This document shows, in pieces, positions 1-64,000 of a stretch of 64,000 bases of DNA; positions within the stretch are counted from its first letter, which is position 1, and the number at the start of each line of letters is the position of its first letter. Where the stretch lies: contig NZ_CACXXB010000006.1 of the NCBI RefSeq assembly GCF_902771435.1, positions 1 through 64,000 of the forward strand, written 5' to 3'. This stretch comes from an uncultured Methanobrevibacter sp. Its GTDB lineage: Archaea; Methanobacteriota; Methanobacteria; Methanobacteriales; Methanobacteriaceae. The notes beneath the pieces were generated by a model. It was not told where the DNA came from. It did not search any database and was given only the letters and a program-made list of their open reading frames with translations. Both the position numbers and the translations under genes were made by a program.

Positions 1-1
1 A

Positions 2-589
2 CATTTATGTGCATATTACACTGCTAACTGTGAAATTGACAGTGATGACTTAAAAGAGTTTTTAAAAGATCGTCTTACTCGTTATATGGTTCCAACCGTG
101 TTCATGCAGCTAGATGAAATGCCGCAAACACCAAACGGTAAAACTGACCTGAAACAACTGCCAGCACCACAACTTAGATTGTCATTTACACTCCCTGAAA
201 CTGAAACTGAAATAATCTTGCATGAAATTGCTTCATCCATCAGCAAAACAAAGGAATTCGGTACTACTGATGATTTGTATGCTGTCGGATTTACTTCATT
301 GTCACTGATGAAATTAAATGCAAGGATTTATGGGGAAATGGGTGTTAATTTAGATATTATTTCATTATTGAATGATCCTACAATCAAAAATATTGCAAAC
401 GAAATAGAAAACAATGATATTCTAGATTTGAATAGGCTAATAGAATCATCTAAGGACATGGTTTATTATCCATTGACAGAAAATCAGATGGGAATCTATT
501 ATGAGTGCATTCAAAGCGGTGATGTTGCACAATATAATCTGCCGTCAATCATAAGATTTGGCAGTGAAATTGATATATCCTTATCTTAA
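2..589 (+). CDS. Nonribosomal peptide synthetase, upstream piece (A C-terminus, T domain, start of C domain); frame broken
   Basis: This reading frame is already open at the window edge, so the 5' end of the gene lies outside. It encodes the end of an adenylation domain (Lys-loop region MPQTPNGKTD), a thiolation domain with the phosphopantetheine motif GFTSLSLM, and the first about 40 residues of a condensation domain (YYPLTENQMGIYYEC). It stops at 587-589, exactly where the next frame takes over with PYLKTRIV, the continuation of the same C domain. Comparison with the two later C domains shows 4 nt (575-578) where they have 45 nt, so about 41 nt are missing and the frame shifts. Either the gene is a pseudogene in this strain, or the assembly erred in a highly repetitive gene. 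Identity is certain from the in-gene copies; integrity is doubtful. Confidence 0.85.
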   Translation, partial: HLCAYYTANCEIDSDDLKEFLKDRLTRYMVPTVFMQLDEMPQTPNGKTDLKQLPAPQLRLSFTLPETETEIILHEIASSISKTKEFGTTDDLYAVGFTSLSLMKLNARIYGEMGVNLDIISLLNDPTIKNIANEIENNDILDLNRLIESSKDMVYYPLTENQMGIYYECIQSGDVAQYNLPSIIRFGSEIDISLS

Positions 590-3500
590 AACTAGAATTG
601 TTCCACAAAAAGGTAAAGTGATGCTGAAACGTGATGATTCATTAGATATTGATGATATTCCTATTGTTAATGTTGATAAGATTTCCGATGAAGAAATCGA
701 AAAAGAAAATCTGAAATTATTTGATTTGCATAATGACCAGTTATTCAGATTTAAAATCTATAAAACTCCTAGTGAAACAATTTTATTCTCTGATGTCCAC
801 CATATCATTTCGGATGGTGAATCCTTAGATAAGTTGTTCACAAATATTTCCAATGCGTATCAGGGAATTGAAATAGAAAAAGAAACAATCGATGGTTACA
901 TTAACAGCATAATAGAAAGTGAGAATGAAAACAGTGAAAAATATGAATTATCTAGAGAATTCTTCCATGATAAATTAACTCAAGAAGTTGATTCAACTGT
1001 ATTGACTCCTAATTTGAATGGTAATTTTAAAGAGGGAATTTTAAAATCAATTTCCAAAAATATAGATTCTGAATTGGTTAATAGGTTTTGCAGTGAAAAC
1101 AGGATATCCCCTAATGTTTTGTTTATGGCTGTAACCATGCTGAATTTGAATAAGTATACATTCAATGACAAAACATTGATTACAACTATTTTCAATGGAA
1201 GGTCAAACTCATCCTACATCAATACACAGGCATTTCTAGTTAAAACACTTCCAATTGTTTCAATCAGTGAGGATAGGACATTATCATTTAAAGAATATTT
1301 AAATTCAGTCAATGATGTCTGGTTGGAAACCATTAATCATTCTGATTATTCTTATACTAAGATTTCTGAAGAGTTTGGATTGAAACCTAATGGAAAAACT
1401 TATAAAGTTAAATATTTGAATTCACTTGAAGTCAACTATAAAATATCTTTGGATGTTAATGAAACCAAAGACAATCTTGAATTGTTTATCCAGTATAATG
1501 ACCAGTTGTACAGTGATGATTATATAGAAACATTCTTAAATTGTATTGTTAATGTTATAAATCAATTAATTGAAGCAGATATTGAAAAATTAAGCATTGG
1601 TGAAATAGAATTGGGTGAAAGTAAAGAGGCACCTACCTTTGCACCTGTTGATATGCCGATTTTACATAAACGCTTTGAAAAACAAGTGGTCGACAAAGGT
1701 GATGAAACTGCTCTTGTTGCAAGTGATGCCACTTTGACTTACAAGCAATTGGATGAAAAAGCAAATGTTATTGCAAATGCTTTAATAGATAAAGGAGTCA
1801 AACCGAAAAGTAATGTTTTAGTGATGCTTTCAAGGGACAGTAATTTGATTGCTTCCATTTTGGGTATCCTTAAAGCGGGTTGTGCCTTCATTCCGATTGA
1901 TCCGGCATATCCTAAAGAGAGAATAAATTATATTTATGAAAACAGTCAGGCGGATTATATTATTGCCAATGAATCCGGAGAGAATTCTTTAGATATTGAA
2001 GAACTGCTTAAACAAGGCAATTCAGAAAATCCTAACGTTAATGTTGATCCTGATGATTTGGCATATATGATTTATACTTCAGGTTCAACAGGTAATCCTA
2101 AAGGAGTAATGATTTGTCATGAAAATATCTGTAATCAGGCTCAAAATCCTAAATCCACTTATGATAGTTTGCTTTGTATTACAACTATCTCTTTTGACGT
2201 GTCTGTTGATGACATATTGACATCTCTTTCAAATGGGTTGAAATTGATATTGGCTGACGATGTTCAAATCAAAAATGTTCCTGAGCTTATTAAATTGATT
2301 GATGAAAATAAACCTGAAGTTTTAGAGATTACTCCGTCAAGAATTGGATCTTATCTTGAATTAGATGAATTCTGTAATGTGATTTCTTGTCTAAAATGTA
2401 TTTTCCTTGGTGGAGAGCAATTCTCAGCAAAAGTTTTTGATGATTTAAGAAAATACTGTGATGCGGTTATTTATAATAGTTATGGTCCAACTGAAACAAC
2501 AATCACCTCAAACAACAAAGAGATCACTGATGTGCACGATTTGACTGTGGGTCCTCCTTTAACCAATTATGTCACTGATGTTCGTGACATTGATGGAAAA
2601 TTAGTTCCTAATGGCGTAATGGGTGAATTATACATTGGTGGTACTGGTGTGGGTAAAGGATATTACAACATGCCTGAAAAAACCAAAGAATCATTCTTAA
2701 CTATCAATGGTATTCCATATTACAGAAGTGGGGACTATGCTATTGGACTTCCAAATGGTGAAATCGACATTAAAGGAAGAATCGACAACCAAATCAAATT
2801 AAGAGGATTAAGAATCGAAATTGGTGAAATTGAAACCAATATTGGTCAATATCCAGATATAATGCAAGCTGTTGTTGTAATTAAAGAAATTAACAATGCT
2901 GATCATTTATGCGCATATTACACTGCTAATGGTGAAATTGACACTGATGATTTAAAAGAGTTTTTAAAAGACAGGCTTACTAATTATATGGTTCCAACCG
3001 TGTTCATGCAGCTAGATGAGATGCCGCAAACACCAAACGGCAAGACAGACCTGAAACAACTGCCTGAACCTCAACTTAAATTGGCTTTGGTGATGCCTGA
3101 AACTGAAACGGAAGAAATATTATTTGAAATTGTTTCATCCATTGCAGATGTTGATGAATTTGGTGTTACAGATGACTTATACACTATTGGTTTTACTTCA
3201 TTGTCATTAATGAAATTAAATTCCATAATCTATGAGCAAATGGGTGCGAATTTAGACATTTCCATATTATTCAATGAGCCAACAGTTAAAAACTTTGCAA
3301 TAGCAATTGATAATTCATCTGAAAAAGAGGCTAGCATTCAAGAGATTATCGAATCCGCTAAAGACATGGAGTATTTCCCATTGACAGAAAATCAATTGGG
3401 TATTTACTATGAGTGTAAGCAAAATCCTGATGTGATTAAGTATACAATGCCTACAACAGTAAGATTTAGTAATGATGTTGATGCAAATAGACTTAAACAA

Positions 3501-6500
3501 GCAATTATTGATACTATTGAAGCACATCCGTATCTTAAAACAAGAATTGTAAATTATGATGGTGAATTAAAACAGAAAAGATGTGATGATTTAGCAATCA
3601 ACGATATTGAAATTGTTAAAGTCGATAGCATTGTTGATGAAGACATTGTTAGAAATGATGTCGCCCCAATCGCTATAGAGGACAGTCAATTGTTTAAATT
3701 CAAAATATATGAAACTCCTGATGAAGTTGTCTTATTCACAGATTTCCATCATATAATTACTGATGGTGTATCGCAAAACAATTTATTTAGAGATATAGCA
3801 GATATCTATGAAAATAGGGAGATATCCGAAGAGATAATTGATGGTTATACCTACAGTATTCTGGAAAAAGATGCCGAAAACAGTGAAACATATCAATCTG
3901 CAAAGGCATTTTTTGATGATAAATTAACTCAAGGAATAGAATCCACAGTTCTAACTCCAGATCTTAATGGAAATCCTGATGAAGGCAAAATAAAAAATGT
4001 TTCTGATACTATTGATTCAGAATTAATTAATGAGTTCTGTAATGATAATTCTATAAGTAAAAATGCTTTGTTTATCGCAAGTACCATTTTAAATCTAAAC
4101 AAATTTACATTCAGTGACAAATCATCAATAACAACAATATTCAATGGAAGATCAAGTCCGAGTTATTTCAATACTCAAGGATTTTTGGTAAAAACTGTTC
4201 CGTTTATAATAAATAATGAAAACAGGCAGGTGTCTGTCAGAGATTTCATTAACTCCATTGATCAAACTTGGAAAGAAACCTTAAGAAACAGTTCATATCC
4301 ATATATTAAAATTGCTGAAAAATATCAATTAAAACCTGAATTCTTCTATGCTTATCATGAATTCTTGGGATCAGATGAAATAAAAATAAACAATAAAGAG
4401 TACATTCCACAAGAGTTAGCCGGATTTTATATGGTTACAGTTGAATCTAAAATCAATTTGGCTATTTATGATAATGGAGATGAGTTTAATGTTGTCATGG
4501 AATATAATGACCAGCTATACAGTGAAGATTATGTCAGGACATTCATACAATCTATGAAGAACATTTTAGTTCAATTCCTTGAAAATGATATTGACAGTTG
4601 CAGAATCTGTGACGTAAAACTAAAAGATGATGTGGAATTACATGAATTTGTCGATGTGGAAATTCCATTTATCCATAAACGCTTTGAAAAACAGGTTGAT
4701 GAAACTCCGGAAAACACAGCATTAGTTGCATGTGATTGTTCATTGACCTATAGTGAACTTAACAAAAAAGCAAATCGTGTTGCTAATGCCCTTATAAACA
4801 GAGGAATAAAACCTAACAGTAATGTGTTAGTAATGCTTCCACGGGACAGCAAGCTTATTTCAGCTATTTTGGGTGTTTTAAAAGCAGGATGTGCATTCAT
4901 ACCTATTGATATAAACTACCCTGCTGGAAGGATTAATTATATTTTCGAAAACAGTCAGGCGGATTATTTAATAGCTGATGGCGTGATTGAAAATTCAATC
5001 GATATTGGTGAATTGCTCGAAGAAGAGAATACCTCAAATCCTCAAGTGGAAATTAATCCGGATGATTTGGCTTATATGATTTACACTTCAGGTTCTACAG
5101 GCAATCCTAAGGGAGTAATGACCAGTCATATGAATATTACAAATCTGTTCTCAAAAAGTGAGGATAGTGTAATTTATAATGCATATTCAAAAATGAAAAA
5201 GACCCTTGCTCTTTCAACAGTATCTTTTGATGCATTTTTACTTGATTTCATGCCATTAACCTATGGTTTGGAAATGGTGCTGGCTAATGATAGTGAAATA
5301 AAAAATATTAAGGAGTTAGCTGAGTTAGTTAAAAAAGAAAAACCAGATGCACTTACATTTTCCGCACCATCAAGATTTAAACAATATTTGGAATATGAGG
5401 AATTCGCCAAAGAAGTACCTAACTTCAAGTATATTGGTGTTGGTGGAGAAATGGTGCCTCAGGACCTAATTTCACGGCTTTTAGAGTATCCTAATTTAGA
5501 AGTGTATAATATTTACGGTCCGACTGAAACAACAGTAACATGTAATACTCATAAGCTTACTGCTGCTGAAAATATAACTGTTGGAAAGGCTCTGCACAAT
5601 TGCATAACTGAAGTTAGGGATATTGACGGAAAATTGGTACCTTGTGGTGTAATGGGCGAATTATACATTGGAGGTAAAGGTGTATCTAGAGGATATTACA
5701 ATATGGAAGAAAAAACCAAAGAAGTATTCCTATCTATTAATGATATTCCATATTATAGAAGTGGGGACTATGCTATTGAACTTCCAAATGGTGAGTTGGT
5801 AATAAAAGGAAGAATTGACAACCAAATTAAATTAAGAGGATTGAGAATAGAACTTGGTGAAATTGAATCCAATATTGCCAAATTCCCAGGTATTAGACAG
5901 GTTGTCGTTGTAATTGACAAAATCAATAATGTTGAACATTTATGTGCTTATTTCACATCCGATAAAGAAATAGATATAAATCTATTGAAAAGGTATTTGG
6001 GAAATAAATTAACTGAATATATGGTTCCAACCGTATTTATGCCTCTTGATGAGATGCCAATATCTCCAAATGGTAAAACGGATATTAAAAGACTTCCAAA
6101 ACCAAAATTAAATCTAGATTATGTTGAAGCTGAAAACGAAACTGAAGAAAAATTAGTTGAACTTGTTGCATCCATTGCCAATACAACTAAATTCGGTACA
6201 ACAGATGATTTATATCAATTGGGTTTCTCTTCTTTAACATTAATGAAATTAAACTCAATGATTTTCAATGAAATGAATGTGAATATTGATGTAACCTCAT
6301 TGTTTACAAATCCAACAATAAAATCGCTTGCAGATAAAATTGACAATAATATAGAATCTGAAATAGACGTGGATGAAATTATTGAAACTGCAAAAGATAT
6401 GGAATATTTCCCATTGACTTCAAACCAAATGGGAATTTATTATGAGTGTATGCAAACTGAAAAAATCAAATACACAATGCCTTTTGCAATAAGGTTTGAA

Positions 6501-9500
6501 AGCAGTATTGATCCTAATAAACTTAGAGATGCTGTTATTAAAACTGTTGATGCACATCCATATCTCAAAACAAGAATTATTAACACGGATGATGGAAAAG
6601 TATTGCAAAAAAGATGCGATCATGCTGAAATTGAAGAAATAGAAATTGAAGAAATAGATTCTATTAGTAATGAAGAAATAATGGAAAGAGACATAAAACC
6701 AATTCCGTTAGACAATAATCAATTATTTAGATTTAAAATCTATAAAACACCAGCAGAAACAATATTATTCGTCGATTTCCATCATATTATTACTGATGGT
6801 GTATCTCAAGGTATTTTCTTTAATGATTTGACCAAAGCATATAACAATGAAGAAATTGAATCTGAAATAATTAACGGATTTGAATACAGTCTGATTGAAG
6901 AGAAAACCTCTGTTAGTGAAGTTTCCGAGAAATTCTTCAAAAAACAATTTGGCCAAGACATTGAATCAACAGTTTTAACTCCAAATATGAATGGTAATCC
7001 TGATATTGGAAATATTAAACTTGTTTCAGACCAAATAAGTTCTAATTTTGTCAGGCTATTCTGTAAAGACCACTCAATAAGTTCAAATGTTTTATTTATG
7101 GCGGCTACACTTTTAAGCCTTAATAAATTTACATTTAGTGATAAGTCATTAATTACAACAATATTCAACGGTAGGGCAAACTCAAATTATTCAAATACTC
7201 AGGGAATGTTAGTTAAAACATTGCCTATTATTGTAAATGGCGAAAATCGTGACATGTTAGTTGAAGATTATGTAAAAATAGTTGATAAAGCATGGAAAGA
7301 TGCATTAATTCATAGCGATTATCCATACACAAAACTTTCAGAAGACTATCAACTAAAACCGGAATTCTTCTATGCATTCCATGAATCCTTAACGAATGAT
7401 ATTGAACTTAATGGTAAAGCTTATGAAGCTATTGACCTTGATGGTACTGTTTCAACTGATTATAAAATAAACATGGATATTTATGATGATGGGGAACTTA
7501 TTACTCTGTATTTGGAATATAACGACCAAATCTATACTGAAGAGTATGTTAATATGTTCCTGCGTTCAATTAAATATGTATTGTTCCAATTCTTTGTAAA
7601 CGATATGGATAAGCTAAAAATAAATGATATTGAATTGATGGAAGGGGAAATTCCAGAATTTATTGAAATTGACACTCCAATTTTACATAAACGCTTTGAA
7701 AAACAGGTTGTTAAAAAACCAAAAGATGTGGCATTGGTTGCAAGTGATGCTACTTTAACTTATGCGGAGTTGAATGAGAAAAGTAATAGGATTGCAAATG
7801 CATTAATCAGGCGAGGTGTAAAGCCTAAAAGCAATGTCCTTATAATGCTTAAAAGGGACAGTAATTTAATTGCTTCCATTTTAGGTGTCCTGAAAGCAGG
7901 TTGCGCATATGTTCCTATTGATCCGGAATATCCTCAGGAAAGAATCAACTACATTTATGAAAACAGTCAGGCGGATTATATCATAAGCTATGAGACTTCT
8001 GATAATTCCATCGATGTCAATGAACTTCTTGAAGATGGAATTACTGTTAATCCGAATGTTGAAGTTCTTCCAGATGATCTGGCATATATGATTTATACTT
8101 CAGGATCAACAGGTAATCCTAAAGGAGTAATGATTAGTCATAAAAACATCTGTAATCAGGCTCAAAACCCTAAATCCACTTATGATAGCTTGCTTTGTAT
8201 TACAACTATCTCTTTTGACGTGTCTGTTGATGACATATTGACATCTCTTTCAAATGGGTTGAAATTGATATTGGCTGATGATGTTCAAATCAGAAATGTT
8301 CCTGAGCTTATTAAATTGATTGATGAGAATAAACCTGAAGTTTTAGAAATTACTCCTTCAAGAATAGGCTCTTATCTTGAATTAGAGGAATTCTGTAATG
8401 TGATTTCTTGTCTAAAATGTATTTTCCTTGGTGGAGAGCAATTCTCAGCAAAAGTTTATGAAGATTTAAGAAAATACAGTGATGCAGTTGTTTATAACAG
8501 TTATGGTCCAACAGAAACAACAATCACCTCAAACAACAAAGAGGTCACTGATGTAAATGATTTGACTGTAGGCCCTCCTTTAACCAACTATGTCACTGAT
8601 GTTCGTGACATTGACGGTAAATTGCTTCCTAATGGTGTAATGGGCGAATTATACATTGGAGGTATGAGCGTTGGAAAAGGATATTACAACATGCCTGAAA
8701 AAACCAAAGAATCATTTTTAACCATCAATGGCATTCCATATTACAGAAGTGGGGACTATGCTATTGAACTTCCAAATGGTGAAATCGACATTAAAGGAAG
8801 AATCGACAACCAAATCAAATTAAGAGGATTAAGAATCGAAATTGGCGAAATTGAAACCAATATTGGTCAATATCCAGATATAAGGCAAGCGGTTGTTGTA
8901 ATTAGAGAGATTAACAATGTTGATCATTTATGCGCATATTACACTGCCAATTGTGAAATTGACAGTGATGATTTAAAAGAGTTTTTAAAAGACAGGCTTA
9001 CAAATTATATGATTCCGACCGTGTTCATGCAGTTAGATGAAATGCCGCAAACACCAAACGGAAAAACGGATACTAAGAAACTTCCGGAACCAAAAATGAA
9101 TTTGAAATATGTGGCACCGAAAACAAAACTTGAACAGGAAATCTGTGCAATATATTCATCCATATTGAATGTAGAAACTGTTGGTGCAGAGGATAATTTC
9201 TTTGAAATTGGTGGAACATCACTTATTGCATCAAAATTAATTATTGAATTGCTTAAACAGGGATATACTGTAAGATATGATGATATATTCAAGAAGAAAA
9301 CTCCTAAAGAACTAGCGAAATTATTGTCTGGAGAAAGCGGTTCCGAAGAGGATGAGTTGAATATAGAAGAGGACATTATCAAAAACTACGATTACAGTGA
9401 AATCAACAAACTTCTAGAAGAAAATACCTTAGAAAACTTCTTTGATGGTGAAAACCTGGAATTGGGCAATGTCCTATTGACTGGAGCTACAGGATTTTTA

Positions 9501-10562
9501 GGAATCCATATCCTATATGAATTCATCAAAAATGAGGAAGGTAAAATCTACTGTATGCTAAGAAAAGGTAAATTTGATTCATGTGAAGAAAGATTAATTG
9601 ATATGATGGATTATTACTTTGATGAAGATTTAACTGATCTAATCGGGTCACGCATTATCGTTATTGAAGGGGACATAACTGAAATTGATGACTTTAAAAA
9701 ACTTGAAGACGAACCGATTGATACAATAATAAATTCAGCAGCACTAGTAAAACACTATACTGCTGACGATTATATATTCAGGGTAAATGTCGATGGAGTA
9801 ATCAATGGACTTAAGTTTGCCCAAACAAGAAATAACATAAAATATGTGCAAATATCAACAATCAGTGTTCTCTCATCATACTCTTTAAATGAAGAGGAAT
9901 ATCCAAATCAGGAATATAATGAAAGAACATTATATTACGGACAGGATTTGGAAAATAAATATGTATGCAGTAAGTTTTTAGCTGAAAGGTCAGTTTTACA
10001 GGCGGCGACTAAAGGACTTCCAGTAAAAATAATTAGAGTAGGAAACCTGATGAGCCGTTACTCAGACGGTGTGTTCCAGAAAAACTATGATACAAATGCA
10101 TTTTTAAATAACATAAAGACCATTAAAAAACTAGGTGCTATGAATCCTATGATGGCTAATGAAAAGGTTGACATGAGTCAAATCGATTATGTTGCAAAAG
10201 GAATACTTGCATTATCTAAGACTCCAGAAAAATCCAGAGTATTCCATTGTATGAATAATCATTACATTTCCCATAGGGATATTATCGATGCATTAAATAC
10301 ATACGGTTATGGAATTGCTGAAGTGATTTTCGAAGAATTTAAACAGATTTTCGAACATAACATTAATGAGAATATACAGGGTATTATAACTGCCGATTTT
10401 TCAATTGATGACTTTGATGAAGAAGACGATTTCGAGGAGAATGTAGAAATTGAACAGACTGTTGATATTCTTCAATCATTAGGATTTGATTGGCCTAAAC
10501 CGGATATTAAGTATCTTAAACGATTATTCGATTATTTAAATAAATTCGATTATTTTGAATGA
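558..10562 (+). CDS. Nonribosomal peptide synthetase, C-A-T-C-A-T-C-A-T-reductase
   Basis: Cytoplasmic assembly-line enzyme joining amino acids held on phosphopantetheine arms. Domains in order, in residues of this frame: C1 (HHIISDG at 81-87), A1 (YTSGSTGNPKG from 506), T1 (Ser881), C2 (HHIITDG from 1064), A2 (YTSGSTG from 1509), T2 (Ser1892), C3 (HHIITDG from 2075), A3 (from 2513), T3 (Ser2888 in EIGGTSL), and a terminal NAD(P)H thioester reductase (TGATGFLG from 2975, YVCSK catalytic Tyr/Lys). The TTG at 558 is not a believable start; the frame continues the upstream piece after a frameshift. A1 and A3 are near-identical, A2 differs. The reductase implies release as aldehyde or alcohol rather than acid. 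The MATE exporter follows at once. Products of such methanogen NRPSs are, to my knowledge, unknown. Confidence 0.93.
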   Translation: MAVKLIYPYLKTRIVPQKGKVMLKRDDSLDIDDIPIVNVDKISDEEIEKENLKLFDLHNDQLFRFKIYKTPSETILFSDVHHIISDGESLDKLFTNISNAYQGIEIEKETIDGYINSIIESENENSEKYELSREFFHDKLTQEVDSTVLTPNLNGNFKEGILKSISKNIDSELVNRFCSENRISPNVLFMAVTMLNLNKYTFNDKTLITTIFNGRSNSSYINTQAFLVKTLPIVSISEDRTLSFKEYLNSVNDVWLETINHSDYSYTKISEEFGLKPNGKTYKVKYLNSLEVNYKISLDVNETKDNLELFIQYNDQLYSDDYIETFLNCIVNVINQLIEADIEKLSIGEIELGESKEAPTFAPVDMPILHKRFEKQVVDKGDETALVASDATLTYKQLDEKANVIANALIDKGVKPKSNVLVMLSRDSNLIASILGILKAGCAFIPIDPAYPKERINYIYENSQADYIIANESGENSLDIEELLKQGNSENPNVNVDPDDLAYMIYTSGSTGNPKGVMICHENICNQAQNPKSTYDSLLCITTISFDVSVDDILTSLSNGLKLILADDVQIKNVPELIKLIDENKPEVLEITPSRIGSYLELDEFCNVISCLKCIFLGGEQFSAKVFDDLRKYCDAVIYNSYGPTETTITSNNKEITDVHDLTVGPPLTNYVTDVRDIDGKLVPNGVMGELYIGGTGVGKGYYNMPEKTKESFLTINGIPYYRSGDYAIGLPNGEIDIKGRIDNQIKLRGLRIEIGEIETNIGQYPDIMQAVVVIKEINNADHLCAYYTANGEIDTDDLKEFLKDRLTNYMVPTVFMQLDEMPQTPNGKTDLKQLPEPQLKLALVMPETETEEILFEIVSSIADVDEFGVTDDLYTIGFTSLSLMKLNSIIYEQMGANLDISILFNEPTVKNFAIAIDNSSEKEASIQEIIESAKDMEYFPLTENQLGIYYECKQNPDVIKYTMPTTVRFSNDVDANRLKQAIIDTIEAHPYLKTRIVNYDGELKQKRCDDLAINDIEIVKVDSIVDEDIVRNDVAPIAIEDSQLFKFKIYETPDEVVLFTDFHHIITDGVSQNNLFRDIADIYENREISEEIIDGYTYSILEKDAENSETYQSAKAFFDDKLTQGIESTVLTPDLNGNPDEGKIKNVSDTIDSELINEFCNDNSISKNALFIASTILNLNKFTFSDKSSITTIFNGRSSPSYFNTQGFLVKTVPFIINNENRQVSVRDFINSIDQTWKETLRNSSYPYIKIAEKYQLKPEFFYAYHEFLGSDEIKINNKEYIPQELAGFYMVTVESKINLAIYDNGDEFNVVMEYNDQLYSEDYVRTFIQSMKNILVQFLENDIDSCRICDVKLKDDVELHEFVDVEIPFIHKRFEKQVDETPENTALVACDCSLTYSELNKKANRVANALINRGIKPNSNVLVMLPRDSKLISAILGVLKAGCAFIPIDINYPAGRINYIFENSQADYLIADGVIENSIDIGELLEEENTSNPQVEINPDDLAYMIYTSGSTGNPKGVMTSHMNITNLFSKSEDSVIYNAYSKMKKTLALSTVSFDAFLLDFMPLTYGLEMVLANDSEIKNIKELAELVKKEKPDALTFSAPSRFKQYLEYEEFAKEVPNFKYIGVGGEMVPQDLISRLLEYPNLEVYNIYGPTETTVTCNTHKLTAAENITVGKALHNCITEVRDIDGKLVPCGVMGELYIGGKGVSRGYYNMEEKTKEVFLSINDIPYYRSGDYAIELPNGELVIKGRIDNQIKLRGLRIELGEIESNIAKFPGIRQVVVVIDKINNVEHLCAYFTSDKEIDINLLKRYLGNKLTEYMVPTVFMPLDEMPISPNGKTDIKRLPKPKLNLDYVEAENETEEKLVELVASIANTTKFGTTDDLYQLGFSSLTLMKLNSMIFNEMNVNIDVTSLFTNPTIKSLADKIDNNIESEIDVDEIIETAKDMEYFPLTSNQMGIYYECMQTEKIKYTMPFAIRFESSIDPNKLRDAVIKTVDAHPYLKTRIINTDDGKVLQKRCDHAEIEEIEIEEIDSISNEEIMERDIKPIPLDNNQLFRFKIYKTPAETILFVDFHHIITDGVSQGIFFNDLTKAYNNEEIESEIINGFEYSLIEEKTSVSEVSEKFFKKQFGQDIESTVLTPNMNGNPDIGNIKLVSDQISSNFVRLFCKDHSISSNVLFMAATLLSLNKFTFSDKSLITTIFNGRANSNYSNTQGMLVKTLPIIVNGENRDMLVEDYVKIVDKAWKDALIHSDYPYTKLSEDYQLKPEFFYAFHESLTNDIELNGKAYEAIDLDGTVSTDYKINMDIYDDGELITLYLEYNDQIYTEEYVNMFLRSIKYVLFQFFVNDMDKLKINDIELMEGEIPEFIEIDTPILHKRFEKQVVKKPKDVALVASDATLTYAELNEKSNRIANALIRRGVKPKSNVLIMLKRDSNLIASILGVLKAGCAYVPIDPEYPQERINYIYENSQADYIISYETSDNSIDVNELLEDGITVNPNVEVLPDDLAYMIYTSGSTGNPKGVMISHKNICNQAQNPKSTYDSLLCITTISFDVSVDDILTSLSNGLKLILADDVQIRNVPELIKLIDENKPEVLEITPSRIGSYLELEEFCNVISCLKCIFLGGEQFSAKVYEDLRKYSDAVVYNSYGPTETTITSNNKEVTDVNDLTVGPPLTNYVTDVRDIDGKLLPNGVMGELYIGGMSVGKGYYNMPEKTKESFLTINGIPYYRSGDYAIELPNGEIDIKGRIDNQIKLRGLRIEIGEIETNIGQYPDIRQAVVVIREINNVDHLCAYYTANCEIDSDDLKEFLKDRLTNYMIPTVFMQLDEMPQTPNGKTDTKKLPEPKMNLKYVAPKTKLEQEICAIYSSILNVETVGAEDNFFEIGGTSLIASKLIIELLKQGYTVRYDDIFKKKTPKELAKLLSGESGSEEDELNIEEDIIKNYDYSEINKLLEENTLENFFDGENLELGNVLLTGATGFLGIHILYEFIKNEEGKIYCMLRKGKFDSCEERLIDMMDYYFDEDLTDLIGSRIIVIEGDITEIDDFKKLEDEPIDTIINSAALVKHYTADDYIFRVNVDGVINGLKFAQTRNNIKYVQISTISVLSSYSLNEEEYPNQEYNERTLYYGQDLENKYVCSKFLAERSVLQAATKGLPVKIIRVGNLMSRYSDGVFQKNYDTNAFLNNIKTIKKLGAMNPMMANEKVDMSQIDYVAKGILALSKTPEKSRVFHCMNNHYISHRDIIDALNTYGYGIAEVIFEEFKQIFEHNINENIQGIITADFSIDDFDEEDDFEENVEIEQTVDILQSLGFDWPKPDIKYLKRLFDYLNKFDYFE
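2045..3050 (+). repeat. Near-identical adenylation-domain copy (A1), partner of 8066-9071
   Basis: The A1 segment matches A3 at a constant offset of 6021 bp, with long runs identical at nucleotide level, including third codon positions. A2, between them, is much more diverged. The first 140 bases of the window match the ends of both copies, so a further upstream A domain belongs to the same group. This points to recent duplication or gene conversion. Confidence 0.85.
8066..9071 (+). repeat. Near-identical adenylation-domain copy (A3), partner of 2045-3050
   Basis: Second copy of the A-domain repeat inside the NRPS gene. It covers the region from the ATP-binding loop through the specificity pocket to the Lys loop, so both modules should load the same amino acid. 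Confidence 0.85.
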
Positions 10563-10573
10563 GGGTGAATAGT

Positions 10574-12256
10574 GTGTCAAATGAAATTATTTCTCATAAA
10601 TTCCGGGAATTGTTGTTGCCGTCATTGCTTATAGCAATGGCTTTAAACATAGCTTCTGTTGTTGATGCAAGTTTTGTATCAACATATATCGGACACAATG
10701 CACAGGCGGCTTTACAGGTATTGGAACCTTTGGTATTGTTAATCACAATATTTGAATGGCTGTTTGGATTGGGAGGTCAAATTTTAGCTTTAAATAAAAA
10801 GGCGGAATTTGATGAAGATGGGAGCAACCATTATTTCACAACTTCAATGCTTGCAACAATAGTTCTCTCAATTTTGATTTTATTGGTAAGCTTTTTATTT
10901 AAGGATGCCTTAATTAATCTATTGCATCCAACTGCCGGAGCACTACCTTATGTAAACGCATATAGTGTATATTTATTCATTAGTTTCCCAATTGCAACTG
11001 TATTGGGGGTTTTATGTCAGTTCATTCGTGTTGATGGACAACCAAATTTTGCTTCAGGGGTAATTATTCTTGTAAATATTATCAATATCATTTTAGATTA
11101 TTTGTTCCTCGGCATTTTACATATGGGCATTGAAGGAGCATCACTTGCAATGTTGATAGGTTATGTAGTTGGATCAATGTGTATCTTAAAATATCATTTT
11201 GATTCAAAAAGAACTTTCAGATTCGTTTTATCCAAATTGAAATTAAGGACTTGGATAACCTCAACAATTGAAATAATTAAAATTGGTCTTCCAGGCGCAA
11301 GTATGGGCTTTTTTAATGTATTGTTGATCTATATCATGAATTTAATTGTCAGTGGAGTTTTAGGAGAGCTAGGTTTGGACATATTCAATGTGTGTGTGAG
11401 TGCATTGTTGATAATTAGTATTTTAATTATGGGATTTGCCGAAACATTATCTTCCATTGTTCCTATTTATTATGCGCAAAATGATTATTATAACCTGAAG
11501 CATATTGTGCGAAAATCAGTTATTATAACATTAGCATGTTCAGTGTTATTCACTGTATTTCTGTTAGTGTATCCTGATGGATTATTAATATTTTTCAAAC
11601 TTCACCAAATGCCTAATGATTCATTAGTGGAAAATGCGATTAGAATATACTCATTAGCATTCATACCTATGGCATTTTCAACTATGCTGTTGTTTTATTA
11701 TGAAGGAATTGAAAGAACCGTCGAATCCGGTATCATTACAGTCATTTCAGAATTTCTAGGGCCGTTAATGTTTACATACTTATTGTTCCCTTACATTGGC
11801 ATCACCAGTGTCTGGTTATCTTTCTCGTTAGGTTTTGTTCTATCTATAGTTGCCGTTGTCATTTATGTAAAACTAGTTGAAAGAAATGACAGCGAATATT
11901 ATGGCCTGTTTTTCATTAAAAAGGGTTTAATAGAAAAAACTAGGAATTACACTTTAGAAAGCAAAAATGATGTTGTGAAATCTGAAATGTTCAGTCATTT
12001 GGAGAGTTTGAATGTGGAAAATTCATCTATTGAAACATTGGATAATATAATAAACACCATTTTTGATTCAAACAATAAAAAAGTGCATGTGGAAATATTA
12101 TTGATAGACTATGATGATAAAATTACCATCAATATGAAGGATGAGGGAAAAAGGGAAGTATTGAAAGATATTGAAAAATCCTTTTCACAAGATAACATCA
12201 AAGTTAGTGAAGTGTTGGGATTTAATAATATTGAATATGAAATTAATAGGAGCTAA
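10574..12256 (+). CDS. MATE-family efflux protein with C-terminal HATPase-like domain
   Basis: Multidrug/toxin exporter of the MATE family with about twelve membrane segments over residues 10-440. It lies directly behind the NRPS and probably exports its product. I prefer GTG at 10574 because a GGGTGA site (10563-10568) sits 5 nt before it; ATG at 10559 would overlap the NRPS stop by 4 nt. The last about 110 residues are soluble and not part of a normal MATE: after a linker comes a segment with NIINTIF, then DYDDKITINMKDEGK and a final FNNIEYEIN. This resembles a small RsbW/SpoIIAB-type HATPase domain, possibly degenerate because the glycine-rich ATP lid is not obvious. The MATE call is firm; the C-terminal domain is by eye. 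The gene ends in a hairpin terminator at 12318-12352. Confidence 0.88.
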   Translation: MSNEIISHKFRELLLPSLLIAMALNIASVVDASFVSTYIGHNAQAALQVLEPLVLLITIFEWLFGLGGQILALNKKAEFDEDGSNHYFTTSMLATIVLSILILLVSFLFKDALINLLHPTAGALPYVNAYSVYLFISFPIATVLGVLCQFIRVDGQPNFASGVIILVNIINIILDYLFLGILHMGIEGASLAMLIGYVVGSMCILKYHFDSKRTFRFVLSKLKLRTWITSTIEIIKIGLPGASMGFFNVLLIYIMNLIVSGVLGELGLDIFNVCVSALLIISILIMGFAETLSSIVPIYYAQNDYYNLKHIVRKSVIITLACSVLFTVFLLVYPDGLLIFFKLHQMPNDSLVENAIRIYSLAFIPMAFSTMLLFYYEGIERTVESGIITVISEFLGPLMFTYLLFPYIGITSVWLSFSLGFVLSIVAVVIYVKLVERNDSEYYGLFFIKKGLIEKTRNYTLESKNDVVKSEMFSHLESLNVENSSIETLDNIINTIFDSNNKKVHVEILLIDYDDKITINMKDEGKREVLKDIEKSFSQDNIKVSEVLGFNNIEYEINRS

Positions 12257-12317
12257 CTAATTTTCTTTAGCTTCTTTTATTTAATATTTTTAGATTTTTG
12301 AAAACAGTTCCCATTGA

Positions 12318-12352
12318 ACTATCTTGGATTCAATAATTCAAGGTAGTTTTTT
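12318..12352 (+). terminator. Hairpin plus T tract after the MATE gene
   Basis: AACTATCTTG (12318-12327) pairs with CAAGGTAGTT (12340-12349) with one G-U, followed by a short T run. It lies 60 nt after the MATE stop. Confidence 0.6.
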
Positions 12353-12403
12353 CATATCTGAAGAGAAAGTTTTCGCCGAATAAATCATAATTCTCCGCAC
12401 ACT

Positions 12404-12439
12404 AAAAAGAAAAAAATCAGTAGATGTTAATACATCTAC
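12404..12439 (-). terminator. Hairpin plus U tract enclosing the adhesin stop codon
   Basis: GTAGATG (12420-12426) pairs with CATCTAC (12433-12439). The stop of the minus-strand adhesin gene (12436-12438) lies within the stem, and on the minus strand the hairpin is followed by a U-rich run (A-rich 12404-12416 on plus). Confidence 0.6.
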
Positions 12440-15306
12440 CTGACGGTTAGTTTTGCCTTAACAGTTTTTGCTTTGTAGTATTTGCTGCCTTTATATTTTA
12501 TTACTGCAGTAAATTTGCCTTTTTTGGTCAATTTGGCAATCTTAAAGATTGCTTTTCCCAGATTATTGGTTGTTGCATAATAGGTTTTACCCTTAACCTT
12601 TAATGTGATTTTTGTTTTTTTCATTGCCTTGTTTTTATTGGTTTTTAAGATTACCTGATATTTTTTGGTTTTAACTGTTCTTTTAAATGACTTTGCCTTG
12701 GCAGTCAGTTTTGGAGTTGCCTTTTTAACAGTGACTTTAACGGATTTTGTTGATTTGATATGATTAGCATCTCCTGCAAATGTGATTTTTGCAGTGTATG
12801 ATGATTTTGGGGCCAAAGCATTTGTTGTCAATTTGGCTTTCCCGTTTTTATCTGTTGTTATTGTTTTTGCACTTTTGATTTTAACTGATATTTTTGCACG
12901 CTTAATAGGAGTTGAAAATTCGTCCTTTAAGGTCACATAGAGATATTTGCCTCCATTATAGACTGTTGTCAGGTCTGAAGCAGAGATTTTTGTTGAGAGT
13001 TTATTGATATTTAATGTAATATTGGATGTGACATCAAATTCTGTGGCATTAATGACTGCAGAATATGATCCTGCATCCAATCTAGGTGTCCACTGCTCAC
13101 CGCTCAGCAAATGGTCTGATAGAATTAAAACATCATTTTCATAAACCTTAACCTCAATGGCACTGTCAGTTATATTAAATCCGCTTTTGGCTGTAAGGTT
13201 AAATGTCACTTTATCATCTGAACTATAAACGGAAGTGAAATTGGAAACGTTTAAATCAGGGTAGAGAATTTCTGTGTTAACGAGGGTATCACAATCAGTT
13301 TTGAAAATACAGCTGTCTGCCAATCCATCAGAGATGGCACCACCCTCAGGCGCTGAATTATTTTTGAAAATGCAGTTGACAGCTGACAATTCACTGCTGG
13401 CACCTCCCCAGGAGGATGCATAGTTTGTCTCAAATGTACACTTTATGGCAGAACCGATATTAATGGCACCACCGTACATTGCAGTATTGCCCTTAAAAGT
13501 ACAGTTTATAGCAGAAATTCCATTCATGGCTCCTCCACAGGCATCTGCCACATTATCAGTGAAGATAGAGTTTATGGTATAACCTCCGCATATGGCCCCA
13601 CCACTTGAAGATGCATAGTTTGAGGCGAAAGTACAGTTTATAGCACTGCCTGAATATAGGGCTCCTCCGTAGCTGGCATGATTATTTTTGAATGTGCAGT
13701 TTATTGATGTGGAGTTTCCCCAAACGGCACCGCCGTCACCAAATACATTGGAATTTATAAAAACAATATCTCTGAATACAACATTACTTGCCAGAACTTT
13801 AAAAATACGAACAGAATTTTCACCATCCAAAGTAAATCCGTTGCCGTAGATAGTTAAATTATGGTCAATGACAATCCCATCTTTAAAACTGGCATCGGTT
13901 ATGAAAAAGTAATTGTAACTTTTATTCAGATAGATTACTGATTCATTAGTGCTGATAAGATCATATAAATCAGAAAAGGAGCTTAAGCTTTGTCTGTCAA
14001 AGAATGTGACATTACTGGTGTCATTAACTGTGTTGTTGGCGAATCTGGAGTCAGTTGAAACCTTGGCATTGGAGACAGCTCCGCCAACATCTGCTGTATT
14101 GTGGTTGAATGTTGAGTTGACTGCCATGATTTTAGACATTGCACCCCCATTGGCTGCAGAGTTATATTCAAACAAACAATCAGCCACACCGGAATCATAA
14201 ACAGCCCCGCCTTCTTTTTTGGCATGATTATTTGTTAAATTCGAACTGAGAACAACGCCTCCACAGATTGCTCCACCATTTTCAGTGGCATAGTTTGCGT
14301 AAAACAGACAGTCTGATGCATTGATTTTGTAGCCCGCTCCACCATTGGTGGCAGAATTGTTTTTGAAGATGCAGTTAATTGAGGTTTTACCCTCAGCATA
14401 AATTGCTCCACCTTCATTTGCATTATTGCTGATGAATATACAGTCCCTGGTGGAACTTCCATAGATTGCACCGCCCCATTCTTCGGCAAAGTTGGAAGTG
14501 AAGGTACAATTTACAACAGAGGCTTTTGCCCCATAGATTGCACCGCCGTTAAATGCAGAATTATTTTTAAAATTGCAGTTCTCAAATGAACTGCTTGATA
14601 CATATGCTGCTCCGCCATTAACTTCAGCCCAATTGTCTTTAAAGCTACAGTTGATATAATTTCCGTAAGCGGAAGCGCCACCAGTAGAGGCGTGATTGTC
14701 GTTGAAACTGCAGTTTATGCAGGAACATCCGTGAGTTGCAGCTCCCCAATTAGCTGAATTGTTTGTGAATATGCAGTTTATTGCTGTAGTTTCACCGTAG
14801 ATAGCTCCACCATCATTTGCATGATTATTTTTGAAAATACAGTCAATTACAGTTGCTTTTCCCTTAATTGCTCCACCTTCATACATATTCTTTCCATTGA
14901 CAAAAACTATGTCTTTAAAAACAACACTGCCGATATTGTCATACACAAGAAAGATACGGGCATTGCCTCCTGCGTCAATTGTTGAACCGTTACCGTAAAT
15001 TGTCATGGCACGCTTTATATAGATTCCATTTTTTAAACCTGAATCTGAATCATTGTTGAATATATAATCGTCATCCAGATAGATTTCAGAACCTGTGGCA
15101 TTATTTATCTTTGTATACAGATCCGAAAATGTTTTAGGATTTTTTGAAATTGAATCTGTGTATTTTACACATGTAACATCCTCCGTATTGTCCATGGCAT
15201 CCGTTGTATTGTCCGCAGCACATGATGTGGAAACGGCCAAAAGAAAGACAATAACTATTGATAAAATCATCACTTTTTGGTTAGAAATAATTCTGCTTTT
15301 TACCAT
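12436..15306 (-). CDS. Adhesin-like surface protein (beta-helix plus Ig-like domains)
   Basis: Secreted 956-residue protein. The N-terminus is a signal peptide (basic start, hydrophobic core, cleavage near TSCAADN at about 31). Two parallel beta-helix blocks follow, each opened by FSDLY and then IYGNGxTxD and DIVFxN signatures, with many short NCxFxNNxAxxGGAIxG-type rungs (chlamydial Pmp / right-handed beta-helix style). The second block starts about 380 residues after the first, suggesting internal duplication. From about residue 735 come Ig-like/Big-type domains ending in a Lys-rich C-terminus (YKAKTVKAKLTVR), which resembles the C-terminus of the secreted Ppx/GppA protein at 51.8 kb and may hold both in the wall. 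No LPXTG-like signal or C-terminal membrane helix is seen. Probably binds other microbes, host or feed surfaces; the ligand is unknown. Confidence 0.88.
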   Translation of the reverse strand: MVKSRIISNQKVMILSIVIVFLLAVSTSCAADNTTDAMDNTEDVTCVKYTDSISKNPKTFSDLYTKINNATGSEIYLDDDYIFNNDSDSGLKNGIYIKRAMTIYGNGSTIDAGGNARIFLVYDNIGSVVFKDIVFVNGKNMYEGGAIKGKATVIDCIFKNNHANDGGAIYGETTAINCIFTNNSANWGAATHGCSCINCSFNDNHASTGGASAYGNYINCSFKDNWAEVNGGAAYVSSSSFENCNFKNNSAFNGGAIYGAKASVVNCTFTSNFAEEWGGAIYGSSTRDCIFISNNANEGGAIYAEGKTSINCIFKNNSATNGGAGYKINASDCLFYANYATENGGAICGGVVLSSNLTNNHAKKEGGAVYDSGVADCLFEYNSAANGGAMSKIMAVNSTFNHNTADVGGAVSNAKVSTDSRFANNTVNDTSNVTFFDRQSLSSFSDLYDLISTNESVIYLNKSYNYFFITDASFKDGIVIDHNLTIYGNGFTLDGENSVRIFKVLASNVVFRDIVFINSNVFGDGGAVWGNSTSINCTFKNNHASYGGALYSGSAINCTFASNYASSSGGAICGGYTINSIFTDNVADACGGAMNGISAINCTFKGNTAMYGGAINIGSAIKCTFETNYASSWGGASSELSAVNCIFKNNSAPEGGAISDGLADSCIFKTDCDTLVNTEILYPDLNVSNFTSVYSSDDKVTFNLTAKSGFNITDSAIEVKVYENDVLILSDHLLSGEQWTPRLDAGSYSAVINATEFDVTSNITLNINKLSTKISASDLTTVYNGGKYLYVTLKDEFSTPIKRAKISVKIKSAKTITTDKNGKAKLTTNALAPKSSYTAKITFAGDANHIKSTKSVKVTVKKATPKLTAKAKSFKRTVKTKKYQVILKTNKNKAMKKTKITLKVKGKTYYATTNNLGKAIFKIAKLTKKGKFTAVIKYKGSKYYKAKTVKAKLTVR

Positions 15307-15794
15307 AATTCATATTATATTGTGATTTAATATATTTTTTTTGAAAAAATAATTTAAAAGATAAATATTTTTTACATTTTCTGGAAAAATTTAAATTATT
15401 TAAAATTATCGTGTTCACAAATCTGCTTTTGTTCTGCCTATGTAAGGTGGGATATTGCAAGCATATGATATATTTTATTAAATTGTCGAATAATTTTTAA
15501 ATTTTTTAAATTTTTTATTTTTTTTATTAATTATATTTTTCAATATTATAATTTTAAAAACTTCTTGTGTTATTTTGTTTTATTTTAATATTTTTTTTAA
15601 TTTTATCCAACCAATTTAAAATCACGATTTTTTTTTTTAAAAAATATTCAATAATTTTAAATAAATTTATTAATTTAGTCAAATTTGTTTACTTTAAAAA
15701 TTATAAATTAAATAATGTTTAAATTTAAATCAAAGAATTTAAATATAATGCACAAAAAATTATTTATCATATAATATTTAATGGAACTGATATT
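15307..15794. other. Intergenic, divergent promoter region
   Basis: 488 bp, strongly AT-rich, between the divergent adhesin (minus) and SAP-repeat (plus) genes. It must hold both promoters, but the many TATA-like tracts make single boxes ambiguous. Apart from one less AT-rich patch near 15415-15465 I see no gene or convincing structure. Confidence 0.5.
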
Positions 15795-18700
15795 ATGACG
15801 GAAAAGAAAATTAAAACATTAACTGCCGAAGAAGTATCTAATGAATACACCGTTGCAGAACTAAGATCTATTTTAAAAGAAAATGATTTAAGTACTTCAG
15901 GCAAAAAGAAAGATTTGGTTGAAAGAGTTTTACCTATCTTAAATGAAGATTCAGCTGAGCCATCCAGTGACGATAGTGAAGCTGAAAAAGTAGATTTGTC
16001 TCCTCTAGTTGCTGAAGATCCGGTAACTTCTGCACTAAGTAATTATGGTATTAATTATGATGAATTGGCTATTAAAGACAAAATCTCCAAGGGAGAGGAT
16101 ACCACTTTAAATATTGAGGGTTTCACTCAAAACGGTTTGAGCATGTCTGATTCCACTATGTCTATTGTAGCTGCTTCAGATTCTTCAAATGTCGATTTGA
16201 AAATGAACATTCCTGAAGTTTCCTACTCAGACTATGAAAGTACAGTATTCACATTCAAAGACCTTGATTTATCTATTTTGCCAAGTTCAGATCCACAAAG
16301 CCTTGAGTTTTCAGCATTTCTGGATAGTTTGGAGATAATAACTGAAAGGGATTATGTAAATTTGAAAGATCTTGATTTGATTTTCAAAGCTTTTCCTGAT
16401 GAAAACGGCATAGCTGTAGATATTGGCATAAACAGCTTTTTATATCCTAACTTTAATAATGGAACTTTCAACTTTAAGGACCTTGATTTCAGTATGTCAA
16501 TAGGTGCCGACGGACAAAAACTAAATATATCAATAAACTTGCCTTCATTAAATCTCATAAGCAAAGACTATAAGGTAAATGTGTCCGATTTAAATCTGGA
16601 TATTGTATTGGCTGATTTAAATTTATCAGATCTTGACATATCCATATCCATGGCTGATTTCAAATACACAAACTTTGATGATGTTAATGTTAATATGGAT
16701 AATGTAAATGTATCCCTTGTTCCTGTTGTCAATGCAAATAGTTTTGATGTAGTTATCGGTATGGATAGTTTTGATTTCACGGGTACAAGTTTCGATGAAT
16801 TGTTCCCAATGTTAAATGTCGATACTGCAACCTTTAAAAACGCCACTGCTGCTGATGAATTCCCTGTTAATCTGATTGGTCATATATCTCCGTTAGATGT
16901 TTATCAAATGGACTTATTAGCCATTGGTGCTCTTTTAAGTTCTGGATTTGACATGGATACCTACATGAGAAACATGTCTAGCTTATATAGCGGCTCTTTC
17001 ATCGGTGCCGATGAAATTTCCAGTGCAACAATATCAGATTTAGCCTTTGGTATAGCTGACATATTTAAAAACTTTGATTATTCAACTTTGGATGGAATTG
17101 TGCTTAATTTATCAGGATTGGTTGAATCAGCAGGTATTGATTTTGCTGAATTCGGTATTGACATGTCAGATTATGATTTGTCTGCAATCAGCGTGCCGGA
17201 ATTTATTGACGCCCTTAAAGATTCTGTCTTTAGCCTGCCTGCAGTTACATCTGTTTTAAATATATTAACAATGGACTTTGGAAATCTTGACCTGTCCAGT
17301 ATTTTAATTAAACTTGATTTGGAAAAAATCGACTTTTCTGATTTATTAGCCAGTCTTAATTTAACCAACGAGGATATGATTGGCATTTTGGATATGCTCG
17401 AAAATTCAGACCTTGATTTAGGAAAAATATTTGAAAACTTCGATTATTCAATTTTAGATACAATTGTGCTTGATTTATCCGGTGTGGTTGATTCATTAGG
17501 CATTGATGTTGCTGCTTTAGGCATCGGCTTAGAAGACCTTGATTTATCTGCAATTAAATTGTCAGAAATTATGGGTATCCTGAATAATTTCGAGTTTGAC
17601 ATGTCTACTATTTCTGCATTGCTGAAATTATTAGATATTGATGTGGATGAACTTGATTTAGATGGTTTAATAAAAAGTTTTGATGCTGAAAACTTTGACA
17701 TATCTGCCTTATTAGCAAGTCTTAATATATCCCTTGATGATCTTTCCGCCATTATTGATATGTTCAATAATTCAGACCTTGACTTTGAAAAAATATTTGA
17801 AAACTTTGATTATTCCTGTCTGGATGCAATTGAACTTAATTTATCTGGATTGGTTGATTCATTAGGCATTGATTTGGCTGCTTTAGGTATTGACCTGTCC
17901 GATTATGATTTATCTGCAATCAAAATTTCAGAAATTATGGGTATTTTCGATAATTTCGAGTTTGACATGTCTACTATTTCTGCATTGCTGAAATTATTAG
18001 GTATTGATGTGGAAAAACTTGATTTCGAAGGTTTAATTGCCAGTTTTGATGCTGAAAACTTTGACATGTCCAGTTTATTGGCCAGTCTTAACTTAGAGGA
18101 ATTGGATATTGAAAGCATTACAGCTATGTTTGAAAATTCAGACATTGACTGGGAAAAAATGTTTGAAAACTGCGATTATTCAAGTATGGATGGTCTGGTG
18201 CTTGATTTATCCGGATTGATTGAATCAGCAGGTATTGACTTGGCCCAATTCGGTATTGATGAGTCAGAGTATGACTTCTCTGCAATTAGCGTACCAGATC
18301 TTGTCGGTATCTTTAATAATCCTGATTATGACATGTCCGAATTTGACTTATCCAGTATTGACATTGGCGGACTTGATGTGTCCAGTTTAGTTGCCAGTTT
18401 TGATGCTGAAAACTTTGACGTATCTCCTTTATTAGCTAGTCTTAATATATCAAGTGAAGATCTTTCTGCAATTATCGAAATGTTCAATAATCCAGAACTT
18501 GATTTAGCTGCTATGTTTGAAAACGTTGATTATTCCTGTTTAGGTGCAATTGAACTTAATTTAACTGGTTTAATTGATTCATTAGGTATTGATTTAGCTG
18601 ATTTAGGTATTGACCTGTCTGATTATGATTTATCTGCAATCAAATTGTCAGACCTTATTGACATCTTTAATAATTGCGAATTTGACATGTCCACACTTGC

Positions 18701-19676
18701 AGCTTTGTTAAAATTAGTAGGCATTGACGTAGATGACCTTGACTTGGAAGGTTTAATAGCCAGTTTTGATGTTGAAAACATTGACCTATCTGCTATTTTG
18801 GCCAGTCTTAATTTATCCAGCGATGATCTTTCAAAAATTTTAGAAATATTCACTAATCTTGATTTAGATGCCATATTTAGAAACTTTGATTATTCCTGTT
18901 TCGGTGCAATTGTGCTTGATTTATCCGGATTGATTGATTCATTAGGCATTGATTTGGCTGCTTTAGGTATTGACCTGTCAGATTATGACGTGTCTGCAAT
19001 CACATTGTCCGATCTTATGGACATTTTCGGTAATTTTGACTTTGACATGTCTACTCTTGCAGTCCTGTTAAAATTAGTCGGCCTTGACCTAGATGACATT
19101 GATTTGGAAGGATTAATAAAAGGTATTGACTTTGAAAATATTGACATGGATGCTTTATTGTCCAGTTTCAATTTATCCATGGATGACCTTGCTGCATTTT
19201 CAGAGATGTTCGAAAATCCAGACTTTGATTTAGCTGCTATGCTTGAAAACTTAGATTATTCCTGTTTGGATGCAGTTGTGCTTGATTTATCTGGAGTGAT
19301 GGATTCAGTAGATATTGATTTTGATAGTTTGGATATTAATTTGAAAGGTTATGACCTCTCTGAAATTAGATTGTCCGATGTTATTGACATCTTACGTAAT
19401 TCTGAATTTGTCATGACTGTCGCTAATGCTTTGTTAAAAGTATGCAATATTGACTGGGATGAACTTGATATGTCCGGACTAATAGTTAAATTTGATGTAG
19501 ATGAACTTGATATGTCTGCTTTATTAACTAGTCTAGATTTACCTGTGGATATTGAAGGTATTTTATCCATGTTCGAAATGTACGGTTTTGATTTATCAGA
19601 ATTCCTGAATCAATTCTTAGGAATGTTCATGGAAAGTGCCGCTCCTGAAATTGCTGGTGCTTCTGATGATGAATAG
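15795..19676 (+). CDS. SAP-domain protein with seven 122-residue acidic Leu/Asp-rich repeats
   Basis: 1293 residues, no signal peptide and no membrane helix, hence probably cytoplasmic. Residues about 13-50 (YTVAELRSILKENDLSTSGK, then KKDLVERV) form a SAP helix-extension-helix motif, normally a nucleic-acid binder. Residues about 80-350 hold five loose units built around FKDLDLS or similar. From about residue 425 seven tandem units follow, each opened by NxDYSxxxxIxLxLSGLxxSxGID and containing DFDMST, SFDAENFD and LLASLN blocks. The unit openings at 17070, 17436, 17802, 18168, 18522, 18882 and 19248 are 366 bp apart, except 354 and 360 for the fourth and fifth. The repeats are very rich in Asp, Leu, Ser and Ile and poor in basic residues. 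I do not recognise the repeat family. Possible roles are scaffold, cation-binding or DNA-organising protein; none is shown. Confidence 0.85.
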   Translation: MTEKKIKTLTAEEVSNEYTVAELRSILKENDLSTSGKKKDLVERVLPILNEDSAEPSSDDSEAEKVDLSPLVAEDPVTSALSNYGINYDELAIKDKISKGEDTTLNIEGFTQNGLSMSDSTMSIVAASDSSNVDLKMNIPEVSYSDYESTVFTFKDLDLSILPSSDPQSLEFSAFLDSLEIITERDYVNLKDLDLIFKAFPDENGIAVDIGINSFLYPNFNNGTFNFKDLDFSMSIGADGQKLNISINLPSLNLISKDYKVNVSDLNLDIVLADLNLSDLDISISMADFKYTNFDDVNVNMDNVNVSLVPVVNANSFDVVIGMDSFDFTGTSFDELFPMLNVDTATFKNATAADEFPVNLIGHISPLDVYQMDLLAIGALLSSGFDMDTYMRNMSSLYSGSFIGADEISSATISDLAFGIADIFKNFDYSTLDGIVLNLSGLVESAGIDFAEFGIDMSDYDLSAISVPEFIDALKDSVFSLPAVTSVLNILTMDFGNLDLSSILIKLDLEKIDFSDLLASLNLTNEDMIGILDMLENSDLDLGKIFENFDYSILDTIVLDLSGVVDSLGIDVAALGIGLEDLDLSAIKLSEIMGILNNFEFDMSTISALLKLLDIDVDELDLDGLIKSFDAENFDISALLASLNISLDDLSAIIDMFNNSDLDFEKIFENFDYSCLDAIELNLSGLVDSLGIDLAALGIDLSDYDLSAIKISEIMGIFDNFEFDMSTISALLKLLGIDVEKLDFEGLIASFDAENFDMSSLLASLNLEELDIESITAMFENSDIDWEKMFENCDYSSMDGLVLDLSGLIESAGIDLAQFGIDESEYDFSAISVPDLVGIFNNPDYDMSEFDLSSIDIGGLDVSSLVASFDAENFDVSPLLASLNISSEDLSAIIEMFNNPELDLAAMFENVDYSCLGAIELNLTGLIDSLGIDLADLGIDLSDYDLSAIKLSDLIDIFNNCEFDMSTLAALLKLVGIDVDDLDLEGLIASFDVENIDLSAILASLNLSSDDLSKILEIFTNLDLDAIFRNFDYSCFGAIVLDLSGLIDSLGIDLAALGIDLSDYDVSAITLSDLMDIFGNFDFDMSTLAVLLKLVGLDLDDIDLEGLIKGIDFENIDMDALLSSFNLSMDDLAAFSEMFENPDFDLAAMLENLDYSCLDAVVLDLSGVMDSVDIDFDSLDINLKGYDLSEIRLSDVIDILRNSEFVMTVANALLKVCNIDWDELDMSGLIVKFDVDELDMSALLTSLDLPVDIEGILSMFEMYGFDLSEFLNQFLGMFMESAAPEIAGASDDE
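17070..19613 (+). repeat. Seven tandem 366-bp coding repeats
   Basis: In-frame direct repeats, 354-366 bp each. Units 2 and 3 are the closest pair by eye, as are 5 and 6. The length changes are multiples of 3, so the frame is held by selection on the protein. Confidence 0.9.
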
Positions 19677-20035
19677 TTGTCTTGAAGAACATTAAATATC
19701 TGTATAATTCAATGCAGTAAATGAATATCAAAAAGTATAAGAAAAATAGTAGTGGAATAATTTTCACTATTATTAATTATTTTTTTTTAAAAAATCAAAT
19801 TTAAACTCATTTTAAATCAAATTTACAAGGTTGTTGATGTAAATTAATTTCAAAAGCTAAACTATTTTTATAAAAAAATTTTTGAAGTTTGCATTAAAAT
19901 TTCAATCGAAGATGATATTGATAATCTTAAAAAATAAAAAGAAACAACAGAAGAAATTCAATAGCTTATTTTTTTTCTTCTATTGCAATTGACAGAATAT
20001 TGTTTGTAGGATTTTGTTAAATTAATTAACAAACA
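19677..20035. other. Intergenic with terminator
   Basis: 359 bp of AT-rich sequence between two genes that converge here. It holds the terminator at 19745-19788 and, next to the minus-strand stop, an inverted repeat TTTGTTAA/TTAACAAA (20013-20033). No gene is seen. Confidence 0.5.
19745..19788 (+). terminator. Hairpin plus T8 after the SAP-repeat gene
   Basis: AATAGTAGTG (19745-19754) pairs with CACTATTATT (19765-19774), with one G-U, followed by AATTAT and eight T. Confidence 0.6.
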
Positions 20036-20542
20036 TTATTTTGCTTTATATGTGTCTGCAACTTTTTTGAGGGTGTCTAAATTATCGGATTGAAGTGAAA
20101 CTAATTTGGATCCGTCGTGGTAAACTAACATGTAGTCGCAATATGGGCCTTTATCTGGAAGTTTGGATAAATCTCCGATAGACCAATTACCATAACTCTG
20201 ATTGGTTAAATTACTTGTATTTTGAGCTATGACACGTATATAATCCTCTGCTGAATTAACTACTGCTGAACCAGTTAATACGTCCACTTGTTTTAAATCA
20301 GTTGAATTGGAAGTTACATTGAATGAATTAACAGTCAAACCTGTTTTTTCAATGGTAGCGTTTGCAACCTGAGTGTCTGCAGGCAATGATAATGTAAAGT
20401 TATCAAATTCTATGGTCTTATTAACTGGTGCTGATGTATTTCCACCACTTAAAAAGTCTAAAAAGCCGGCACTTGCTACATTTAAGCAGGAAAGTACAGC
20501 CAAAGTAATTAATAGTATAATGGCTATTTTTTTAAAGTTCAT
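20036..20542 (-). CDS. Small secreted protein of unknown function
   Basis: 168 residues. A clear signal peptide (MNFKKIAIILLITLAVLSCL, cleavage near NVASA-G) is followed by a Asn/Thr/Ser-rich, mostly beta-looking domain with several N-glycosylation-type sequons (NTS, NKT, NFT, NLT, NQS, NWS). The tail, with DYMLVYHDGSKLVSLQSDNL, looks folded. The start ATG at 20540-20542 has a GAGGAG-like site upstream (plus-strand ctcctc at 20549-20554). I do not recognise the family; small secreted proteins of this design are common in Methanobrevibacter. It stands alone, divergent from the phosphatase gene at 21.2 kb. Confidence 0.75.
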   Translation of the reverse strand: MNFKKIAIILLITLAVLSCLNVASAGFLDFLSGGNTSAPVNKTIEFDNFTLSLPADTQVANATIEKTGLTVNSFNVTSNSTDLKQVDVLTGSAVVNSAEDYIRVIAQNTSNLTNQSYGNWSIGDLSKLPDKGPYCDYMLVYHDGSKLVSLQSDNLDTLKKVADTYKAK

Positions 20543-21158
20543 TTTTTCTCCTCATATTCAATATGTTTCAAATAATATGATGATTGTTGTTAAAAATATA
20601 TTTCATTTAAATCATAGAAAATAAAAAAATTTTCATTAAATTTGTAAAAATTTAAATCATATTTATTTATTTTGAATATTTTTAAACAGAAAATCTATCA
20701 TATGATGATAGTTTATTGGAATTTAAATATATAGTTTGCTATTAATATGGAAAAATATGCCTTGGATGATGGTATAAAATATAAATTTTGATGTTGCGGA
20801 TAATGAAATGTCTATTTTCTTTAGACTTTTTTATCATTAATGTTCACTTTGGTGTTTATTCATATCCCGTGTGGGAAGATTATCATGTAAATTAATTTTT
20901 TCATATTCATGCTAAATTTTGCTATAATTAGTTCAAAATTTCGATAGATTATTAAATAACTTGCTATAAATATATTATTGAGATATAATTTTTCCTAAAT
21001 TATTCATTTGAGTTATTGAAATTAAAACACCTTCGATAATGTGAAGCTCAATTTATTGGATTTGTGGAAAAGTCCGTGCAAATATAATAACTTCGGACAA
21101 CCGGATTCTCGGAGAATTTTATGAGATTATGGGAATTTAAAAAAGGGTAGGTAAAAGC
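20543..21158. other. Intergenic with promoter and possible structured leader
   Basis: 616 bp. A TATA-like box (GCTATAAATATAT, about 20962-20974) predicts a transcript start near 20995, giving a leader of about 160 nt before the phosphatase gene. The leader holds short stems GTCCG/CGGAC (21072-21076 / 21094-21098) and ATTCT/AGAAT (21105-21109 / 21113-21117). A second TATA-like stretch lies at about 20771-20785, followed by a weak hairpin GTCTA/TAGAC with T6 (20810-20832). No protein gene is seen. Confidence 0.45.
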
Positions 21159-23147
21159 ATGAGAGACATTGAGGAACTTAAAAAGACACCCGGATTATCA
21201 TTGAAAAGTTATTTGATAATGTTTATTGCAAACATAATAGGATTGTATCTGATTAGCTTCGGATTGGATTTTACCGTTGACAATCTTAATCGTGTTATAC
21301 TATTCATATTTTTCATCAGTATTTTCAATATATTATTCTGGCCACTTTTAACAAAGATGTTAATGCCGTTTTTTGTTTGGACTTTTGGAATAGCAGGTCT
21401 TCTTTTAAATGGAGGCCTATTTGCAATTTTCGGACCATATTTTGGTTTAAACATTACAGGATGGGGAATAATTCTAGCACCATTGACTATATCATTAATT
21501 ACAATAATCCTGTCAACTATATTTACAATGGATGATGACGGCGCATATTTCCAATCTGTTTTAAGAGAAGCTCAAAGGAAAAGAAAAGGGGACATTAAGG
21601 ATTACCCTGGATTGATAATCGTTGAAATAGACGGTCTTGCTTATGATGTTTTATGTGAAGCTATTGAAAATGGTCATATGCCGACTGTCAAATCAATGAT
21701 GGATAGCAAAACCCATACCCTTAAAAAATGGGAAACAGATCTCTCTTCACAGACCGGAGCCAGCCAGGCCGGAATCCTCCATGGAAATAACGAAGATATC
21801 ACTGCTTTTAGATGGGTTGAAAAAGAAAATGACAATCAGATAATGCAATGTTCCGGTGTTACAAAAGTAAAAATACTTGAAGAAAGGATATCTGACGGAA
21901 ACGGATTGCTTGTGGATGATGGGGCGAGCAGATCAAATCTATTTTCAGGAGATACAGACAATGTAATATTCACTTTCAGTAAAATAACTGATCTGAAAAA
22001 ACTATATAACGGCGCATGGTTTTCCATTTTTTCAAATCCCAACGATTTTGCACGTATAGTCGTGTTGGTCTTTGAGGATATTGTTCGTGAAATTATTTCT
22101 CAATTCAAACATAAAATATTAAACATCAGACCAAGAATTTCACGGGGAATCACATATATTCCTACAAGAGCAGGGACAAATGTATTCATGAGGGAAATCA
22201 ACACTGAAACGCTAATTGGTGACATGATGGTTGGAGATATTGATGTTGCATATTCCACATATTTGGGTTATGATGAAATCGCCCACCATTCAGGAGTCAG
22301 AGATGATGATGCATGGTTTGCCCTTAGAGGAATGGACAGACAGATAAAACGTTTGTTTGAAGGAAACAAATATTCTCCAAGGGAATATCAGTTCGTGATA
22401 CAGTCTGACCATGGCCAAACCAACGGTGCAACATTCAAGCAAAGATATGGACAGTCATTTGAAGATTTTATCAAATCCCTGCTTCCTCAGGACATGGACT
22501 TATATGCAAACATGTCTTCAAACGAAGACCATTTTGCGGAGGTATACATTCCTTTTTCAGATAAAATTGACTACATTAAAAACAGAGGCAAGGAAGATGA
22601 AGAAAAAGTGCTGTCAGAATCTGAAATTATTGTTCTTGCTTCCGGAAATCTTGCAATGATTTATCTAACTCAATGGAATCATAGACTGACCTATGAGGAA
22701 ATCAATGAAATGTTCCCAGAGCTGATTCATGAAATCGTCAGCAATGAATACATTGGATTTATTTTAGTCAGATCATCTCAAAAAGGAGACATGGCAATAG
22801 GTAAAAATGGAATATACTATCTCGATAGTGATGAAATTGAAGGGGAAAATCCTCTTGAAGGCTTTGGAGATAATATTGCTCATCATTTAAAAAGAAACAG
22901 TTCTTTCAAATACACTCCGGACATTTTAGTCAACAGCTTTTATGATGCTGAAAATGATGAGGTTTGTGCTTTTGAAGAGCTTGTTGGAAGCCATGGTGGA
23001 GTTGGGGGAAGCCAGTCAGAACCGTTTATTTTATATCCTTCAGATTGGAATGTTCCTGATGAGGAAATAGTAGGTGCGGAAAACATCTACAGGGTATTGA
23101 AAACAAATTTAGCCAATATTAAAGAAAACGCTAAAACCGATAAGTGA
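21159..23147 (+). CDS. Membrane protein: phage-holin-like region fused to alkaline-phosphatase-superfamily domain
   Basis: 662 residues. Residues about 15-130 are four hydrophobic helices of the phage holin family 4 type. From about 150 comes a type I phosphodiesterase/nucleotide pyrophosphatase domain: LIIVEIDGLAYD (first metal-binding Asp), SSQTGASQAGILHGNN (nucleophile Thr/Ser region), DVAYSTYLGYDEIAHHSG and IQSDHGQTNG (metal-binding Asp/His), and a late GSHGGVGGSQ. All the usual metal ligands appear to be present. The substrate cannot be read; phosphodiesters or glycerol-phosphate-type polymers and lipids are candidates. Start ATG at 21159 has an upstream GGGTAGGT site. It stands alone, with a strong terminator after it. 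Confidence 0.85.
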   Translation: MRDIEELKKTPGLSLKSYLIMFIANIIGLYLISFGLDFTVDNLNRVILFIFFISIFNILFWPLLTKMLMPFFVWTFGIAGLLLNGGLFAIFGPYFGLNITGWGIILAPLTISLITIILSTIFTMDDDGAYFQSVLREAQRKRKGDIKDYPGLIIVEIDGLAYDVLCEAIENGHMPTVKSMMDSKTHTLKKWETDLSSQTGASQAGILHGNNEDITAFRWVEKENDNQIMQCSGVTKVKILEERISDGNGLLVDDGASRSNLFSGDTDNVIFTFSKITDLKKLYNGAWFSIFSNPNDFARIVVLVFEDIVREIISQFKHKILNIRPRISRGITYIPTRAGTNVFMREINTETLIGDMMVGDIDVAYSTYLGYDEIAHHSGVRDDDAWFALRGMDRQIKRLFEGNKYSPREYQFVIQSDHGQTNGATFKQRYGQSFEDFIKSLLPQDMDLYANMSSNEDHFAEVYIPFSDKIDYIKNRGKEDEEKVLSESEIIVLASGNLAMIYLTQWNHRLTYEEINEMFPELIHEIVSNEYIGFILVRSSQKGDMAIGKNGIYYLDSDEIEGENPLEGFGDNIAHHLKRNSSFKYTPDILVNSFYDAENDEVCAFEELVGSHGGVGGSQSEPFILYPSDWNVPDEEIVGAENIYRVLKTNLANIKENAKTDK

Positions 23148-23169
23148 TGTAAAAACTTATGGATATTTC

Positions 23170-23205
23170 ATGTATAAGATAAATGAATCTTATACATTCT
23201 TTTTT
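23170..23205 (+). terminator. Perfect 11-bp hairpin plus T tract after the phosphatase gene
   Basis: ATGTATAAGAT (23170-23180) pairs perfectly with ATCTTATACAT (23187-23197) around a 6-nt loop, followed by TCTTTTTT. Confidence 0.75.
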
Positions 23206-23264
23206 AGTTAATCACACTAATCAAATTTATATATAGTCTTAACTTATAATTTTAGGTGATACAA

Positions 23265-23702
23265 ATGTCTTTCATTAAAAAAATCGGTTTGATAATTGCA
23301 TTGAGTTTGATTGCTTGTGCTGCAGTCAGCGGAGATGATAGTATTAATGATACAGTTAAGGTCAAAATCAAAGATAATGTATTTGATGTTAAACTGGAAA
23401 ATAATTCTGCCACACGGGAATTGATTAAAGCACTGGAAAAGGGTAACGTCACAGTTAATGCAACTGAGTACGGTGGTTTTGAAAAAGTGGGGGATTTGGG
23501 CTTTTCACTTCCAACAAATGATGAAAAGGTTGATACCAATCCTGGAGATATTGTACTATATCAGGGAGACAAAGTATCCTTGTTTTACGGTTCTCATACA
23601 TGGAGCTATACAAAATTAGGCAAAATAGTTAACACAGACTCAGATAAGCTAAAAGAGGTCCTCGGATCCGGTGATGTTACACTGGAATTTTCTTTAAAAT
23701 AA
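23265..23702 (+). CDS. Secreted cyclophilin-fold protein
   Basis: 145 residues from ATG 23265, chosen because AGGTGAT (23254-23260) lies just before it; the in-frame GTG at 23256 would overlap that site. A signal peptide (MSFIKKIGLIIALSLIACAA) precedes a single domain with LENNSATRELIKAL, GFSLPTNDEKVDTNPGD, IVLYQGDKVSLFYG and SYTKLGKI. This is the pattern of the cyclophilin-like family that is usually cytoplasmic in bacteria. Whether it has prolyl isomerase activity is unknown; the canonical cyclophilin active-site Arg pattern is not obvious. It stands alone between a terminator and a converging symporter gene. Confidence 0.8.
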   Translation: MSFIKKIGLIIALSLIACAAVSGDDSINDTVKVKIKDNVFDVKLENNSATRELIKALEKGNVTVNATEYGGFEKVGDLGFSLPTNDEKVDTNPGDIVLYQGDKVSLFYGSHTWSYTKLGKIVNTDSDKLKEVLGSGDVTLEFSLK

Positions 23703-23731
23703 TCGTTTATTTCATATTATTGGCAGATGGT

Positions 23732-25195
23732 TTAAAGTTTGGTATTTTCAGGTGATTTTTTCTTGTAGAATATTGTGGAGAATACTAAAACTAGTATGAC
23801 AAGTGTCATATCAACCATTAGTTCAAATGGTGTGGCATTCATGAACAGATCAATTATTCCAATCAACCAGATGATTATCAAAAATACAGGAAGAATATAT
23901 TTGATGATTGTTGTCCATATAGCACCAATATGGATTCTTGATTTTTCATTTAAAACCGGAATGACCTTTTCGGCGCCATAATACCAACCGAATATTACGC
24001 ATTGGGCTGCGATTAAAAGCAAAATTCCGAACGTGTTAACAAAGCCGTCTACAATTCCGACAAGATAACTGCTTATTCCACATGTGAAAATCAGTGAACA
24101 CAAACATCCGATAATGCTTAAAATTGTTACCAGTTTTTTACGACTCATATTTGATTTTGATGAAATTGAAGCTATTATCGGTTCAAAAAATGCGAATGCT
24201 GAACTTATTCCGGCAAATAACACTGCTAAAAAGAATAACGGTGCAAGAATGTGTCCTGCAAATCCCATCAGGCTGAATATTTTTGGAAATACTACGAATA
24301 TTAATCCTGTTCCCTCACTGACTAATTCGACCAGTGGAGTTCCTGATGTTGCGGACATATAACCGAGGATTGAGAATACTCCGAAAGCGGTAAATATTTC
24401 AAAACTGGAGTTTGATGCAACAACAAGGAATACATTATCTGTCAAACCCTTATTGTCTGCCAGGTATGTTGCATAGGTCAGTGCCAAAGCTTCACCTATT
24501 CCCAGGGAGAAAATGATTTGTGAAAATGCGACAATCCATATGTTAATGTCCCATAAAAGATTCCAATTTGGGTTTATTAAAGCATTGATTCCTATACCTG
24601 CCCCTGGCAGGGTTAATGCAAAAATAACGATGATTGCCATTATGATAAATACTGTAGGTATTAAAATCTTTGAAGCGAGTCCAATTCCCTTATCAATTGA
24701 CCTGTGGGATATAAACCACAGAATAATCCATGAAACGACCACTCCAACTCCCACGGGAATGAAGAAATTGCCTATTTTTGAGAGATTTTCGCCTCCTCCA
24801 ACATTATGGACAAAATATGCTGCAGTATCAGTTCCCCAGCTAAAGGTTAAGCTTTTAACCATATAGAATAGATCCCAGCTGATTATGACCATATAATATA
24901 TCAGCACAATGGATATTGAGAAAATAAGAACCCATGCGAGGTATTCAAATTTGGGGTTAATCGATTTAAAAATCTCAGTAAACGATTTTTTAAATGAAAA
25001 TCCAATACCGTACTCTAATATTAGAAATGGAATTCCCATAATGGCTATTGCAACAGCATAAGGGAGGAAAAAAGCTCCTCCTCCGTTGGAATATACTACA
25101 TAACTGAATCTCCAGATGTTTCCAAGGCCGATTGCAACTCCAATCATTGCAAAAATAAAAGTCAGTGTCGAATCCCATTGTGCATTTTCACTCAT
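23732..25195 (-). CDS. Neurotransmitter:sodium symporter (SNF) family transporter
   Basis: 487 residues with about 11-12 membrane helices. The N-terminal signature IGVAIGLGNIWRFSYVVYSN is the unwound TM1 sodium/substrate site of LeuT-like transporters, followed by NGGGAFFLPYA and GIPFLILEYGIG. It imports an amino acid or related small molecule with Na+ across the cytoplasmic membrane; the substrate is not readable. Length is normal for prokaryotic members. It converges with the cyclophilin-like gene and diverges from the flavodoxin gene, with a 130-bp AT-rich shared promoter region. Confidence 0.93.
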   Translation of the reverse strand: MSENAQWDSTLTFIFAMIGVAIGLGNIWRFSYVVYSNGGGAFFLPYAVAIAIMGIPFLILEYGIGFSFKKSFTEIFKSINPKFEYLAWVLIFSISIVLIYYMVIISWDLFYMVKSLTFSWGTDTAAYFVHNVGGGENLSKIGNFFIPVGVGVVVSWIILWFISHRSIDKGIGLASKILIPTVFIIMAIIVIFALTLPGAGIGINALINPNWNLLWDINIWIVAFSQIIFSLGIGEALALTYATYLADNKGLTDNVFLVVASNSSFEIFTAFGVFSILGYMSATSGTPLVELVSEGTGLIFVVFPKIFSLMGFAGHILAPLFFLAVLFAGISSAFAFFEPIIASISSKSNMSRKKLVTILSIIGCLCSLIFTCGISSYLVGIVDGFVNTFGILLLIAAQCVIFGWYYGAEKVIPVLNEKSRIHIGAIWTTIIKYILPVFLIIIWLIGIIDLFMNATPFELMVDMTLVILVLVFSTIFYKKKSPENTKL

Positions 25196-25325
25196 AAATT
25201 AATATTTATTATTATTTGTATTAAAAGATATTGAACGATGATTAATTTTAAATATATTGAAAATATATTTGGATATAATATTATTATACATAAAATTTTA
25301 ATTTAAACTATTTTTGGTGATTTTT

Positions 25326-25733
25326 ATGAAAATAGCTATTAGATACTACACTAAAACAGGAAATACAAAAAAACTTGCTGAAGCTATCAGCCAGGTTGTT
25401 GGTGCTGAAGCAAAGACAGTTGATGAACCGCTCAGTGAAGACGTAGACATTCTATTTTTGGGAAGTGCAGTATATGCTGCCGGTATCGATGAAAAGGTTA
25501 AGGAATTCATTAAAAGCATTGATGTCAATGTTGGTGAAGTCGTAAATTTCTCATCCGCCGCCCTGATTGAATCCACTTACAAACAGGTAAAAAAGGAAGT
25601 TGAAGCTAAAGGATTGAAAATGAGCGAAATGGAATTCCACTGCAGAGGTGCATTTAAGTTTGTCCACAGAGGAAGGCCAAACGATGAAGATTTAAGGAAT
25701 GCACAGGAATTTGCAAAAGCAATAATAGCTTAA
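25326..25733 (+). CDS. Flavodoxin-like protein
   Basis: 135 residues from ATG 25326, with GGTGA (25316-25320) 5 nt ahead; upstream in-frame TTG and GTG codons overlap that site. The FMN phosphate loop is YYTKTGNTKKLAE at the N-terminus, and FLGSAVYAAGID matches the second FMN-contacting loop. It is a compact single-domain electron carrier or a small flavodoxin-type reductase. The opposite-strand neighbour is a ferredoxin-nitroreductase, so the two redox genes may be linked in function, though they are transcribed towards each other. Confidence 0.85.
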   Translation: MKIAIRYYTKTGNTKKLAEAISQVVGAEAKTVDEPLSEDVDILFLGSAVYAAGIDEKVKEFIKSIDVNVGEVVNFSSAALIESTYKQVKKEVEAKGLKMSEMEFHCRGAFKFVHRGRPNDEDLRNAQEFAKAIIA

Positions 25734-25763
25734 TTTTGCTTATTAGTTTCATGAAAATAAGGG

Positions 25764-25787
25764 GAGATTTAAACAAATCTCTTTTTT
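25764..25787 (+). terminator. Hairpin plus T6 between convergent genes
   Basis: GAGATTT (25764-25770) pairs with AAATCTC (25775-25781), followed by six T. The stop of the converging nitroreductase gene (25786-25788) directly abuts it. Confidence 0.65.
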
Positions 25788-26553
25788 AAAGTTTTTTCAC
25801 TTTCAAATCCTTACGCGGTGCAATCCTTTTGTATTTAACGTCAGGATATCCGATTACCATACATGTAACCACATCATATCCCTTTTCAAGCTCAAGTAGC
25901 TTTTTAAGCTTGCGGCTCATTTTGCTGCAGGCTACAAAAAATCCACTGTATAAAACTCCAAGTCCAAGGCTTTCAGCCATAATCTCCATGTATGAACTAG
26001 CAAGACCTCCATCAACTGTACTCTTGCTTGCAACAACTATCACTAATGGCGCTCCCTTAAAAAAGAAATTATCGTCTATTTCTATTCTTTTTAGATAGCT
26101 TGCAAATGCAGACCCGAATTTTTTGCCTTTTCTAAACAGGCCTAAACATATCTCTTCAGCTTCTCTCTGCTTTGATCCGAGTATTGTGTATGATACCATC
26201 TGTCTGTTTGCTCCTGTAGGAGAATAGCGCCCGGCTTCCAGGATTTTTTCTATCTTTTCATCTTCAACGGGGTCTGGTTTAAACTGTCTGATTGTACGTC
26301 TGCTTTTCATTGCATTGAGCAATGTTTCTGGGTTGATTTCACTCATCAGTACAACTTCTTCATCAGCAGAATCATAATTGGTCATGGTTATGGCGCCCTG
26401 CGGGCATATCGCATAGCAGTGTCCGCATTCCATACATCCTTGCTGGTTAGTTTGAATTTTTTCATCTTCTAAAAAGAGGTAGGAGTTTGGACAGTCATCA
26501 ATACACTTTGAACAGACAATACATTTGTCTCCATCAATATCAATTGGATTCAT
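25786..26553 (-). CDS. Ferredoxin-nitroreductase fusion protein
   Basis: 255 residues from ATG 26553, which has a GGTGA site 5 nt upstream; the GTG at 26562 lies inside that site. Residues 1-60 carry two [4Fe-4S] motifs (CIVCSKCIDDCP and CMECGHCYAICP). The rest is a nitroreductase-family FMN domain starting SRRTIRQFKPDPVED, with LEAGRYSPTGANRQ. Such fusions are common in anaerobes, where the clusters feed electrons to the flavin; the physiological substrate is usually unknown. It is divergent from the BASS/ACR3-like transporter gene. Confidence 0.92.
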   Translation of the reverse strand: MNPIDIDGDKCIVCSKCIDDCPNSYLFLEDEKIQTNQQGCMECGHCYAICPQGAITMTNYDSADEEVVLMSEINPETLLNAMKSRRTIRQFKPDPVEDEKIEKILEAGRYSPTGANRQMVSYTILGSKQREAEEICLGLFRKGKKFGSAFASYLKRIEIDDNFFFKGAPLVIVVASKSTVDGGLASSYMEIMAESLGLGVLYSGFFVACSKMSRKLKKLLELEKGYDVVTCMVIGYPDVKYKRIAPRKDLKVKKL

Positions 26554-26716
26554 ATTTTTCACCTTGTAAATGTAAATATTGACTTTGTTGGTTATAAATG
26601 GTTGTGTAATGGATTTTTAACCTAGATTAAGCTAATTTTATTTATCTTTTTTTTACTAAACCAATAAAGATATATATTTTCAAATATAAAATTTAGTCAT
26701 ACCTAAAGGTGATGAT

Positions 26717-27664
26717 ATGGATTTGATAGAAAAGCTGGAGCCCGTAATAATCTTTTCAGCGGTCATTATCGGATTGCTTTTCAGCAATATTGGGATTATA
26801 GCTGATAACACTGAGTATCTGATAAACATATTCCTGTGTCTAATGCTTTACGGATTGTTTTTGGAAGTTCCATTAAATGAGCTGAAAGACAGCTTTAAAA
26901 ATGTTAAATTCACATCAACAAGCTTGATAATCAACTTTTTGTGGACTCCATTATTCGGATATTTTGTAGGTTCATTATTTTTGTGGGGAAATGTCGATGT
27001 ATTGATTGGTTTTTTCATGCTGATACTGACTCCATGCACAGATTGGTATTTGGTGTTTACAAAAATGGCAAAGGGTGATTTGACATTAAGCTTATCAATC
27101 CTTCCGATAAATCTGATATTGCAGATAATATTGCTTCCTGTTTATTTGGTTGTGTTTTTTTCAACTGCAAATTCTATGGATTATTCACAACTGGCATATT
27201 CACTTGTCATTGTCATTCCATTCGTTGCAGCACAGCTTACTAAATTGGTAATGAACAATGTTTTGAAACAAAAGGCGGGCGAACTAATGGGAAGTTTGCA
27301 GATATGGTTATTGTCCCTTGCGGTATTTTGCATCTTTGCAAGCCAGGGTGAATTACTGTTTGAAAATTTAAACTCCATTGCAGTTTTATTTGTTCCGTTA
27401 ATCATATTTTTCTTGGTCAATACTGCTATCGATTTGCTGGTGTCTGAAAAGATCAATTTCACATATTCTGAATATGCAAGTTTGACAATGACAACATTGG
27501 CCCGTAACTCTCCGTTGGCACTTGCAATTGCTATTAATTCCTTTCCGGGTCATGAACTAATTTCAATAGCTCTTGTAATCGGGCCCCTGATAGAATTGCC
27601 TGTATTGTATATTGTATCCAGATTCTGTTTGAAGATAATGGATTCAGATTCATTCTTTAACTAA
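26717..27664 (+). CDS. BASS/ACR3-type membrane transporter
   Basis: 315 residues with about ten membrane helices. The motif LTPCTDWYLVFTKMAKGD matches the Cys-containing helix of ACR3/arsenical-resistance and bile acid:sodium symporter superfamily proteins, and ARNSPLALAIAI plus GPLIELPVLY match the late conserved helices. The Cys in TPCTDW is the one needed for arsenite in ACR3, so arsenite efflux is possible, but no arsR or arsM gene is nearby and Na+-coupled organic-anion transport is equally open. ATG 26717 has an AAAGGTGAT site. Confidence 0.8.
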   Translation: MDLIEKLEPVIIFSAVIIGLLFSNIGIIADNTEYLINIFLCLMLYGLFLEVPLNELKDSFKNVKFTSTSLIINFLWTPLFGYFVGSLFLWGNVDVLIGFFMLILTPCTDWYLVFTKMAKGDLTLSLSILPINLILQIILLPVYLVVFFSTANSMDYSQLAYSLVIVIPFVAAQLTKLVMNNVLKQKAGELMGSLQIWLLSLAVFCIFASQGELLFENLNSIAVLFVPLIIFFLVNTAIDLLVSEKINFTYSEYASLTMTTLARNSPLALAIAINSFPGHELISIALVIGPLIELPVLYIVSRFCLKIMDSDSFFN

Positions 27665-28104
27665 ATTTTTTAATCACAATTCCCGCCATTTCTCAATGTG
27701 TTGCAGCCTATCGAATAATCAATGAAACTCTCAAATAAATTGAATGTATTGTAATTAGACACGATTTGTTGATATGTGTTTTACATTAACGGAAGGCTTT
27801 GTAAAAACCAATTAGATTTTCAAATCTGCATATACATCAACTACTTTTCAAAAGCAGTTTTCAACAACATATTCTCATCGTTAATGTTAATTAAGTTCTT
27901 TGAGGGATTATGTTTCGTTTTTTCAAAAATGTAGGCATGCCTAAATTTTAAAATTCAAATGAAATATCAATAATTTAAATAACATAAAAAGAAGATATAA
28001 ATATATAAAAAATCTAATTTTTTTAAAAAAAATAGATAATTCAAAGGATTTCATAATCTTTTCTCAAGTAATTTTAATTAAAGTTTGGTTGTGGTGGCGT
28101 AGTA
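27665..28104. other. Intergenic upstream of feoB
   Basis: 440 bp. Holds a perfect palindrome (27932-27943) and a TATA-rich stretch (about 27993-28011). No FeoA-like ORF is seen here, although feoA often sits beside feoB. The first 250 bp show nothing recognisable. Confidence 0.5.
27932..27943. promoter_or_regulatory. Palindromic candidate metal-regulator operator
   Basis: TAGGCATGCCTA is a perfect 12-bp palindrome, with AA after it. The TAGG-N4-CCTA shape is that of DtxR/IdeR/MDR1-type iron or manganese repressor sites. It lies about 50 bp upstream of the presumed feoB TATA region. Assignment rests on shape and on the neighbouring gene only. Confidence 0.45.
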
Positions 28105-30123
28105 ATGGAGAAATTAATTGTCGGTTTGGCAGGAAATCCAAATGTTGGTAAAACAACTGTTTTCAATTCATTAACAGGCATGCATCAACATGTTGGAAAC
28201 TGGCCGGGAAAAACAGTTGAACAAGCAAAGGGCCATTTTATACTTGGGGAATATGAGTATGACATTGTTGATTTGCCGGGAAACTATGCATTAACGGCAC
28301 GTTCAATTGAAGAGATTGTATCAAGGGATTTCATAGTCGACGATGATTCAGATGTAATCATAAATGTGGTTGATGCAGCTAATTTGGAGCGTAACTTATA
28401 TCTGACAGTTCAGATGATGGAACTCGGAGCAGATCTTGTTCTGGCACTAAACATGAATGATTATGCAAAGAAAAAAGGCCATATAATTAACATAGATTTG
28501 ATGAGTAAGCTATTGGGCTTTCCTGTAATCAATATCAATGCTAAAACTGGTGAAGGTATAGATGAATTATTTAATGCTGTTGAGAAACAGGCGAAAAATC
28601 CGATTGACACCAGTGAAAAATTGAATTATGGAGCTGAATTAAAAGAACATTTGAAAGATATAAGGGTATTGATTGAAAAAGATGAAAATCTTCTGGATGT
28701 GCCTGCATTCTGGACAGCAATCAAATTACTTGAAAAGGACTCAATCATTATTCAGAAAGTTCAAAAATCACCTGAAAGCTCATCAATTTTCAGGGAATCC
28801 GATAAGGTATCAAAACACCTTTATGATATTTTTGGTGAAAGTGCGGAGGAGGTCATTGCCTCTGCAAGATATGCATTCATCGACGGGCTGATGGCTGAAG
28901 CTGTTGAAAGGCCTCCTGTTGAAAATGAAACAGTTAGTGATAAAATAGATAACATCATAACAAACAGGTTGTTAGCCATTCCAATTTTCCTTTTGGCAAT
29001 GTATGTGATGTTTCAGGTGACATATACTGTGGGATCTCCATTCCAAGTGTTGATTGGGGATGCTTTTGGAATGCTTTCAAATTTTTTGGCAGCCCACATT
29101 CCAAATGTGTATTTGGCATCATTCATATGTGATGCGGTTATTGGGGGTGTAGGAGGAGTTATTTCTTTCGTACCGATAATTGTTATGATCTTTTTATTTT
29201 TAAGTATCATGGAGGATTGTGGATATCTGGCAAGGGCAGCGTTTACCATGGACATATTTATGCATAAGTTGGTCGGTCTTCATGGTAAGGCATTCATTCC
29301 AATGATTTTAGGATTTGGTTGTGGTGTGCCTGCTATTATGGCAACAAGGACACTTGAAAACGAAAATGATCGTAAACTTGCTATGATGCTTGTGCCGTTC
29401 ATGTCCTGTACTGCAAGGCTGCCGATTTATGCGATTTTTATCGCGGCATTTTTCGAGGAGCATCATGGCCTTGTATTGCTTTCGATATATATTTTAGGAA
29501 TCCTTGTGGCGCTTGTTGTAGCAGCAATTCTTAAAAGGTTATTATTCAAGGGATTGTCCACTCCTTTTGTGATGGAACTTCCCTCATATAAAATTCCTTC
29601 ATTGAAAGGGGTATTGCTGCATACCTGGGAAAAGGTTAAAGGATTCATAAGAAAAGCGGGAACCGTAATTCTTGGATGTTCCATCGCGCTATGGGCCTTA
29701 AGCATCTTCCCGTTAGGGGTCAAATACGGATCACCCGACAGTATATTGGGTATGATTGGCAGTTTTCTAGCTCCAATTTTTGCCCCATTAGGATTCGGTA
29801 CATGGCAGGCGGCTGTATCTCTTATTGCAGGTTTGGCCGCTAAGGAGGTTATTGTATCCACCTTCGGTACTCTTGGAGGCATGGATGCTGATGATGAAAG
29901 CGGCATAACCCATTTGATACATGATACATTCACTCCATTGTCAGCGTATTCATTCATGGCATTCACTTTACTCTATACTCCGTGTTTCGGTACTATCGGT
30001 GCCATTAAACAGGAAACTCAAGGTTTTAAATGGGCTTTGTTCATGTGTGCAATTACCATTACAACCGCATATGTTGTTTCATTTTTAATTTATAACATAG
30101 GTCTTTTAGCCGGATTTGGATGA
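28105..30123 (+). CDS. feoB: Ferrous iron transport protein B
   Basis: 672 residues. The N-terminal GTPase domain has G1 GNPNVGKTT, the G3 motif DLPGNYAL, and VALNMND-type G4 ([13 protein letters not shown]). The membrane part has the paired gate domains, with [14 protein letters not shown] and a late [14 protein letters not shown]. It imports Fe2+ across the cytoplasmic membrane. Length matches archaeal FeoB. No feoA lies upstream or downstream in this window. Regulation by iron is suggested by the palindrome at 27932. Start ATG 28105 follows a GGTGG site. Transcription probably ends in the long hairpin plus T10 at 30226-30301. Confidence 0.96.
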
Positions 30124-30225
30124 TTCAGCGTTTAACTTATTTTTGAAAAACATTTCATATAATGCATAATAGTGCTGATGGCTTTGAAGGGGTAAAATCT
30201 GAGGTTGATATGAAAAAAGTAGTGA

Positions 30226-30301
30226 AATATTGAAAAAGACTTTTCACTAGAAATCATTAAATCTGTGAAGTGTCGGCTTTTCAATATTAAGTTTTTTTTT
30301 T
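30226..30301 (+). terminator. Long-range hairpin plus T10 after feoB, with an alternative hairpin
   Basis: AATATTGAAAA (30226-30236) pairs perfectly with TTTTCAATATT (30278-30288), followed by ten T (30292-30301). An exclusive alternative is TAGTGAAA (30220-30227) with TTTCACTA (30242-30249), which shares bases with the first arm. Confidence 0.55.
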
Positions 30302-30312
30302 GATTCTGTAAC

Positions 30313-30609
30313 TTATTCGATATTTAAGATTTTATCAAAACCGGACATTACGAGAATCTCTCTTATGGTGTCGTTGACTTTAATGACTGATGGAATGTTT
30401 TCAGGTTTTAATTTTTTTTCAGTAGCAATTAAAACTCTTAAACCTGCACTTGAAATGTATTGCAATTCAGTAAAATCTATTATCAATGAATCGAATTTGC
30501 CCATTTCATCCATTATTTCATTTTCAAAGTCAGGAGCTGTAGTTGTGTCAATCTTGTCTTTGACAGTTATTGTCAATTCCTTTTCATTATATTCTTTTGT
30601 TATATCCAT
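30313..30609 (-). CDS. STAS-domain anti-sigma-factor-antagonist-like protein
   Basis: 98 residues, a single STAS domain of the SpoIIAA/RsbV type: KDKIDTTTAPDFENEI at the N-terminus and IIDFTELQYISSAGLRVLI holding the Ser that is phosphorylated by the partner kinase in bacteria. In bacteria these proteins release a sigma factor from an RsbW-like kinase. Archaea lack sigma factors, so the partner must be something else. An RsbW-like domain is fused to the MATE exporter at 11.9-12.2 kb, a possible though unproven partner. No kinase or PP2C gene is adjacent. Confidence 0.88.
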   Translation of the reverse strand: MDITKEYNEKELTITVKDKIDTTTAPDFENEIMDEMGKFDSLIIDFTELQYISSAGLRVLIATEKKLKPENIPSVIKVNDTIREILVMSGFDKILNIE

Positions 30610-30676
30610 GGTAATCCCTAATTTTTTTTCTTTATGTTAATTAATATGTTTTATTTTTAATTTAAATTTTTTTAAA

Positions 30677-30716
30677 ATTGTACATCCAAAATAGGGATTT
30701 ACTATTTTGAATGCAA
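30677..30716. repeat. Imperfect palindrome upstream of the STAS gene
   Basis: CAAAATAG (30687-30694) and CTATTTTG (30702-30709) are perfect inverted copies around GGATTTA. Beyond a single C/A mismatch, CAT/ATG and then TTG/CAA continue the symmetry. It could be an operator of the STAS gene (start 30609) or a terminator of the gene ending at 30799; no good T run decides. Confidence 0.4.
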
Positions 30717-30798
30717 TTCATGAAAAAAGATAAAAAATTAGTCTGTTTTTTAAAAAGCCAAACTAAATTTTGTAAAAAAGAAAAAAAGAGTAGCAGAA

Positions 30799-31041
30799 TT
30801 AAGCTGCTGTTACTTCAGTAACGAAGGTCATGTTTTCAATAGTTTCGGTTTCACCGGATTTAATGGTGTAAATTGGGGAACCGAGTAAGATTAAACCGTT
30901 GCAAACTTCTCTGATTTTATTATCAGTTACTTCTTGCATATGGGTTCCTTCATATTCGAATCCTTCGTCTGCGTTACCGTCTAATGCGAATGAAATTACT
31001 TCACCAGATTTTTTATTAGTTGCTTTTACATTTAAAATCAT
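30799..31041 (-). CDS. Conserved-looking small protein, function unknown
   Basis: 80 residues, acidic, no signal peptide or membrane helix. It starts MILNVKATNKKSGEVISFAL and ends IENMTFVTEVTAA, mostly beta-strand-like with a few charged helices. Good codon structure, a start with GGAGAT-type site just upstream (plus-strand ATCTCC at 31049-31054), and high-expression look of the stop-proximal hairpin (AGCAG/CTGCT, 30792-30808, then a U tract on the minus strand). I do not recognise the family. Confidence 0.7.
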   Translation of the reverse strand: MILNVKATNKKSGEVISFALDGNADEGFEYEGTHMQEVTDNKIREVCNGLILLGSPIYTIKSGETETIENMTFVTEVTAA

Positions 31042-31197
31042 AATTTAATCTCCAAATTATTGATGTTTATATTTATGTATATTAACATTTTTAAATAATG
31101 CGGTTTAAATTTAAAGTAATGGAATGTCATCATATTTTTACATTGCTGAATATTGCAGTTTTTGGGCGGTGTTGAAAATGGCATTTGCTTCAAATCA

Positions 31198-31215
31198 GCA
31201 TCATGTCAGTGATGC
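31198..31215. promoter_or_regulatory. Small inverted repeat before the aldo/keto reductase start
   Basis: GCATCA (31198-31203) and TGATGC (31210-31215) are perfect inverted copies, ending 18 nt before the preferred GTG start. It could be an operator or a hairpin near the ribosome site. Weak by length. Confidence 0.25.
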
Positions 31216-31233
31216 ATTTTGGGAAGTGTTAAC

Positions 31234-32274
31234 GTGAAATATACTAAACTTGGAAACTCAAATTTAAAGGTAAGTCGTGTTTGTATGGGGTGTATGGGAT
31301 TTGGAGATTCAAAAAACGGAATGCACACATGGACGTTGCCTGAAAATGAATCTTTAGAGATTATCAAAAACGGTTTGGATAATGGAATTAATTTTTTCGA
31401 TACTGCAATCGGCTATCAGAACGGAACTTCCGAACAGTATGTAGGTCGTGCAGTAAGGGAATATGCATCAAGAGATGATGTTGTCGTTGCAACCAAGTTT
31501 CTGCCACGTTCAGAAGACGAGATAAAAAACAATGTCTCAGGACAAAAGCACATTCACAGTTTTGTCGATAAAAGCCTTGAAAATCTGGGTCTGGATTACA
31601 TTGACCTGTATATCTACCATATGTGGGATTACAACACTCCATTATATGATATTCTGGAGGGGCTGAATGAAGTCATTGAAGAGGGTAAAGTCAAATACAT
31701 TGGTATTTCAAATTGTTTCGCATGGCAGCTTGCAAAGGCAAATGCATTGGCCGAAAGTGAAGGATTCAGTAAGTTCGTGTCTATTCAGGGCCATTATAAT
31801 TTAATTTTCAGAGAAGAGGAACGTGAAATGATTCCCCTATGTCAAGCAGATAATATTGCAACAACCCCATACAGCTCACTTGCCTCCGGTAGGCTTTCAA
31901 GGTTGCCTGGTGAAGAGTCAAAAAGATTAAATGAGGATTTCTATGCCAAATTAAAATATCAGAACAGTGAAGCTCAGGATATGGAAATCATTCAGCGTGT
32001 CAGTGAAATTGCTAAAAACTATGATGTGTCAATGACTGAAGTTTCACTCGCATGGCTGCTTACAAAGGTCACTTCTCCAATCGTCGGTGCCACAAAACTG
32101 CATCATGTTGAAGGTGCTGTGAATTCTGTTGACTTGACATTAACTGCTGATGATATTAGTTATCTGGAAGAACCGTACGTCGCTCATGATCTGGTAGGGG
32201 TAATGGCCGACAATAAGGCTTCCGCCAATGATGACGATAAGGTATGGCAAAAGCACACAAAAAATAAGATTTAA
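31234..32274 (+). CDS. Aldo/keto reductase
   Basis: 346 residues from GTG 31234 (VKYTKLGNSNLKVSRVCMG), because the family starts exactly at this MKYxxLGxSxLxVS motif; an in-frame TTG lies at 31219 without a better ribosome site. NAD(P)H-dependent reductase with a TIM barrel: FFDTAIGYQNGTSE holds the catalytic Asp/Tyr, VVATKF the Lys, and DLYIYHMWD the His. The C-terminal NADPH-binding part has SPIVGATKLHHVEGAV. The substrate is not readable. Its stop overlaps the converging cobQ stop by 4 nt. Confidence 0.93.
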   Translation: MKYTKLGNSNLKVSRVCMGCMGFGDSKNGMHTWTLPENESLEIIKNGLDNGINFFDTAIGYQNGTSEQYVGRAVREYASRDDVVVATKFLPRSEDEIKNNVSGQKHIHSFVDKSLENLGLDYIDLYIYHMWDYNTPLYDILEGLNEVIEEGKVKYIGISNCFAWQLAKANALAESEGFSKFVSIQGHYNLIFREEEREMIPLCQADNIATTPYSSLASGRLSRLPGEESKRLNEDFYAKLKYQNSEAQDMEIIQRVSEIAKNYDVSMTEVSLAWLLTKVTSPIVGATKLHHVEGAVNSVDLTLTADDISYLEEPYVAHDLVGVMADNKASANDDDKVWQKHTKNKI

Positions 32275-33806
32275 TCCTCTTTGCCGAAAATCAGCTCGTC
32301 AATGATGTCCATGTCAAGATGCTCTTCAACAATTTCCGCCAGTCTGTTCAATGAGTAATCTTTTTGAGTTTTGTAAGGGTCTTCACCATATTTGGCTTCA
32401 AGACCTTTTTTAACTCTGATATAGTTTAAAAATTCCCTTCTGAAGTTGTAGTTATGGAATATTCCGTGGAAGTAGGTTGCAAATGCATTTCCATTGCTTG
32501 CTCCATCAAGCACTCCATCTTCGTTGTTTCCCTGACCTTTTTTAATGTTTAAAAGGGCTGTTGAATTAAAAAGTTCAGTTGTTCCCTCATGAATTTCATA
32601 GCCTGTCACTTCCTCACCGGCAATGTCTTTGAATATTTCGCCTGCAATACCTTCGAGATTATCAGGAATTGTTGCTGTTGACTGTGTAACAATCTTTCCC
32701 TGTCTTGAAAAGCTTGATTCTATATCCAAAAGACCTAATCCTTTGAGGGTTCCATGCTTTGATTCCCGCTTTTCCTCATCGTGAATAACATTTCCTAAAA
32801 TCTGCAGACCTCCACAGATTCCTACAATTGGAATCTCTGATGATTTTTCAATTATCTTGTCTGCAAGTCCGCTTTCACGCAACTCGAACATGTCTCCTGT
32901 TGCATTACGTGTTCCTGGAATCAGAATGGCATCGACATCTCCGATTTCATCATTAACGCCAATCATTTTAAGCGCAACATCACTTTCGTATTCAAATGGA
33001 TCGATGTCTGTGAAATTAGCTATTTTAGGCAATCGAATCACTCCTATTGTGATGTCCTTGTCCTCTTCAAATACGTGTGTGGTAAGGGATGCGGAATCTT
33101 CTTCAGGCAATTTTAAGGTTTCATCATAAGGCAAAACTCCTAAAACAGGTTCACCTGTTATTTCTTCAATCCTGTCAAGCCCTGGCTTTAGAATATCCAA
33201 ATTGCCTCTGAATTTGTTGATGACGGTTGCCTTTAGACGTGACCTGTCATAATCGTCAAGAAGGACATAAGTTCCTGCAATCGCTGCAAAAACACCTCCC
33301 ATTTCGATATCTGCTATTAGGATAACATTGGCATCTGCCATATGCGCAATTTCCATATTGGCAATGTCCTGCTCTCTCATGTTAATTTCAGCCGGAGAAC
33401 CTGCACCTTCAATGATTATGATGTCATAGTCTTTTGATAAAATGTCAAAACTTTCTCTAATGGCGTTTAATGCCGTATCATGGTATTTGTGCTGGTAATC
33501 ATAGAAGTTCATGTCTCCAATGGATTTTCCCTGGATGATTACATTTGAAGTGAAATCCCCTTTTGGCTTTAGCAAAACAGGGTTCATGTGTATGCTTGGT
33601 TCTATCATTGCCGCTTCGGCCTGTAACATCTGTGCTATTCCTATTTCACCGTTTTCCTTGGTGGTAAAAGAGTTTAGGGACATGTTTTGAGATTTAAAAG
33701 GAGCTACCTTATATCCTCTTGTCTTATATATTCTACAGAGTGCTGCTACAAGCATACTTTTTCCGGCATTAGATGAGGTTCCTTGAACCATGATACATTT
33801 TGTCAT
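32271..33806 (-). CDS. cobQ: Cobyric acid synthase
   Basis: 511 residues. Amidates the b, d, e and g side chains of adenosyl-cobyrinic acid a,c-diamide with glutamine and ATP, a step of corrinoid synthesis needed for methanogenesis. The N-terminal dethiobiotin-synthetase-like ATP domain has VQGTSSNAGKSMLVAALCR and MNPVLLKPKGD. The C-terminal class I glutamine amidotransferase has the nucleophile Cys in GICGGLQILG and His in YFHGIFHN. Length and domain order are normal. Convergent with the reductase gene; no other cobalamin gene is in the window. Confidence 0.96.
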   Translation of the reverse strand: MTKCIMVQGTSSNAGKSMLVAALCRIYKTRGYKVAPFKSQNMSLNSFTTKENGEIGIAQMLQAEAAMIEPSIHMNPVLLKPKGDFTSNVIIQGKSIGDMNFYDYQHKYHDTALNAIRESFDILSKDYDIIIIEGAGSPAEINMREQDIANMEIAHMADANVILIADIEMGGVFAAIAGTYVLLDDYDRSRLKATVINKFRGNLDILKPGLDRIEEITGEPVLGVLPYDETLKLPEEDSASLTTHVFEEDKDITIGVIRLPKIANFTDIDPFEYESDVALKMIGVNDEIGDVDAILIPGTRNATGDMFELRESGLADKIIEKSSEIPIVGICGGLQILGNVIHDEEKRESKHGTLKGLGLLDIESSFSRQGKIVTQSTATIPDNLEGIAGEIFKDIAGEEVTGYEIHEGTTELFNSTALLNIKKGQGNNEDGVLDGASNGNAFATYFHGIFHNYNFRREFLNYIRVKKGLEAKYGEDPYKTQKDYSLNRLAEIVEEHLDMDIIDELIFGKED

Positions 33807-33858
33807 GATAGAATATATTTAGTTAATGTTATAAATAATTTAAAAATGAGTTATTCTT

Positions 33859-33966
33859 AATCTGATTTGAAGGGCAACACATAGTATTCTGTTTGGGGCC
33901 TTAGCATTTGAATTTGCTAAATGTTGACTGTGTGAACTTTATGTATCTGCCCTTTCAAATTCGATT
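33859..33966. ncRNA. Candidate structured RNA or small inverted-repeat element, unidentified
   Basis: Nested inverted repeats. Outer stem: AATC (33859-33862) with GATT (33963-33966), then ATTTGAAGGGCA (33865-33876) with TGCCCTTTCAAAT (33948-33960) with one bulged T. Middle stem: ACACA (33877-33881) with TGTGT (33929-33933). Inner hairpin: TTAGCA (33901-33906) with TGCTAA (33915-33920). The patch is less AT-rich than its surroundings. It matches no tRNA or archaeal RNA class that I can recall; strand and function are open. Confidence 0.4.
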
Positions 33967-34181
33967 AACAAAAATTAATCATCGAAAATTAATTTTGTAT
34001 TAATTAATTTATTTGATATTATATTTAAATTATTCTAAAAACTATAAATTTTTATTATTTAAAAGTTTAATATGCTAAAATCACTTTAAAGTAAATTTAA
34101 TAATTTTTAATGGTATTTTTTAATTTCGATAATATATTTTTTACATTCATTAATTTTTGGAGAGGTAAATGCGGTTGGAAT

Positions 34182-34210
34182 TATTTTAGTAACCTTTATT
34201 TACTAAAATA
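34182..34210. promoter_or_regulatory. Perfect 11-bp inverted repeat, candidate lonB operator
   Basis: TATTTTAGTAA (34182-34192) and TTACTAAAATA (34200-34210) are perfect inverted copies with a 7-nt spacer. It ends about 8 nt before the TATA box of lonB, over the BRE/activator position, where a dimeric regulator could block or recruit the basal factors. Confidence 0.6.
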
Positions 34211-34217
34211 GAAACCT

Positions 34218-34228
34218 TTTTATATATC
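34218..34228 (+). promoter_or_regulatory. TATA box of lonB
   Basis: TTTTTATATAT-type box about 85 nt before the lonB start, predicting a leader of about 60 nt. Confidence 0.5.
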
Positions 34229-34308
34229 CAAATATTAAATAATATTTAAATAGTATATGAAACTTAACTTTTTAATGATGAATTTATTCAAAGAAGTGAG
34301 GTCAATTT

Positions 34309-36279
34309 ATGAAATTTGAACAAGAAGAGCCAATAGAAGATGCTTCAGCCGAAGAAATAGTAAAGCCGGTTGAAGTGGAATCTGATGAACCAAAACATAT
34401 GTTAGATTATGATAACATTAAAAGCTCACAGGATATTGATGTACCACCTTTATTAATTGACCAAGTAATTGGGCATGAAGAGTCCATAGAAACAATTAAA
34501 AAAGCAGCAAAACAAAGAAGAAATGTTTTGCTCATTGGAGACCCGGGTGTAGGTAAATCAATGCTTGCAAAAGGTATGGCACAGATACTGCCTCATGAAA
34601 CCCTTCAGGATGTATTGGTATATCCGAACATGGAGGACAACAACCATCCTTTGGTAAGGACAGTTCCTGCAGGTGAAGGTAAAAAGATAGTCAAAGCAAC
34701 TAAAGGGTCTGCAAAAGGTCATGAAGAGAGAAAGACAATCATTACAATGTTTGCCATAGGTGGAATTTTAGTCATCGGATTCATGTATGGAAGATTGCTT
34801 GAATCTATTATTGCAGCTGCTTTAATCTTACTTATCTCAATACAAATTAAGCCAAAAACCAATAATATGTCTCCAAAATTGTTGGTTAACAATGAAGAAT
34901 CAAGATTTGCACCATTTATGGATGCGACAGGCGCTCATGCAGGAGCATTGCTTGGAGATGTTCGTCACGATCCATATCAGTCAGGAGGATTAGGAACTCC
35001 TGCACATGAACGTGTGGAAGCAGGTATGATTCACAAGGCAAACCGTGGAGTTTTATACATCGATGAGATCGGTACAATGAGCATGAAGACTCAGCAGGAA
35101 CTCTTGTCTGCAATGCAGGAAAAACAATATGCAATCACAGGTCAAAGTGAAAACTCAAGTGGTGCAATGGTAAGATCACAGGCAGTACCGTGTGACTTTG
35201 TACTTGTAGCATCAGGAAACCTTCAGGTATTGGAAGGAATGCATATTGCAATGAGGTCCAGAATCAGAGGATACGGTTATGAAGTATTCATGAAGGATTA
35301 TATGGATGACACTACTGAAAACAGAGAGAAACTTGTCCAGTTTGTAGCTCAGGAAGTTAAAAACGATGGAAGAATTCCTCACTTTGCTCCGGATGCATTG
35401 GATGAAATCATTATGGAAGCGAAAAGAAGGTCCGGAAAACAGAATGCCTTAACCTTAAGATTAAGAGACCTTGGAGGTCTTGTAAGATCTGCAGGGGACG
35501 TAGCTATTGAAAAAGGCGCGAATCTGGTTACTGCACAGCATGTTGTTGAAGCTAAAAAATTCGCAAGGACACTTGAACAGCAAATAGCTGACCGTTCAAT
35601 CATGCAAAGAAAAGACTACAGTATGGTATCTGCTGAAGGTGGAAGAGTAGGTCTTGTAAACGGTCTTGCAGTTATCGGTGATAGAAGTGGAATTGTTTCT
35701 CCTATTGCAGCAGAAGCAGCTCCTACACAGTCCAAAAACGGTGGTAAAATAATTGCTACCGGTAAATTGGGTGAAATAGCTCAGGAATCCGTACAGAACG
35801 TAAGTGCATTAATTAAAAAATACACTAACAAGGACATTTCAGACTATGACATTCACGTCCAGTTCATCCAAACCTACGATGGTGTAGAAGGGGATTCTGC
35901 AAGTGTAAGTATTGCTACCGCAGTCATTTCAGCTGTTGAAGAAATTCCAATCGACCAGACAGTAGCATTGACAGGTTCACTCAATGTTCGTGGAGATGTA
36001 ATGCCTATCGGTGGAGCAACAGCCAAAATCGAAGCTGCCGCAGAAGCAGGAATGAAAAAAGTATTGATTCCAAAGTCTAACTTGAAGGACGTTATGATTG
36101 AGAAAAAATACGAAGACATGATTGAAATCATTCCTACCGAAACCTTAAGCGACGTATTGGAAAATATTTTAATCAGCGGTTCTAAAAAGGACAAACTCAT
36201 AGAAAAAATGAAAAACATAGGTTCTAGAGTAGCCGAAAAAGTTCCGCAAACCACAATCAATAATCCAACTACAAATTAA
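34309..36279 (+). CDS. lonB: Archaeal membrane-bound ATP-dependent Lon protease
   Basis: 656 residues. Degrades misfolded and regulatory proteins at the inner face of the membrane. AAA+ domain with Walker [14 protein letters not shown]; two membrane helices inserted in the ATPase domain ([14 protein letters not shown], then [15 protein letters not shown]), typical of archaeal LonB; Walker [11 protein letters not shown]. The protease domain has catalytic Ser530 (EGDSASVS) and Lys573 ([10 protein letters not shown]), 43 residues apart as in other Lon proteases. Length is normal. The inverted repeat beside its TATA box suggests stress regulation. Its stop lies in the loop of a perfect terminator hairpin. 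Confidence 0.96.
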
Positions 36280-36294
36280 TTTGGATTATTTTTT
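36259..36294 (+). terminator. Perfect 10-bp hairpin plus T6 enclosing the lonB stop
   Basis: AATAATCCAA (36259-36268) pairs with TTGGATTATT (36281-36290); the stop codon 36277-36279 is in the loop and T6 overlaps the 3' end of the stem. Confidence 0.75.
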
Positions 36295-36346
36295 CTTTAT
36301 TTTTTGATTTAACACTTTTTTTTAAACTATTTTGCATAATAACAAT

Positions 36347-36360
36347 TTTTATATATAATA
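36347..36360 (+). promoter_or_regulatory. TATA box of the Mur ligase gene, predicts a leaderless mRNA
   Basis: TTTTATATATAATA is centred about 27 nt before the ATG at 36380, so transcription should start at or next to the start codon. No ribosome site precedes that ATG. Confidence 0.5.
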
Positions 36361-36379
36361 TATTTGTAATATATTTATC

Positions 36380-37804
36380 ATGGTTAGTTTTTTTAAATTT
36401 AATATGGCAAAATTATCTGGGAAGGTAACATCTAAAGTTGCAAAATATGGTCCCGGAAGTGGAGGAACATATCCCGGACACATCTTTACAAAAATAGCCG
36501 GGCAGGAAGCTATTCCAAAATTGGCTTCCGATTTGAAGTACGGTTCAGTTTTAATCACAGGAACTAATGGTAAGACAACTACAACCACTCTTTTGATAAA
36601 ACTAATGTCCAAGGATATTCAAATAAGAAAAAGTTATGAAAACAATATCCTAAACTCTATTGTAACAGCACTTTTATCTCAAAAAGGGGATTTGGGTATT
36701 TTTGAATATGGAATTCGTGACCTGACTTGGGGAATTCCGGACACTGTTGAAAGATTAATCAAACCGATAGGTGTTGTCTATACTACAATTTCACAGGAGC
36801 ACACTCAGGTTGCAGGTGTAAAAAATCCTTTCGAATCCTATTATGAAGCAAAAAGGCTGCTTTCAAAAGGCATGACCCGAGGAGCTATAGTGACCAACTG
36901 TGATGATCCGAGAACAGCGTTCATTGGAATCGACAAATCAGGTGATGTCAATGTTAACTATTACGGAATCCAAACCGATGCCATTGAGGATATTGGCGCA
37001 AGCACTATTGAATGTCCTAAATGCGGCAAACAATTGGATTATTCTCACTTTTACCTGAATCACAGAGGAATCTATGCCTGTGAATGCGGATTTAAACGCC
37101 CGGAGCCTAATGTCAAACTAGTCAATGTCGAATTCGGTTCAGATAAATGGATTTTGGATATTGAAGGTGACCTTTATAATTATATTGCCAAAAAGAATGT
37201 TAAATTTAATTTAAAACTTAATGTACCTCCATTCGGTTTCCACAATATCTACAATACCTTGGCTTCAATCACTGCCTATGCAACATTCACTCCAAAAGTG
37301 GAAAACATAGAAACTACAGTCAAAGACATTTTCAACAATCTTGACATGTCATTCATTCCCCCTGGAAGATTTGAAGTGGTTGATATAGGAGGAAAATTCG
37401 TAGGATTGGGTCAGGGAGACAATGGGGATGCACTCAAAATCAATGCAATGTTTATGAATCAGTTCATAGATGCTCCTTTTGAATTCATCTACACCACTCC
37501 TGATGAAAAAGAGGAAGAAATCTTTAATGATCACTATAGTGTAATAAAAAGCATGAATCCGGACCATATTATTGTGGTTCCGGGAAGACATTCAATTGAA
37601 AAGGCTGAAGAATATTACAATATCATAAAAGAGGATTATCCCGACGCCGAGTTTTACCCGTTAAGCTATGATGAGATGGGTGTCAGAATAGAAAAGTTAA
37701 ATGAGCTTGCAAGAAATTCCGACTATAAATATGTAATCATGACCGGTTGCGGTGAGGAACAGGCAATGTGGGAAGAAATCAAAAAGAAAATGATTAATAG
37801 ATAA
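36380..37804 (+). CDS. Mur ligase family protein with Cys4 zinc ribbon (MurT-like / pseudomurein ligase candidate)
   Basis: 474 residues. ATP-dependent amide ligase fold: P-loop ITGTNGKTTTTTLLIKLM, central domain with FEYGIRD and TISQEHTQVAGV, and the KGMTRGAIVTNCDDPR region. Between residues about 210-235 lie two Cys pairs (CPKCG and ACECG), a zinc ribbon inserted in the central domain as in MurT and related archaeal enzymes. In pseudomurein-containing methanogens such ligases are thought to build the wall peptide, but a MurT-like amidating role is also possible; no gatD-like partner is adjacent. ATG 36380 fits a leaderless transcript. It ends in a hairpin shared with the converging gene. 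Confidence 0.88.
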   Translation: MVSFFKFNMAKLSGKVTSKVAKYGPGSGGTYPGHIFTKIAGQEAIPKLASDLKYGSVLITGTNGKTTTTTLLIKLMSKDIQIRKSYENNILNSIVTALLSQKGDLGIFEYGIRDLTWGIPDTVERLIKPIGVVYTTISQEHTQVAGVKNPFESYYEAKRLLSKGMTRGAIVTNCDDPRTAFIGIDKSGDVNVNYYGIQTDAIEDIGASTIECPKCGKQLDYSHFYLNHRGIYACECGFKRPEPNVKLVNVEFGSDKWILDIEGDLYNYIAKKNVKFNLKLNVPPFGFHNIYNTLASITAYATFTPKVENIETTVKDIFNNLDMSFIPPGRFEVVDIGGKFVGLGQGDNGDALKINAMFMNQFIDAPFEFIYTTPDEKEEEIFNDHYSVIKSMNPDHIIVVPGRHSIEKAEEYYNIIKEDYPDAEFYPLSYDEMGVRIEKLNELARNSDYKYVIMTGCGEEQAMWEEIKKKMINR

Positions 37805-38276
37805 TTTTACTATCTATTATCTCTTTTAATTTTTTATAGAACTCCATATTTGAGGGTTCAATCTCTTTAAAGGCAGCATCAATGCTGCAGCCGCACAAAT
37901 CACAGCTTCCGATGATGTAATCGGATGAATCTTTTTTTATTAAAATTCCGAAAACTCTTTCCTTTTCATTTGCATATTTTTCAAACTCTTCAGGTGACAG
38001 CTTTAAATTGTAATCCTGTGTCGAGTAGATGTCGCATTCATTGATTACTGGGATGAACACGTACATTCCTATGTTTAAAAAGACATTTTCATGTTTTAGA
38101 ATTTTCAAAATCTTTTCTTCGAAGCTATCGTTGATGTTAATGCTGTATTGTTCCAGTTCGCTGATGTTGTTTGAGCCCATGTAGTAATTGTCATGGATTA
38201 GCGTAGCAACCAAATCAGGGTCTACATAATTATTGCAGGAAGCCCTAATATTTTTAATAGTTTCGCTAAGATTCAT
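37794..38276 (-). CDS. Hypothetical protein with CxxCxC motif, coupled to ADP-ribosylglycohydrolase
   Basis: 160 residues from ATG 38276, which has a GAGG site 8 nt upstream and overlaps the end of the preceding gene by 11 nt; a longer form from 38300 is open but unlikely. No signal peptide or membrane segment. The C-terminal part has IIGSCDLCGCSID, three Cys that could bind a metal. I do not recognise the family. The overlap with the ADP-ribosylglycohydrolase gene implies translational coupling and perhaps a shared pathway. Confidence 0.72.
   Translation of the reverse strand: MNLSETIKNIRASCNNYVDPDLVATLIHDNYYMGSNNISELEQYSININDSFEEKILKILKHENVFLNIGMYVFIPVINECDIYSTQDYNLKLSPEEFEKYANEKERVFGILIKKDSSDYIIGSCDLCGCSIDAAFKEIEPSNMEFYKKLKEIIDSKIIY
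37795..37819. terminator. Hairpin shared by two convergent genes, covering both stop codons
   Basis: TAATAGAT (37795-37802) pairs perfectly with ATCTATTA (37812-37819). It contains the plus-strand stop (37802-37804) and overlaps the minus-strand stop (37794-37796). The plus strand continues T-rich. Confidence 0.6.
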
Positions 38277-39171
38277 CACAATATGCCTCGAACTCTTCAC
38301 ATAATGAAATCACTTTATCAAGATGAGGAATTGATTCAATCCAATCTACAGGTATTGCATCAAAACCGTAATAGATTCCGGCAAGTCCTCCGCAAATTGC
38401 CGCATTGGTGTCAGTGTCTCCACCCAAATTCACTGCCTTGAGAACTGCATCCCTGTAGTTTTCGGTGGTCTTCAAACAGTAAACAACGGTTTCGATGGTG
38501 TCAATGACATATCCTCCGCTCATGATGCCCTCTGAAAAGTCATCATCAAATATTCTTTTGAATTCGCCAAGCTCCTCATTATCTGCATAGTGTTGTTTAA
38601 TTTTTTCACAGGCGTTGCTTATGTGTTCGTCAATTGTCAAATCATTAGCTAACATGGATTTTGCTATTTCAACATATAATACGCAGGCTATTTTTGACCT
38701 GTCATGGCCGTGGGTCAGGCTGGAAACGTTTTCAATGGTTTCATAGTCAATGTCTGAAATGAATGCAAGGGGCAGTATTCTCATTAAAGACCCGTTTCCG
38801 TTGTCATGAGTTGAGGTTCCTCCGGATTTCAATGGTTCGGTGCCGTCCCTATATCTGTTTAAGCCTCTTATTGTAGTATTTCCAATGTCAAAGGTTTCCC
38901 TGTACTGTGAATATTCATGATTAAAAGCCCAGTTGCAGAATTCCTCCATCAGGTTGTCGTAATCTATCCCATTCATGTTGACAATGCTTCTCATGGTGGC
39001 TATTGTCATTGATGAATCGTCAGACCAGGTGCCCTTCGGCTGGTTGTAAGTTCCATATTCTCTCATATCGACTACGGGGTCAGCTTCAAGTTCATTTCTT
39101 GAATAGAATTCAACAGGAACTCCTAATGCATCGCCCACTACAAAACCGCAAATCCCATCTTTAACTTTCAT
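38266..39171 (-). CDS. ADP-ribosylglycohydrolase family protein
   Basis: 301 residues from ATG 39171 (MKVKDGICGFVVGDALGVP), because the family begins at this GxxxGDALG motif; a 29-residue upstream extension is open but unlike the family and overlaps the divergent gene. Catalytic metal ligands are visible: TWSDDSSMTIA (first Mg site) and GGDTDTNAAICGG (second). It removes ADP-ribose from proteins or other adducts, like DraG or ARH3. No nitrogenase or ADP-ribosyltransferase gene is nearby, so the target is unknown. Confidence 0.92.
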   Translation of the reverse strand: MKVKDGICGFVVGDALGVPVEFYSRNELEADPVVDMREYGTYNQPKGTWSDDSSMTIATMRSIVNMNGIDYDNLMEEFCNWAFNHEYSQYRETFDIGNTTIRGLNRYRDGTEPLKSGGTSTHDNGNGSLMRILPLAFISDIDYETIENVSSLTHGHDRSKIACVLYVEIAKSMLANDLTIDEHISNACEKIKQHYADNEELGEFKRIFDDDFSEGIMSGGYVIDTIETVVYCLKTTENYRDAVLKAVNLGGDTDTNAAICGGLAGIYYGFDAIPVDWIESIPHLDKVISLCEEFEAYCDES

Positions 39172-39232
39172 AATTAAATATATATTTTTTGAAGTAATTA
39201 AAAATTTATATTTTGAAAACAAATTTAATTTC

Positions 39233-39742
39233 ATGATTTTCAAAACCGCAAATCTCACATTAAGGCCATGGAGTGAAGATGATGCTGAATGCTTATATCA
39301 TTTCGCTAAAAATCCTAATGTGGGTCCGATAGCCGGATGGCCTCCACATGAAAGTGTTGAAGATAGCTTGAACATCATAAAAACTGTTTTTGCCAAAAAG
39401 GAAACTTATGCTATTGTGAAAGATGGTGTTCCAATAGGATGTGTTGGCTTGCTGTTTCATCCGGATACCAATCACTGGTGGGGTGAAGGAGCAGTTGAGC
39501 TGGGTTACTGGATAGCTGAGGAGCATTGGGGAAATGGATATGCTGCAGAAGCATCAAAAGCCATAATTGACCATGCATTTGAAGATTTGGAAATTTCACA
39601 GATATATGCATCATACCGGACTGAAAATGTCCGTTCAAAAAGGGTTTTGGAAAAATTGGGTTTTGAATATTATGCAGAAATGACAAATGAAAATTATCTG
39701 CATGAATTTTTCACAGAGGTTGCATTGAAACTTGAAAAATAA
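39233..39742 (+). CDS. GNAT-family N-acetyltransferase (RimJ/RimL type)
   Basis: 169 residues. Starts FKTANLTLRPWSEDDAECLY, a usual RimJ/RimL beginning. The acetyl-CoA loop is in ELGYWIAEEHWGNGYAAEA (Q/RxxGxG/A region) and the late motif is NVRSKRVLEKLGFEY. Length is normal. It acetylates a protein N-terminus or small amine; the substrate is unknown. Divergent from the ADP-ribosylglycohydrolase gene with overlapping upstream regions. Confidence 0.9.
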   Translation: MIFKTANLTLRPWSEDDAECLYHFAKNPNVGPIAGWPPHESVEDSLNIIKTVFAKKETYAIVKDGVPIGCVGLLFHPDTNHWWGEGAVELGYWIAEEHWGNGYAAEASKAIIDHAFEDLEISQIYASYRTENVRSKRVLEKLGFEYYAEMTNENYLHEFFTEVALKLEK

Positions 39743-39772
39743 TTATATACTAAGAAATGTTAATTTTAACTA

Positions 39773-40141
39773 ATGACTAGAAAATGTACTAACTGTGGAT
39801 TTGAAAATCAGGATTATTATGATTACTGTGCCAAATGCGGTACTCCTCTTGTGGAAGGAGCGAAACCCAAACAGTTTTATGTCTATAGGGCACAGCCAAG
39901 AGTCAATAAAAGAAATCTGCTGATATCATATTTGGTAACCATATTCCTGTCCTGGGGCGGTGTGATAGTATGGCTGATTTCAAAAACCTCAAGCTTTACA
40001 ATGTTTACTTTTTTCGGATTTTTCATGCCGTTCTATCTGGTCCAGTCAAAGCATCCTCAAATCAAAAAACATGGAATAATTCAGCTTTTAATCTCACTGG
40101 TTGGTGTTGGTCTCTCTTTTTATCTGATGTTGCATAAATAA
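39773..40141 (+). CDS. Zinc-ribbon membrane protein
   Basis: 122 residues. The N-terminus has a double-CxxC zinc ribbon (CTNCGFENQDYYDYCAKCG), followed by a short linker and three hydrophobic helices (about residues 43-65, 66-80, 95-118). Many Methanobrevibacter genomes carry such proteins of unknown role. The region before the start holds AT-rich sequence with little ribosome-site signal (ATG 39773). Confidence 0.8.
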   Translation: MTRKCTNCGFENQDYYDYCAKCGTPLVEGAKPKQFYVYRAQPRVNKRNLLISYLVTIFLSWGGVIVWLISKTSSFTMFTFFGFFMPFYLVQSKHPQIKKHGIIQLLISLVGVGLSFYLMLHK

Positions 40142-40142
40142 G

Positions 40143-40185
40143 AAAAAAAGGGGAAATTTAGACAAAATGGAAGCTAACATTTCCC
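40143..40185 (-). terminator. Hairpin plus U tract enclosing a stop codon
   Basis: GGGAAAT (40151-40157) pairs with ATTTCCC (40179-40185). The minus-strand stop (40158-40160) lies in the loop, and A7 at 40143-40149 is a U run on the minus strand. Confidence 0.5.
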
Positions 40186-40682
40186 ATTAAAATTTGTATC
40201 GGAACTGCTAAAGGATTGAATGTACCCTTGCTCATGGCTGTACTGACTGCGTCTCCCCTATCCATGGTTCCGCTGACCTGATCATTTCCGGCATAACCGT
40301 TGTATGCGTCATTGGCACGAATGTTGTCAACAAGACCGGCTCCAAAAATGGATTCGGCAGCTTCAGGATTCACACTAAGGATTAGATGGGGTGTGAAATG
40401 GTAAGTGTGTTCCATAATTTCTTTTGCAGCTCCATAAGGATTGTTAGGTGAAAACAGATGGATGTTATGCAGGGTATCTCCATTTGGATGATATGAATTT
40501 CCAGGATAAATCCATTCAAAACCGCCCAAAACACTAAATTTAGCTGCCATGTCTACTCCAGGGTCACCTTCGTCAGTATCTTCAGCGAGAATTAATATTG
40601 GACTTGTCATTGTAAACAATAAAAAAGCAATAATAATTATCGCTATTATTCCCAATATTGTTTTTCCGGTTTTCATAATCAT
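40158..40682 (-). CDS. Exported or membrane-anchored protein of unknown function
   Basis: 174 residues. The N-terminus is a hydrophobic anchor or signal peptide (KTGKTILGIIAIIIIAFLLF). The rest is soluble, with FEWIYPGNSYHPNGDTLHN, YHFTPHLIL and a late DQVSGTMDRGDAVSTAMSKG. I do not recognise the family. It is divergent from the prs operon with an 84-bp shared promoter region. Confidence 0.72.
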   Translation of the reverse strand: MIMKTGKTILGIIAIIIIAFLLFTMTSPILILAEDTDEGDPGVDMAAKFSVLGGFEWIYPGNSYHPNGDTLHNIHLFSPNNPYGAAKEIMEHTYHFTPHLILSVNPEAAESIFGAGLVDNIRANDAYNGYAGNDQVSGTMDRGDAVSTAMSKGTFNPLAVPIQILMGNVSFHFV

Positions 40683-40766
40683 TTGTATTAACTCTTATAA
40701 GTATAAATACTTAACTTTTTTAATTATCAAAAACATATATGATAACATAAATATTTTGGTGATATT

Positions 40767-41681
40767 GTGATTATTGGTGGTTCAGCTTCTCAAGATTTAG
40801 CAGCTCATGTTGCACGTGAACTTGGCGAAGAATTACGTTATGTTGAAACTAAAAAGTTTCCAGATGGTGAAAGGTATTTGAGAATTGACGGTGTCATTGA
40901 TGATGAAGTGACAGTCATTCAGTCTACCGGTTACCCTCAGGATGAAAATTTGATGGAATTATTATTTATAATAGCCAATCTCAAGGATTTGGGTGCTAAA
41001 AAAGTCAGGGCAGTAGTTCCATATATGGGATATGCAAGACAGGAAAAACGTTTCAATCCAGGTGAAACCGTTTCTGCAAAAATCGTTTGTGATTTGATAC
41101 AGTCTGCAGGTGCAGATGAATTCATAACATTCAACATTCACGAGGCATGTGTTTTAAACTTCTTTGACATTCCTGCAAAAAACGTCTCAGCAATGCCTGC
41201 CATTGCAGAATATCTGGACAAGAAATACTTCAGGAAAAGCGATGAAAAGCCATTGATTATTGCACCTGATAAAGGAGCATATGGATTTGCACAGGAAATG
41301 TCTGAAATCATAGGATGTGACTGCACATACCTGACCAAAGTCCGATTAGGTCCTGATAAGGTTGAAACTAAAATTGTGGACGTAAGATGTGATAGCGAAA
41401 GTGAAAACACTGTTAATGTTGATTCCGTAAAAGGAATGCATGCAATCATCATTGATGATATTATTGCAACCGGAGGAACCATTGTCAATGCAATAAACAT
41501 TTTAAAACAGCACGGTGCTTCATCAATCGACGTATGTTGCGTACATCCTATTTTAACCAATAACGGCGCTACAAGAATCTATGAAGCAGGCGCCAATAAG
41601 ATTATCGGAACAAACAGTCTTTCTTCAGACACTTCACGTGTATCACTTGCAAAATCAATTGCTGATGCCTTGAGGGATTAG
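40767..41681 (+). CDS. prs: Ribose-phosphate pyrophosphokinase
   Basis: 304 residues. Makes PRPP from ribose-5-phosphate and ATP for nucleotide, histidine and, in methanogens, methanopterin-type cofactor synthesis. Motifs: GGSASQDLAAHVARELGEEL at the N-terminus, VVPYMGYARQEKRFNPGE, and the PRPP loop IIIDDIIATGGTIVNA. GTG 40767 is the start, with GGTGA 4 nt ahead. First gene of a tight operon: next start 2 nt after its stop, then uvrB 7 nt later. Confidence 0.96.
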   Translation: MIIGGSASQDLAAHVARELGEELRYVETKKFPDGERYLRIDGVIDDEVTVIQSTGYPQDENLMELLFIIANLKDLGAKKVRAVVPYMGYARQEKRFNPGETVSAKIVCDLIQSAGADEFITFNIHEACVLNFFDIPAKNVSAMPAIAEYLDKKYFRKSDEKPLIIAPDKGAYGFAQEMSEIIGCDCTYLTKVRLGPDKVETKIVDVRCDSESENTVNVDSVKGMHAIIIDDIIATGGTIVNAINILKQHGASSIDVCCVHPILTNNGATRIYEAGANKIIGTNSLSSDTSRVSLAKSIADALRD

Positions 41682-41682
41682 A

Positions 41683-41973
41683 ATGGATAAGGAACAGATA
41701 AAACGTGAATTGGTTGACATTTCCAATAAGATCTTGGAGAAATATTCTGAAATGGATGTTGTTGAAACCATTTCAGTAATGAATATGGCTGCAAAAACCA
41801 TTTTTTTGGGCTCTCTTAAGGTTTACAATTATGAGGTCATTCCAAATGTCATGAGAGATTTGGAAAAAGAGCTGAAAGGATATGGGGATTTGGTCGTTAG
41901 AGACCAGAAGGTCACTCCATGCTGCTCTCCAAGTTACACTCATATCAGCTTCAATATTACAGTTCCAAACTAG
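41683..41973 (+). CDS. Small conserved-looking protein in the prs-uvrB operon
   Basis: 96 residues, soluble, helix-rich N-terminus (KEQIKRELVDISNKILEKYS) and a C-terminal beta part with TPCCSPSYTHISFNI. No signal peptide. I do not recognise the family. Spacing of 2 nt to prs and 6 nt to uvrB makes co-transcription and translational coupling very likely. Confidence 0.8.
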   Translation: MDKEQIKRELVDISNKILEKYSEMDVVETISVMNMAAKTIFLGSLKVYNYEVIPNVMRDLEKELKGYGDLVVRDQKVTPCCSPSYTHISFNITVPN

Positions 41974-41979
41974 ATTATC

Positions 41980-43944
41980 ATGAAAGAATTTAAACTCAAG
42001 TCACCCTACAAACCATTGGGTGACCAACCAAAAGCCATTAACTCATTAGCCGAAGGCATAAAAAGCGGCATAAAGGAACAGACTCTTTTAGGAGTAACAG
42101 GTTCGGGAAAGACTTTTACAATGGCAAATGTCATTGAAAAAGTCCAAAAGCCCACTTTGGTCATTTCACACAACAAAACTCTGGCTGCACAGTTATATGA
42201 GGAATTCAAGGAATTCTTCCCGGACAATGCGGTGGAGTATTTTGTCAGCTATTATGATTATTACCAGCCTGAAGCCTATGTGCCTCGAACGGATACATTC
42301 ATCGACAAGGAAGCTTCAATCAATGAGGAAATAGACACAATGAGGCATTCTGCAACTCAGTCTCTTCTTTCAAGGGATGATGTCATTGTTGTAAGTAGCG
42401 TAAGTTGCATTTACGGTATCGGATCTCCTGAGGATTACGGTGAATTTGCATTTGGAATTGCCGTTGGGGATATTTATGACAGATCTGAAATTCTCAGACG
42501 ACTGGTGTTCATGCAGTATGAGCGAAATGACATTGAATTTGACAGAGGTCAGTTCAGAGTCAGGGGAGATGTCATTGAAATCAATCCGGTTCATGGAACT
42601 CCTCCAATAAGAATAGAACTGTTCGGCGATGAAATAGATGCCATAAGCATAATCGATAAGGTCACCGGAAAAAAACAGGAATCCCTTCAGAGATACATGA
42701 TTTTCCCTGCAAAGCACTTCGTCGTCGGCCAGGACAAGATGGACAGGGCTATAGACAACATTTCAAAAGAATTGGATGAAAGGCTGGAGGAACTTAAACT
42801 GATGGGTAAACTCCTTGAAGCGCAAAGGCTGGAACAGCGTACCCGTTTTGATATTGAAATGCTTCATGAGATGGGATACTGTCCGGGTGTAGAAAACTAC
42901 TCCATGCACCTGTCAGGCCGTAACTGGGGAGACAAGCCATACTCACTTTTAAAATACTTTCCCGATGATTTCTTAACAATAATTGATGAATCACACGTTA
43001 CCGTTCCGCAAATAAGAGGAATGTATAATGGGGACCGTGCACGTAAGGAAACTCTGGTTGAATACGGTTTCAGACTGCCTTCAGCCAAGGAAAACCGTCC
43101 TTTGAGATTTGATGAGTTTGAATCATCTGTAAATCAGGTAATTTATGTATCTGCAACACCCGCACAATATGAACTTACAAGATCAAGAAATGTCGTTGAA
43201 CAAATTATCAGGCCGACAGGACTTGTGGACCCTGAAGTATTGATAAGGCCTGTGACAGGTCAGGTTGAAGATCTGCTCAAGGAAGTTAGAAAAACAGCCG
43301 AAAAGGATGAGCGTGTGCTGGTTACAACACTGACAAAAAGAATGGCAGAGGATTTGACTGATTATTATGCAAGAATAGGCGTTAAAGTAAGGTATATGCA
43401 CTCTGAAATCGACACGCTGGAGAGAATCGATATTGTGGATGACTTGAGGAGGGGTAAATTCGATGTCCTCGTTGGAGTAAACCTTTTAAGGGAAGGTCTG
43501 GATTTGCCGGAAGTCTCTTTAGTCGCCATTCTCGATGCAGATAAGGAAGGATTTTTAAGAAATGAAACCTCTCTCATACAGACAATCGGTAGGGCTGCAA
43601 GAAACGTCAACGGCCGTGTGATAATGTATGTTGACGACATGACAGATTCTGTCAAGAACGCTTATGAAACCACACTCAAAAGGCGCAAGCTCCAGATGAA
43701 ATACAATGAAGTTCACGGAATAACACCAAAATCAACCCAAAGGACCCTGAAAGAAAAACTCGCTGAAGAAGATGAGAAATACAGAGGCATTGGAACTGAT
43801 GTCAGTAAAATGCCTAAAGATGAGCTTCAATTGCTGATTAAGGATTTGGAAAGGGACATGAAGGATGCAGCATCAAGACTTGACTTTGAAAGGGCTGCCG
43901 ATTTAAGAAACAAGCTTTATGCCTTAAAAGGATTTGACAAATAG
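41980..43944 (+). CDS. uvrB: Excinuclease ABC subunit B
   Basis: 654 residues. Damage-verifying helicase of nucleotide excision repair. Walker [17 protein letters not shown]; the damage-probing beta-hairpin in [14 protein letters not shown]; helicase motifs IGRAARN and [13 protein letters not shown]-terminal UvrC-binding UVR motif ([18 protein letters not shown]). A bacterial-type system in an archaeon, known in mesophilic methanogens and taken as acquired by transfer. uvrA follows at 44.9 kb after a two-gene insertion; uvrC is not in the window. Confidence 0.97.
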
Positions 43945-44029
43945 TTTCTCACAGTTGTGATTTTGTGCATAATAGCACTTCAACAATTTATTTGTAATAC
44001 TTTTAATATAATTAGTATTATTAATTCTG

Positions 44030-44365
44030 GTGGTGGTTGTTATTTTTGATTACACATTAGAAGAATTGTTGTTGTTTCTGAAGGACTTGGATGAATCTCA
44101 AATAAAAGAGTCAAGACATTTCATCGAATCAAATATCACTAGAAATGAAGATATTGGGATGATTTATGATTTATTATTAAATGAAAAACCAGTACAAGTT
44201 GGTAAAACAAAAACTGGGACGTATAAAGTTGTTTTTGAGCATCCTTATCGAAAATCTAAAGATATATATTTGATTATTATGATAATTAATAGACAAGAAA
44301 TAACTCTAAAAACAATCTATACAGCTAATAGTTCAAGGAGGCTTCGCGAACATGAGCCAAATTAA
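44030..44365 (+). CDS. Small toxin-like protein (DUF4258/BrnT-like), first of a pair
   Basis: About 111 residues; the start is uncertain, with GTG codons at 44030 and 44033 in a GGTGGTGG stretch that itself resembles a ribosome site. Acidic N-terminal helix, then GTYKVVFEHPYRKSKDIYL and EITLKTIYTANSSRRLREHE, the shape of small RelE-superfamily-like proteins of the DUF4258 kind, by eye only. Overlaps the next gene by 14 nt. The pair looks like a toxin-antitoxin module lying between uvrB and uvrA. Confidence 0.6.
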   Translation: MVVVIFDYTLEELLLFLKDLDESQIKESRHFIESNITRNEDIGMIYDLLLNEKPVQVGKTKTGTYKVVFEHPYRKSKDIYLIIMIINRQEITLKTIYTANSSRRLREHEPN

Positions 44366-44726
44366 AAAATTTGATTTAAAATATTCGTATGACATTGAAG
44401 TTGACAGCATATTTATTAAAATTACAGAGAACTATAAATATCAGGAATCATTGGAGCTTGAAGATGGTATAATATTGGATTTCAGTGAGGAGGGTATTCC
44501 TGTGGCATTAGAAATTTTAGACATCAGTGATTTGTTCTCTGTTAAAAAAGATTGTTTTAACAATATAGAAAATATTAATATTACAATTGCTATAACCAAT
44601 TCAAGCATATCTTTAAACCTTCTTATGGAATTATTGATAGATAATGAGAAAATAGATCAACCATTCAGTACTGTTGCCAAAAATATAATTAATGTGCCTG
44701 AAATGGAAGTCATATGTTATTGTTAA
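44352..44726 (+). CDS. DUF2283-like protein, second of a toxin-antitoxin-like pair
   Basis: 124 residues. The N-terminal half has YDIEVDSIFIKITENYKY, ESLELEDGIILDFSEEGIPV and ALEILDIS, the DUF2283 pattern, a family often encoded next to DUF4258-type proteins. The C-terminal half is an extra helical part, ending EMEVICYC. ATG 44352 follows AAGGAGG (44336-44342), a strong ribosome site inside the upstream gene. Family by eye; antitoxin role is inferred from pairing. Confidence 0.65.
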   Translation: MSQIKKFDLKYSYDIEVDSIFIKITENYKYQESLELEDGIILDFSEEGIPVALEILDISDLFSVKKDCFNNIENINITIAITNSSISLNLLMELLIDNEKIDQPFSTVAKNIINVPEMEVICYC

Positions 44727-44791
44727 TTCTGATTTTGGAAAATTTGAAGAAGCAATATGCCACAGAGAAAAAAGTTAATTTTGTATTTTAG

Positions 44792-44811
44792 TAAAGTGAA
44801 CAAGCACTTTA
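44792..44811. promoter_or_regulatory. Inverted repeat upstream of uvrA
   Basis: TAAAGTG (44792-44798) and CACTTTA (44805-44811) are perfect inverted copies with a 6-nt spacer, about 50 bp upstream of a TATA-like box (CTTTATAAG, near 44859-44867). A possible operator; no T run follows, so it is not a good terminator. Confidence 0.35.
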
Positions 44812-44911
44812 AAGCATAAAAAGCAATTAAAAAATACTTATCAAATGCTCTCTGAAAGACTTTATAAGCTAGTTTGTTCTAATATTATATAACTAATTTT
44901 AGGAGATTATT

Positions 44912-47800
44912 ATGGCTGAAAATTCTAAAAAACAAATTGTCATCAAGGGTGCACGTGAGCACAATCTGCAGGATATCGATGTCAGTGTCCCCCGTGATGA
45001 ATTCATTGTAATTACAGGTATCAGTGGGTCTGGTAAGTCTTCACTGGCTTTCGATACAATCTATGCTGAAGGACAGCGCAGATATGTCGAATCACTCTCA
45101 GCTTATGCAAGACAGTTTTTGGGTCAGATGAAAAAACCTGAGATGGAATCCATAGAGGGACTATCTCCTGCCATTTCAATTGACCAGAAAACAACAAGGG
45201 AAAACCCAAGATCTACTGTAGGTACAATTACAGAAATTTATGATTATTTGAGATTACTTTATGCAAGAATTGGTATTCCGCACTGTCCCAATTGTGGAAA
45301 GGAGATTTCACAGCAAACCATTGGACAAATTGGAGATTCAATCATCGAGGAAGGTGAAGGATTAAAAATTCAAATCCTCTCTCCGGTCGTCAGGGATAAA
45401 AAAGGTCAGCACAAGGATGTCCTGGAAGATCTGAGAAACAAGGGTTTTGTCAGAGTCCGTGTCGACGGTGAAATAAGGGATTTGGAGGAAGACATAGATT
45501 TGCCTAAAACCTATCGTCACAGCATTGATGTTGTTGTTGACAGGCTTAAAATAAGACGAGATGTGGACTTTAAGAGAAGATTAGTGGATTCCCTTGAAAC
45601 TGCAGCCGAATTTGCAGGAGGTCTGATTACCGTTTTATTTGACAATGGTGAAGAGGAATATGAGAAAAAGTATTCAGAACACTTTGCCTGTGTTGACTGT
45701 GGAATAAACTTTGAGGAGCTGACTCCAAGGATGTTTTCATTCAATGCTCCTCAGGGCGCATGTCCTGAATGTAACGGTATAGGTTCCAAAATGGAGATTG
45801 ACCCTGATTTGATAGTTCCGGATGCCACACTGACACTGAATGAGGGAGCCATTGCGCCATGGTCAAAATCCGCCAAAAGGGAAAACTATTATTATCAGAT
45901 GCTTGAAGCTGTATCAAAGCACTTCAACTTCAGCATGGACGTTCCATTCAACGAACTGGACGAAGAATATCAAAACACTATTCTTTATGGCTGCAATGAG
46001 AAGATACCGTTCACTTTCAAGAGAAGAAATAAATCTTACATGGTCAACCGTAAATTTGAAGGGGTCATTCCAAGAATGGAGAGATTATACCTTGAAACCA
46101 AATCAAACTATTCCAGAAAATACATCTCCAAATTCATGAGCGACAGAAAATGTCATGTCTGTGACGGAAAGCGTTTAAGGCCTGAAGTATTGGCCGTTAC
46201 TGTCGGCGGAAAATCCATCATTGACGTTTGTGATTTGGCAATAAAGGATTCATATCAGTTTTTCCAGGATTTGGAACTTACAGAACGTGAAAACTTCATT
46301 GCAAAAGAAGTTTTAAAAGAGGTTAAGGAACGTTTAAGCTTCTTGGTTGAAGTGGGACTCGATTACCTGTCAATGTCAAGATCATCAGGTACACTTTCCG
46401 GTGGTGAGGCTCAAAGAATCAGATTGGCCACTCAAATAGGTTCCGGGCTTGTTGGCGTATTGTACATTTTGGACGAGCCAAGTATAGGTCTTCACCAAAG
46501 AGACAATATGAAGCTAATTGAAGCTTTAAAAAGACTTAAAGATTTGGGAAATACATTGGTTGTTGTTGAGCATGATGAAGAGACAATTCTCTCAGCGGAT
46601 TATGTTGTAGACATAGGTCCAGGTGCCGGTGAGCACGGTGGTAAAGTAGTCGCTCAGGGAACTCCTTTGGATATTATGAACAATCCGGATTCCATTACCG
46701 GCCAGTACATTTCAAGGGTTAAAAAGATTGACATTCCTAAATCAAGACGTGAAGGCAACGGCAAGTTCATAACAATCAGGGGTGCGGCCCAAAATAACTT
46801 AAAGCACATCGATGTTGATATTCCACTGGGCAAATTTACCTGTGTAACCGGAGTGAGCGGCTCTGGAAAAAGCAGTCTGATTAATGAAATTCTTTATAAG
46901 GGAGCTAAAGGAAAACTGGCCAAGAAATTCACTTTTGCAGGCAAATTCGATGAAATTGAAGGATTGGAAAACATCGATAAGGTTATTGCCATTGACCAGA
47001 AACCGATTGGTAGGACTCCAAGGTCAAATCCTGCAACATACACTGGAGTATTTACGGATATTCGTGATCTGTTTGCAAACACTCCTGAATCAAAAGCCAG
47101 AGGATATAAACCTGGAAGATTCTCATTCAACGTTAAGGGCGGAAGATGTGAAGCCTGTTCGGGTGATGGTATTGTGCAGATTGAAATGCACTTTTTGGCG
47201 GATGTGTTTGTCCCGTGTGAGGTCTGCGGCGGTAAGAGATACAACGAGGAGACTTTGGATATTAGATACAAGGGCAAAAACATCTATGAGGTCCTGGAAA
47301 TGACAGTTGAAGAGGCATTGGAATTCTTTGAACACATTCCAAAAATCACCAAAAAGCTCCAGACATTGTATGATGTCGGCCTTGGCTATATGAAAATCGG
47401 TCAGCCTGCAACAACACTTTCCGGTGGTGAGGCTCAAAGGATTAAACTTGCAAAAGAGCTTTCCAGAACCAGTACAGGCAAGACTTTGTACATTCTTGAC
47501 GAACCGACTACAGGTCTTCACTTTGCAGACATCAAAAGGTTGCTTGACGTGCTTGCAAGATTGACAGATGCAGGCAATTCAGTAGTTGTCATTGAGCATA
47601 ACCTGGATGTTATCAAAACTGCCGACCACATCATCGATTTGGGTCCTGATGGCGGTGACGGCGGAGGTGAGGTCATAGCTACCGGAACTCCTGAAGAGGT
47701 TGCTGAAACTGGAACATATACTGGTGAATTCCTTGAGAGAATGCTTGATGAAAACATAACTCCGTATGCAAAGGAATTGGTAGAAGATATTGGAAAATAG
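44912..47800 (+). CDS. uvrA: Excinuclease ABC subunit A
   Basis: 962 residues. ABC-type damage-recognition ATPase. Two nucleotide-binding halves: Walker [15 protein letters not shown] and [13 protein letters not shown], signature [12 protein letters not shown] and [12 protein letters not shown], Walker B LYILDEPS and [12 protein letters not shown]. Zinc modules CPNCGKE-type, CxxC...CHVCDGKRL and [10 protein letters not shown]...CEVCGGKRY are intact. Length is normal. AGGAGA ribosome site before ATG 44912. It has its own promoter region rather than continuing the uvrB operon, and ends in a perfect terminator hairpin covering its stop. Confidence 0.97.
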
Positions 47801-47816
47801 AATATCTTCTATTTTT
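47781..47816 (+). terminator. Perfect 11-bp hairpin plus T5 enclosing the uvrA stop
   Basis: TAGAAGATATT (47781-47791) pairs with AATATCTTCTA (47801-47811); the stop 47798-47800 is in the 9-nt loop; T5 follows. Confidence 0.75.
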
Positions 47817-48062
47817 ATTATTTTAAACAATTTTTTTTAATAATTTTATCGTGTTTTACTAATTTTTCATTATTTTTTTCATTATATTATTCAATATTTG
47901 ATTTATAATTTAAAAAAAATATATTATATGAAGTCATTTTTTTATAACTTTTTCAATAAATTTATATATTTTACTAATAAACATTTAATCAACACTAATA
48001 ATAGGTAACTTTTTATATTTGTTTAAAGCCTATTAATAGTACAATTATTATCGGTGATAATG

Positions 48063-49562
48063 ATGAGAGAGTTATATGAAAAAATGATAAATGAATCAAT
48101 GGCTGCCCAAAAAGCAGACGTTGCAGTTATATCTGAAAACAGGTATAATGACTTTAAAATCACTGATGCAAAGCCATATGCTGACGCTGTGGCTGGCATG
48201 AAAGCGCTAGACAACCAAGCAGAATCCGTAATTAACCTGCACAAGGAATCTGTAAAAAACCACTTTGAAATTTTATCTTCCATTACAGACACATTGAAAT
48301 GTGAAGATGATCCTTTCATTGAACATTTCCAAACCCCTCCGGTTTTAGAAATTTTATGTGAGGAAGATGGTGATTTTGCTGACAGTTTAGATAAATTTAT
48401 TCAAGCTATTGCTGATAATGAAGCTCTTGTTGCAAAAGAATCAATCAGAAGATATGGTGGATTTTATGGACCAACATGTGTTGTAGACTTTGCATTAATG
48501 CCTGGAAGTACCAGTAATGTTGTAAATCAAATATTGCAAAAAACTGACATTCCTGCAGCTCACAAACAGGCAATCTTATCTGCAAAATCATGGGGTATGA
48601 ACACCTCATATGGTATTGGTGACGCTTTTGCAAACGCTATTGAAGCAGGAGCGACTGCAGCTGAAGCAACTGAAAAGGAAATTGCAGCATTGCAAATGAT
48701 TTACAAAACTCCTATTGAAGGACAAGGTACATTAATGGATGACGCTGACCATTCTTCATTTGATGTAAGAGATTACATGAACAAATATAAAAAGGCAATG
48801 ACTTCAGCAGTCAAAGCCGCAATGGATGATGGAGTCCACTACGGTAACATCGTAACCGTACCTGCATACTGTGTAGGGGATATAGGACACCATATCGGCC
48901 AATCCACTTACAACATGTGTAAGGATGATGTGACTTTAGCTATTGTTCAGGCAACCGCTGATGTTATAGGAAACACATTAACATCCAACTTGGACAATTA
49001 TAAATCAGAATTTGATGTCCTCAAATTAGCAACTGGTTCATCTGCATGTGCAACTGAATTTATTTTAGAATTGGATGGATTTAACGCACCTATGGTTGTA
49101 GACCTATTCTCTAAAAGATTCCACAACTTCGTACAACAATATCCAACAAGAGGCGCAGCTGCAGAATTGCACAACTGTGACTTCATGGACATGATTTACA
49201 GAGGATTCAATGCAATCAGTGGGGCTCGTAAATTCAGAGCAGGTACTGGCGGAGAACTTGTGCCAAAAATCAACGGATTTGCAGTTGACCTAAGTCCTAT
49301 TTTAGAAAGCGAAATTGTAATGAATCCACAAAGATACACTTACCCTGCATGTGCAATTACAGTAAGATTCTCTTCACTTATGAGATTAGCAGACTATCCA
49401 TGTCTTTTAACTTCAGAGCCAATTACAGCAACTATGATGACAAATATCATTGCACTTAACAAAGAAGCACCAGGATCTCCAGTCAGAGGTTGTAAAAACT
49501 GTGCTGCTGCTTCACTTGTGGATAACAAACATGAATACTGTCAATGGAGAGAAGCTGTATAG
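48063..49562 (+). CDS. DUF2193 family protein
   Basis: 499 residues from ATG 48063, with GGTGA 5 nt ahead; in-frame GTG 48054 and ATG 48060 are too close to that site. A methanogen-typical family of unknown function. No signal peptide or membrane helix. Conserved-looking stretches are RYGGFYGPTCVVDFALMPGS, GDIGHHIGQSTYNM and a C-terminal Cys cluster GCKNCAAASL...EYCQW that might bind metal. A TATA-like box lies near 47957-47970 with a roughly 70-nt leader. The aquaporin gene follows 9 nt after the stop, an arrangement I recall from other methanogens. Confidence 0.85.
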   Translation: MRELYEKMINESMAAQKADVAVISENRYNDFKITDAKPYADAVAGMKALDNQAESVINLHKESVKNHFEILSSITDTLKCEDDPFIEHFQTPPVLEILCEEDGDFADSLDKFIQAIADNEALVAKESIRRYGGFYGPTCVVDFALMPGSTSNVVNQILQKTDIPAAHKQAILSAKSWGMNTSYGIGDAFANAIEAGATAAEATEKEIAALQMIYKTPIEGQGTLMDDADHSSFDVRDYMNKYKKAMTSAVKAAMDDGVHYGNIVTVPAYCVGDIGHHIGQSTYNMCKDDVTLAIVQATADVIGNTLTSNLDNYKSEFDVLKLATGSSACATEFILELDGFNAPMVVDLFSKRFHNFVQQYPTRGAAAELHNCDFMDMIYRGFNAISGARKFRAGTGGELVPKINGFAVDLSPILESEIVMNPQRYTYPACAITVRFSSLMRLADYPCLLTSEPITATMMTNIIALNKEAPGSPVRGCKNCAAASLVDNKHEYCQWREAV

Positions 49563-49571
49563 GCGATAGAA

Positions 49572-50345
49572 ATGACTTGTAATATAAGAAAAAAATTCTT
49601 TGCAGAACTTTTAGGAACATTTTTCCTAGTATTTTTCGGTACTGGTTCAGCAGTTGTAACATTATTGATTTCCAATACCGTTACTCCTGGTGCTGCAGCT
49701 ATTGGACCTTTAGGCGGATTAGGTGACTGGATTGCCATAGCTTTGGCATTCGGTCTGACTGTAATGATATGTATTTATGTATTCGGAAAGATATCAGGTG
49801 CACACTTGAATCCTGCAGTAACAATTGGACTGCTTGTGACCAAAAACATTGACTTAATCGACAGTGTCTACTATATTATTGCACAGGTTATTGGTGCATG
49901 TTTAGGAAGTCTCTGTCTGTTCCTCTGCCTTGGAGCTCCTGCAGTAACAATCGGAGGATTAGGTGCAACAGCTCCTGGTCTTGGCGTAAGTTACCTTCAG
50001 GCAATGTTTGCCGAGTTTTTAGGAACATTCTTCCTTATGATGGTTGTAATGGGTGTTGCAGTTGATAAAAAGGCAGAACCTGGTTTTGCTGGAATTTCAA
50101 TTGGTATGACCGTTGCAGCAGTAATCGTAGTTCTCGGTGCATTCACCGGTGCTTCAATCAACCCTGCACGTACATTCGGACCATACCTCTTGGATACCTT
50201 GCTTGGCGGTGCAAACCTCTGGGGATTCTTCCCAATATACTTGGTTGGACCTATTCTTGGTGCAATCTGTGCAGCATTTGCATATGCATATCTAGCAAAA
50301 GGCAGTGGAGTTTGCGAACTTCCACAACCATTCAACGACGAATAA
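49572..50345 (+). CDS. Aquaporin / glycerol-facilitator family channel
   Basis: 257 residues, six membrane helices and the two half-helices with NPA boxes (SGAHLNPAVTIG and GASINPARTFGP). AqpM-like channel for water, and in AqpM also glycerol, H2S or CO2; which of these here cannot be told. Second gene of an operon with DUF2193. GCGATAGAA lies before ATG 49572, without a strong ribosome site, so coupling to the upstream gene is likely. Stop codon lies in the 5' arm of a terminator hairpin. Confidence 0.94.
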   Translation: MTCNIRKKFFAELLGTFFLVFFGTGSAVVTLLISNTVTPGAAAIGPLGGLGDWIAIALAFGLTVMICIYVFGKISGAHLNPAVTIGLLVTKNIDLIDSVYYIIAQVIGACLGSLCLFLCLGAPAVTIGGLGATAPGLGVSYLQAMFAEFLGTFFLMMVVMGVAVDKKAEPGFAGISIGMTVAAVIVVLGAFTGASINPARTFGPYLLDTLLGGANLWGFFPIYLVGPILGAICAAFAYAYLAKGSGVCELPQPFNDE

Positions 50346-50383
50346 TTCTATTTTGAATTATTCTACTTTTTTCTTTTTTTTTT
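50340..50383 (+). terminator. Perfect 9-bp hairpin plus long T tract enclosing the aquaporin stop
   Basis: GAATAATTC (50340-50348) pairs with GAATTATTC (50355-50363), 6-nt loop, then a long T-rich run. The stop 50343-50345 is in the 5' arm. Confidence 0.75.
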
Positions 50384-50472
50384 CGCATTGACTTTTTGAT
50401 TGTTTATTGTCATTAAAATTTGTTAAAGATGAATCATTGAACAAAACAATTTCAAATTTGGTAGGTGGTAAC

Positions 50473-50742
50473 ATGAAAATCGTGGAAGAATATGCTCAAA
50501 GAAAAGTAGATGAAGCAAAAGTAGAATTCCAAAAGGAATTGCAGGCAAAAGATGATGAGTTATTTGCTAAGGATAAGGAATTGGTTGCTAAGGATGAGGA
50601 ATTGGTTGCTAAGGATGATGAAATTAAAAAATCCAAGCAAAATGTTATTGTAAACTTGGATAAGGAAGGTTTTTCCATCAAGGATATTGCAAGACTTGCT
50701 GATGTTAGTCCCGAATTTGTTAGTGAAACCTTATCAAAATAA
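50473..50742 (+). CDS. Coiled-coil protein with heptad repeats and C-terminal HTH-like segment
   Basis: 89 residues from ATG 50473, with AGGTGG 5 nt ahead. Starts MKIVEEYAQRKVDEAKVEFQ, then four near-identical heptads of the type AKDEELV (21-bp DNA repeats, about 50545-50630), then VNLDKEGFSIKDIARLADVS, which resembles the short C-terminal helix-turn-helix of Rpn/PD-(D/E)XK family proteins. The frame is open upstream to 50392 and that stretch (KFVKDESLNKTISNLVGGN) also looks like coding sequence of such a protein. It may be the surviving C-terminal stub of a decayed Rpn-type nuclease, or a genuine small coiled-coil protein. Confidence 0.6.
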   Translation: MKIVEEYAQRKVDEAKVEFQKELQAKDDELFAKDKELVAKDEELVAKDDEIKKSKQNVIVNLDKEGFSIKDIARLADVSPEFVSETLSK

Positions 50743-50801
50743 TTGTTTTTATAATTACTTATATAATTGAGATTGAACTAACTATAATATAAGGTGATTA
50801 T

Positions 50802-51671
50802 TTGAGTTTTGATATTAAGGAAGCTATTTTAATTTTTATTCGCGGAGTCCTGATGGGTTCTGCAGATATTGTTCCCGGAGTTTCCGGTGGAACAATAGCA
50901 TTGATTACAGGAATTTACGGTCATTTAATTGAAGCAATAAGTAAAATCAAATTCGGATTTGTAAGGCCACTTCTTAAAGGTGACATTAAGGGTTTTAAAA
51001 ACGAGCTCTTTGATGAAATCGATTTCAAATTCTTCATACCTCTGGTTTTGGGTATTGGTGTTGCTTTCTTGACACTGGCTAAAGTCGTAACCTACTGTAT
51101 GGATACTCATACTGCGCTTACATATTCATTCTTTTTAGGTTTGATCATAGCTTCAGCGGTAATCTTATTTAAAAAACTCAACCAAATAAATTTGAAAAAC
51201 ATAATATTTGCCGTTATCGGTGCAATTTTGACTTATATCTTTGTAAGTCTGAATCCTATAGCGGCCAATCATTCACTGCCGGTAATATTTATTTCAGGTA
51301 TGATAGCCATTTGTGCAATGATTTTGCCGGGTATTTCAGGTTCATTCCTGCTGTTATTGCTGGGCCAGTACAAATACATGTTGGATGTACTTCATGAACT
51401 TCATTTTGTAGATATCATTGTTTTTGTGGTTGGTGCATTGATTGGAATACTTGGATTTTCAAAAATCCTGAATTATTTGCTCAAAAATCATGAAAAGGTA
51501 ACAATGGCATTTCTTATTGGTGTAATGCTTGGATCTTTAAGGGTTCCAGGTTTTCAAATTGCAAATTCAGTCGGCTTGAATTTTGCAGGTCTGTTCCCGT
51601 GCCTCATCGTTGCAGTTATCGGTTTCGGACTGATTATTATTCTGGAAACCAGATTTGATTACATTGATTAG
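50802..51671 (+). CDS. DUF368 family membrane protein (polyprenyl-phosphate transporter type)
   Basis: 289 residues, eight to nine membrane helices. Signature motifs RGVLMGSADIVPGVSGGTIA and a mirrored ICAMILPGISGSFLLLLLG, the two re-entrant repeats of DUF368. Bacterial members (PopT) recycle undecaprenyl phosphate across the membrane for wall synthesis; here a role in recycling the archaeal lipid carrier for pseudomurein or glycans is plausible. TTG 50802 is the start, with AAGGTGATT just before. Stop is in the loop of a terminator hairpin. Confidence 0.88.
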   Translation: MSFDIKEAILIFIRGVLMGSADIVPGVSGGTIALITGIYGHLIEAISKIKFGFVRPLLKGDIKGFKNELFDEIDFKFFIPLVLGIGVAFLTLAKVVTYCMDTHTALTYSFFLGLIIASAVILFKKLNQINLKNIIFAVIGAILTYIFVSLNPIAANHSLPVIFISGMIAICAMILPGISGSFLLLLLGQYKYMLDVLHELHFVDIIVFVVGALIGILGFSKILNYLLKNHEKVTMAFLIGVMLGSLRVPGFQIANSVGLNFAGLFPCLIVAVIGFGLIIILETRFDYID

Positions 51672-51705
51672 TTTAACTATAATGTAATCAATTAGCTATT
51701 TTTTT
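51655..51705 (+). terminator. Perfect 11-bp hairpin plus T tract enclosing the DUF368 stop
   Basis: TTGATTACATT (51655-51665) pairs with AATGTAATCAA (51681-51691); the stop 51669-51671 is in the loop; a T7 run begins near 51699. Confidence 0.7.
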
Positions 51706-51804
51706 AAAATTTTTGATTAGAAGTTCATTTCTGTAAAATTATTTATAATTATCTTGACAGATATATCATTTAACAAATTACTTTTTGTTATAACCGGTGA
51801 AAAA

Positions 51805-54039
51805 ATGAAATTTAAATTGATATATCTAGTGATGATTATTGTCATTTTCTCATCCATTGCAGCTGTCAGTGCAGGAGAGCTAAATGAAACATTGACTGCA
51901 GATGTCAGCGATGATTTGTCTTTGGATGATGATAATGTATTAACTGTTTCGCAGGATAATCCGCTTGAAGATTATCCGGATGAAAAAATCTTGAATGTAT
52001 CTGACAATGAAGCTAATGCTGTTTTGCAGGCTGATGATGGTTCTACAAAGGAAAGTGAATCTCCATTATATGGGATTGTGGATATAGGTTCAAATTCCAT
52101 GGAATTGAGAATATATGAAATTAAGAAAAGTGGAAAGCCCAAATCTGTTTTTTCTTTATCTGAAAAGTCAGTAACAGCAATTTATGTCGAAAACAACACT
52201 TTGTCAGAAAAGGGGATTGACGAATTTGTATCCATTATGAAAGACTTTAATGGTGTAATGGATTTGCTCAAGGTCAAGACCAAATATGCATTTGCAACCG
52301 CCAGCTTAAGAAAGATAGATAATAGTGAGGAAGTTATTGCAGCCGTTAAAAAGAAAGTTGGATTGGATATTCACTTGTTGAGTGGTGAAAAAGAGGCAAG
52401 AACAAGCTTCAATGCTGTTAAAAACACTGATTTGACAACAGATAATGGTATTGTTATTGATTTGGGTGGAGGAAGTTGTGAAGTGATTGATTTTGTCAAT
52501 AAAACAGTAATAACTTCCGAAAGTATGCCGATAGGTTCAAACTCAATTTATGCAGATTGTGTCAGTGAAATGTTTCCGAACGGCACTGAGATGAAGGAAA
52601 TAGAAAATAGGGTTTTAAATGAGCTTAAAAAGCTTTCCGTAACTAACGATACTCAAAGATATGATTTATTCGGTATTGGAGGAACTGTAAAGACTATCAA
52701 GAAAGTTCTGGTATATATGGAATCCATTGACGATGATGCAGACAGTATTCCTGTTTCAATGCTGGATTATTTATTTGATATGTTCAGCCAGCCGACAAAA
52801 GACAATTATCAAACAATTCTGAATATCAATGCTGAAAGAATCAACACATTCGTACCGGGATTGGTAATTACAAGAACAATTGCCAATTATTTCAACATGT
52901 CCTATTTGCATTTCTGCAAAAACACAGTAAGGGATGGAATTTTAGCGGAAATCCTCGAAAATGAAAGCAGGGAAACAAAAGAAAAACAGGATGTTTCCTT
53001 GAATTTAAGTGACATTTCCATTGCCATTGATGAAAATGCGGAAATTCCTGTAACACTTCCAAGCAATGCGACAGGAACAGTTAAAGTTAAATTGGATGAT
53101 ATTGAGTATGTTTCCTCACTTTCAAACGGAAGCTGCATTATTATTCTTCCGAAATTGCAGTCAGGCAATTATTCAGCTAAAATAACATATAGCGGTGATG
53201 ATAATTATGCCTCCAACAAAACAAAGATAAACGTCCATGTCAAATCAGCATCAATTGATGCACATGACATGGTTAGGGGATACAATAGCGATTATGACTA
53301 TCAGGTAAAATTAATTGATGAGAATGGAAACGGCATTTCAAACAAATTGATTTCATTTACTGTAATGTCAAATCAATATTATGCAATAACAGATGATGAT
53401 GGTTTGGCAAGTGTTAAAGCAAACCTGAATGCAGGAACATATAATGTCACTGTTTCATCTGCAATTGCCGGAAATTCCACAACAGCACTGAAAATCCTGA
53501 AGCGATTTGAAAACAACAGGAATTTAAAAGTTTATTACGCAAGCAATGCCAATTATAAGGTCAGGATTATTGGAGACGATGGAAATCCTGAAACTGAAGG
53601 CCAAAATGTCACTGTACTGATTGACAATAAGATGAAAACCTATAAAACAGATAAGAACGGATTCATTACAGTTAAAATCGATAAAAACTTTAAAGTCGGT
53701 ACTCACACCATCAAAATCCAGTATAGGAATGCTAGCGTTAAAAATAATGTTGTTGTAAAACATATTGTGGCTCTTAAATCAGCAACCGTGAAAAAATCAG
53801 CTAAAAAACTGGTGTTAACCGCAAGTCTGGCAAAGGTCAACGGAAAATATCTGAAAAATAAAAAGATCACCTTCAAATTCAACGGCAAAACCTACAAGTC
53901 AAACACCAATTCCAAAGGCATTGCAAAGGTTACCATCAAATCTAGTGTCCTCAAAAAGCTTAAGGCTGGAAAAAAAGTTTCCTACCAGGCGACTTACCTT
54001 AAGGATACTGTTAAAAGAACTGCAAAAATCTTAAAGTAG
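51805..54039 (+). CDS. Secreted Ppx/GppA phosphatase-domain protein fused to Ig-like adhesin domains
   Basis: 744 residues from ATG 51805 (GGTGA at 51796-51800); upstream in-frame codons lack a site. Residues 1-23 are a signal peptide (MKFKLIYLVMIIVIFSSIAA, cleavage near VSAG), then an acidic low-complexity linker. About 88-400 form an exopolyphosphatase / pppGpp phosphohydrolase domain of the ASKHA fold: DIGSNSMELRIYE from 93, FATASLRKIDN, LSGEKEARTSFNAV, DLGGGSCEV (GGGS at 221-224), SMPIGSNSIY and GIGGTVKT from 290. About 410-744 are Ig-like/Big repeats ending in a Lys-rich domain like the adhesin C-terminus at 12.4 kb. The phosphatase motifs look intact, so it may act on polyphosphate outside the cell. 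Ppx/GppA enzymes are normally cytoplasmic. Confidence 0.88.
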   Translation: MKFKLIYLVMIIVIFSSIAAVSAGELNETLTADVSDDLSLDDDNVLTVSQDNPLEDYPDEKILNVSDNEANAVLQADDGSTKESESPLYGIVDIGSNSMELRIYEIKKSGKPKSVFSLSEKSVTAIYVENNTLSEKGIDEFVSIMKDFNGVMDLLKVKTKYAFATASLRKIDNSEEVIAAVKKKVGLDIHLLSGEKEARTSFNAVKNTDLTTDNGIVIDLGGGSCEVIDFVNKTVITSESMPIGSNSIYADCVSEMFPNGTEMKEIENRVLNELKKLSVTNDTQRYDLFGIGGTVKTIKKVLVYMESIDDDADSIPVSMLDYLFDMFSQPTKDNYQTILNINAERINTFVPGLVITRTIANYFNMSYLHFCKNTVRDGILAEILENESRETKEKQDVSLNLSDISIAIDENAEIPVTLPSNATGTVKVKLDDIEYVSSLSNGSCIIILPKLQSGNYSAKITYSGDDNYASNKTKINVHVKSASIDAHDMVRGYNSDYDYQVKLIDENGNGISNKLISFTVMSNQYYAITDDDGLASVKANLNAGTYNVTVSSAIAGNSTTALKILKRFENNRNLKVYYASNANYKVRIIGDDGNPETEGQNVTVLIDNKMKTYKTDKNGFITVKIDKNFKVGTHTIKIQYRNASVKNNVVVKHIVALKSATVKKSAKKLVLTASLAKVNGKYLKNKKITFKFNGKTYKSNTNSKGIAKVTIKSSVLKKLKAGKKVSYQATYLKDTVKRTAKILK

Positions 54040-54075
54040 GTGTCTTTAACATCTACATCTTTTTTTCTTTTTTTG
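54036..54075 (+). terminator. Hairpin plus long T tract enclosing the stop of the Ppx/GppA-Ig gene
   Basis: GTAGGTGT (54036-54043) pairs with ACATCTAC (54049-54056) with one G-U, followed by a T-rich run. The stop 54037-54039 is in the 5' arm. Confidence 0.65.
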
Positions 54076-54163
54076 CCGAATCGGGCAAATCCGCTTGTCA
54101 TATTATTTGAACTGATATTATTCTGTAAATCTATATTAACAATTAGAAATATAATTTAAATCA

Positions 54164-56755
54164 ATGTTGGTTTTAAAGAAAGTTAAAAAACAGTGGAGGT
54201 TATATCCAATCGGTTCTCCAAAAGGAGCTCTTAATCATAAAAGGGAACCGGAATTTGTTGGAAACATCAAGTTTTCAAATCAGGGCGACACGCTGGCCAT
54301 TGCCAGATTTGTTGCGGATTACAATTTCAATGACAATTCCTCCTTGAATGAGAAGCTGATGCCTCCGGGTGAGGTAATTAAATTACTCAGATCCCAAGCT
54401 GTATTTTTAGCAACACCTGATGAAAAAGTGGAAAAATTCCTCAAATCCTTAAACATTAAGGTCAGGAAAACTCAGGTATGTGATTTCTGTGCCTTTGAAG
54501 GCAATATCACCATTGTAAATTCATCTTATTCTTATAAACATAACAATCAGCTGATCTGCAAGGACTGTGCTCATGACACCATCAAGGAAGAGCTGAAGCT
54601 TCAGGGATTCGATAAGGCCATTTTCAGAAATCTTAAAAAGACTCTGGAGAAAACAGGAAGTCTGGAGAAAACTTTATCTGTTCTCGACCCTCATTTTGAT
54701 GCAGTCAAAAACAGGGATCTGACATTGTTTGACAAAACCAGAAAGTCAAGGCATATCATCCCTCCGGTTGACATGAAGCGATTGAAGATACCTAAGGACT
54801 TTAAGCAAATTCTTTTAGACTCCGGAAACACCAAACTGCTGCCGGTTCAGTATTTGGCCATCAAGGAAGGGCTTTTGAAAGGAGAGGATTTGCTGGTAGT
54901 AAGCGCAACAGGTTCTGGTAAAACGCTGGTCGGTGAGCTTGCAGGAATTACAGAAGCCTTAAAAGGCAAGAAATTCGTATTTTTAACTCCTCTGGTTGCT
55001 CTTGCCAATCAGAAATATCGTGATTTTAAAAAGAAATACTCCAAACTTGGATTGAAGGTAGCCATTAAGGTTGGAAGAAACCGTGTTAAGGCAAAAGGAG
55101 AGCTGAATTTCCCTGATTCCGATGTTTCCTCATCAGACATTGTTGTTGCAACATATGAGGGAGTCGATTATCTTTTAAGAAACGGCAACTCCAAAAGCCT
55201 GTCCAATCTGGGTGTTGTCCTGATTGACGAGATTCACATGATTGATGATGAAGACCGTGGAACACGCCTCAACGGTTTGATTAAGCGTATCAAGCATTTA
55301 TATCCCAAAACTCAAATCATCGGACTGTCTGCTACAGTTAAAAATCCGGAATTTTTGGCCGATGAATTCAACATGAAGCTGGTTAAGTATGACGAGCGGC
55401 CGGTTCCTCTTGAAAGGCACCTTGTATACGTCAGAAGCGAATCTCAAAAACGCCATCTGATGCAAAGATTGGTCAAAAAGGAATTCAACACCAAATCCAA
55501 GAAAGGTTTCAGGGGACAGACCATCATATTTACAAATTCAAGGCGAAAGACTCATCAAATCGCCAACTTTTTAACAAACAAGCATATAAATGCAAGGGCA
55601 TATCATGCGGGACTGTCCTATTATAAAAAGGAAAAAATAGAAAAGGACTTTGACAAGGGCAGGATTTCCTGTGTCGTTACGACAGCGGCTCTTGCAGCGG
55701 GCGTTGATTTTCCGGCTTCCCAGGTAATATTCGACTCACTGGTGATGGGAAACAAATGGATTAATCCGAATGAGTTTTCACAAATGCTGGGCCGTGCAGG
55801 AAGGCCATCCTATCATGACAGAGGTATTGTATATCTTATTCCTGAAGTCGGAAACGATTTTGCAGGAGAGTCTGAAGAGGCAATGGCTTTGGAGCTTTTG
55901 GAAAGCAACAGCGAGGATGTCTATATAGAATATGATGAAGAGTCTGCCTATGAACAGATACTTGCCGATATTTCATCAACATCAATCAAATCAATGGATG
56001 AACTTAACAAATTCTATAAAAACATTGATGTTCCGGTAAGCATCAAGATAGCTGTTGATGAAATGGAGAAGCTGGGACTGATAGATAAAAGCCTCAACAA
56101 TAAACTGGAAGTTACAAAATACGGTCGGGCGGCATCAGTATCATTTTTATCAATTGAGGATGCAGAATTCATTAAGAATACCTTAAATGATTATAATTAT
56201 CTCAAACGCTATGTAGGGCTTTCACCGATGTATAAGAAAAAGGACAAGTATGACAAGCTGAAGGTGCTGATTCTGGCAATGGCACTTGATTTGGAAATGT
56301 TTGAAAATGCGTATCTGTCAAGCGTAATCCACAATCAGATTGCAAATGCTCTCAAAATCAAATTTTCGACAAGGCTGTTTGCAGAATCCACTTTGGATAT
56401 AATTTCATCAGGTGAAGCCATTGAAAAGGTCGACAAGAAATTCCAGGATGCGCTTATTGCCCTTCAGACTGATTTCATGCAGTGCAGATGTCAGGACAGG
56501 CCATTTTGCAGCTGCATGCAAAGGGGCATTTCAGAGGTCATTGTTCACGAAAGACTTAAAGGCAAGGACCCTCAAGATATATCAAATAAGCTATTCAGAA
56601 AATATCAGATTCAAGTCTATCCGGGAGACATTTTCTCATGGCTGGACAATTTTGTAAAAAACCTTGATGCAATTAAAAGAATTGCTAAAGCTTATAACAG
56701 GCAAAATTTTGTCAAGAAAACTAATTGGTTAATTAAAAAAATAGAAAACGGGTGA
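54164..56755 (+). CDS. DEAD/DEAH-box helicase with N- and C-terminal Cys clusters (archaeal, DUF5814-like)
   Basis: 863 residues. The N-terminus has a zinc-finger-like pair CDFCAFEG...LICKDCAHD. Superfamily 2 helicase core: Q-motif/Walker A VVSATGSGKTLVGELAG, FLTPLVALANQKY, Walker B VVLIDEIHMIDDEDRG, SAT motif GLSATVKN, IIFTNSRRKTHQIA, and AQMLGRAGRPSYHD-type motif VI (MLGRAGRPS). Ski2/Hel308-like shape. The tail has RCQDRPFCSCMQRG, a second Cys cluster. Role probably DNA or RNA unwinding in repair. No ribosome site precedes ATG 54164, so the message may be leaderless. First gene of a three-gene operon; the HerA-like gene starts 5 nt after its stop. Confidence 0.9.
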   Translation: MLVLKKVKKQWRLYPIGSPKGALNHKREPEFVGNIKFSNQGDTLAIARFVADYNFNDNSSLNEKLMPPGEVIKLLRSQAVFLATPDEKVEKFLKSLNIKVRKTQVCDFCAFEGNITIVNSSYSYKHNNQLICKDCAHDTIKEELKLQGFDKAIFRNLKKTLEKTGSLEKTLSVLDPHFDAVKNRDLTLFDKTRKSRHIIPPVDMKRLKIPKDFKQILLDSGNTKLLPVQYLAIKEGLLKGEDLLVVSATGSGKTLVGELAGITEALKGKKFVFLTPLVALANQKYRDFKKKYSKLGLKVAIKVGRNRVKAKGELNFPDSDVSSSDIVVATYEGVDYLLRNGNSKSLSNLGVVLIDEIHMIDDEDRGTRLNGLIKRIKHLYPKTQIIGLSATVKNPEFLADEFNMKLVKYDERPVPLERHLVYVRSESQKRHLMQRLVKKEFNTKSKKGFRGQTIIFTNSRRKTHQIANFLTNKHINARAYHAGLSYYKKEKIEKDFDKGRISCVVTTAALAAGVDFPASQVIFDSLVMGNKWINPNEFSQMLGRAGRPSYHDRGIVYLIPEVGNDFAGESEEAMALELLESNSEDVYIEYDEESAYEQILADISSTSIKSMDELNKFYKNIDVPVSIKIAVDEMEKLGLIDKSLNNKLEVTKYGRAASVSFLSIEDAEFIKNTLNDYNYLKRYVGLSPMYKKKDKYDKLKVLILAMALDLEMFENAYLSSVIHNQIANALKIKFSTRLFAESTLDIISSGEAIEKVDKKFQDALIALQTDFMQCRCQDRPFCSCMQRGISEVIVHERLKGKDPQDISNKLFRKYQIQVYPGDIFSWLDNFVKNLDAIKRIAKAYNRQNFVKKTNWLIKKIENG

Positions 56756-56760
56756 ATGAA

Positions 56761-58371
56761 ATGTATGCAGAAGATAAAATATTGATAGGTTGTAATGAAT
56801 CAGAAAATGTTTTTTTACTTCCAAAATTAGCTAACCGTCATGGTTTAATAGCAGGAGCAACAGGAACCGGTAAAACAATTACCTTGAAGACACTTGCGGA
56901 ATCATTTTCCGATATGGGTGTTCCGGTATTTTTAGCGGACATGAAAGGGGATATTTCAGGACTTGCCAAAATAGGTTCAGAAACTGAAAAAATCAAGACA
57001 AATGTTGAAAAATACGATCTTGCAGCTAAAGGATTCAAATATCAGGCATATCCTGTAGAATTCTGGGATCTGTTCGGTGAAAAAGGTCTTCCTGTAAGGG
57101 TAACACTATCTGAAATGGGACCGACACTACTTGCAAAAATCCTCAACCTGTCTGAAGCACAAACTGGTGTTTTGAATATTGTATTCAGGGTTGCAGACAA
57201 TAATTCCCTACCTATCATAGACTTGAAGGACTTAAAAGCAATGATCAATCATGTCGTTGAAAACAAGGCGCAGTATGAAAGCGAATATGGTGCAATTGCC
57301 GAAAAATCAGCAAACACCATCTTAAGAAGCCTTATCACTCTTGAAGACCAAGGCGGCAACGACTTTTTCTTTGAACCTGCACTTGATTTGAATGACTTTA
57401 TCAGATTGGATGAAAACGGTAAGGGTATCATCAACATTCTTGATGCTCAAAAACTCTCACTTTCTCCAGAAATCTACTCAACATTCCTGTTGTGGATGCT
57501 TTCAGAACTGTTTGAAAACATGCCTGAAGTCGGCGACATGGACAAGCCTAAATTCGTATTCTTCTTTGACGAAGCACACCTGCTTTTCGATGACATGTCA
57601 CCTGAATTTGGCAAAAAAATCGAACAGATTGTAAGGCTTATTAGATCAAAAGGCGTAGGTCTGTATTTCATATCACAGTCTCCTGCAGATATTCCTGATG
57701 ACATTCTGGCACAACTCGGAAACCGTGTTCAACATGCGCTTCATGCATACACTCCAAAAGACCAAAAGGCTGTGAAAGTTGCAGCAGAAACATTCAGGCC
57801 AAACCCTAACTTCAACACTGCAGATGTAATCTCAGAGCTTGGAATAGGTCAGGCACTGGTTTCAGTTCTTGATGAAAAGGGTGTTCCTACCGTAGTTGAA
57901 CAGGTGGACATTGTACCTCCTCAAAGCTATATAGGAGCCATTGACGATGCAATGAGAGCCGAACTGATCAATTTATCCGAGCTTAAACCTAAATACTATG
58001 AGGCAGTTGACCCTCAATCCGCTTATGAACTGTTATTGAATAAGATTGAAGAGGATTCCAATCTGGAAAGTGAAGTTGTCCCTGAAACCAAGGAAGCTAT
58101 CGAACAGGCAATTGAGGAAAGTCATGAGGCTCCTGCAGAACCTGCTCCTCAAGTTGAGGAACCTGCTCAGGAAGCACCCGCACAGCCTGCATTTGGACTG
58201 GGTGACATTTTGGGAACTGTTTTAGGTGGAGGCCAACCTGCAAACGGCAAAAAAGCCAAAAAGTCCGAAACCCAAAAAATGGCCGAAAAAGCTGTCGCAC
58301 AGGCTGCAAACACCGCTGCCCGTGAAGTGACAAAAGGAATCATGAGAGGAATTTTCGGACAAATGAAATAA
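56761..58371 (+). CDS. HerA-like ATP-binding protein (DUF853 type)
   Basis: 536 residues from ATG 56761, which has GGGTGA 5 nt upstream; GTG at 56752 would overlap the helicase stop. Hexameric DNA-pumping ATPase of the HerA/FtsK superfamily: Walker A IAGATGTGKTITLKTL, FLADMKGDISGLAK, Walker B FVFFFDEAHLLFDD, and FISQSPADIPDDILAQLGNRV. The tail (about 440-490) is rich in Ala/Pro/Glu. Members of this DUF853 group are widespread in bacteria and archaea, with role little known; here the helicase upstream suggests DNA processing. Confidence 0.92.
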   Translation: MYAEDKILIGCNESENVFLLPKLANRHGLIAGATGTGKTITLKTLAESFSDMGVPVFLADMKGDISGLAKIGSETEKIKTNVEKYDLAAKGFKYQAYPVEFWDLFGEKGLPVRVTLSEMGPTLLAKILNLSEAQTGVLNIVFRVADNNSLPIIDLKDLKAMINHVVENKAQYESEYGAIAEKSANTILRSLITLEDQGGNDFFFEPALDLNDFIRLDENGKGIINILDAQKLSLSPEIYSTFLLWMLSELFENMPEVGDMDKPKFVFFFDEAHLLFDDMSPEFGKKIEQIVRLIRSKGVGLYFISQSPADIPDDILAQLGNRVQHALHAYTPKDQKAVKVAAETFRPNPNFNTADVISELGIGQALVSVLDEKGVPTVVEQVDIVPPQSYIGAIDDAMRAELINLSELKPKYYEAVDPQSAYELLLNKIEEDSNLESEVVPETKEAIEQAIEESHEAPAEPAPQVEEPAQEAPAQPAFGLGDILGTVLGGGQPANGKKAKKSETQKMAEKAVAQAANTAAREVTKGIMRGIFGQMK

Positions 58372-58381
58372 GGGTGATTGT

Positions 58382-58873
58382 ATGGCTCATCCACATGTAA
58401 AGGCAATTGAAAAGATGAATCCGGCATCTTTAATTAATATAATTGAAGAGTCTCAAATGACATATGTGCGTGAAAACTTAAGCGTATTTCTGCACAGAAG
58501 CCAGATTGTTCTTTTAAAGCAGGTCAGAAAGCATGAAAAACCTCATCACAAACGCATTAGAATCAGGCAATATGAAAAGGCGGAAAAGGATGACCTGTTC
58601 AACATGCATTTAGGACTGTATCTCAAGAAATATGAAAAACTTGCCAAAATCGGTTTGATTGAAATAGACAAAAATCCCGATAACGGACTTGCCTATGACT
58701 GCACACTAACCGAAAAGGGCCGGGAGGTTTTGGAAGAAATCGACAGCCTTGAGCGCGAGTGGGAAAGTGTCGTCAACATTAACGATGATGATTTGAAAGT
58801 CCTGAAGAAACTGGCTTTAGATTCATTTGAAATTTCATATAACCACAAGAAAAAGAAAGGTTTCATTTTTTAA
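58382..58873 (+). CDS. Winged-helix-like protein, third gene of the helicase operon
   Basis: 163 residues. The first part is helical with many basic residues (KHEKPHHKRIRIRQYEKAEK), then YLKKYEKLAKIGLIEIDKN and CTLTEKGREVLEEIDSLE, which look like the recognition helix and wing of a MarR/ArsR-like winged helix. No family assigned with certainty. It starts 10 nt after the HerA-like gene (GGGTGATTGT before ATG 58382) and overlaps the converging DUF123 gene by 11 nt. Probably DNA-binding. Confidence 0.75.
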   Translation: MAHPHVKAIEKMNPASLINIIEESQMTYVRENLSVFLHRSQIVLLKQVRKHEKPHHKRIRIRQYEKAEKDDLFNMHLGLYLKKYEKLAKIGLIEIDKNPDNGLAYDCTLTEKGREVLEEIDSLEREWESVVNINDDDLKVLKKLALDSFEISYNHKKKKGFIF

Positions 58874-59288
58874 GAATTTCAAAATCCATGGCTATTGAAT
58901 CATATGCATCTTTTACACATTCAATAGCTTCTTTTTTTGTTTTAAAATAATATAAATGGCTTTCACAGTCACAGTCAGAACATCCAAAATCCCTGATTCC
59001 TGATGTTTTTGATGCGATGTATTTTGAGAGGTCACATTCTATTTTTCGATTTGATCTGTTGTAGATTACCTCAGTGATTTGTGAATATTTTAGAAAGTAG
59101 TCTATGTGCCAGTGAAGCTTTTTATCATCGCTCAGGTGTCTTTTAATTCTTGAAATCAGCGAATTCATCGCCGAGCCCACATAGACGTAATAACCTTTCT
59201 TGAATTTGATTTTGCCTAATTTTTTTCCAATTTTAATCTCGGAAGTTTCATCCAGTCTGATGACTAAACAGTAACATCCTTTCATCAT
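58863..59288 (-). CDS. DUF123 / GIY-YIG-like nuclease-family protein
   Basis: 141 residues. The GIY-YIG core appears as GYYVYVGSAMNSLISRIKRH, after CYCLVIRLDE, and is followed by DDKKLHWHIDYFLK and DFGCSDCDCESHLYYF. This is the archaeal DUF123 family related to endonuclease III-associated domains, not UvrC: it lacks the UvrC UVR and RNase-H-like parts. Nuclease activity is likely but the substrate is unknown. Stops in an 11-nt overlap with the opposite-strand gene. Confidence 0.88.
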   Translation of the reverse strand: MMKGCYCLVIRLDETSEIKIGKKLGKIKFKKGYYVYVGSAMNSLISRIKRHLSDDKKLHWHIDYFLKYSQITEVIYNRSNRKIECDLSKYIASKTSGIRDFGCSDCDCESHLYYFKTKKEAIECVKDAYDSIAMDFEILKK

Positions 59289-59415
59289 GGATTACTTTGA
59301 CTTTAGGATATATTAAAATGACCTATATTTTTTCTAAATTTAAGTTGATTATTTATAATATTATCCATATAAATTAAATTAGTATAAAATAATTTTTATT
59401 TGTGGAGGTCTAAAA

Positions 59416-62400
59416 TTGTTTGTAAAATCGAATAAATCAATCATAATTGGCTTATTGTTATTATTTTCATTGATCTTAATTCCAATAAGCTTTGCAGCGG
59501 ATAACACTACTGCAATATTGAGTCATGAAACTGCCAATGTGACAGATGCAGTTTCAGTTCCTTTGGAGGATAATGCTTTAGCAGCATCAAACGATTATTA
59601 TTTTGATGCGTCAGCTGAAAGCGATGGGAACGGATCCATATCCAGTCCCTATAAATATCTAAAAGCTGAATATATAAAGGAAAATTCCAATCTATATTTT
59701 GCCAATGGTCAGTATAATTTGGATAAGGCCAAAACCATTCAAGAGGTAAATATTATAGGCAGTGATGTGGACAGGACAATAATCAAATATGACGGCCAGG
59801 CATTCACGGTCAGCAACCAGTTTACAGTTAAAAACGTCACATTTATGGATTTGTCCATTACTAATAATGCTAAATTCACTGCATCCAATGTGATTTTTGA
59901 AGAAGGCTACGGATCCAGGCCGGACAGCTATGGAAACAATTGGGGCGGTGCAATATATACTCCGGATGGTTATGAAAACGCTTATGTAAATGTTAACAAT
60001 TGCACCTTCAAAAACAATTATGCGGTGTATGGCGGAGCCATCTACATTGGTGCGGGCAATTTAAACGTGTCAAATTCATTGTTTTTCAACAATTACGCAT
60101 ACAATTATGGAGGTGCAATAGCATGCGATTATGCTTCCAGTATTTTCGTTTCCAAATCCAAATTCTACAATTCACGTTCACAGGAAGATGCCGGAGGAAG
60201 CATTTACATCAGGCAGGCATCCAGATTCACCGCAGACCACATTGATATTTCAAATTCATCTGCAACTTTCGGCGGTGCATTGACAACATTAAACACTACC
60301 GTTTCACTAAGCTATGTTAATATGACTGATAACTCCGCCAAATATGATGGAGGTGCAATTTTTCATATGTATGGTGGATTTACAATGTCATATTCAAGAT
60401 TCATCAATAATTCTGCCAAAAACGGCGGTGCAATATTTATTGACAACTCCACAAACGCAATTTTCATGCGCAATACTTTTACAGACAATAAGGCAACCGA
60501 TACCGGAGGAGCAGTCTATTCCATTTTAAATAAATTTAACCCTCCATTTCCAAGAGTCAACACTTTTAATTCTAATATTGCAGCTCATGGAAGCGATTAT
60601 TATGATGCCTCTAGCATTAATTTAACAATCGGAAATGGAAATTACACAATGTATAATATGGAGGTGAATCCGATATCATCTCTTCCAAGCAGATACAGTC
60701 TGATTGATGAGGGCTATGTTACCACTGTTAAAGACCAGCAAACCAGCGGTAACTGCTGGGCATTCACTGCACTGGCTGCTTTGGAATCATGCATTCTGAA
60801 GGCAACCGGTGAGACATTGAATCTTTCTGAAGAAAATATGAAAAACATCATTGCAATGTATTCCGACTACGGCTGGAAAATAGATACCAATGAGGGGGGC
60901 TATGATAATATGCCTTGGGGATATCTTGCAGGCTGGCTGGGTCCTGTGGATGAAACTGATGACCAGTTTGATGACAAGTCAACATTATCTCCGATATTGA
61001 ACAGCATCATGCATGTTCAAAACATCAAGTTTTTAAAGCGCAGCTCCTTTACAGACAACGATGAAATCAAAAGGGCAGTCCTGAATTACGGTGCTGTAGG
61101 TACAGCATTTTATTATCATAATGATTATTATAACTATCAAAAATATGCTTATTACTGTGGGTATAGTACTGGTGGCAACCATGCAGTAACAATCGTCGGA
61201 TGGGATGATACATACTCAAAAAATAATTTTAAATATGGCAGCGCTCCTGGTGACGGTGCATGGATTGTAAAAAACAGCTGGAATTCAAACTGGGGAAATA
61301 AGGGATACTTCTATGTGTCATATTATGATGCAAATTTTGCAAGGCCTCAAGTGGAAGCCTCTGCATATACTTTCATTTTAAATGACACAATCCGTTTTGA
61401 TAAAAATTACCAGTATGATATAGCAGGAATGACAGATTACTTTTACAGCACCACATCAAATGCATTGTACAAGAACAGATTCACATCAACTTGTGATGAA
61501 TATCTGGCGGCTGTTTCAACATACTTTGAAAAAGCAACCAACTGGACAGCAACAGTTCTTGTAAATGATGAGATAAAGGATGCATTATCCGGAATTTCAG
61601 CTTCAGGTTATTATACATTCAATCTCAATAAGTTCATTCCAGTCAAAAGCGGTGATGTCTTTGAGGTCATATTCAATATTACCGCCTCTGGCGATGTGGG
61701 TGTTCCGATATCTGAAATATATTCTTTAAATAAATTGGTTTATGCTCCAGGCGTTTCTTATATAAGCTGGGACGGTGTAAATTGGTTTGATTTATACAAT
61801 TTTTCTAAAACTTACCCTGATCACACTTATAATTCAGGTGTGGCTTGTATTAAGGCATTTACATATTTAAACCCAATCAATACATTGACAAATCTGAGCA
61901 TTGATTTTAAACGGGAGGGATTATCCAACATTTCAGCCAGGATTTATGACGAATTTGGAAATCTTGTAAAATATGGAAATGTCACTTTCAATATAAACGG
62001 CGAAAACCGGACTGTCAGTGTGGAAAATGGTGTTGCAAAATTATCATATGGCTTTAATAAAAAGGTCAATTCAATATCCGCTTCATTTGATGCAACAGGT
62101 TACAATTCATCTTCCAACATGACATCTTACACTCTTCCAAAAATAGATATTGAATGGGCATTAAACATTACCAAGGTTTTCAATAATGTCAATATCACAG
62201 TAACTGCCAACAAACCGCTTAATGAAAGCATAATTATGAATATCAACGGTGAAAACCTTCCATTCAATTTAACCAACGGAACTAACACATTAACAATAAA
62301 GAATTTAGCCAATAATTTGTACAGTGTTCATGTTTCACTTTCCGATGATTCCGATTATTCTGCGGGTATTTTAAGCGGGGAATTTGTAATTGAGATGTAT

Positions 62401-64000
62401 AAGACAAAAATTATCTCCCGCAGTTTAAATGCAACTGATGACGGTGCATTCGCATTCACTATAACTCTGTTGGATGAAAACGATAATGCGGTATCAAATA
62501 GGCAAATCATTTTCACAGTTAACAACTCCACATATGTAAATACAACTGATAATAACGGTCAGGCTATTGTCTATATCAAAATGGATAAGGGAGTTTATGA
62601 CATAGCTTCATCATTTAATGGAGACAACAGTTATTTCGCTTCAAATGCAACAGATTCTATAAACGTTAAAGGAAAAATATGGATTGACGTGAATGTAAAT
62701 GTCTATAGCAACAATGCATTCATCAATGTTTTCGGATCAAATCGCATAAATGAAACATTCACAGTTCTTGTTAACAACAGGCCTCATAATGCAACTTCAA
62801 AAGATGGGGTTGCCACATTGATATTACCTGATTTGGCAAATGATGTTTATAACGTTAAAGTATCTTTAAATGAAAGTGAATATGAGTTCAATGAAGCCGA
62901 AACCCAATTCACAATCAACATTGAGGATAATGTTGAAATTGAAAGCAGCATTGAGATTTCAGGTGATGATGCAATAATCAATATAGAAATTGGGGATGTC
63001 AGCGGTAATGTAAATGTAATTGTAGATGGAAACAGCAATGTTTACCAACTCGCTGGCGGAAAGGCAAACCACACAGTTAAGGACATATCTGCAGGCAACC
63101 ATACTTTAATAATAATATATGAAAACAAAGAGTTCAAATCCGAAATATTCACTGTTCCTAAAAGGCAATCCAGCATTGAATTGAGTTTCGATAACATTAA
63201 AGTCGGTGAAAAAGCCACAATAAGTGTTGATGTTCCTCAAAAAGCTACAGAAATGGTTTCAATTGACATTAACGGAACTTCATACATGGTGAATTTATCC
63301 AAAACCAATACTTTGGATTTAATTTTTGACCGCGCAGGCAATTATTCAATCGTAGCTACATATTGTGGTGATTATAACTATGAATCATCAAAATCACAGG
63401 AATACACTCTCATCGTAGCCGATAAGAAAAGGGCCAACATTTCCATTGATGTTCCTGATGATGTAAAAGTTGGTGATGAAATTCTAATAGGAATCACATC
63501 CGGCACTGATGCACAGCTCGCTGTCACCATCAATGGAGAAGTTCAAAGCATAATTTATGCAAACGGTCCATTGGGATTATCTTTAGGCGATGTTCTCCAG
63601 GCTGCTAACGGTAAAGTTAAATATGTTCCTTTAAAAGGAGGAATCTATAATATTACTGTAATTGCAGGTGAAAATGAAGAGTATGCAGGCGAAACCGTAA
63701 CCAAAGTATTTGAAGCAACTAAAAAAGAGGCAATACTTACAGTTTCACCAATTGCTGATGCAAAAGTCGGCGATAAAGTTACAATCAGTGTTGTAAATGA
63801 AACTGACGGTGCTTTAACCATTAAAGTAAACACAGAAAAAGTGACAGGCGAATATGAAATCACCAAGGCGGGAACATATACAATTACTGTTGAAAGTATT
63901 GAAACCGATGAATACAAAGCAGGATTTACAACCTACGCGTTTAATGTTGCTGAAGAACCTGTAGGGCCGGGTAATATTACTGTTGTCATTGATGGTAAGG
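59416..64000 (+). CDS. Surface cysteine protease / adhesin-like protein, 3' end outside the window
   Basis: One open frame of 1528 codons runs from TTG 59416 (GTGGAGGTCT site before it) to the window edge. Signal peptide: FVKSNKSIIIGLLLLFSLIL, cleavage near SFAA. Residues about 60-420 are beta-helix rungs (NNWGGAIYT, YGGAIYIGAG, NGGAIFID). About 430-640 is a papain-family (C1) peptidase: VKDQQTSGNCWAF with oxyanion Gln441 and nucleophile Cys447, GGNHAVTIVGWDD with His589, and WIVKNSWNSNWGNKGYF with Asn620; the triad is complete. From about 820 on come many Ig-like repeats (GEKATISVDV, VGDEILIGI, VGDKVTISVV). It is exported and wall-associated, and could cleave surface proteins of competitors or host. 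Such peptidase adhesins are known in Methanobrevibacter. Confidence 0.9.
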   Translation, partial: MFVKSNKSIIIGLLLLFSLILIPISFAADNTTAILSHETANVTDAVSVPLEDNALAASNDYYFDASAESDGNGSISSPYKYLKAEYIKENSNLYFANGQYNLDKAKTIQEVNIIGSDVDRTIIKYDGQAFTVSNQFTVKNVTFMDLSITNNAKFTASNVIFEEGYGSRPDSYGNNWGGAIYTPDGYENAYVNVNNCTFKNNYAVYGGAIYIGAGNLNVSNSLFFNNYAYNYGGAIACDYASSIFVSKSKFYNSRSQEDAGGSIYIRQASRFTADHIDISNSSATFGGALTTLNTTVSLSYVNMTDNSAKYDGGAIFHMYGGFTMSYSRFINNSAKNGGAIFIDNSTNAIFMRNTFTDNKATDTGGAVYSILNKFNPPFPRVNTFNSNIAAHGSDYYDASSINLTIGNGNYTMYNMEVNPISSLPSRYSLIDEGYVTTVKDQQTSGNCWAFTALAALESCILKATGETLNLSEENMKNIIAMYSDYGWKIDTNEGGYDNMPWGYLAGWLGPVDETDDQFDDKSTLSPILNSIMHVQNIKFLKRSSFTDNDEIKRAVLNYGAVGTAFYYHNDYYNYQKYAYYCGYSTGGNHAVTIVGWDDTYSKNNFKYGSAPGDGAWIVKNSWNSNWGNKGYFYVSYYDANFARPQVEASAYTFILNDTIRFDKNYQYDIAGMTDYFYSTTSNALYKNRFTSTCDEYLAAVSTYFEKATNWTATVLVNDEIKDALSGISASGYYTFNLNKFIPVKSGDVFEVIFNITASGDVGVPISEIYSLNKLVYAPGVSYISWDGVNWFDLYNFSKTYPDHTYNSGVACIKAFTYLNPINTLTNLSIDFKREGLSNISARIYDEFGNLVKYGNVTFNINGENRTVSVENGVAKLSYGFNKKVNSISASFDATGYNSSSNMTSYTLPKIDIEWALNITKVFNNVNITVTANKPLNESIIMNINGENLPFNLTNGTNTLTIKNLANNLYSVHVSLSDDSDYSAGILSGEFVIEMYKTKIISRSLNATDDGAFAFTITLLDENDNAVSNRQIIFTVNNSTYVNTTDNNGQAIVYIKMDKGVYDIASSFNGDNSYFASNATDSINVKGKIWIDVNVNVYSNNAFINVFGSNRINETFTVLVNNRPHNATSKDGVATLILPDLANDVYNVKVSLNESEYEFNEAETQFTINIEDNVEIESSIEISGDDAIINIEIGDVSGNVNVIVDGNSNVYQLAGGKANHTVKDISAGNHTLIIIYENKEFKSEIFTVPKRQSSIELSFDNIKVGEKATISVDVPQKATEMVSIDINGTSYMVNLSKTNTLDLIFDRAGNYSIVATYCGDYNYESSKSQEYTLIVADKKRANISIDVPDDVKVGDEILIGITSGTDAQLAVTINGEVQSIIYANGPLGLSLGDVLQAANGKVKYVPLKGGIYNITVIAGENEEYAGETVTKVFEATKKEAILTVSPIADAKVGDKVTISVVNETDGALTIKVNTEKVTGEYEITKAGTYTITVESIETDEYKAGFTTYAFNVAEEPVGPGNITVVIDGK

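Follow-up and report, generated by a model that had tools for sequence, protein, structure and literature searches.

How does a giant acidic repeat protein of a methanogen come to begin with a SAP domain, and on which side of the membrane would such a protein work? The question is raised by one gene in a stretch of 64,000 nucleotides (the window) from an uncultured Methanobrevibacter sp. (contig NZ_CACXXB010000006.1, positions 1 to 64,000). This protein of a rumen methanogen is probably intracellular and may sit on the chromosome. The gene, its parts and a neighbouring gene are laid out as follows:

15795..19676, + strand: whole gene, 1293 aa, ATG start (open frame; dN/dS 0.20-0.33 against the G041 relative)
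15843..15932, + strand: SAP domain, residues 17-46 (Pfam PF02037, 38.4 bits, cut-off 23.9)
16095..16781, + strand: beta-meander domain, residues 101-329, strands of ~13 residues (AlphaFold2 model; hydropathy signals at lag 37 and lag 2)
16137..16802, + strand: six loose stretches of ~37 residues, residues 115-336 (cut by eye; lag-37 signal; identity not above shuffles)
17076..17441, + strand: repeat unit 1, residues 428-549 (this and the other units by anchor motif and unit identity)
17442..17807, + strand: repeat unit 2, residues 550-671
17808..18173, + strand: repeat unit 3, residues 672-793
18174..18527, + strand: repeat unit 4, residues 794-911, a short unit of 118 aa
18528..18887, + strand: repeat unit 5, residues 912-1031
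18888..19253, + strand: repeat unit 6, residues 1032-1153
19254..19619, + strand: repeat unit 7, residues 1154-1275, the most diverged
19620..19673, + strand: short acidic tail, residues 1276-1293 (protein sequence)
21159..23147, + strand: neighbour gene, phosphodiesterase with a 4-TM region (Pfam)

The first-pass annotation had read the protein as a SAP motif followed by seven tight repeats of no recognised family, strongly acidic and without an export signal, and this outline stands. The SAP domain matches PF02037 at E 9.2e-10, above the gathering cut-off. The net charge is -212 for the whole protein, of which -160 falls in residues 428-1275, and aspartate makes up 131 of the 848 residues of the repeat units. 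Searches of the protein with Pfam and NCBIfam matched no known catalytic domain and no model covering the repeat units; a Pfam repeat family spanning them, which the annotation had named as a possible counter-finding, was looked for and none reached its cut-off. Sequence searches yielded no relatives of known structure, and neither the tRNA nor the Rfam scan of the window returned anything.

The tight repeats are marked by an anchor motif at residues 428, 550, 672, 794, 912, 1032 and 1154, giving spacings of 122, 122, 122, 118, 120 and 122. Compared in pairs, the units are 53% identical on average, whereas 20 shuffled sets give 23% (sd 1.8, max 27), and the array is also visible in the DNA (TRF: period 366, 5.5 copies, 73% matches). 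The units contain 76 copies of a short motif (hydrophobic, D/N, hydrophobic, S/D/T/E/A), compared with 13.7 in shuffled sequences; the copies are spaced at 5, 14, 19 and 28, so that the 122-residue unit is itself composed of small pieces. A five-residue spacing is seen in the exported form of G113, one of the related genomes introduced below. A pentapeptide fold for the repeats was considered and set aside as not shown: PF00805 has no match up to E 10 in the window protein, and among eight family members it is matched by one, at E 0.032. The repeat array has a pLDDT of 39, and both structural models are too poor in this region.

The loose repeats, of which the annotation had counted five, behave differently from the tight ones. 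As a pattern of the fold they roughly hold: hydropathy autocorrelation of the loose region peaks at lag 37 (0.25, SE ~0.06), and AlphaFold2 draws a meander of alternating long strands, with pLDDT mostly 64-82 in this beta domain and 47 for the whole model. As sequence repeats they do not, the mean identity of the stretches in residues 115-336 being 22%, against 21.6% (sd 3.1) for shuffles.

With the whole protein as query, 67 genomes from the genus returned relatives mixed with unrelated SAP proteins, and the body of the protein without its SAP domain was therefore used instead. It finds matches in 15 of the family's 138 genomes, and a profile does so in 15 of the order's 150, all inside Methanobacteriaceae and in three genera; the gene is thus dispensable for most. 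One match of the body search (G137, E 2.5e-4) is absent from the profile search and was treated as chance; its frame looks, by eye, like an oligosaccharyltransferase.

Comparison of these sequences shows that the family is one body with two N-terminal versions, SAP-headed and exported, a distinction that is new here. Eight genomes, spread over the three genera, have full-length SAP forms with repeats: G000 (that of the window), G041, G008, G063, G040, G098, G113 and G085, the alignment row of the last beginning a few codons ahead of its listed GTG. The SAP domain of the fusion gene exceeds the Pfam cut-off in all six genomes examined. Full-length signal-peptide forms occur in four genomes (G016, G003, G008 and G113), so that G008 and G113 hold both. 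The beta domain and first repeat region of the window protein are homologous to those of its exported relatives; identity over the alignment is 36-43% for three of these and 26% for that of G113 (G113x). The signal-peptide forms have one repeat region followed by a C-terminal domain, found also in other long open frames: 13 of those 67 genus genomes have it, often in frames of 400-1166 aa. This domain has no match in G000, and G008 has the only SAP form that keeps it. Five further genomes lie outside the sequon and cysteine counts given below: G014, where the SAP start and the repeat end lie at the ends of two contigs; G097, with a split frame and no SAP domain; G036, where a fragment of an exported form is fused behind a transporter frame; G125, with the C-terminal end of a family member; and G112 (a 403-aa frame).

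The array is fairly constant in size. Of the eight full-length SAP forms, five carry seven anchors and G040 carries five; unit 4 is usually the shortest (118 aa also in G041, G008 and G113; 115 aa in G063). In G098 and G085 the anchor pattern counts too few units, and the profile search finds eight and five matching stretches, respectively; an insert of ~65-70 residues in the array is common to G098 and G097. Between G000 and G041 all seven units pair by position. In the more distant genomes G063, G040 and G113 the inner units group by genome, and since inner units are alike within a genome, the units appear to exchange over long times while their number stays fairly steady. The expectation that copy number changes by recombination therefore holds in part: exchange is seen among inner units of distant genomes, but the number is seven in most forms and G041 matches unit for unit.

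On which side of the membrane each version works is suggested by three features of their sequences: (i) the N-terminus, (ii) the frequency of N-x-S/T sequons, and (iii) the number of cysteines. Taken over 19 residues, N-terminal hydropathy peaks at 0.08 in the window protein, at no more than 0.33 in any of the eight SAP forms and at 1.82-2.37 in the four exported forms. An overlooked export signal, the other counter-finding named beforehand, was sought here and in the upstream frame and was not found: the open frame starts just 22 codons before the ATG, and those codons include no start codon. An adhesin with a missed signal is rejected on the same grounds. Per 100 aa, SAP forms have 0.56-1.51 sequons and exported forms 3.08-5.73, or 0.69-1.50 against 2.02-2.48 times the expectation from shuffles, with no overlap of the ranges. 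In the shared region alone, five SAP forms have 3-9 sequons and three exported forms 15-17. Cysteines number 6-15 in SAP forms and two in exported ones. The window protein itself has 16 sequons (1.50 times expectation), level with two cytosolic-looking or membrane neighbours. For comparison within the window, an adhesin-like neighbour stands at 3.14, whereas the other large ORFs mostly have values of 0-0.9; the ORF at 51754 (2.23), which departs from this, is itself an exported-looking protein. The Mann-Whitney p of 0.004 for the contrast between the forms ignores kinship among the SAP forms; these are one clade, and the contrast in sequons and cysteines therefore counts as one shift and not as eight independent ones. 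Hydropathy, sequons and cysteines together favour a cytoplasmic SAP form, which probably stays in that compartment. The adhesin reading is thus wrong for the window's gene, but it fits the exported proteins to which the body of this gene's product is related by ancestry.

A tree built on the shared region unites the eight SAP forms in one clade (support 100/100). Genera are mixed inside it (G098 with G000 and G041; G085 with G008, G063 and G040), which implies that copies moved between genera or that old ones were lost. In a tree of 46 columns, with little resolution, the fusions' SAP parts group together (94/85), beside the SAP domains of a separate genus protein of ~300 aa. The C-terminal domain kept by the SAP form of G008 has the sequon N-M-T changed to D-M-S and has gained two cysteines, as judged by comparison with the exported forms, and a broken remnant of the same domain lies 0.6 kb upstream of that gene. 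The domain and the remnant favour an exported ancestor. The most economical history would be a single exchange of a signal peptide for a SAP domain, followed by repeat expansion; this is the direction of change that we infer, the tree being rooted at its midpoint, on a long branch (G113x). Between G000 and G041, dN/dS is 0.33 for the SAP domain and linker, 0.26 for the beta domain and unit 1, and 0.20 for units 2-7, values that suggest purifying selection and argue against decay.

The genomic surroundings are variable. Downstream, the phosphodiesterase gene is next to the array gene in three genomes (G000, G014 and G063) and no more than ~6 kb away in two others (G008 and G041); the copy in G040 is on another contig than the SAP gene. 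A link to the window's NRPS was rejected, there being no stable association across genomes: a giant NRPS frame is likewise beside the locus in G008, the SAP gene of G085 lies at 60 kb with the nearest NRPS matches at 105-110 kb and 506-518 kb, and the matches in the remaining genomes are on contigs other than that of the SAP gene. A phage origin was also discarded, with no relative in viral contigs and a best PHROGs E of 0.044.

A mechanism can be proposed from these observations. The signal peptide of an exported protein would have been replaced once by a SAP domain like that of the separate ~300-aa protein, and the repeat unit would then have multiplied from one to about seven. The SAP-headed protein would remain in the cytoplasm, where its SAP domain might dock on chromosomal DNA. 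The beta-meander and the acidic repeat array could together form a long arm of negative charge, recruiting or buffering basic proteins that bind DNA, for example histones or Alba, so that the whole protein would work as a nucleoid scaffold. Chromatin association of the protein is plausible. The statement as a whole, from the single SAP-for-signal swap to a cytoplasmic, DNA-docked acidic arm handling basic chromatin proteins as a nucleoid scaffold, is tentative, its chance falling short of even. The still more specific account, in which a surface protein moved inside by one such exchange, shed sequons, gained cysteines and charge, raised its repeat number from one to seven and ended as an acidic scaffold on the chromosome that handles archaeal histones, is conceivable but leans towards the unlikely.

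Other roles for the acidic body have to be weighed against this nucleoid scaffold. The array might act as a DNA mimic that takes the place of DNA on DNA-binding proteins, with the SAP domain serving only to concentrate it near the chromosome. The charge of the array, its few basic residues and the missing catalytic domain would suit such a role; on the other side, the charges follow an L/D/S pattern with hydrophobic residues at alternate positions, unlike a smooth acidic surface, and the array is without a confident model. A defence island was also considered and rejected: PADLOC gave no match at 0.01 for the window protein and three neighbours, and the lack of a defence or anti-defence family among them weighs further against mimicry, which is unlikely.

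The beta domain invites a different reading, a cytosolic carrier or scaffold for hydrophobic molecules in which the meander would bind lipid and the SAP domain would be a protein contact. The model has long amphipathic strands, and a second structural comparison is led by the beta-belt of apolipoprotein B (Z 12.8, rmsd 6.5, 207 residues aligned; model-based). However, Foldseek with the model of the domain finds no match at E 0.001 or better, and apolipoprotein B is followed by membrane barrels whose Z is similar (10-12), so the likeness to both is likely to reflect a common arrangement at best. DUF945 (PF06097) resembles the domain to the extent of a weak match in seven of eight members (best E 2e-5), but membership of the window protein is rejected, since its 17.4-22.4 bits fall below the cut-off of 26.8. 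E. coli YdgA is not matched by profile either, and two control comparisons had the same look. A hydrophobic carrier is thus rather improbable.

Storage of Ca2+ or Mg2+ by the aspartate-rich repeats would fit their composition, yet no known calcium-repeat family is matched (Pfam, NCBIfam) and the exported relatives, in calcium-rich surroundings, are less acidic (net -44 to -61), which makes a cation store distinctly improbable. Export by a route without a classical signal could draw on the exported relatives and the sequons that remain; it is very improbable given the hydrophilic N-terminus of every SAP form, a sequon and cysteine make-up shifted towards that of the cytosol, and a SAP domain kept under selection. 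A functionless relic, suggested by broken copies such as the split G097 frame without SAP domain and the exported-form fragment in G036, is scarcely credible against the dN/dS values and the full-length frames in eight genomes.

If the inferred history is correct, this compartment change by domain exchange in Archaea would be a clean natural experiment, with one body outside and inside the membrane. Both versions are still alive, even within G008 and G113, and from the pair direct predictions follow for glycosylation, cysteine content and charge. Should the SAP form bind DNA, gut methanogens would possess a type of nucleoid protein not described for them in the literature searched: neither 'SAP domain' nor 'SAP motif' was found joined with Methanobrevibacter, nor 'SAP domain' with methanogen, and a search on SAP domain, archaea and nucleoid gave nothing on archaeal nucleoids as far as titles tell. 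The word 'SAP' is likewise absent from the text of the paper on M. ruminantium M1 (PMC2812497).

The closest known systems fall on either side of the membrane. The exported Methanobacteriaceae relatives (L007, L008, L032 and L076, of an unnamed family) share the homologous beta domain and first repeat region; they differ in that they begin with a signal peptide where the window protein has SAP, and in their single repeat region, C-terminal domain, many sequons and two cysteines. They resemble the broad class of adhesin-like proteins of M. ruminantium M1, as described in PMC2812497; the window protein, in contrast, is without signal, membrane anchor or wall domain. On the chromosomal side, SAF-A/HNRNPU has a SAP domain at its N-terminus followed by a D/E-rich acidic region, according to PMC12176297. 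The SAP-then-acidic order is common to both proteins, a likeness of layout and not of descent. The window protein differs from SAF-A/HNRNPU: Pfam matches no SPRY, ATPase or RGG part in it, its acidic part is an ordered array of 122-residue units, and its body is homologous to exported archaeal proteins.

The SAP domain of the fusion gene may have been donated by a SAP protein of about 300 residues (L002:1339-2220 and relatives). This protein is widespread in the genus, and its gene lies between an LtrA-like gene and a small membrane gene.

Further genes of the window:

86-12256, (+), NRPS frame of 3334 aa
20036-20542, (-), small protein (168 aa) that looks exported, encoded between the SAP gene and its phosphodiesterase neighbour
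51754-54039, (+), Ppx/GppA phosphatase domain protein (Pfam, 1.4e-44)

Ppx/GppA phosphatase domains are as a rule intracellular. In the 51754-54039 product, a signal-peptide-like start is followed by the phosphatase domain and then by Ig-like domains (Pfam Big_3_5 and Big_1), with 2.23 N-x-S/T sequons per 100 aa. This is the case of the SAP gene reversed: a normally intracellular domain behind a signal-peptide-like start.

The 168-aa protein is without a Pfam match. Another exported-looking protein, of 324 aa with Met/Asn/Ser repeats (MSGMNMSDM...; L076:11579-12553), adjoins the exported family member of genome G113 and has a similar C-terminal domain. In G008, a C-terminal domain of the exported form's type survives as a broken remnant (L033:10090-10197) 0.6 kb upstream of the SAP gene, and in G036 a fragment of an exported family member (L037:6920-7534) sits behind an MFS-like transporter frame. 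Similar MFS-like transporters, likewise named by eye, flank the family gene in G041, G040 and G085. The repeat arrays of G098 and G097 (L074, L077) contain an insert of ~65-70 residues, GDEPITIGEGVTDAT...

The NRPS frame is preceded by a carrier-domain ORF and followed by a MatE transporter; its best G085 counterpart lies at 506-518 kb. In G008, a 10,816-aa open frame with many NRPS matches (L033, contig C1) stands directly upstream of the phosphodiesterase and SAP genes. The window frame is likely of the same kind as mru0351, reported for M. ruminantium M1 (PMC2812497).

Follow-up and report, generated by a model that had tools for sequence, protein, structure and literature searches.

The open reading frame considered here occupies positions 51805-54039 of the forward strand of a 64,000-nucleotide stretch of DNA (the window) from an uncultured Methanobrevibacter sp. 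It begins with ATG, extends over 744 amino acids without an internal stop, and the ORF together with a domain scan identifies it as an intact, putatively exported, adhesin-like gene with a Ppx/GppA domain, an architecture kept in four other genomes. Ahead of the start codon and on the same strand lie a GGTG that by eye could be a Shine-Dalgarno sequence (51796-51799) and a TATA-like element, TTTATAATTATC, at 51742-51753, which was found by consensus match, is present as a single copy in the window against a chance expectation of 0.03, and may give the gene its own promoter. Directly upstream (50802-51671, forward strand) is a gene for a PopT/DUF368-type polyprenyl-phosphate translocase (PF04018, 5e-80).

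The encoded protein comprises, all on the forward strand, a predicted signal peptide (residues 1-23, 51805-51873), an acidic, fast-evolving linker (residues 24-85, 51874-52059), a Ppx/GppA phosphatase domain of the ASKHA type (residues 86-390, 52060-52974), a Big_3_5 Ig-like domain (residues 404-479, 53014-53241; Pfam scan, E=1e-16), a Big_1-like domain (residues 499-559, 53299-53481; Pfam scan, E=2e-11), and a Lys-rich Ig-like tail (residues 573-744, 53521-54036). A preceding sequence-only reading had already placed Ig-like domains after the Ppx domain, and the profile scan bears it out.

Profile, sequence-to-structure, and model-based matches converge on the assignment of the phosphatase domain. 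The Pfam scan aligned PF02541 with residues 124-386 at E=1.3e-44 and 153 bits (curated cut-off 27), and the motifs DIGSNS, ATASLRK, GEKEAR, DLGGGSCE, and GIGGT follow in that order, DLGGGS and GIGGT being the phosphate loops. The exopolyphosphatase model TIGR03706 aligned end to end with residues 89-384 at 188 bits, under its curated cut-off of 307, and two short relatives scored against it also fell under the cut-off. The 744-residue sequence matched solved Ppx/GppA structures with E-values down to 9e-21, and the Pfam scan gave no match to the GDA1/CD39 family at E<=1. An AF2 model of the domain, with only three sequences as alignment input, reached a pLDDT of 84.6 and a pTM of 0.82. The sequence-only reading had suggested a structural comparison with E. 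coli Ppx; the predicted structure had Aquifex Ppx/GppA 1t6c as its best PDB match (E=6e-25, TM 0.82), and the next matches after Ppx/GppA were NTPDases (E about 1e-12, 11-14% identity in the structural alignment). The model displays the two-subdomain ASKHA fold of the Ppx/GppA family.

With E. coli PPX from the public record as the yardstick for the active site, R93, E121, D143, G145, S148, and E150 correspond to R169, E197, D219, G221, S224, and E226. These include, by alignment, the catalytic Arg169 (52309-52311) and Glu197 (52393-52395; PMC4631893, PMC3411833) and the metal-binding Asp219 (52459-52461) and Glu226 (52480-52482), and all six are invariant across the 44 sequences of a wide alignment (15 exported, 23 short, and 6 bacterial). 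In P. aeruginosa Ppx, activity drops severely when the counterparts of the acidic, Gly, and Ser positions are replaced by alanine (PMC4631893), and Arg84 and Glu112 of MTB-PPX1 have been implicated in hydrolysis (PMC3411833). Judged by sequence, predicted fold, and active site, the protein belongs to the Ppx/GppA family. The apparently intact domain of the initial reading is thereby upheld, and its concern that catalytic acids might be lost falls away, E197, D219, and E226 being present here and in 15/15 exported homologues.

The signal peptide was called by eye and by a hydropathy and small-residue heuristic. It consists of MKFK, a hydrophobic core, and AVSA preceding GEL, with the exact cleavage site (VSA/GEL) placed by eye. 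The heuristic recognizes a signal-peptide-like N-terminus in each of the 15 exported homologues and in no short form; in one homologue (G113a), an in-frame signal peptide is encoded without an ATG, GTG, or TTG start ahead of it. Hydropathy, cleavage pattern, and inspection by eye thus agree with the signal peptide first proposed and speak against its absence. The tail had been likened to that of the wall adhesin at 12.4 kb, and the likeness is real (E=6e-5) but weak for this pair (26% identity), closer tails of roughly 40-60% identity occurring in many other adhesin-like proteins of the genus. In M. ruminantium, the C-terminal Big_1-like domain of adhesin-like proteins has been proposed as their wall anchor, and by analogy with M1-C the tail probably has the same role (PMC2812497). 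In its architecture of N-terminal signal, Big/Ig domains, and C-terminal tail, the predicted protein is a methanogen adhesin-like protein, in line with the adhesin-type surface context suggested before; it would be exported by Sec and anchored at the wall.

The full signal peptide-linker-Ppx-Ig-tail layout, the recurrence of which had been raised as a check, was found in G072 (92% identity) and in G063, G071, and G023 (69-70%). As this layout recurs in four genomes at 69-92% identity, an assembly artefact is rejected; the signal-to-Ppx junction, on which that doubt had centred, is the same in several independent assemblies. Between the window gene and its four intact orthologues, dN/dS is 0.43-0.52 for the linker and 0.13-0.16 for the Ppx domain, which is under purifying selection. 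A broken copy of the exported gene, interrupted by one in-frame stop and a frame change, is present in G027 (L076:6611-8871) and could be a pseudogene or an assembly error; a second broken copy lies in G166.

A phylum-level search of 152 genomes confined Ppx to the window's own family, where it occurs in six genera. This family presumably corresponds to Methanobrevibacter sensu lato, now handled as a family-level taxon (PMC13135261). Short Ppx genes encode about 300 amino acids without a signal peptide, and ppk1 adjoins 19 of the 25 examined. The remaining six (L064, L116, L117, L118, L120, L121) are a clade of variants that carry DIGSS in place of DIGSN, lack a neighbouring ppk1, and have Lys for the final Gly in the second phosphate loop; their function is possibly different.

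Exported Ppx genes number 15, intact or nearly so, and show at least four C-terminal types: Ig domains plus tail (window, G072, G071, G023, G063, G137), a beta-helix-like region followed by Ig domains and tail (G023b, G073, G113a), Big_1-type repeats (G066a), and a membrane segment (G066b, G028, G008, G014, G166a). Membrane-anchored forms (L073:990-2291, L065:7785-9101, L071:6804-8204, L074:6705-8096) end in NPTGNPI, a hydrophobic segment, and a basic terminus, an arrangement that looks like a sorting signal. In a tree with one bacterial Ppx as the outgroup, all 15 exported genes group together (support 100/98) within the diversity of the short, signal-less ones, which points to a single origin of export within the family in the present sampling. 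Plasmid and phage searches returned only distant bacterial-type Ppx (20-34% identity), and scans of viral contigs gave nothing useful except one row, used in the fold alignment.

Export is accompanied by changes in the Ppx domain. Exported forms hold 6.0 N-x-S/T sequons against 3.5 expected, and ppk-linked short forms 1.6 against 2.25; the enrichment of exported over all short forms has a Mann-Whitney p of 2e-6 with relatedness ignored. The sum of Lys and Arg is 22-35 in exported domains versus 39-51 in ppk-linked ones, and the exported clade has lost several basic or polar residues that are invariant in ppk-linked forms, the window protein having E for R100, S for K119, K for R296, N for K342, and N for H347. 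By our own count of residue numbering, the R100 position aligns with Aquifex R22, a residue that contacts ppGpp; Arg is missing there in the exported clade (E100 in the window protein), and the equivalent of Aquifex R267 (R345) is retained in 14 of the 15 exported forms. The Ser/Thr of the first motif drifts within the clade, and the first-motif Asp is missing in two of the 15. Gain of sequons and loss of basic residues fit extracellular life and suggest an altered substrate preference: with conserved basic residues lost, the substrate may have shifted, and a domain poorer in basic residues is not what one would expect of an enzyme binding a long polyanion, which counts against a polyphosphate substrate.

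A genus search located exported Ppx in 11 of 67 genomes. Nine of them, among which is the window's genome, yielded no PPK1 and no cytoplasmic Ppx, several of the assemblies being incomplete, so the enzyme would not serve an internal pool made by PPK1; G066 and G071 have both exported and cytoplasmic kinds. In the window's own genome, about 93% complete, searches found no second Ppx, no PPK1, and no RelA/SpoT, and the sole PPK2 match was set aside, as it sits in an ORF that by eye looks like a dTMP kinase. Without a RelA/SpoT match in the genome, pppGpp is an unlikely substrate; of the extracellular hydrolysis of polyphosphate or nucleotides envisaged earlier, either remains the conjectured activity. 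A profile search of the same roughly 93%-complete assembly gave no match for PstS, PiT, a Na/Pi cotransporter, or alkaline phosphatase.

We favour, with modest confidence, a surface-displayed phosphoanhydride hydrolase that would act most likely on exogenous polyphosphate. A cytoplasmic, ppk1-linked exopolyphosphatase of gut methanogens would have been copied or relocated once, gaining a secretion signal and, by fusion, stalk and anchor domains of the adhesin type. The Sec pathway would export the product and the C-terminal Ig-like tail hold it at the wall, where the Ppx domain would strip terminal phosphates in a metal-dependent manner and release phosphate beside the cell, possibly to the benefit of the cell. 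The likeliest substrate would be exogenous, perhaps short-chain polyphosphate from neighbouring microbes or food, with nucleoside tri- and diphosphates less likely. Besides the loss of basic residues, the lack of matches to phosphate transporters and alkaline phosphatase in the roughly 93%-complete assembly and the lack of a conserved gene neighbour weigh against this reading. For the clade as a whole, it may tentatively be proposed that these are cell-surface exopolyphosphatases with which intestinal methanogens lacking PPK1-made polyphosphate of their own harvest or destroy that of neighbours, host, or diet, on interchangeable stalks and anchors.

It is unlikely that the exported domain instead hydrolyses extracellular ATP/ADP or other nucleotides in parallel with the GDA1/CD39 NTPDases, which have a related ASKHA phosphatase fold in common with Ppx/GppA and include some exported, extracellular members. 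NTPDases are the structural matches next in rank, and the lost basic residues would suit a smaller, less anionic substrate, but the window protein has no Pfam match to the GDA1/CD39 family and its domain descends from a mostly ppk1-linked gene group, so the ancestral substrate was probably polyphosphate. Also in its favour, the short-chain Ppx MTB-PPX1 accepts ATP and ADP as substrates (PMC3411833).

Non-catalytic reuse of the Ppx fold within an adhesin, as a module binding polyphosphate, teichoic-like wall polymers, or a partner surface, is quite improbable. The adhesin-like context would accommodate it, as would the drift of peripheral basic residues and of the first-motif Ser/Thr and the absence of the first-motif Asp from two of the 15 forms; however, hydrolysis is favoured because the catalytic residues are invariant in 15/15 exported homologues, and dN/dS is as low as in the cytoplasmic enzymes.

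Activity on phosphate-rich wall glycopolymers or polyprenyl (pyro)phosphate, linked to the PopT-like gene, is highly improbable. Lipid pyrophosphates are not, to our knowledge, a substrate of any Ppx/GppA enzyme, and the undecaprenyl-phosphate-translocase-like gene just upstream (PF04018, 5e-80), which speaks for the idea, is retained beside the gene in just one orthologue, the 92%-identical relative; a functional tie to it was therefore rejected. The walls of M. ruminantium have been reported as phosphate-rich (PMC2812497), which would suit such a role. No gene neighbour conserved across the orthologues was found, and a thioredoxin-reductase-like region beside those in G063, G023, and G071 was discarded as context, the window not sharing it. 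That the signal peptide was misjudged or that the gene is heading for loss can hardly be credited, as the broken copies in G027 and G166 and a signal called by heuristic rather than SignalP are outweighed by the recurrent junction and purifying selection, and conservation largely refutes it.

Elsewhere, in the known cases, the Ppx/GppA domain is intracellular and acts on polyphosphate. The single-domain enzymes of Aquifex aeolicus (PPX/GPPA) and M. tuberculosis (PPX1, Rv0496) have the same fold, Arg/Glu/Asp/Glu site, phosphate loops, and similar catalytic-domain length, but have neither the signal peptide and linker of the window protein nor its Ig/anchor domains. E. coli PPX and GppA have the catalytic N-terminal domain and residues in common with it, whereas an extra C-terminal half replaces the Ig domains and the enzymes are cytoplasmic. 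Closest by tree and identity (about 30-48%) are the cytoplasmic, mostly ppk1-linked archaeal Ppx proteins, which differ in their length of about 300 amino acids, absence of a signal peptide, usually adjacent ppk1, and retained basic residues.

Methanogen adhesin-like proteins, including papain-type ones, likewise combine a signal peptide, Big/Ig or beta-helix stalks, and a C-terminal wall or membrane anchor, and some bear an enzyme domain; a domain survey of such proteins in M. smithii and Methanosphaera lists no Ppx domain (PMC11532034). PPX homologues were counted in Methanobacteriales in an earlier survey. In the passages searched of PMC13318637, PMC6864096, and PMC11532034, polyphosphate metabolism is presented as intracellular and an exported Ppx is not mentioned, a scope limited to open-licence literature that does not prove priority or uniqueness.

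Beyond the initial reading, the analysis adds a whole exported clade derived from a ppk-linked cytoplasmic gene, a genome in which no other Ppx or PPK1 was found, and the loss of basic residues. This gut-methanogen clade, with its predicted anchors, offers a tangible candidate, amenable to expression, for an enzyme that turns over polyphosphate outside cells in the gut community. It places a catalytic domain on adhesin-like proteins, which abound on methanogen surfaces, and has a parallel in the exported nucleotidases of the same fold; if the domain is active outside, these archaea may attack extracellular phosphate chains.

Two other ORFs of the window stand out. An adhesin-like ORF at 59416-64000 on the forward strand, which overruns the window end, has a papain-family protease domain (2e-26) with lectin-like, Ig-like, and Chlamydia-PMP repeats. 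At 86-10562, also on the forward strand, a very large ORF (3334 amino acids) with an upstream fragment resembles, by eye only, a multi-module non-ribosomal peptide synthetase.
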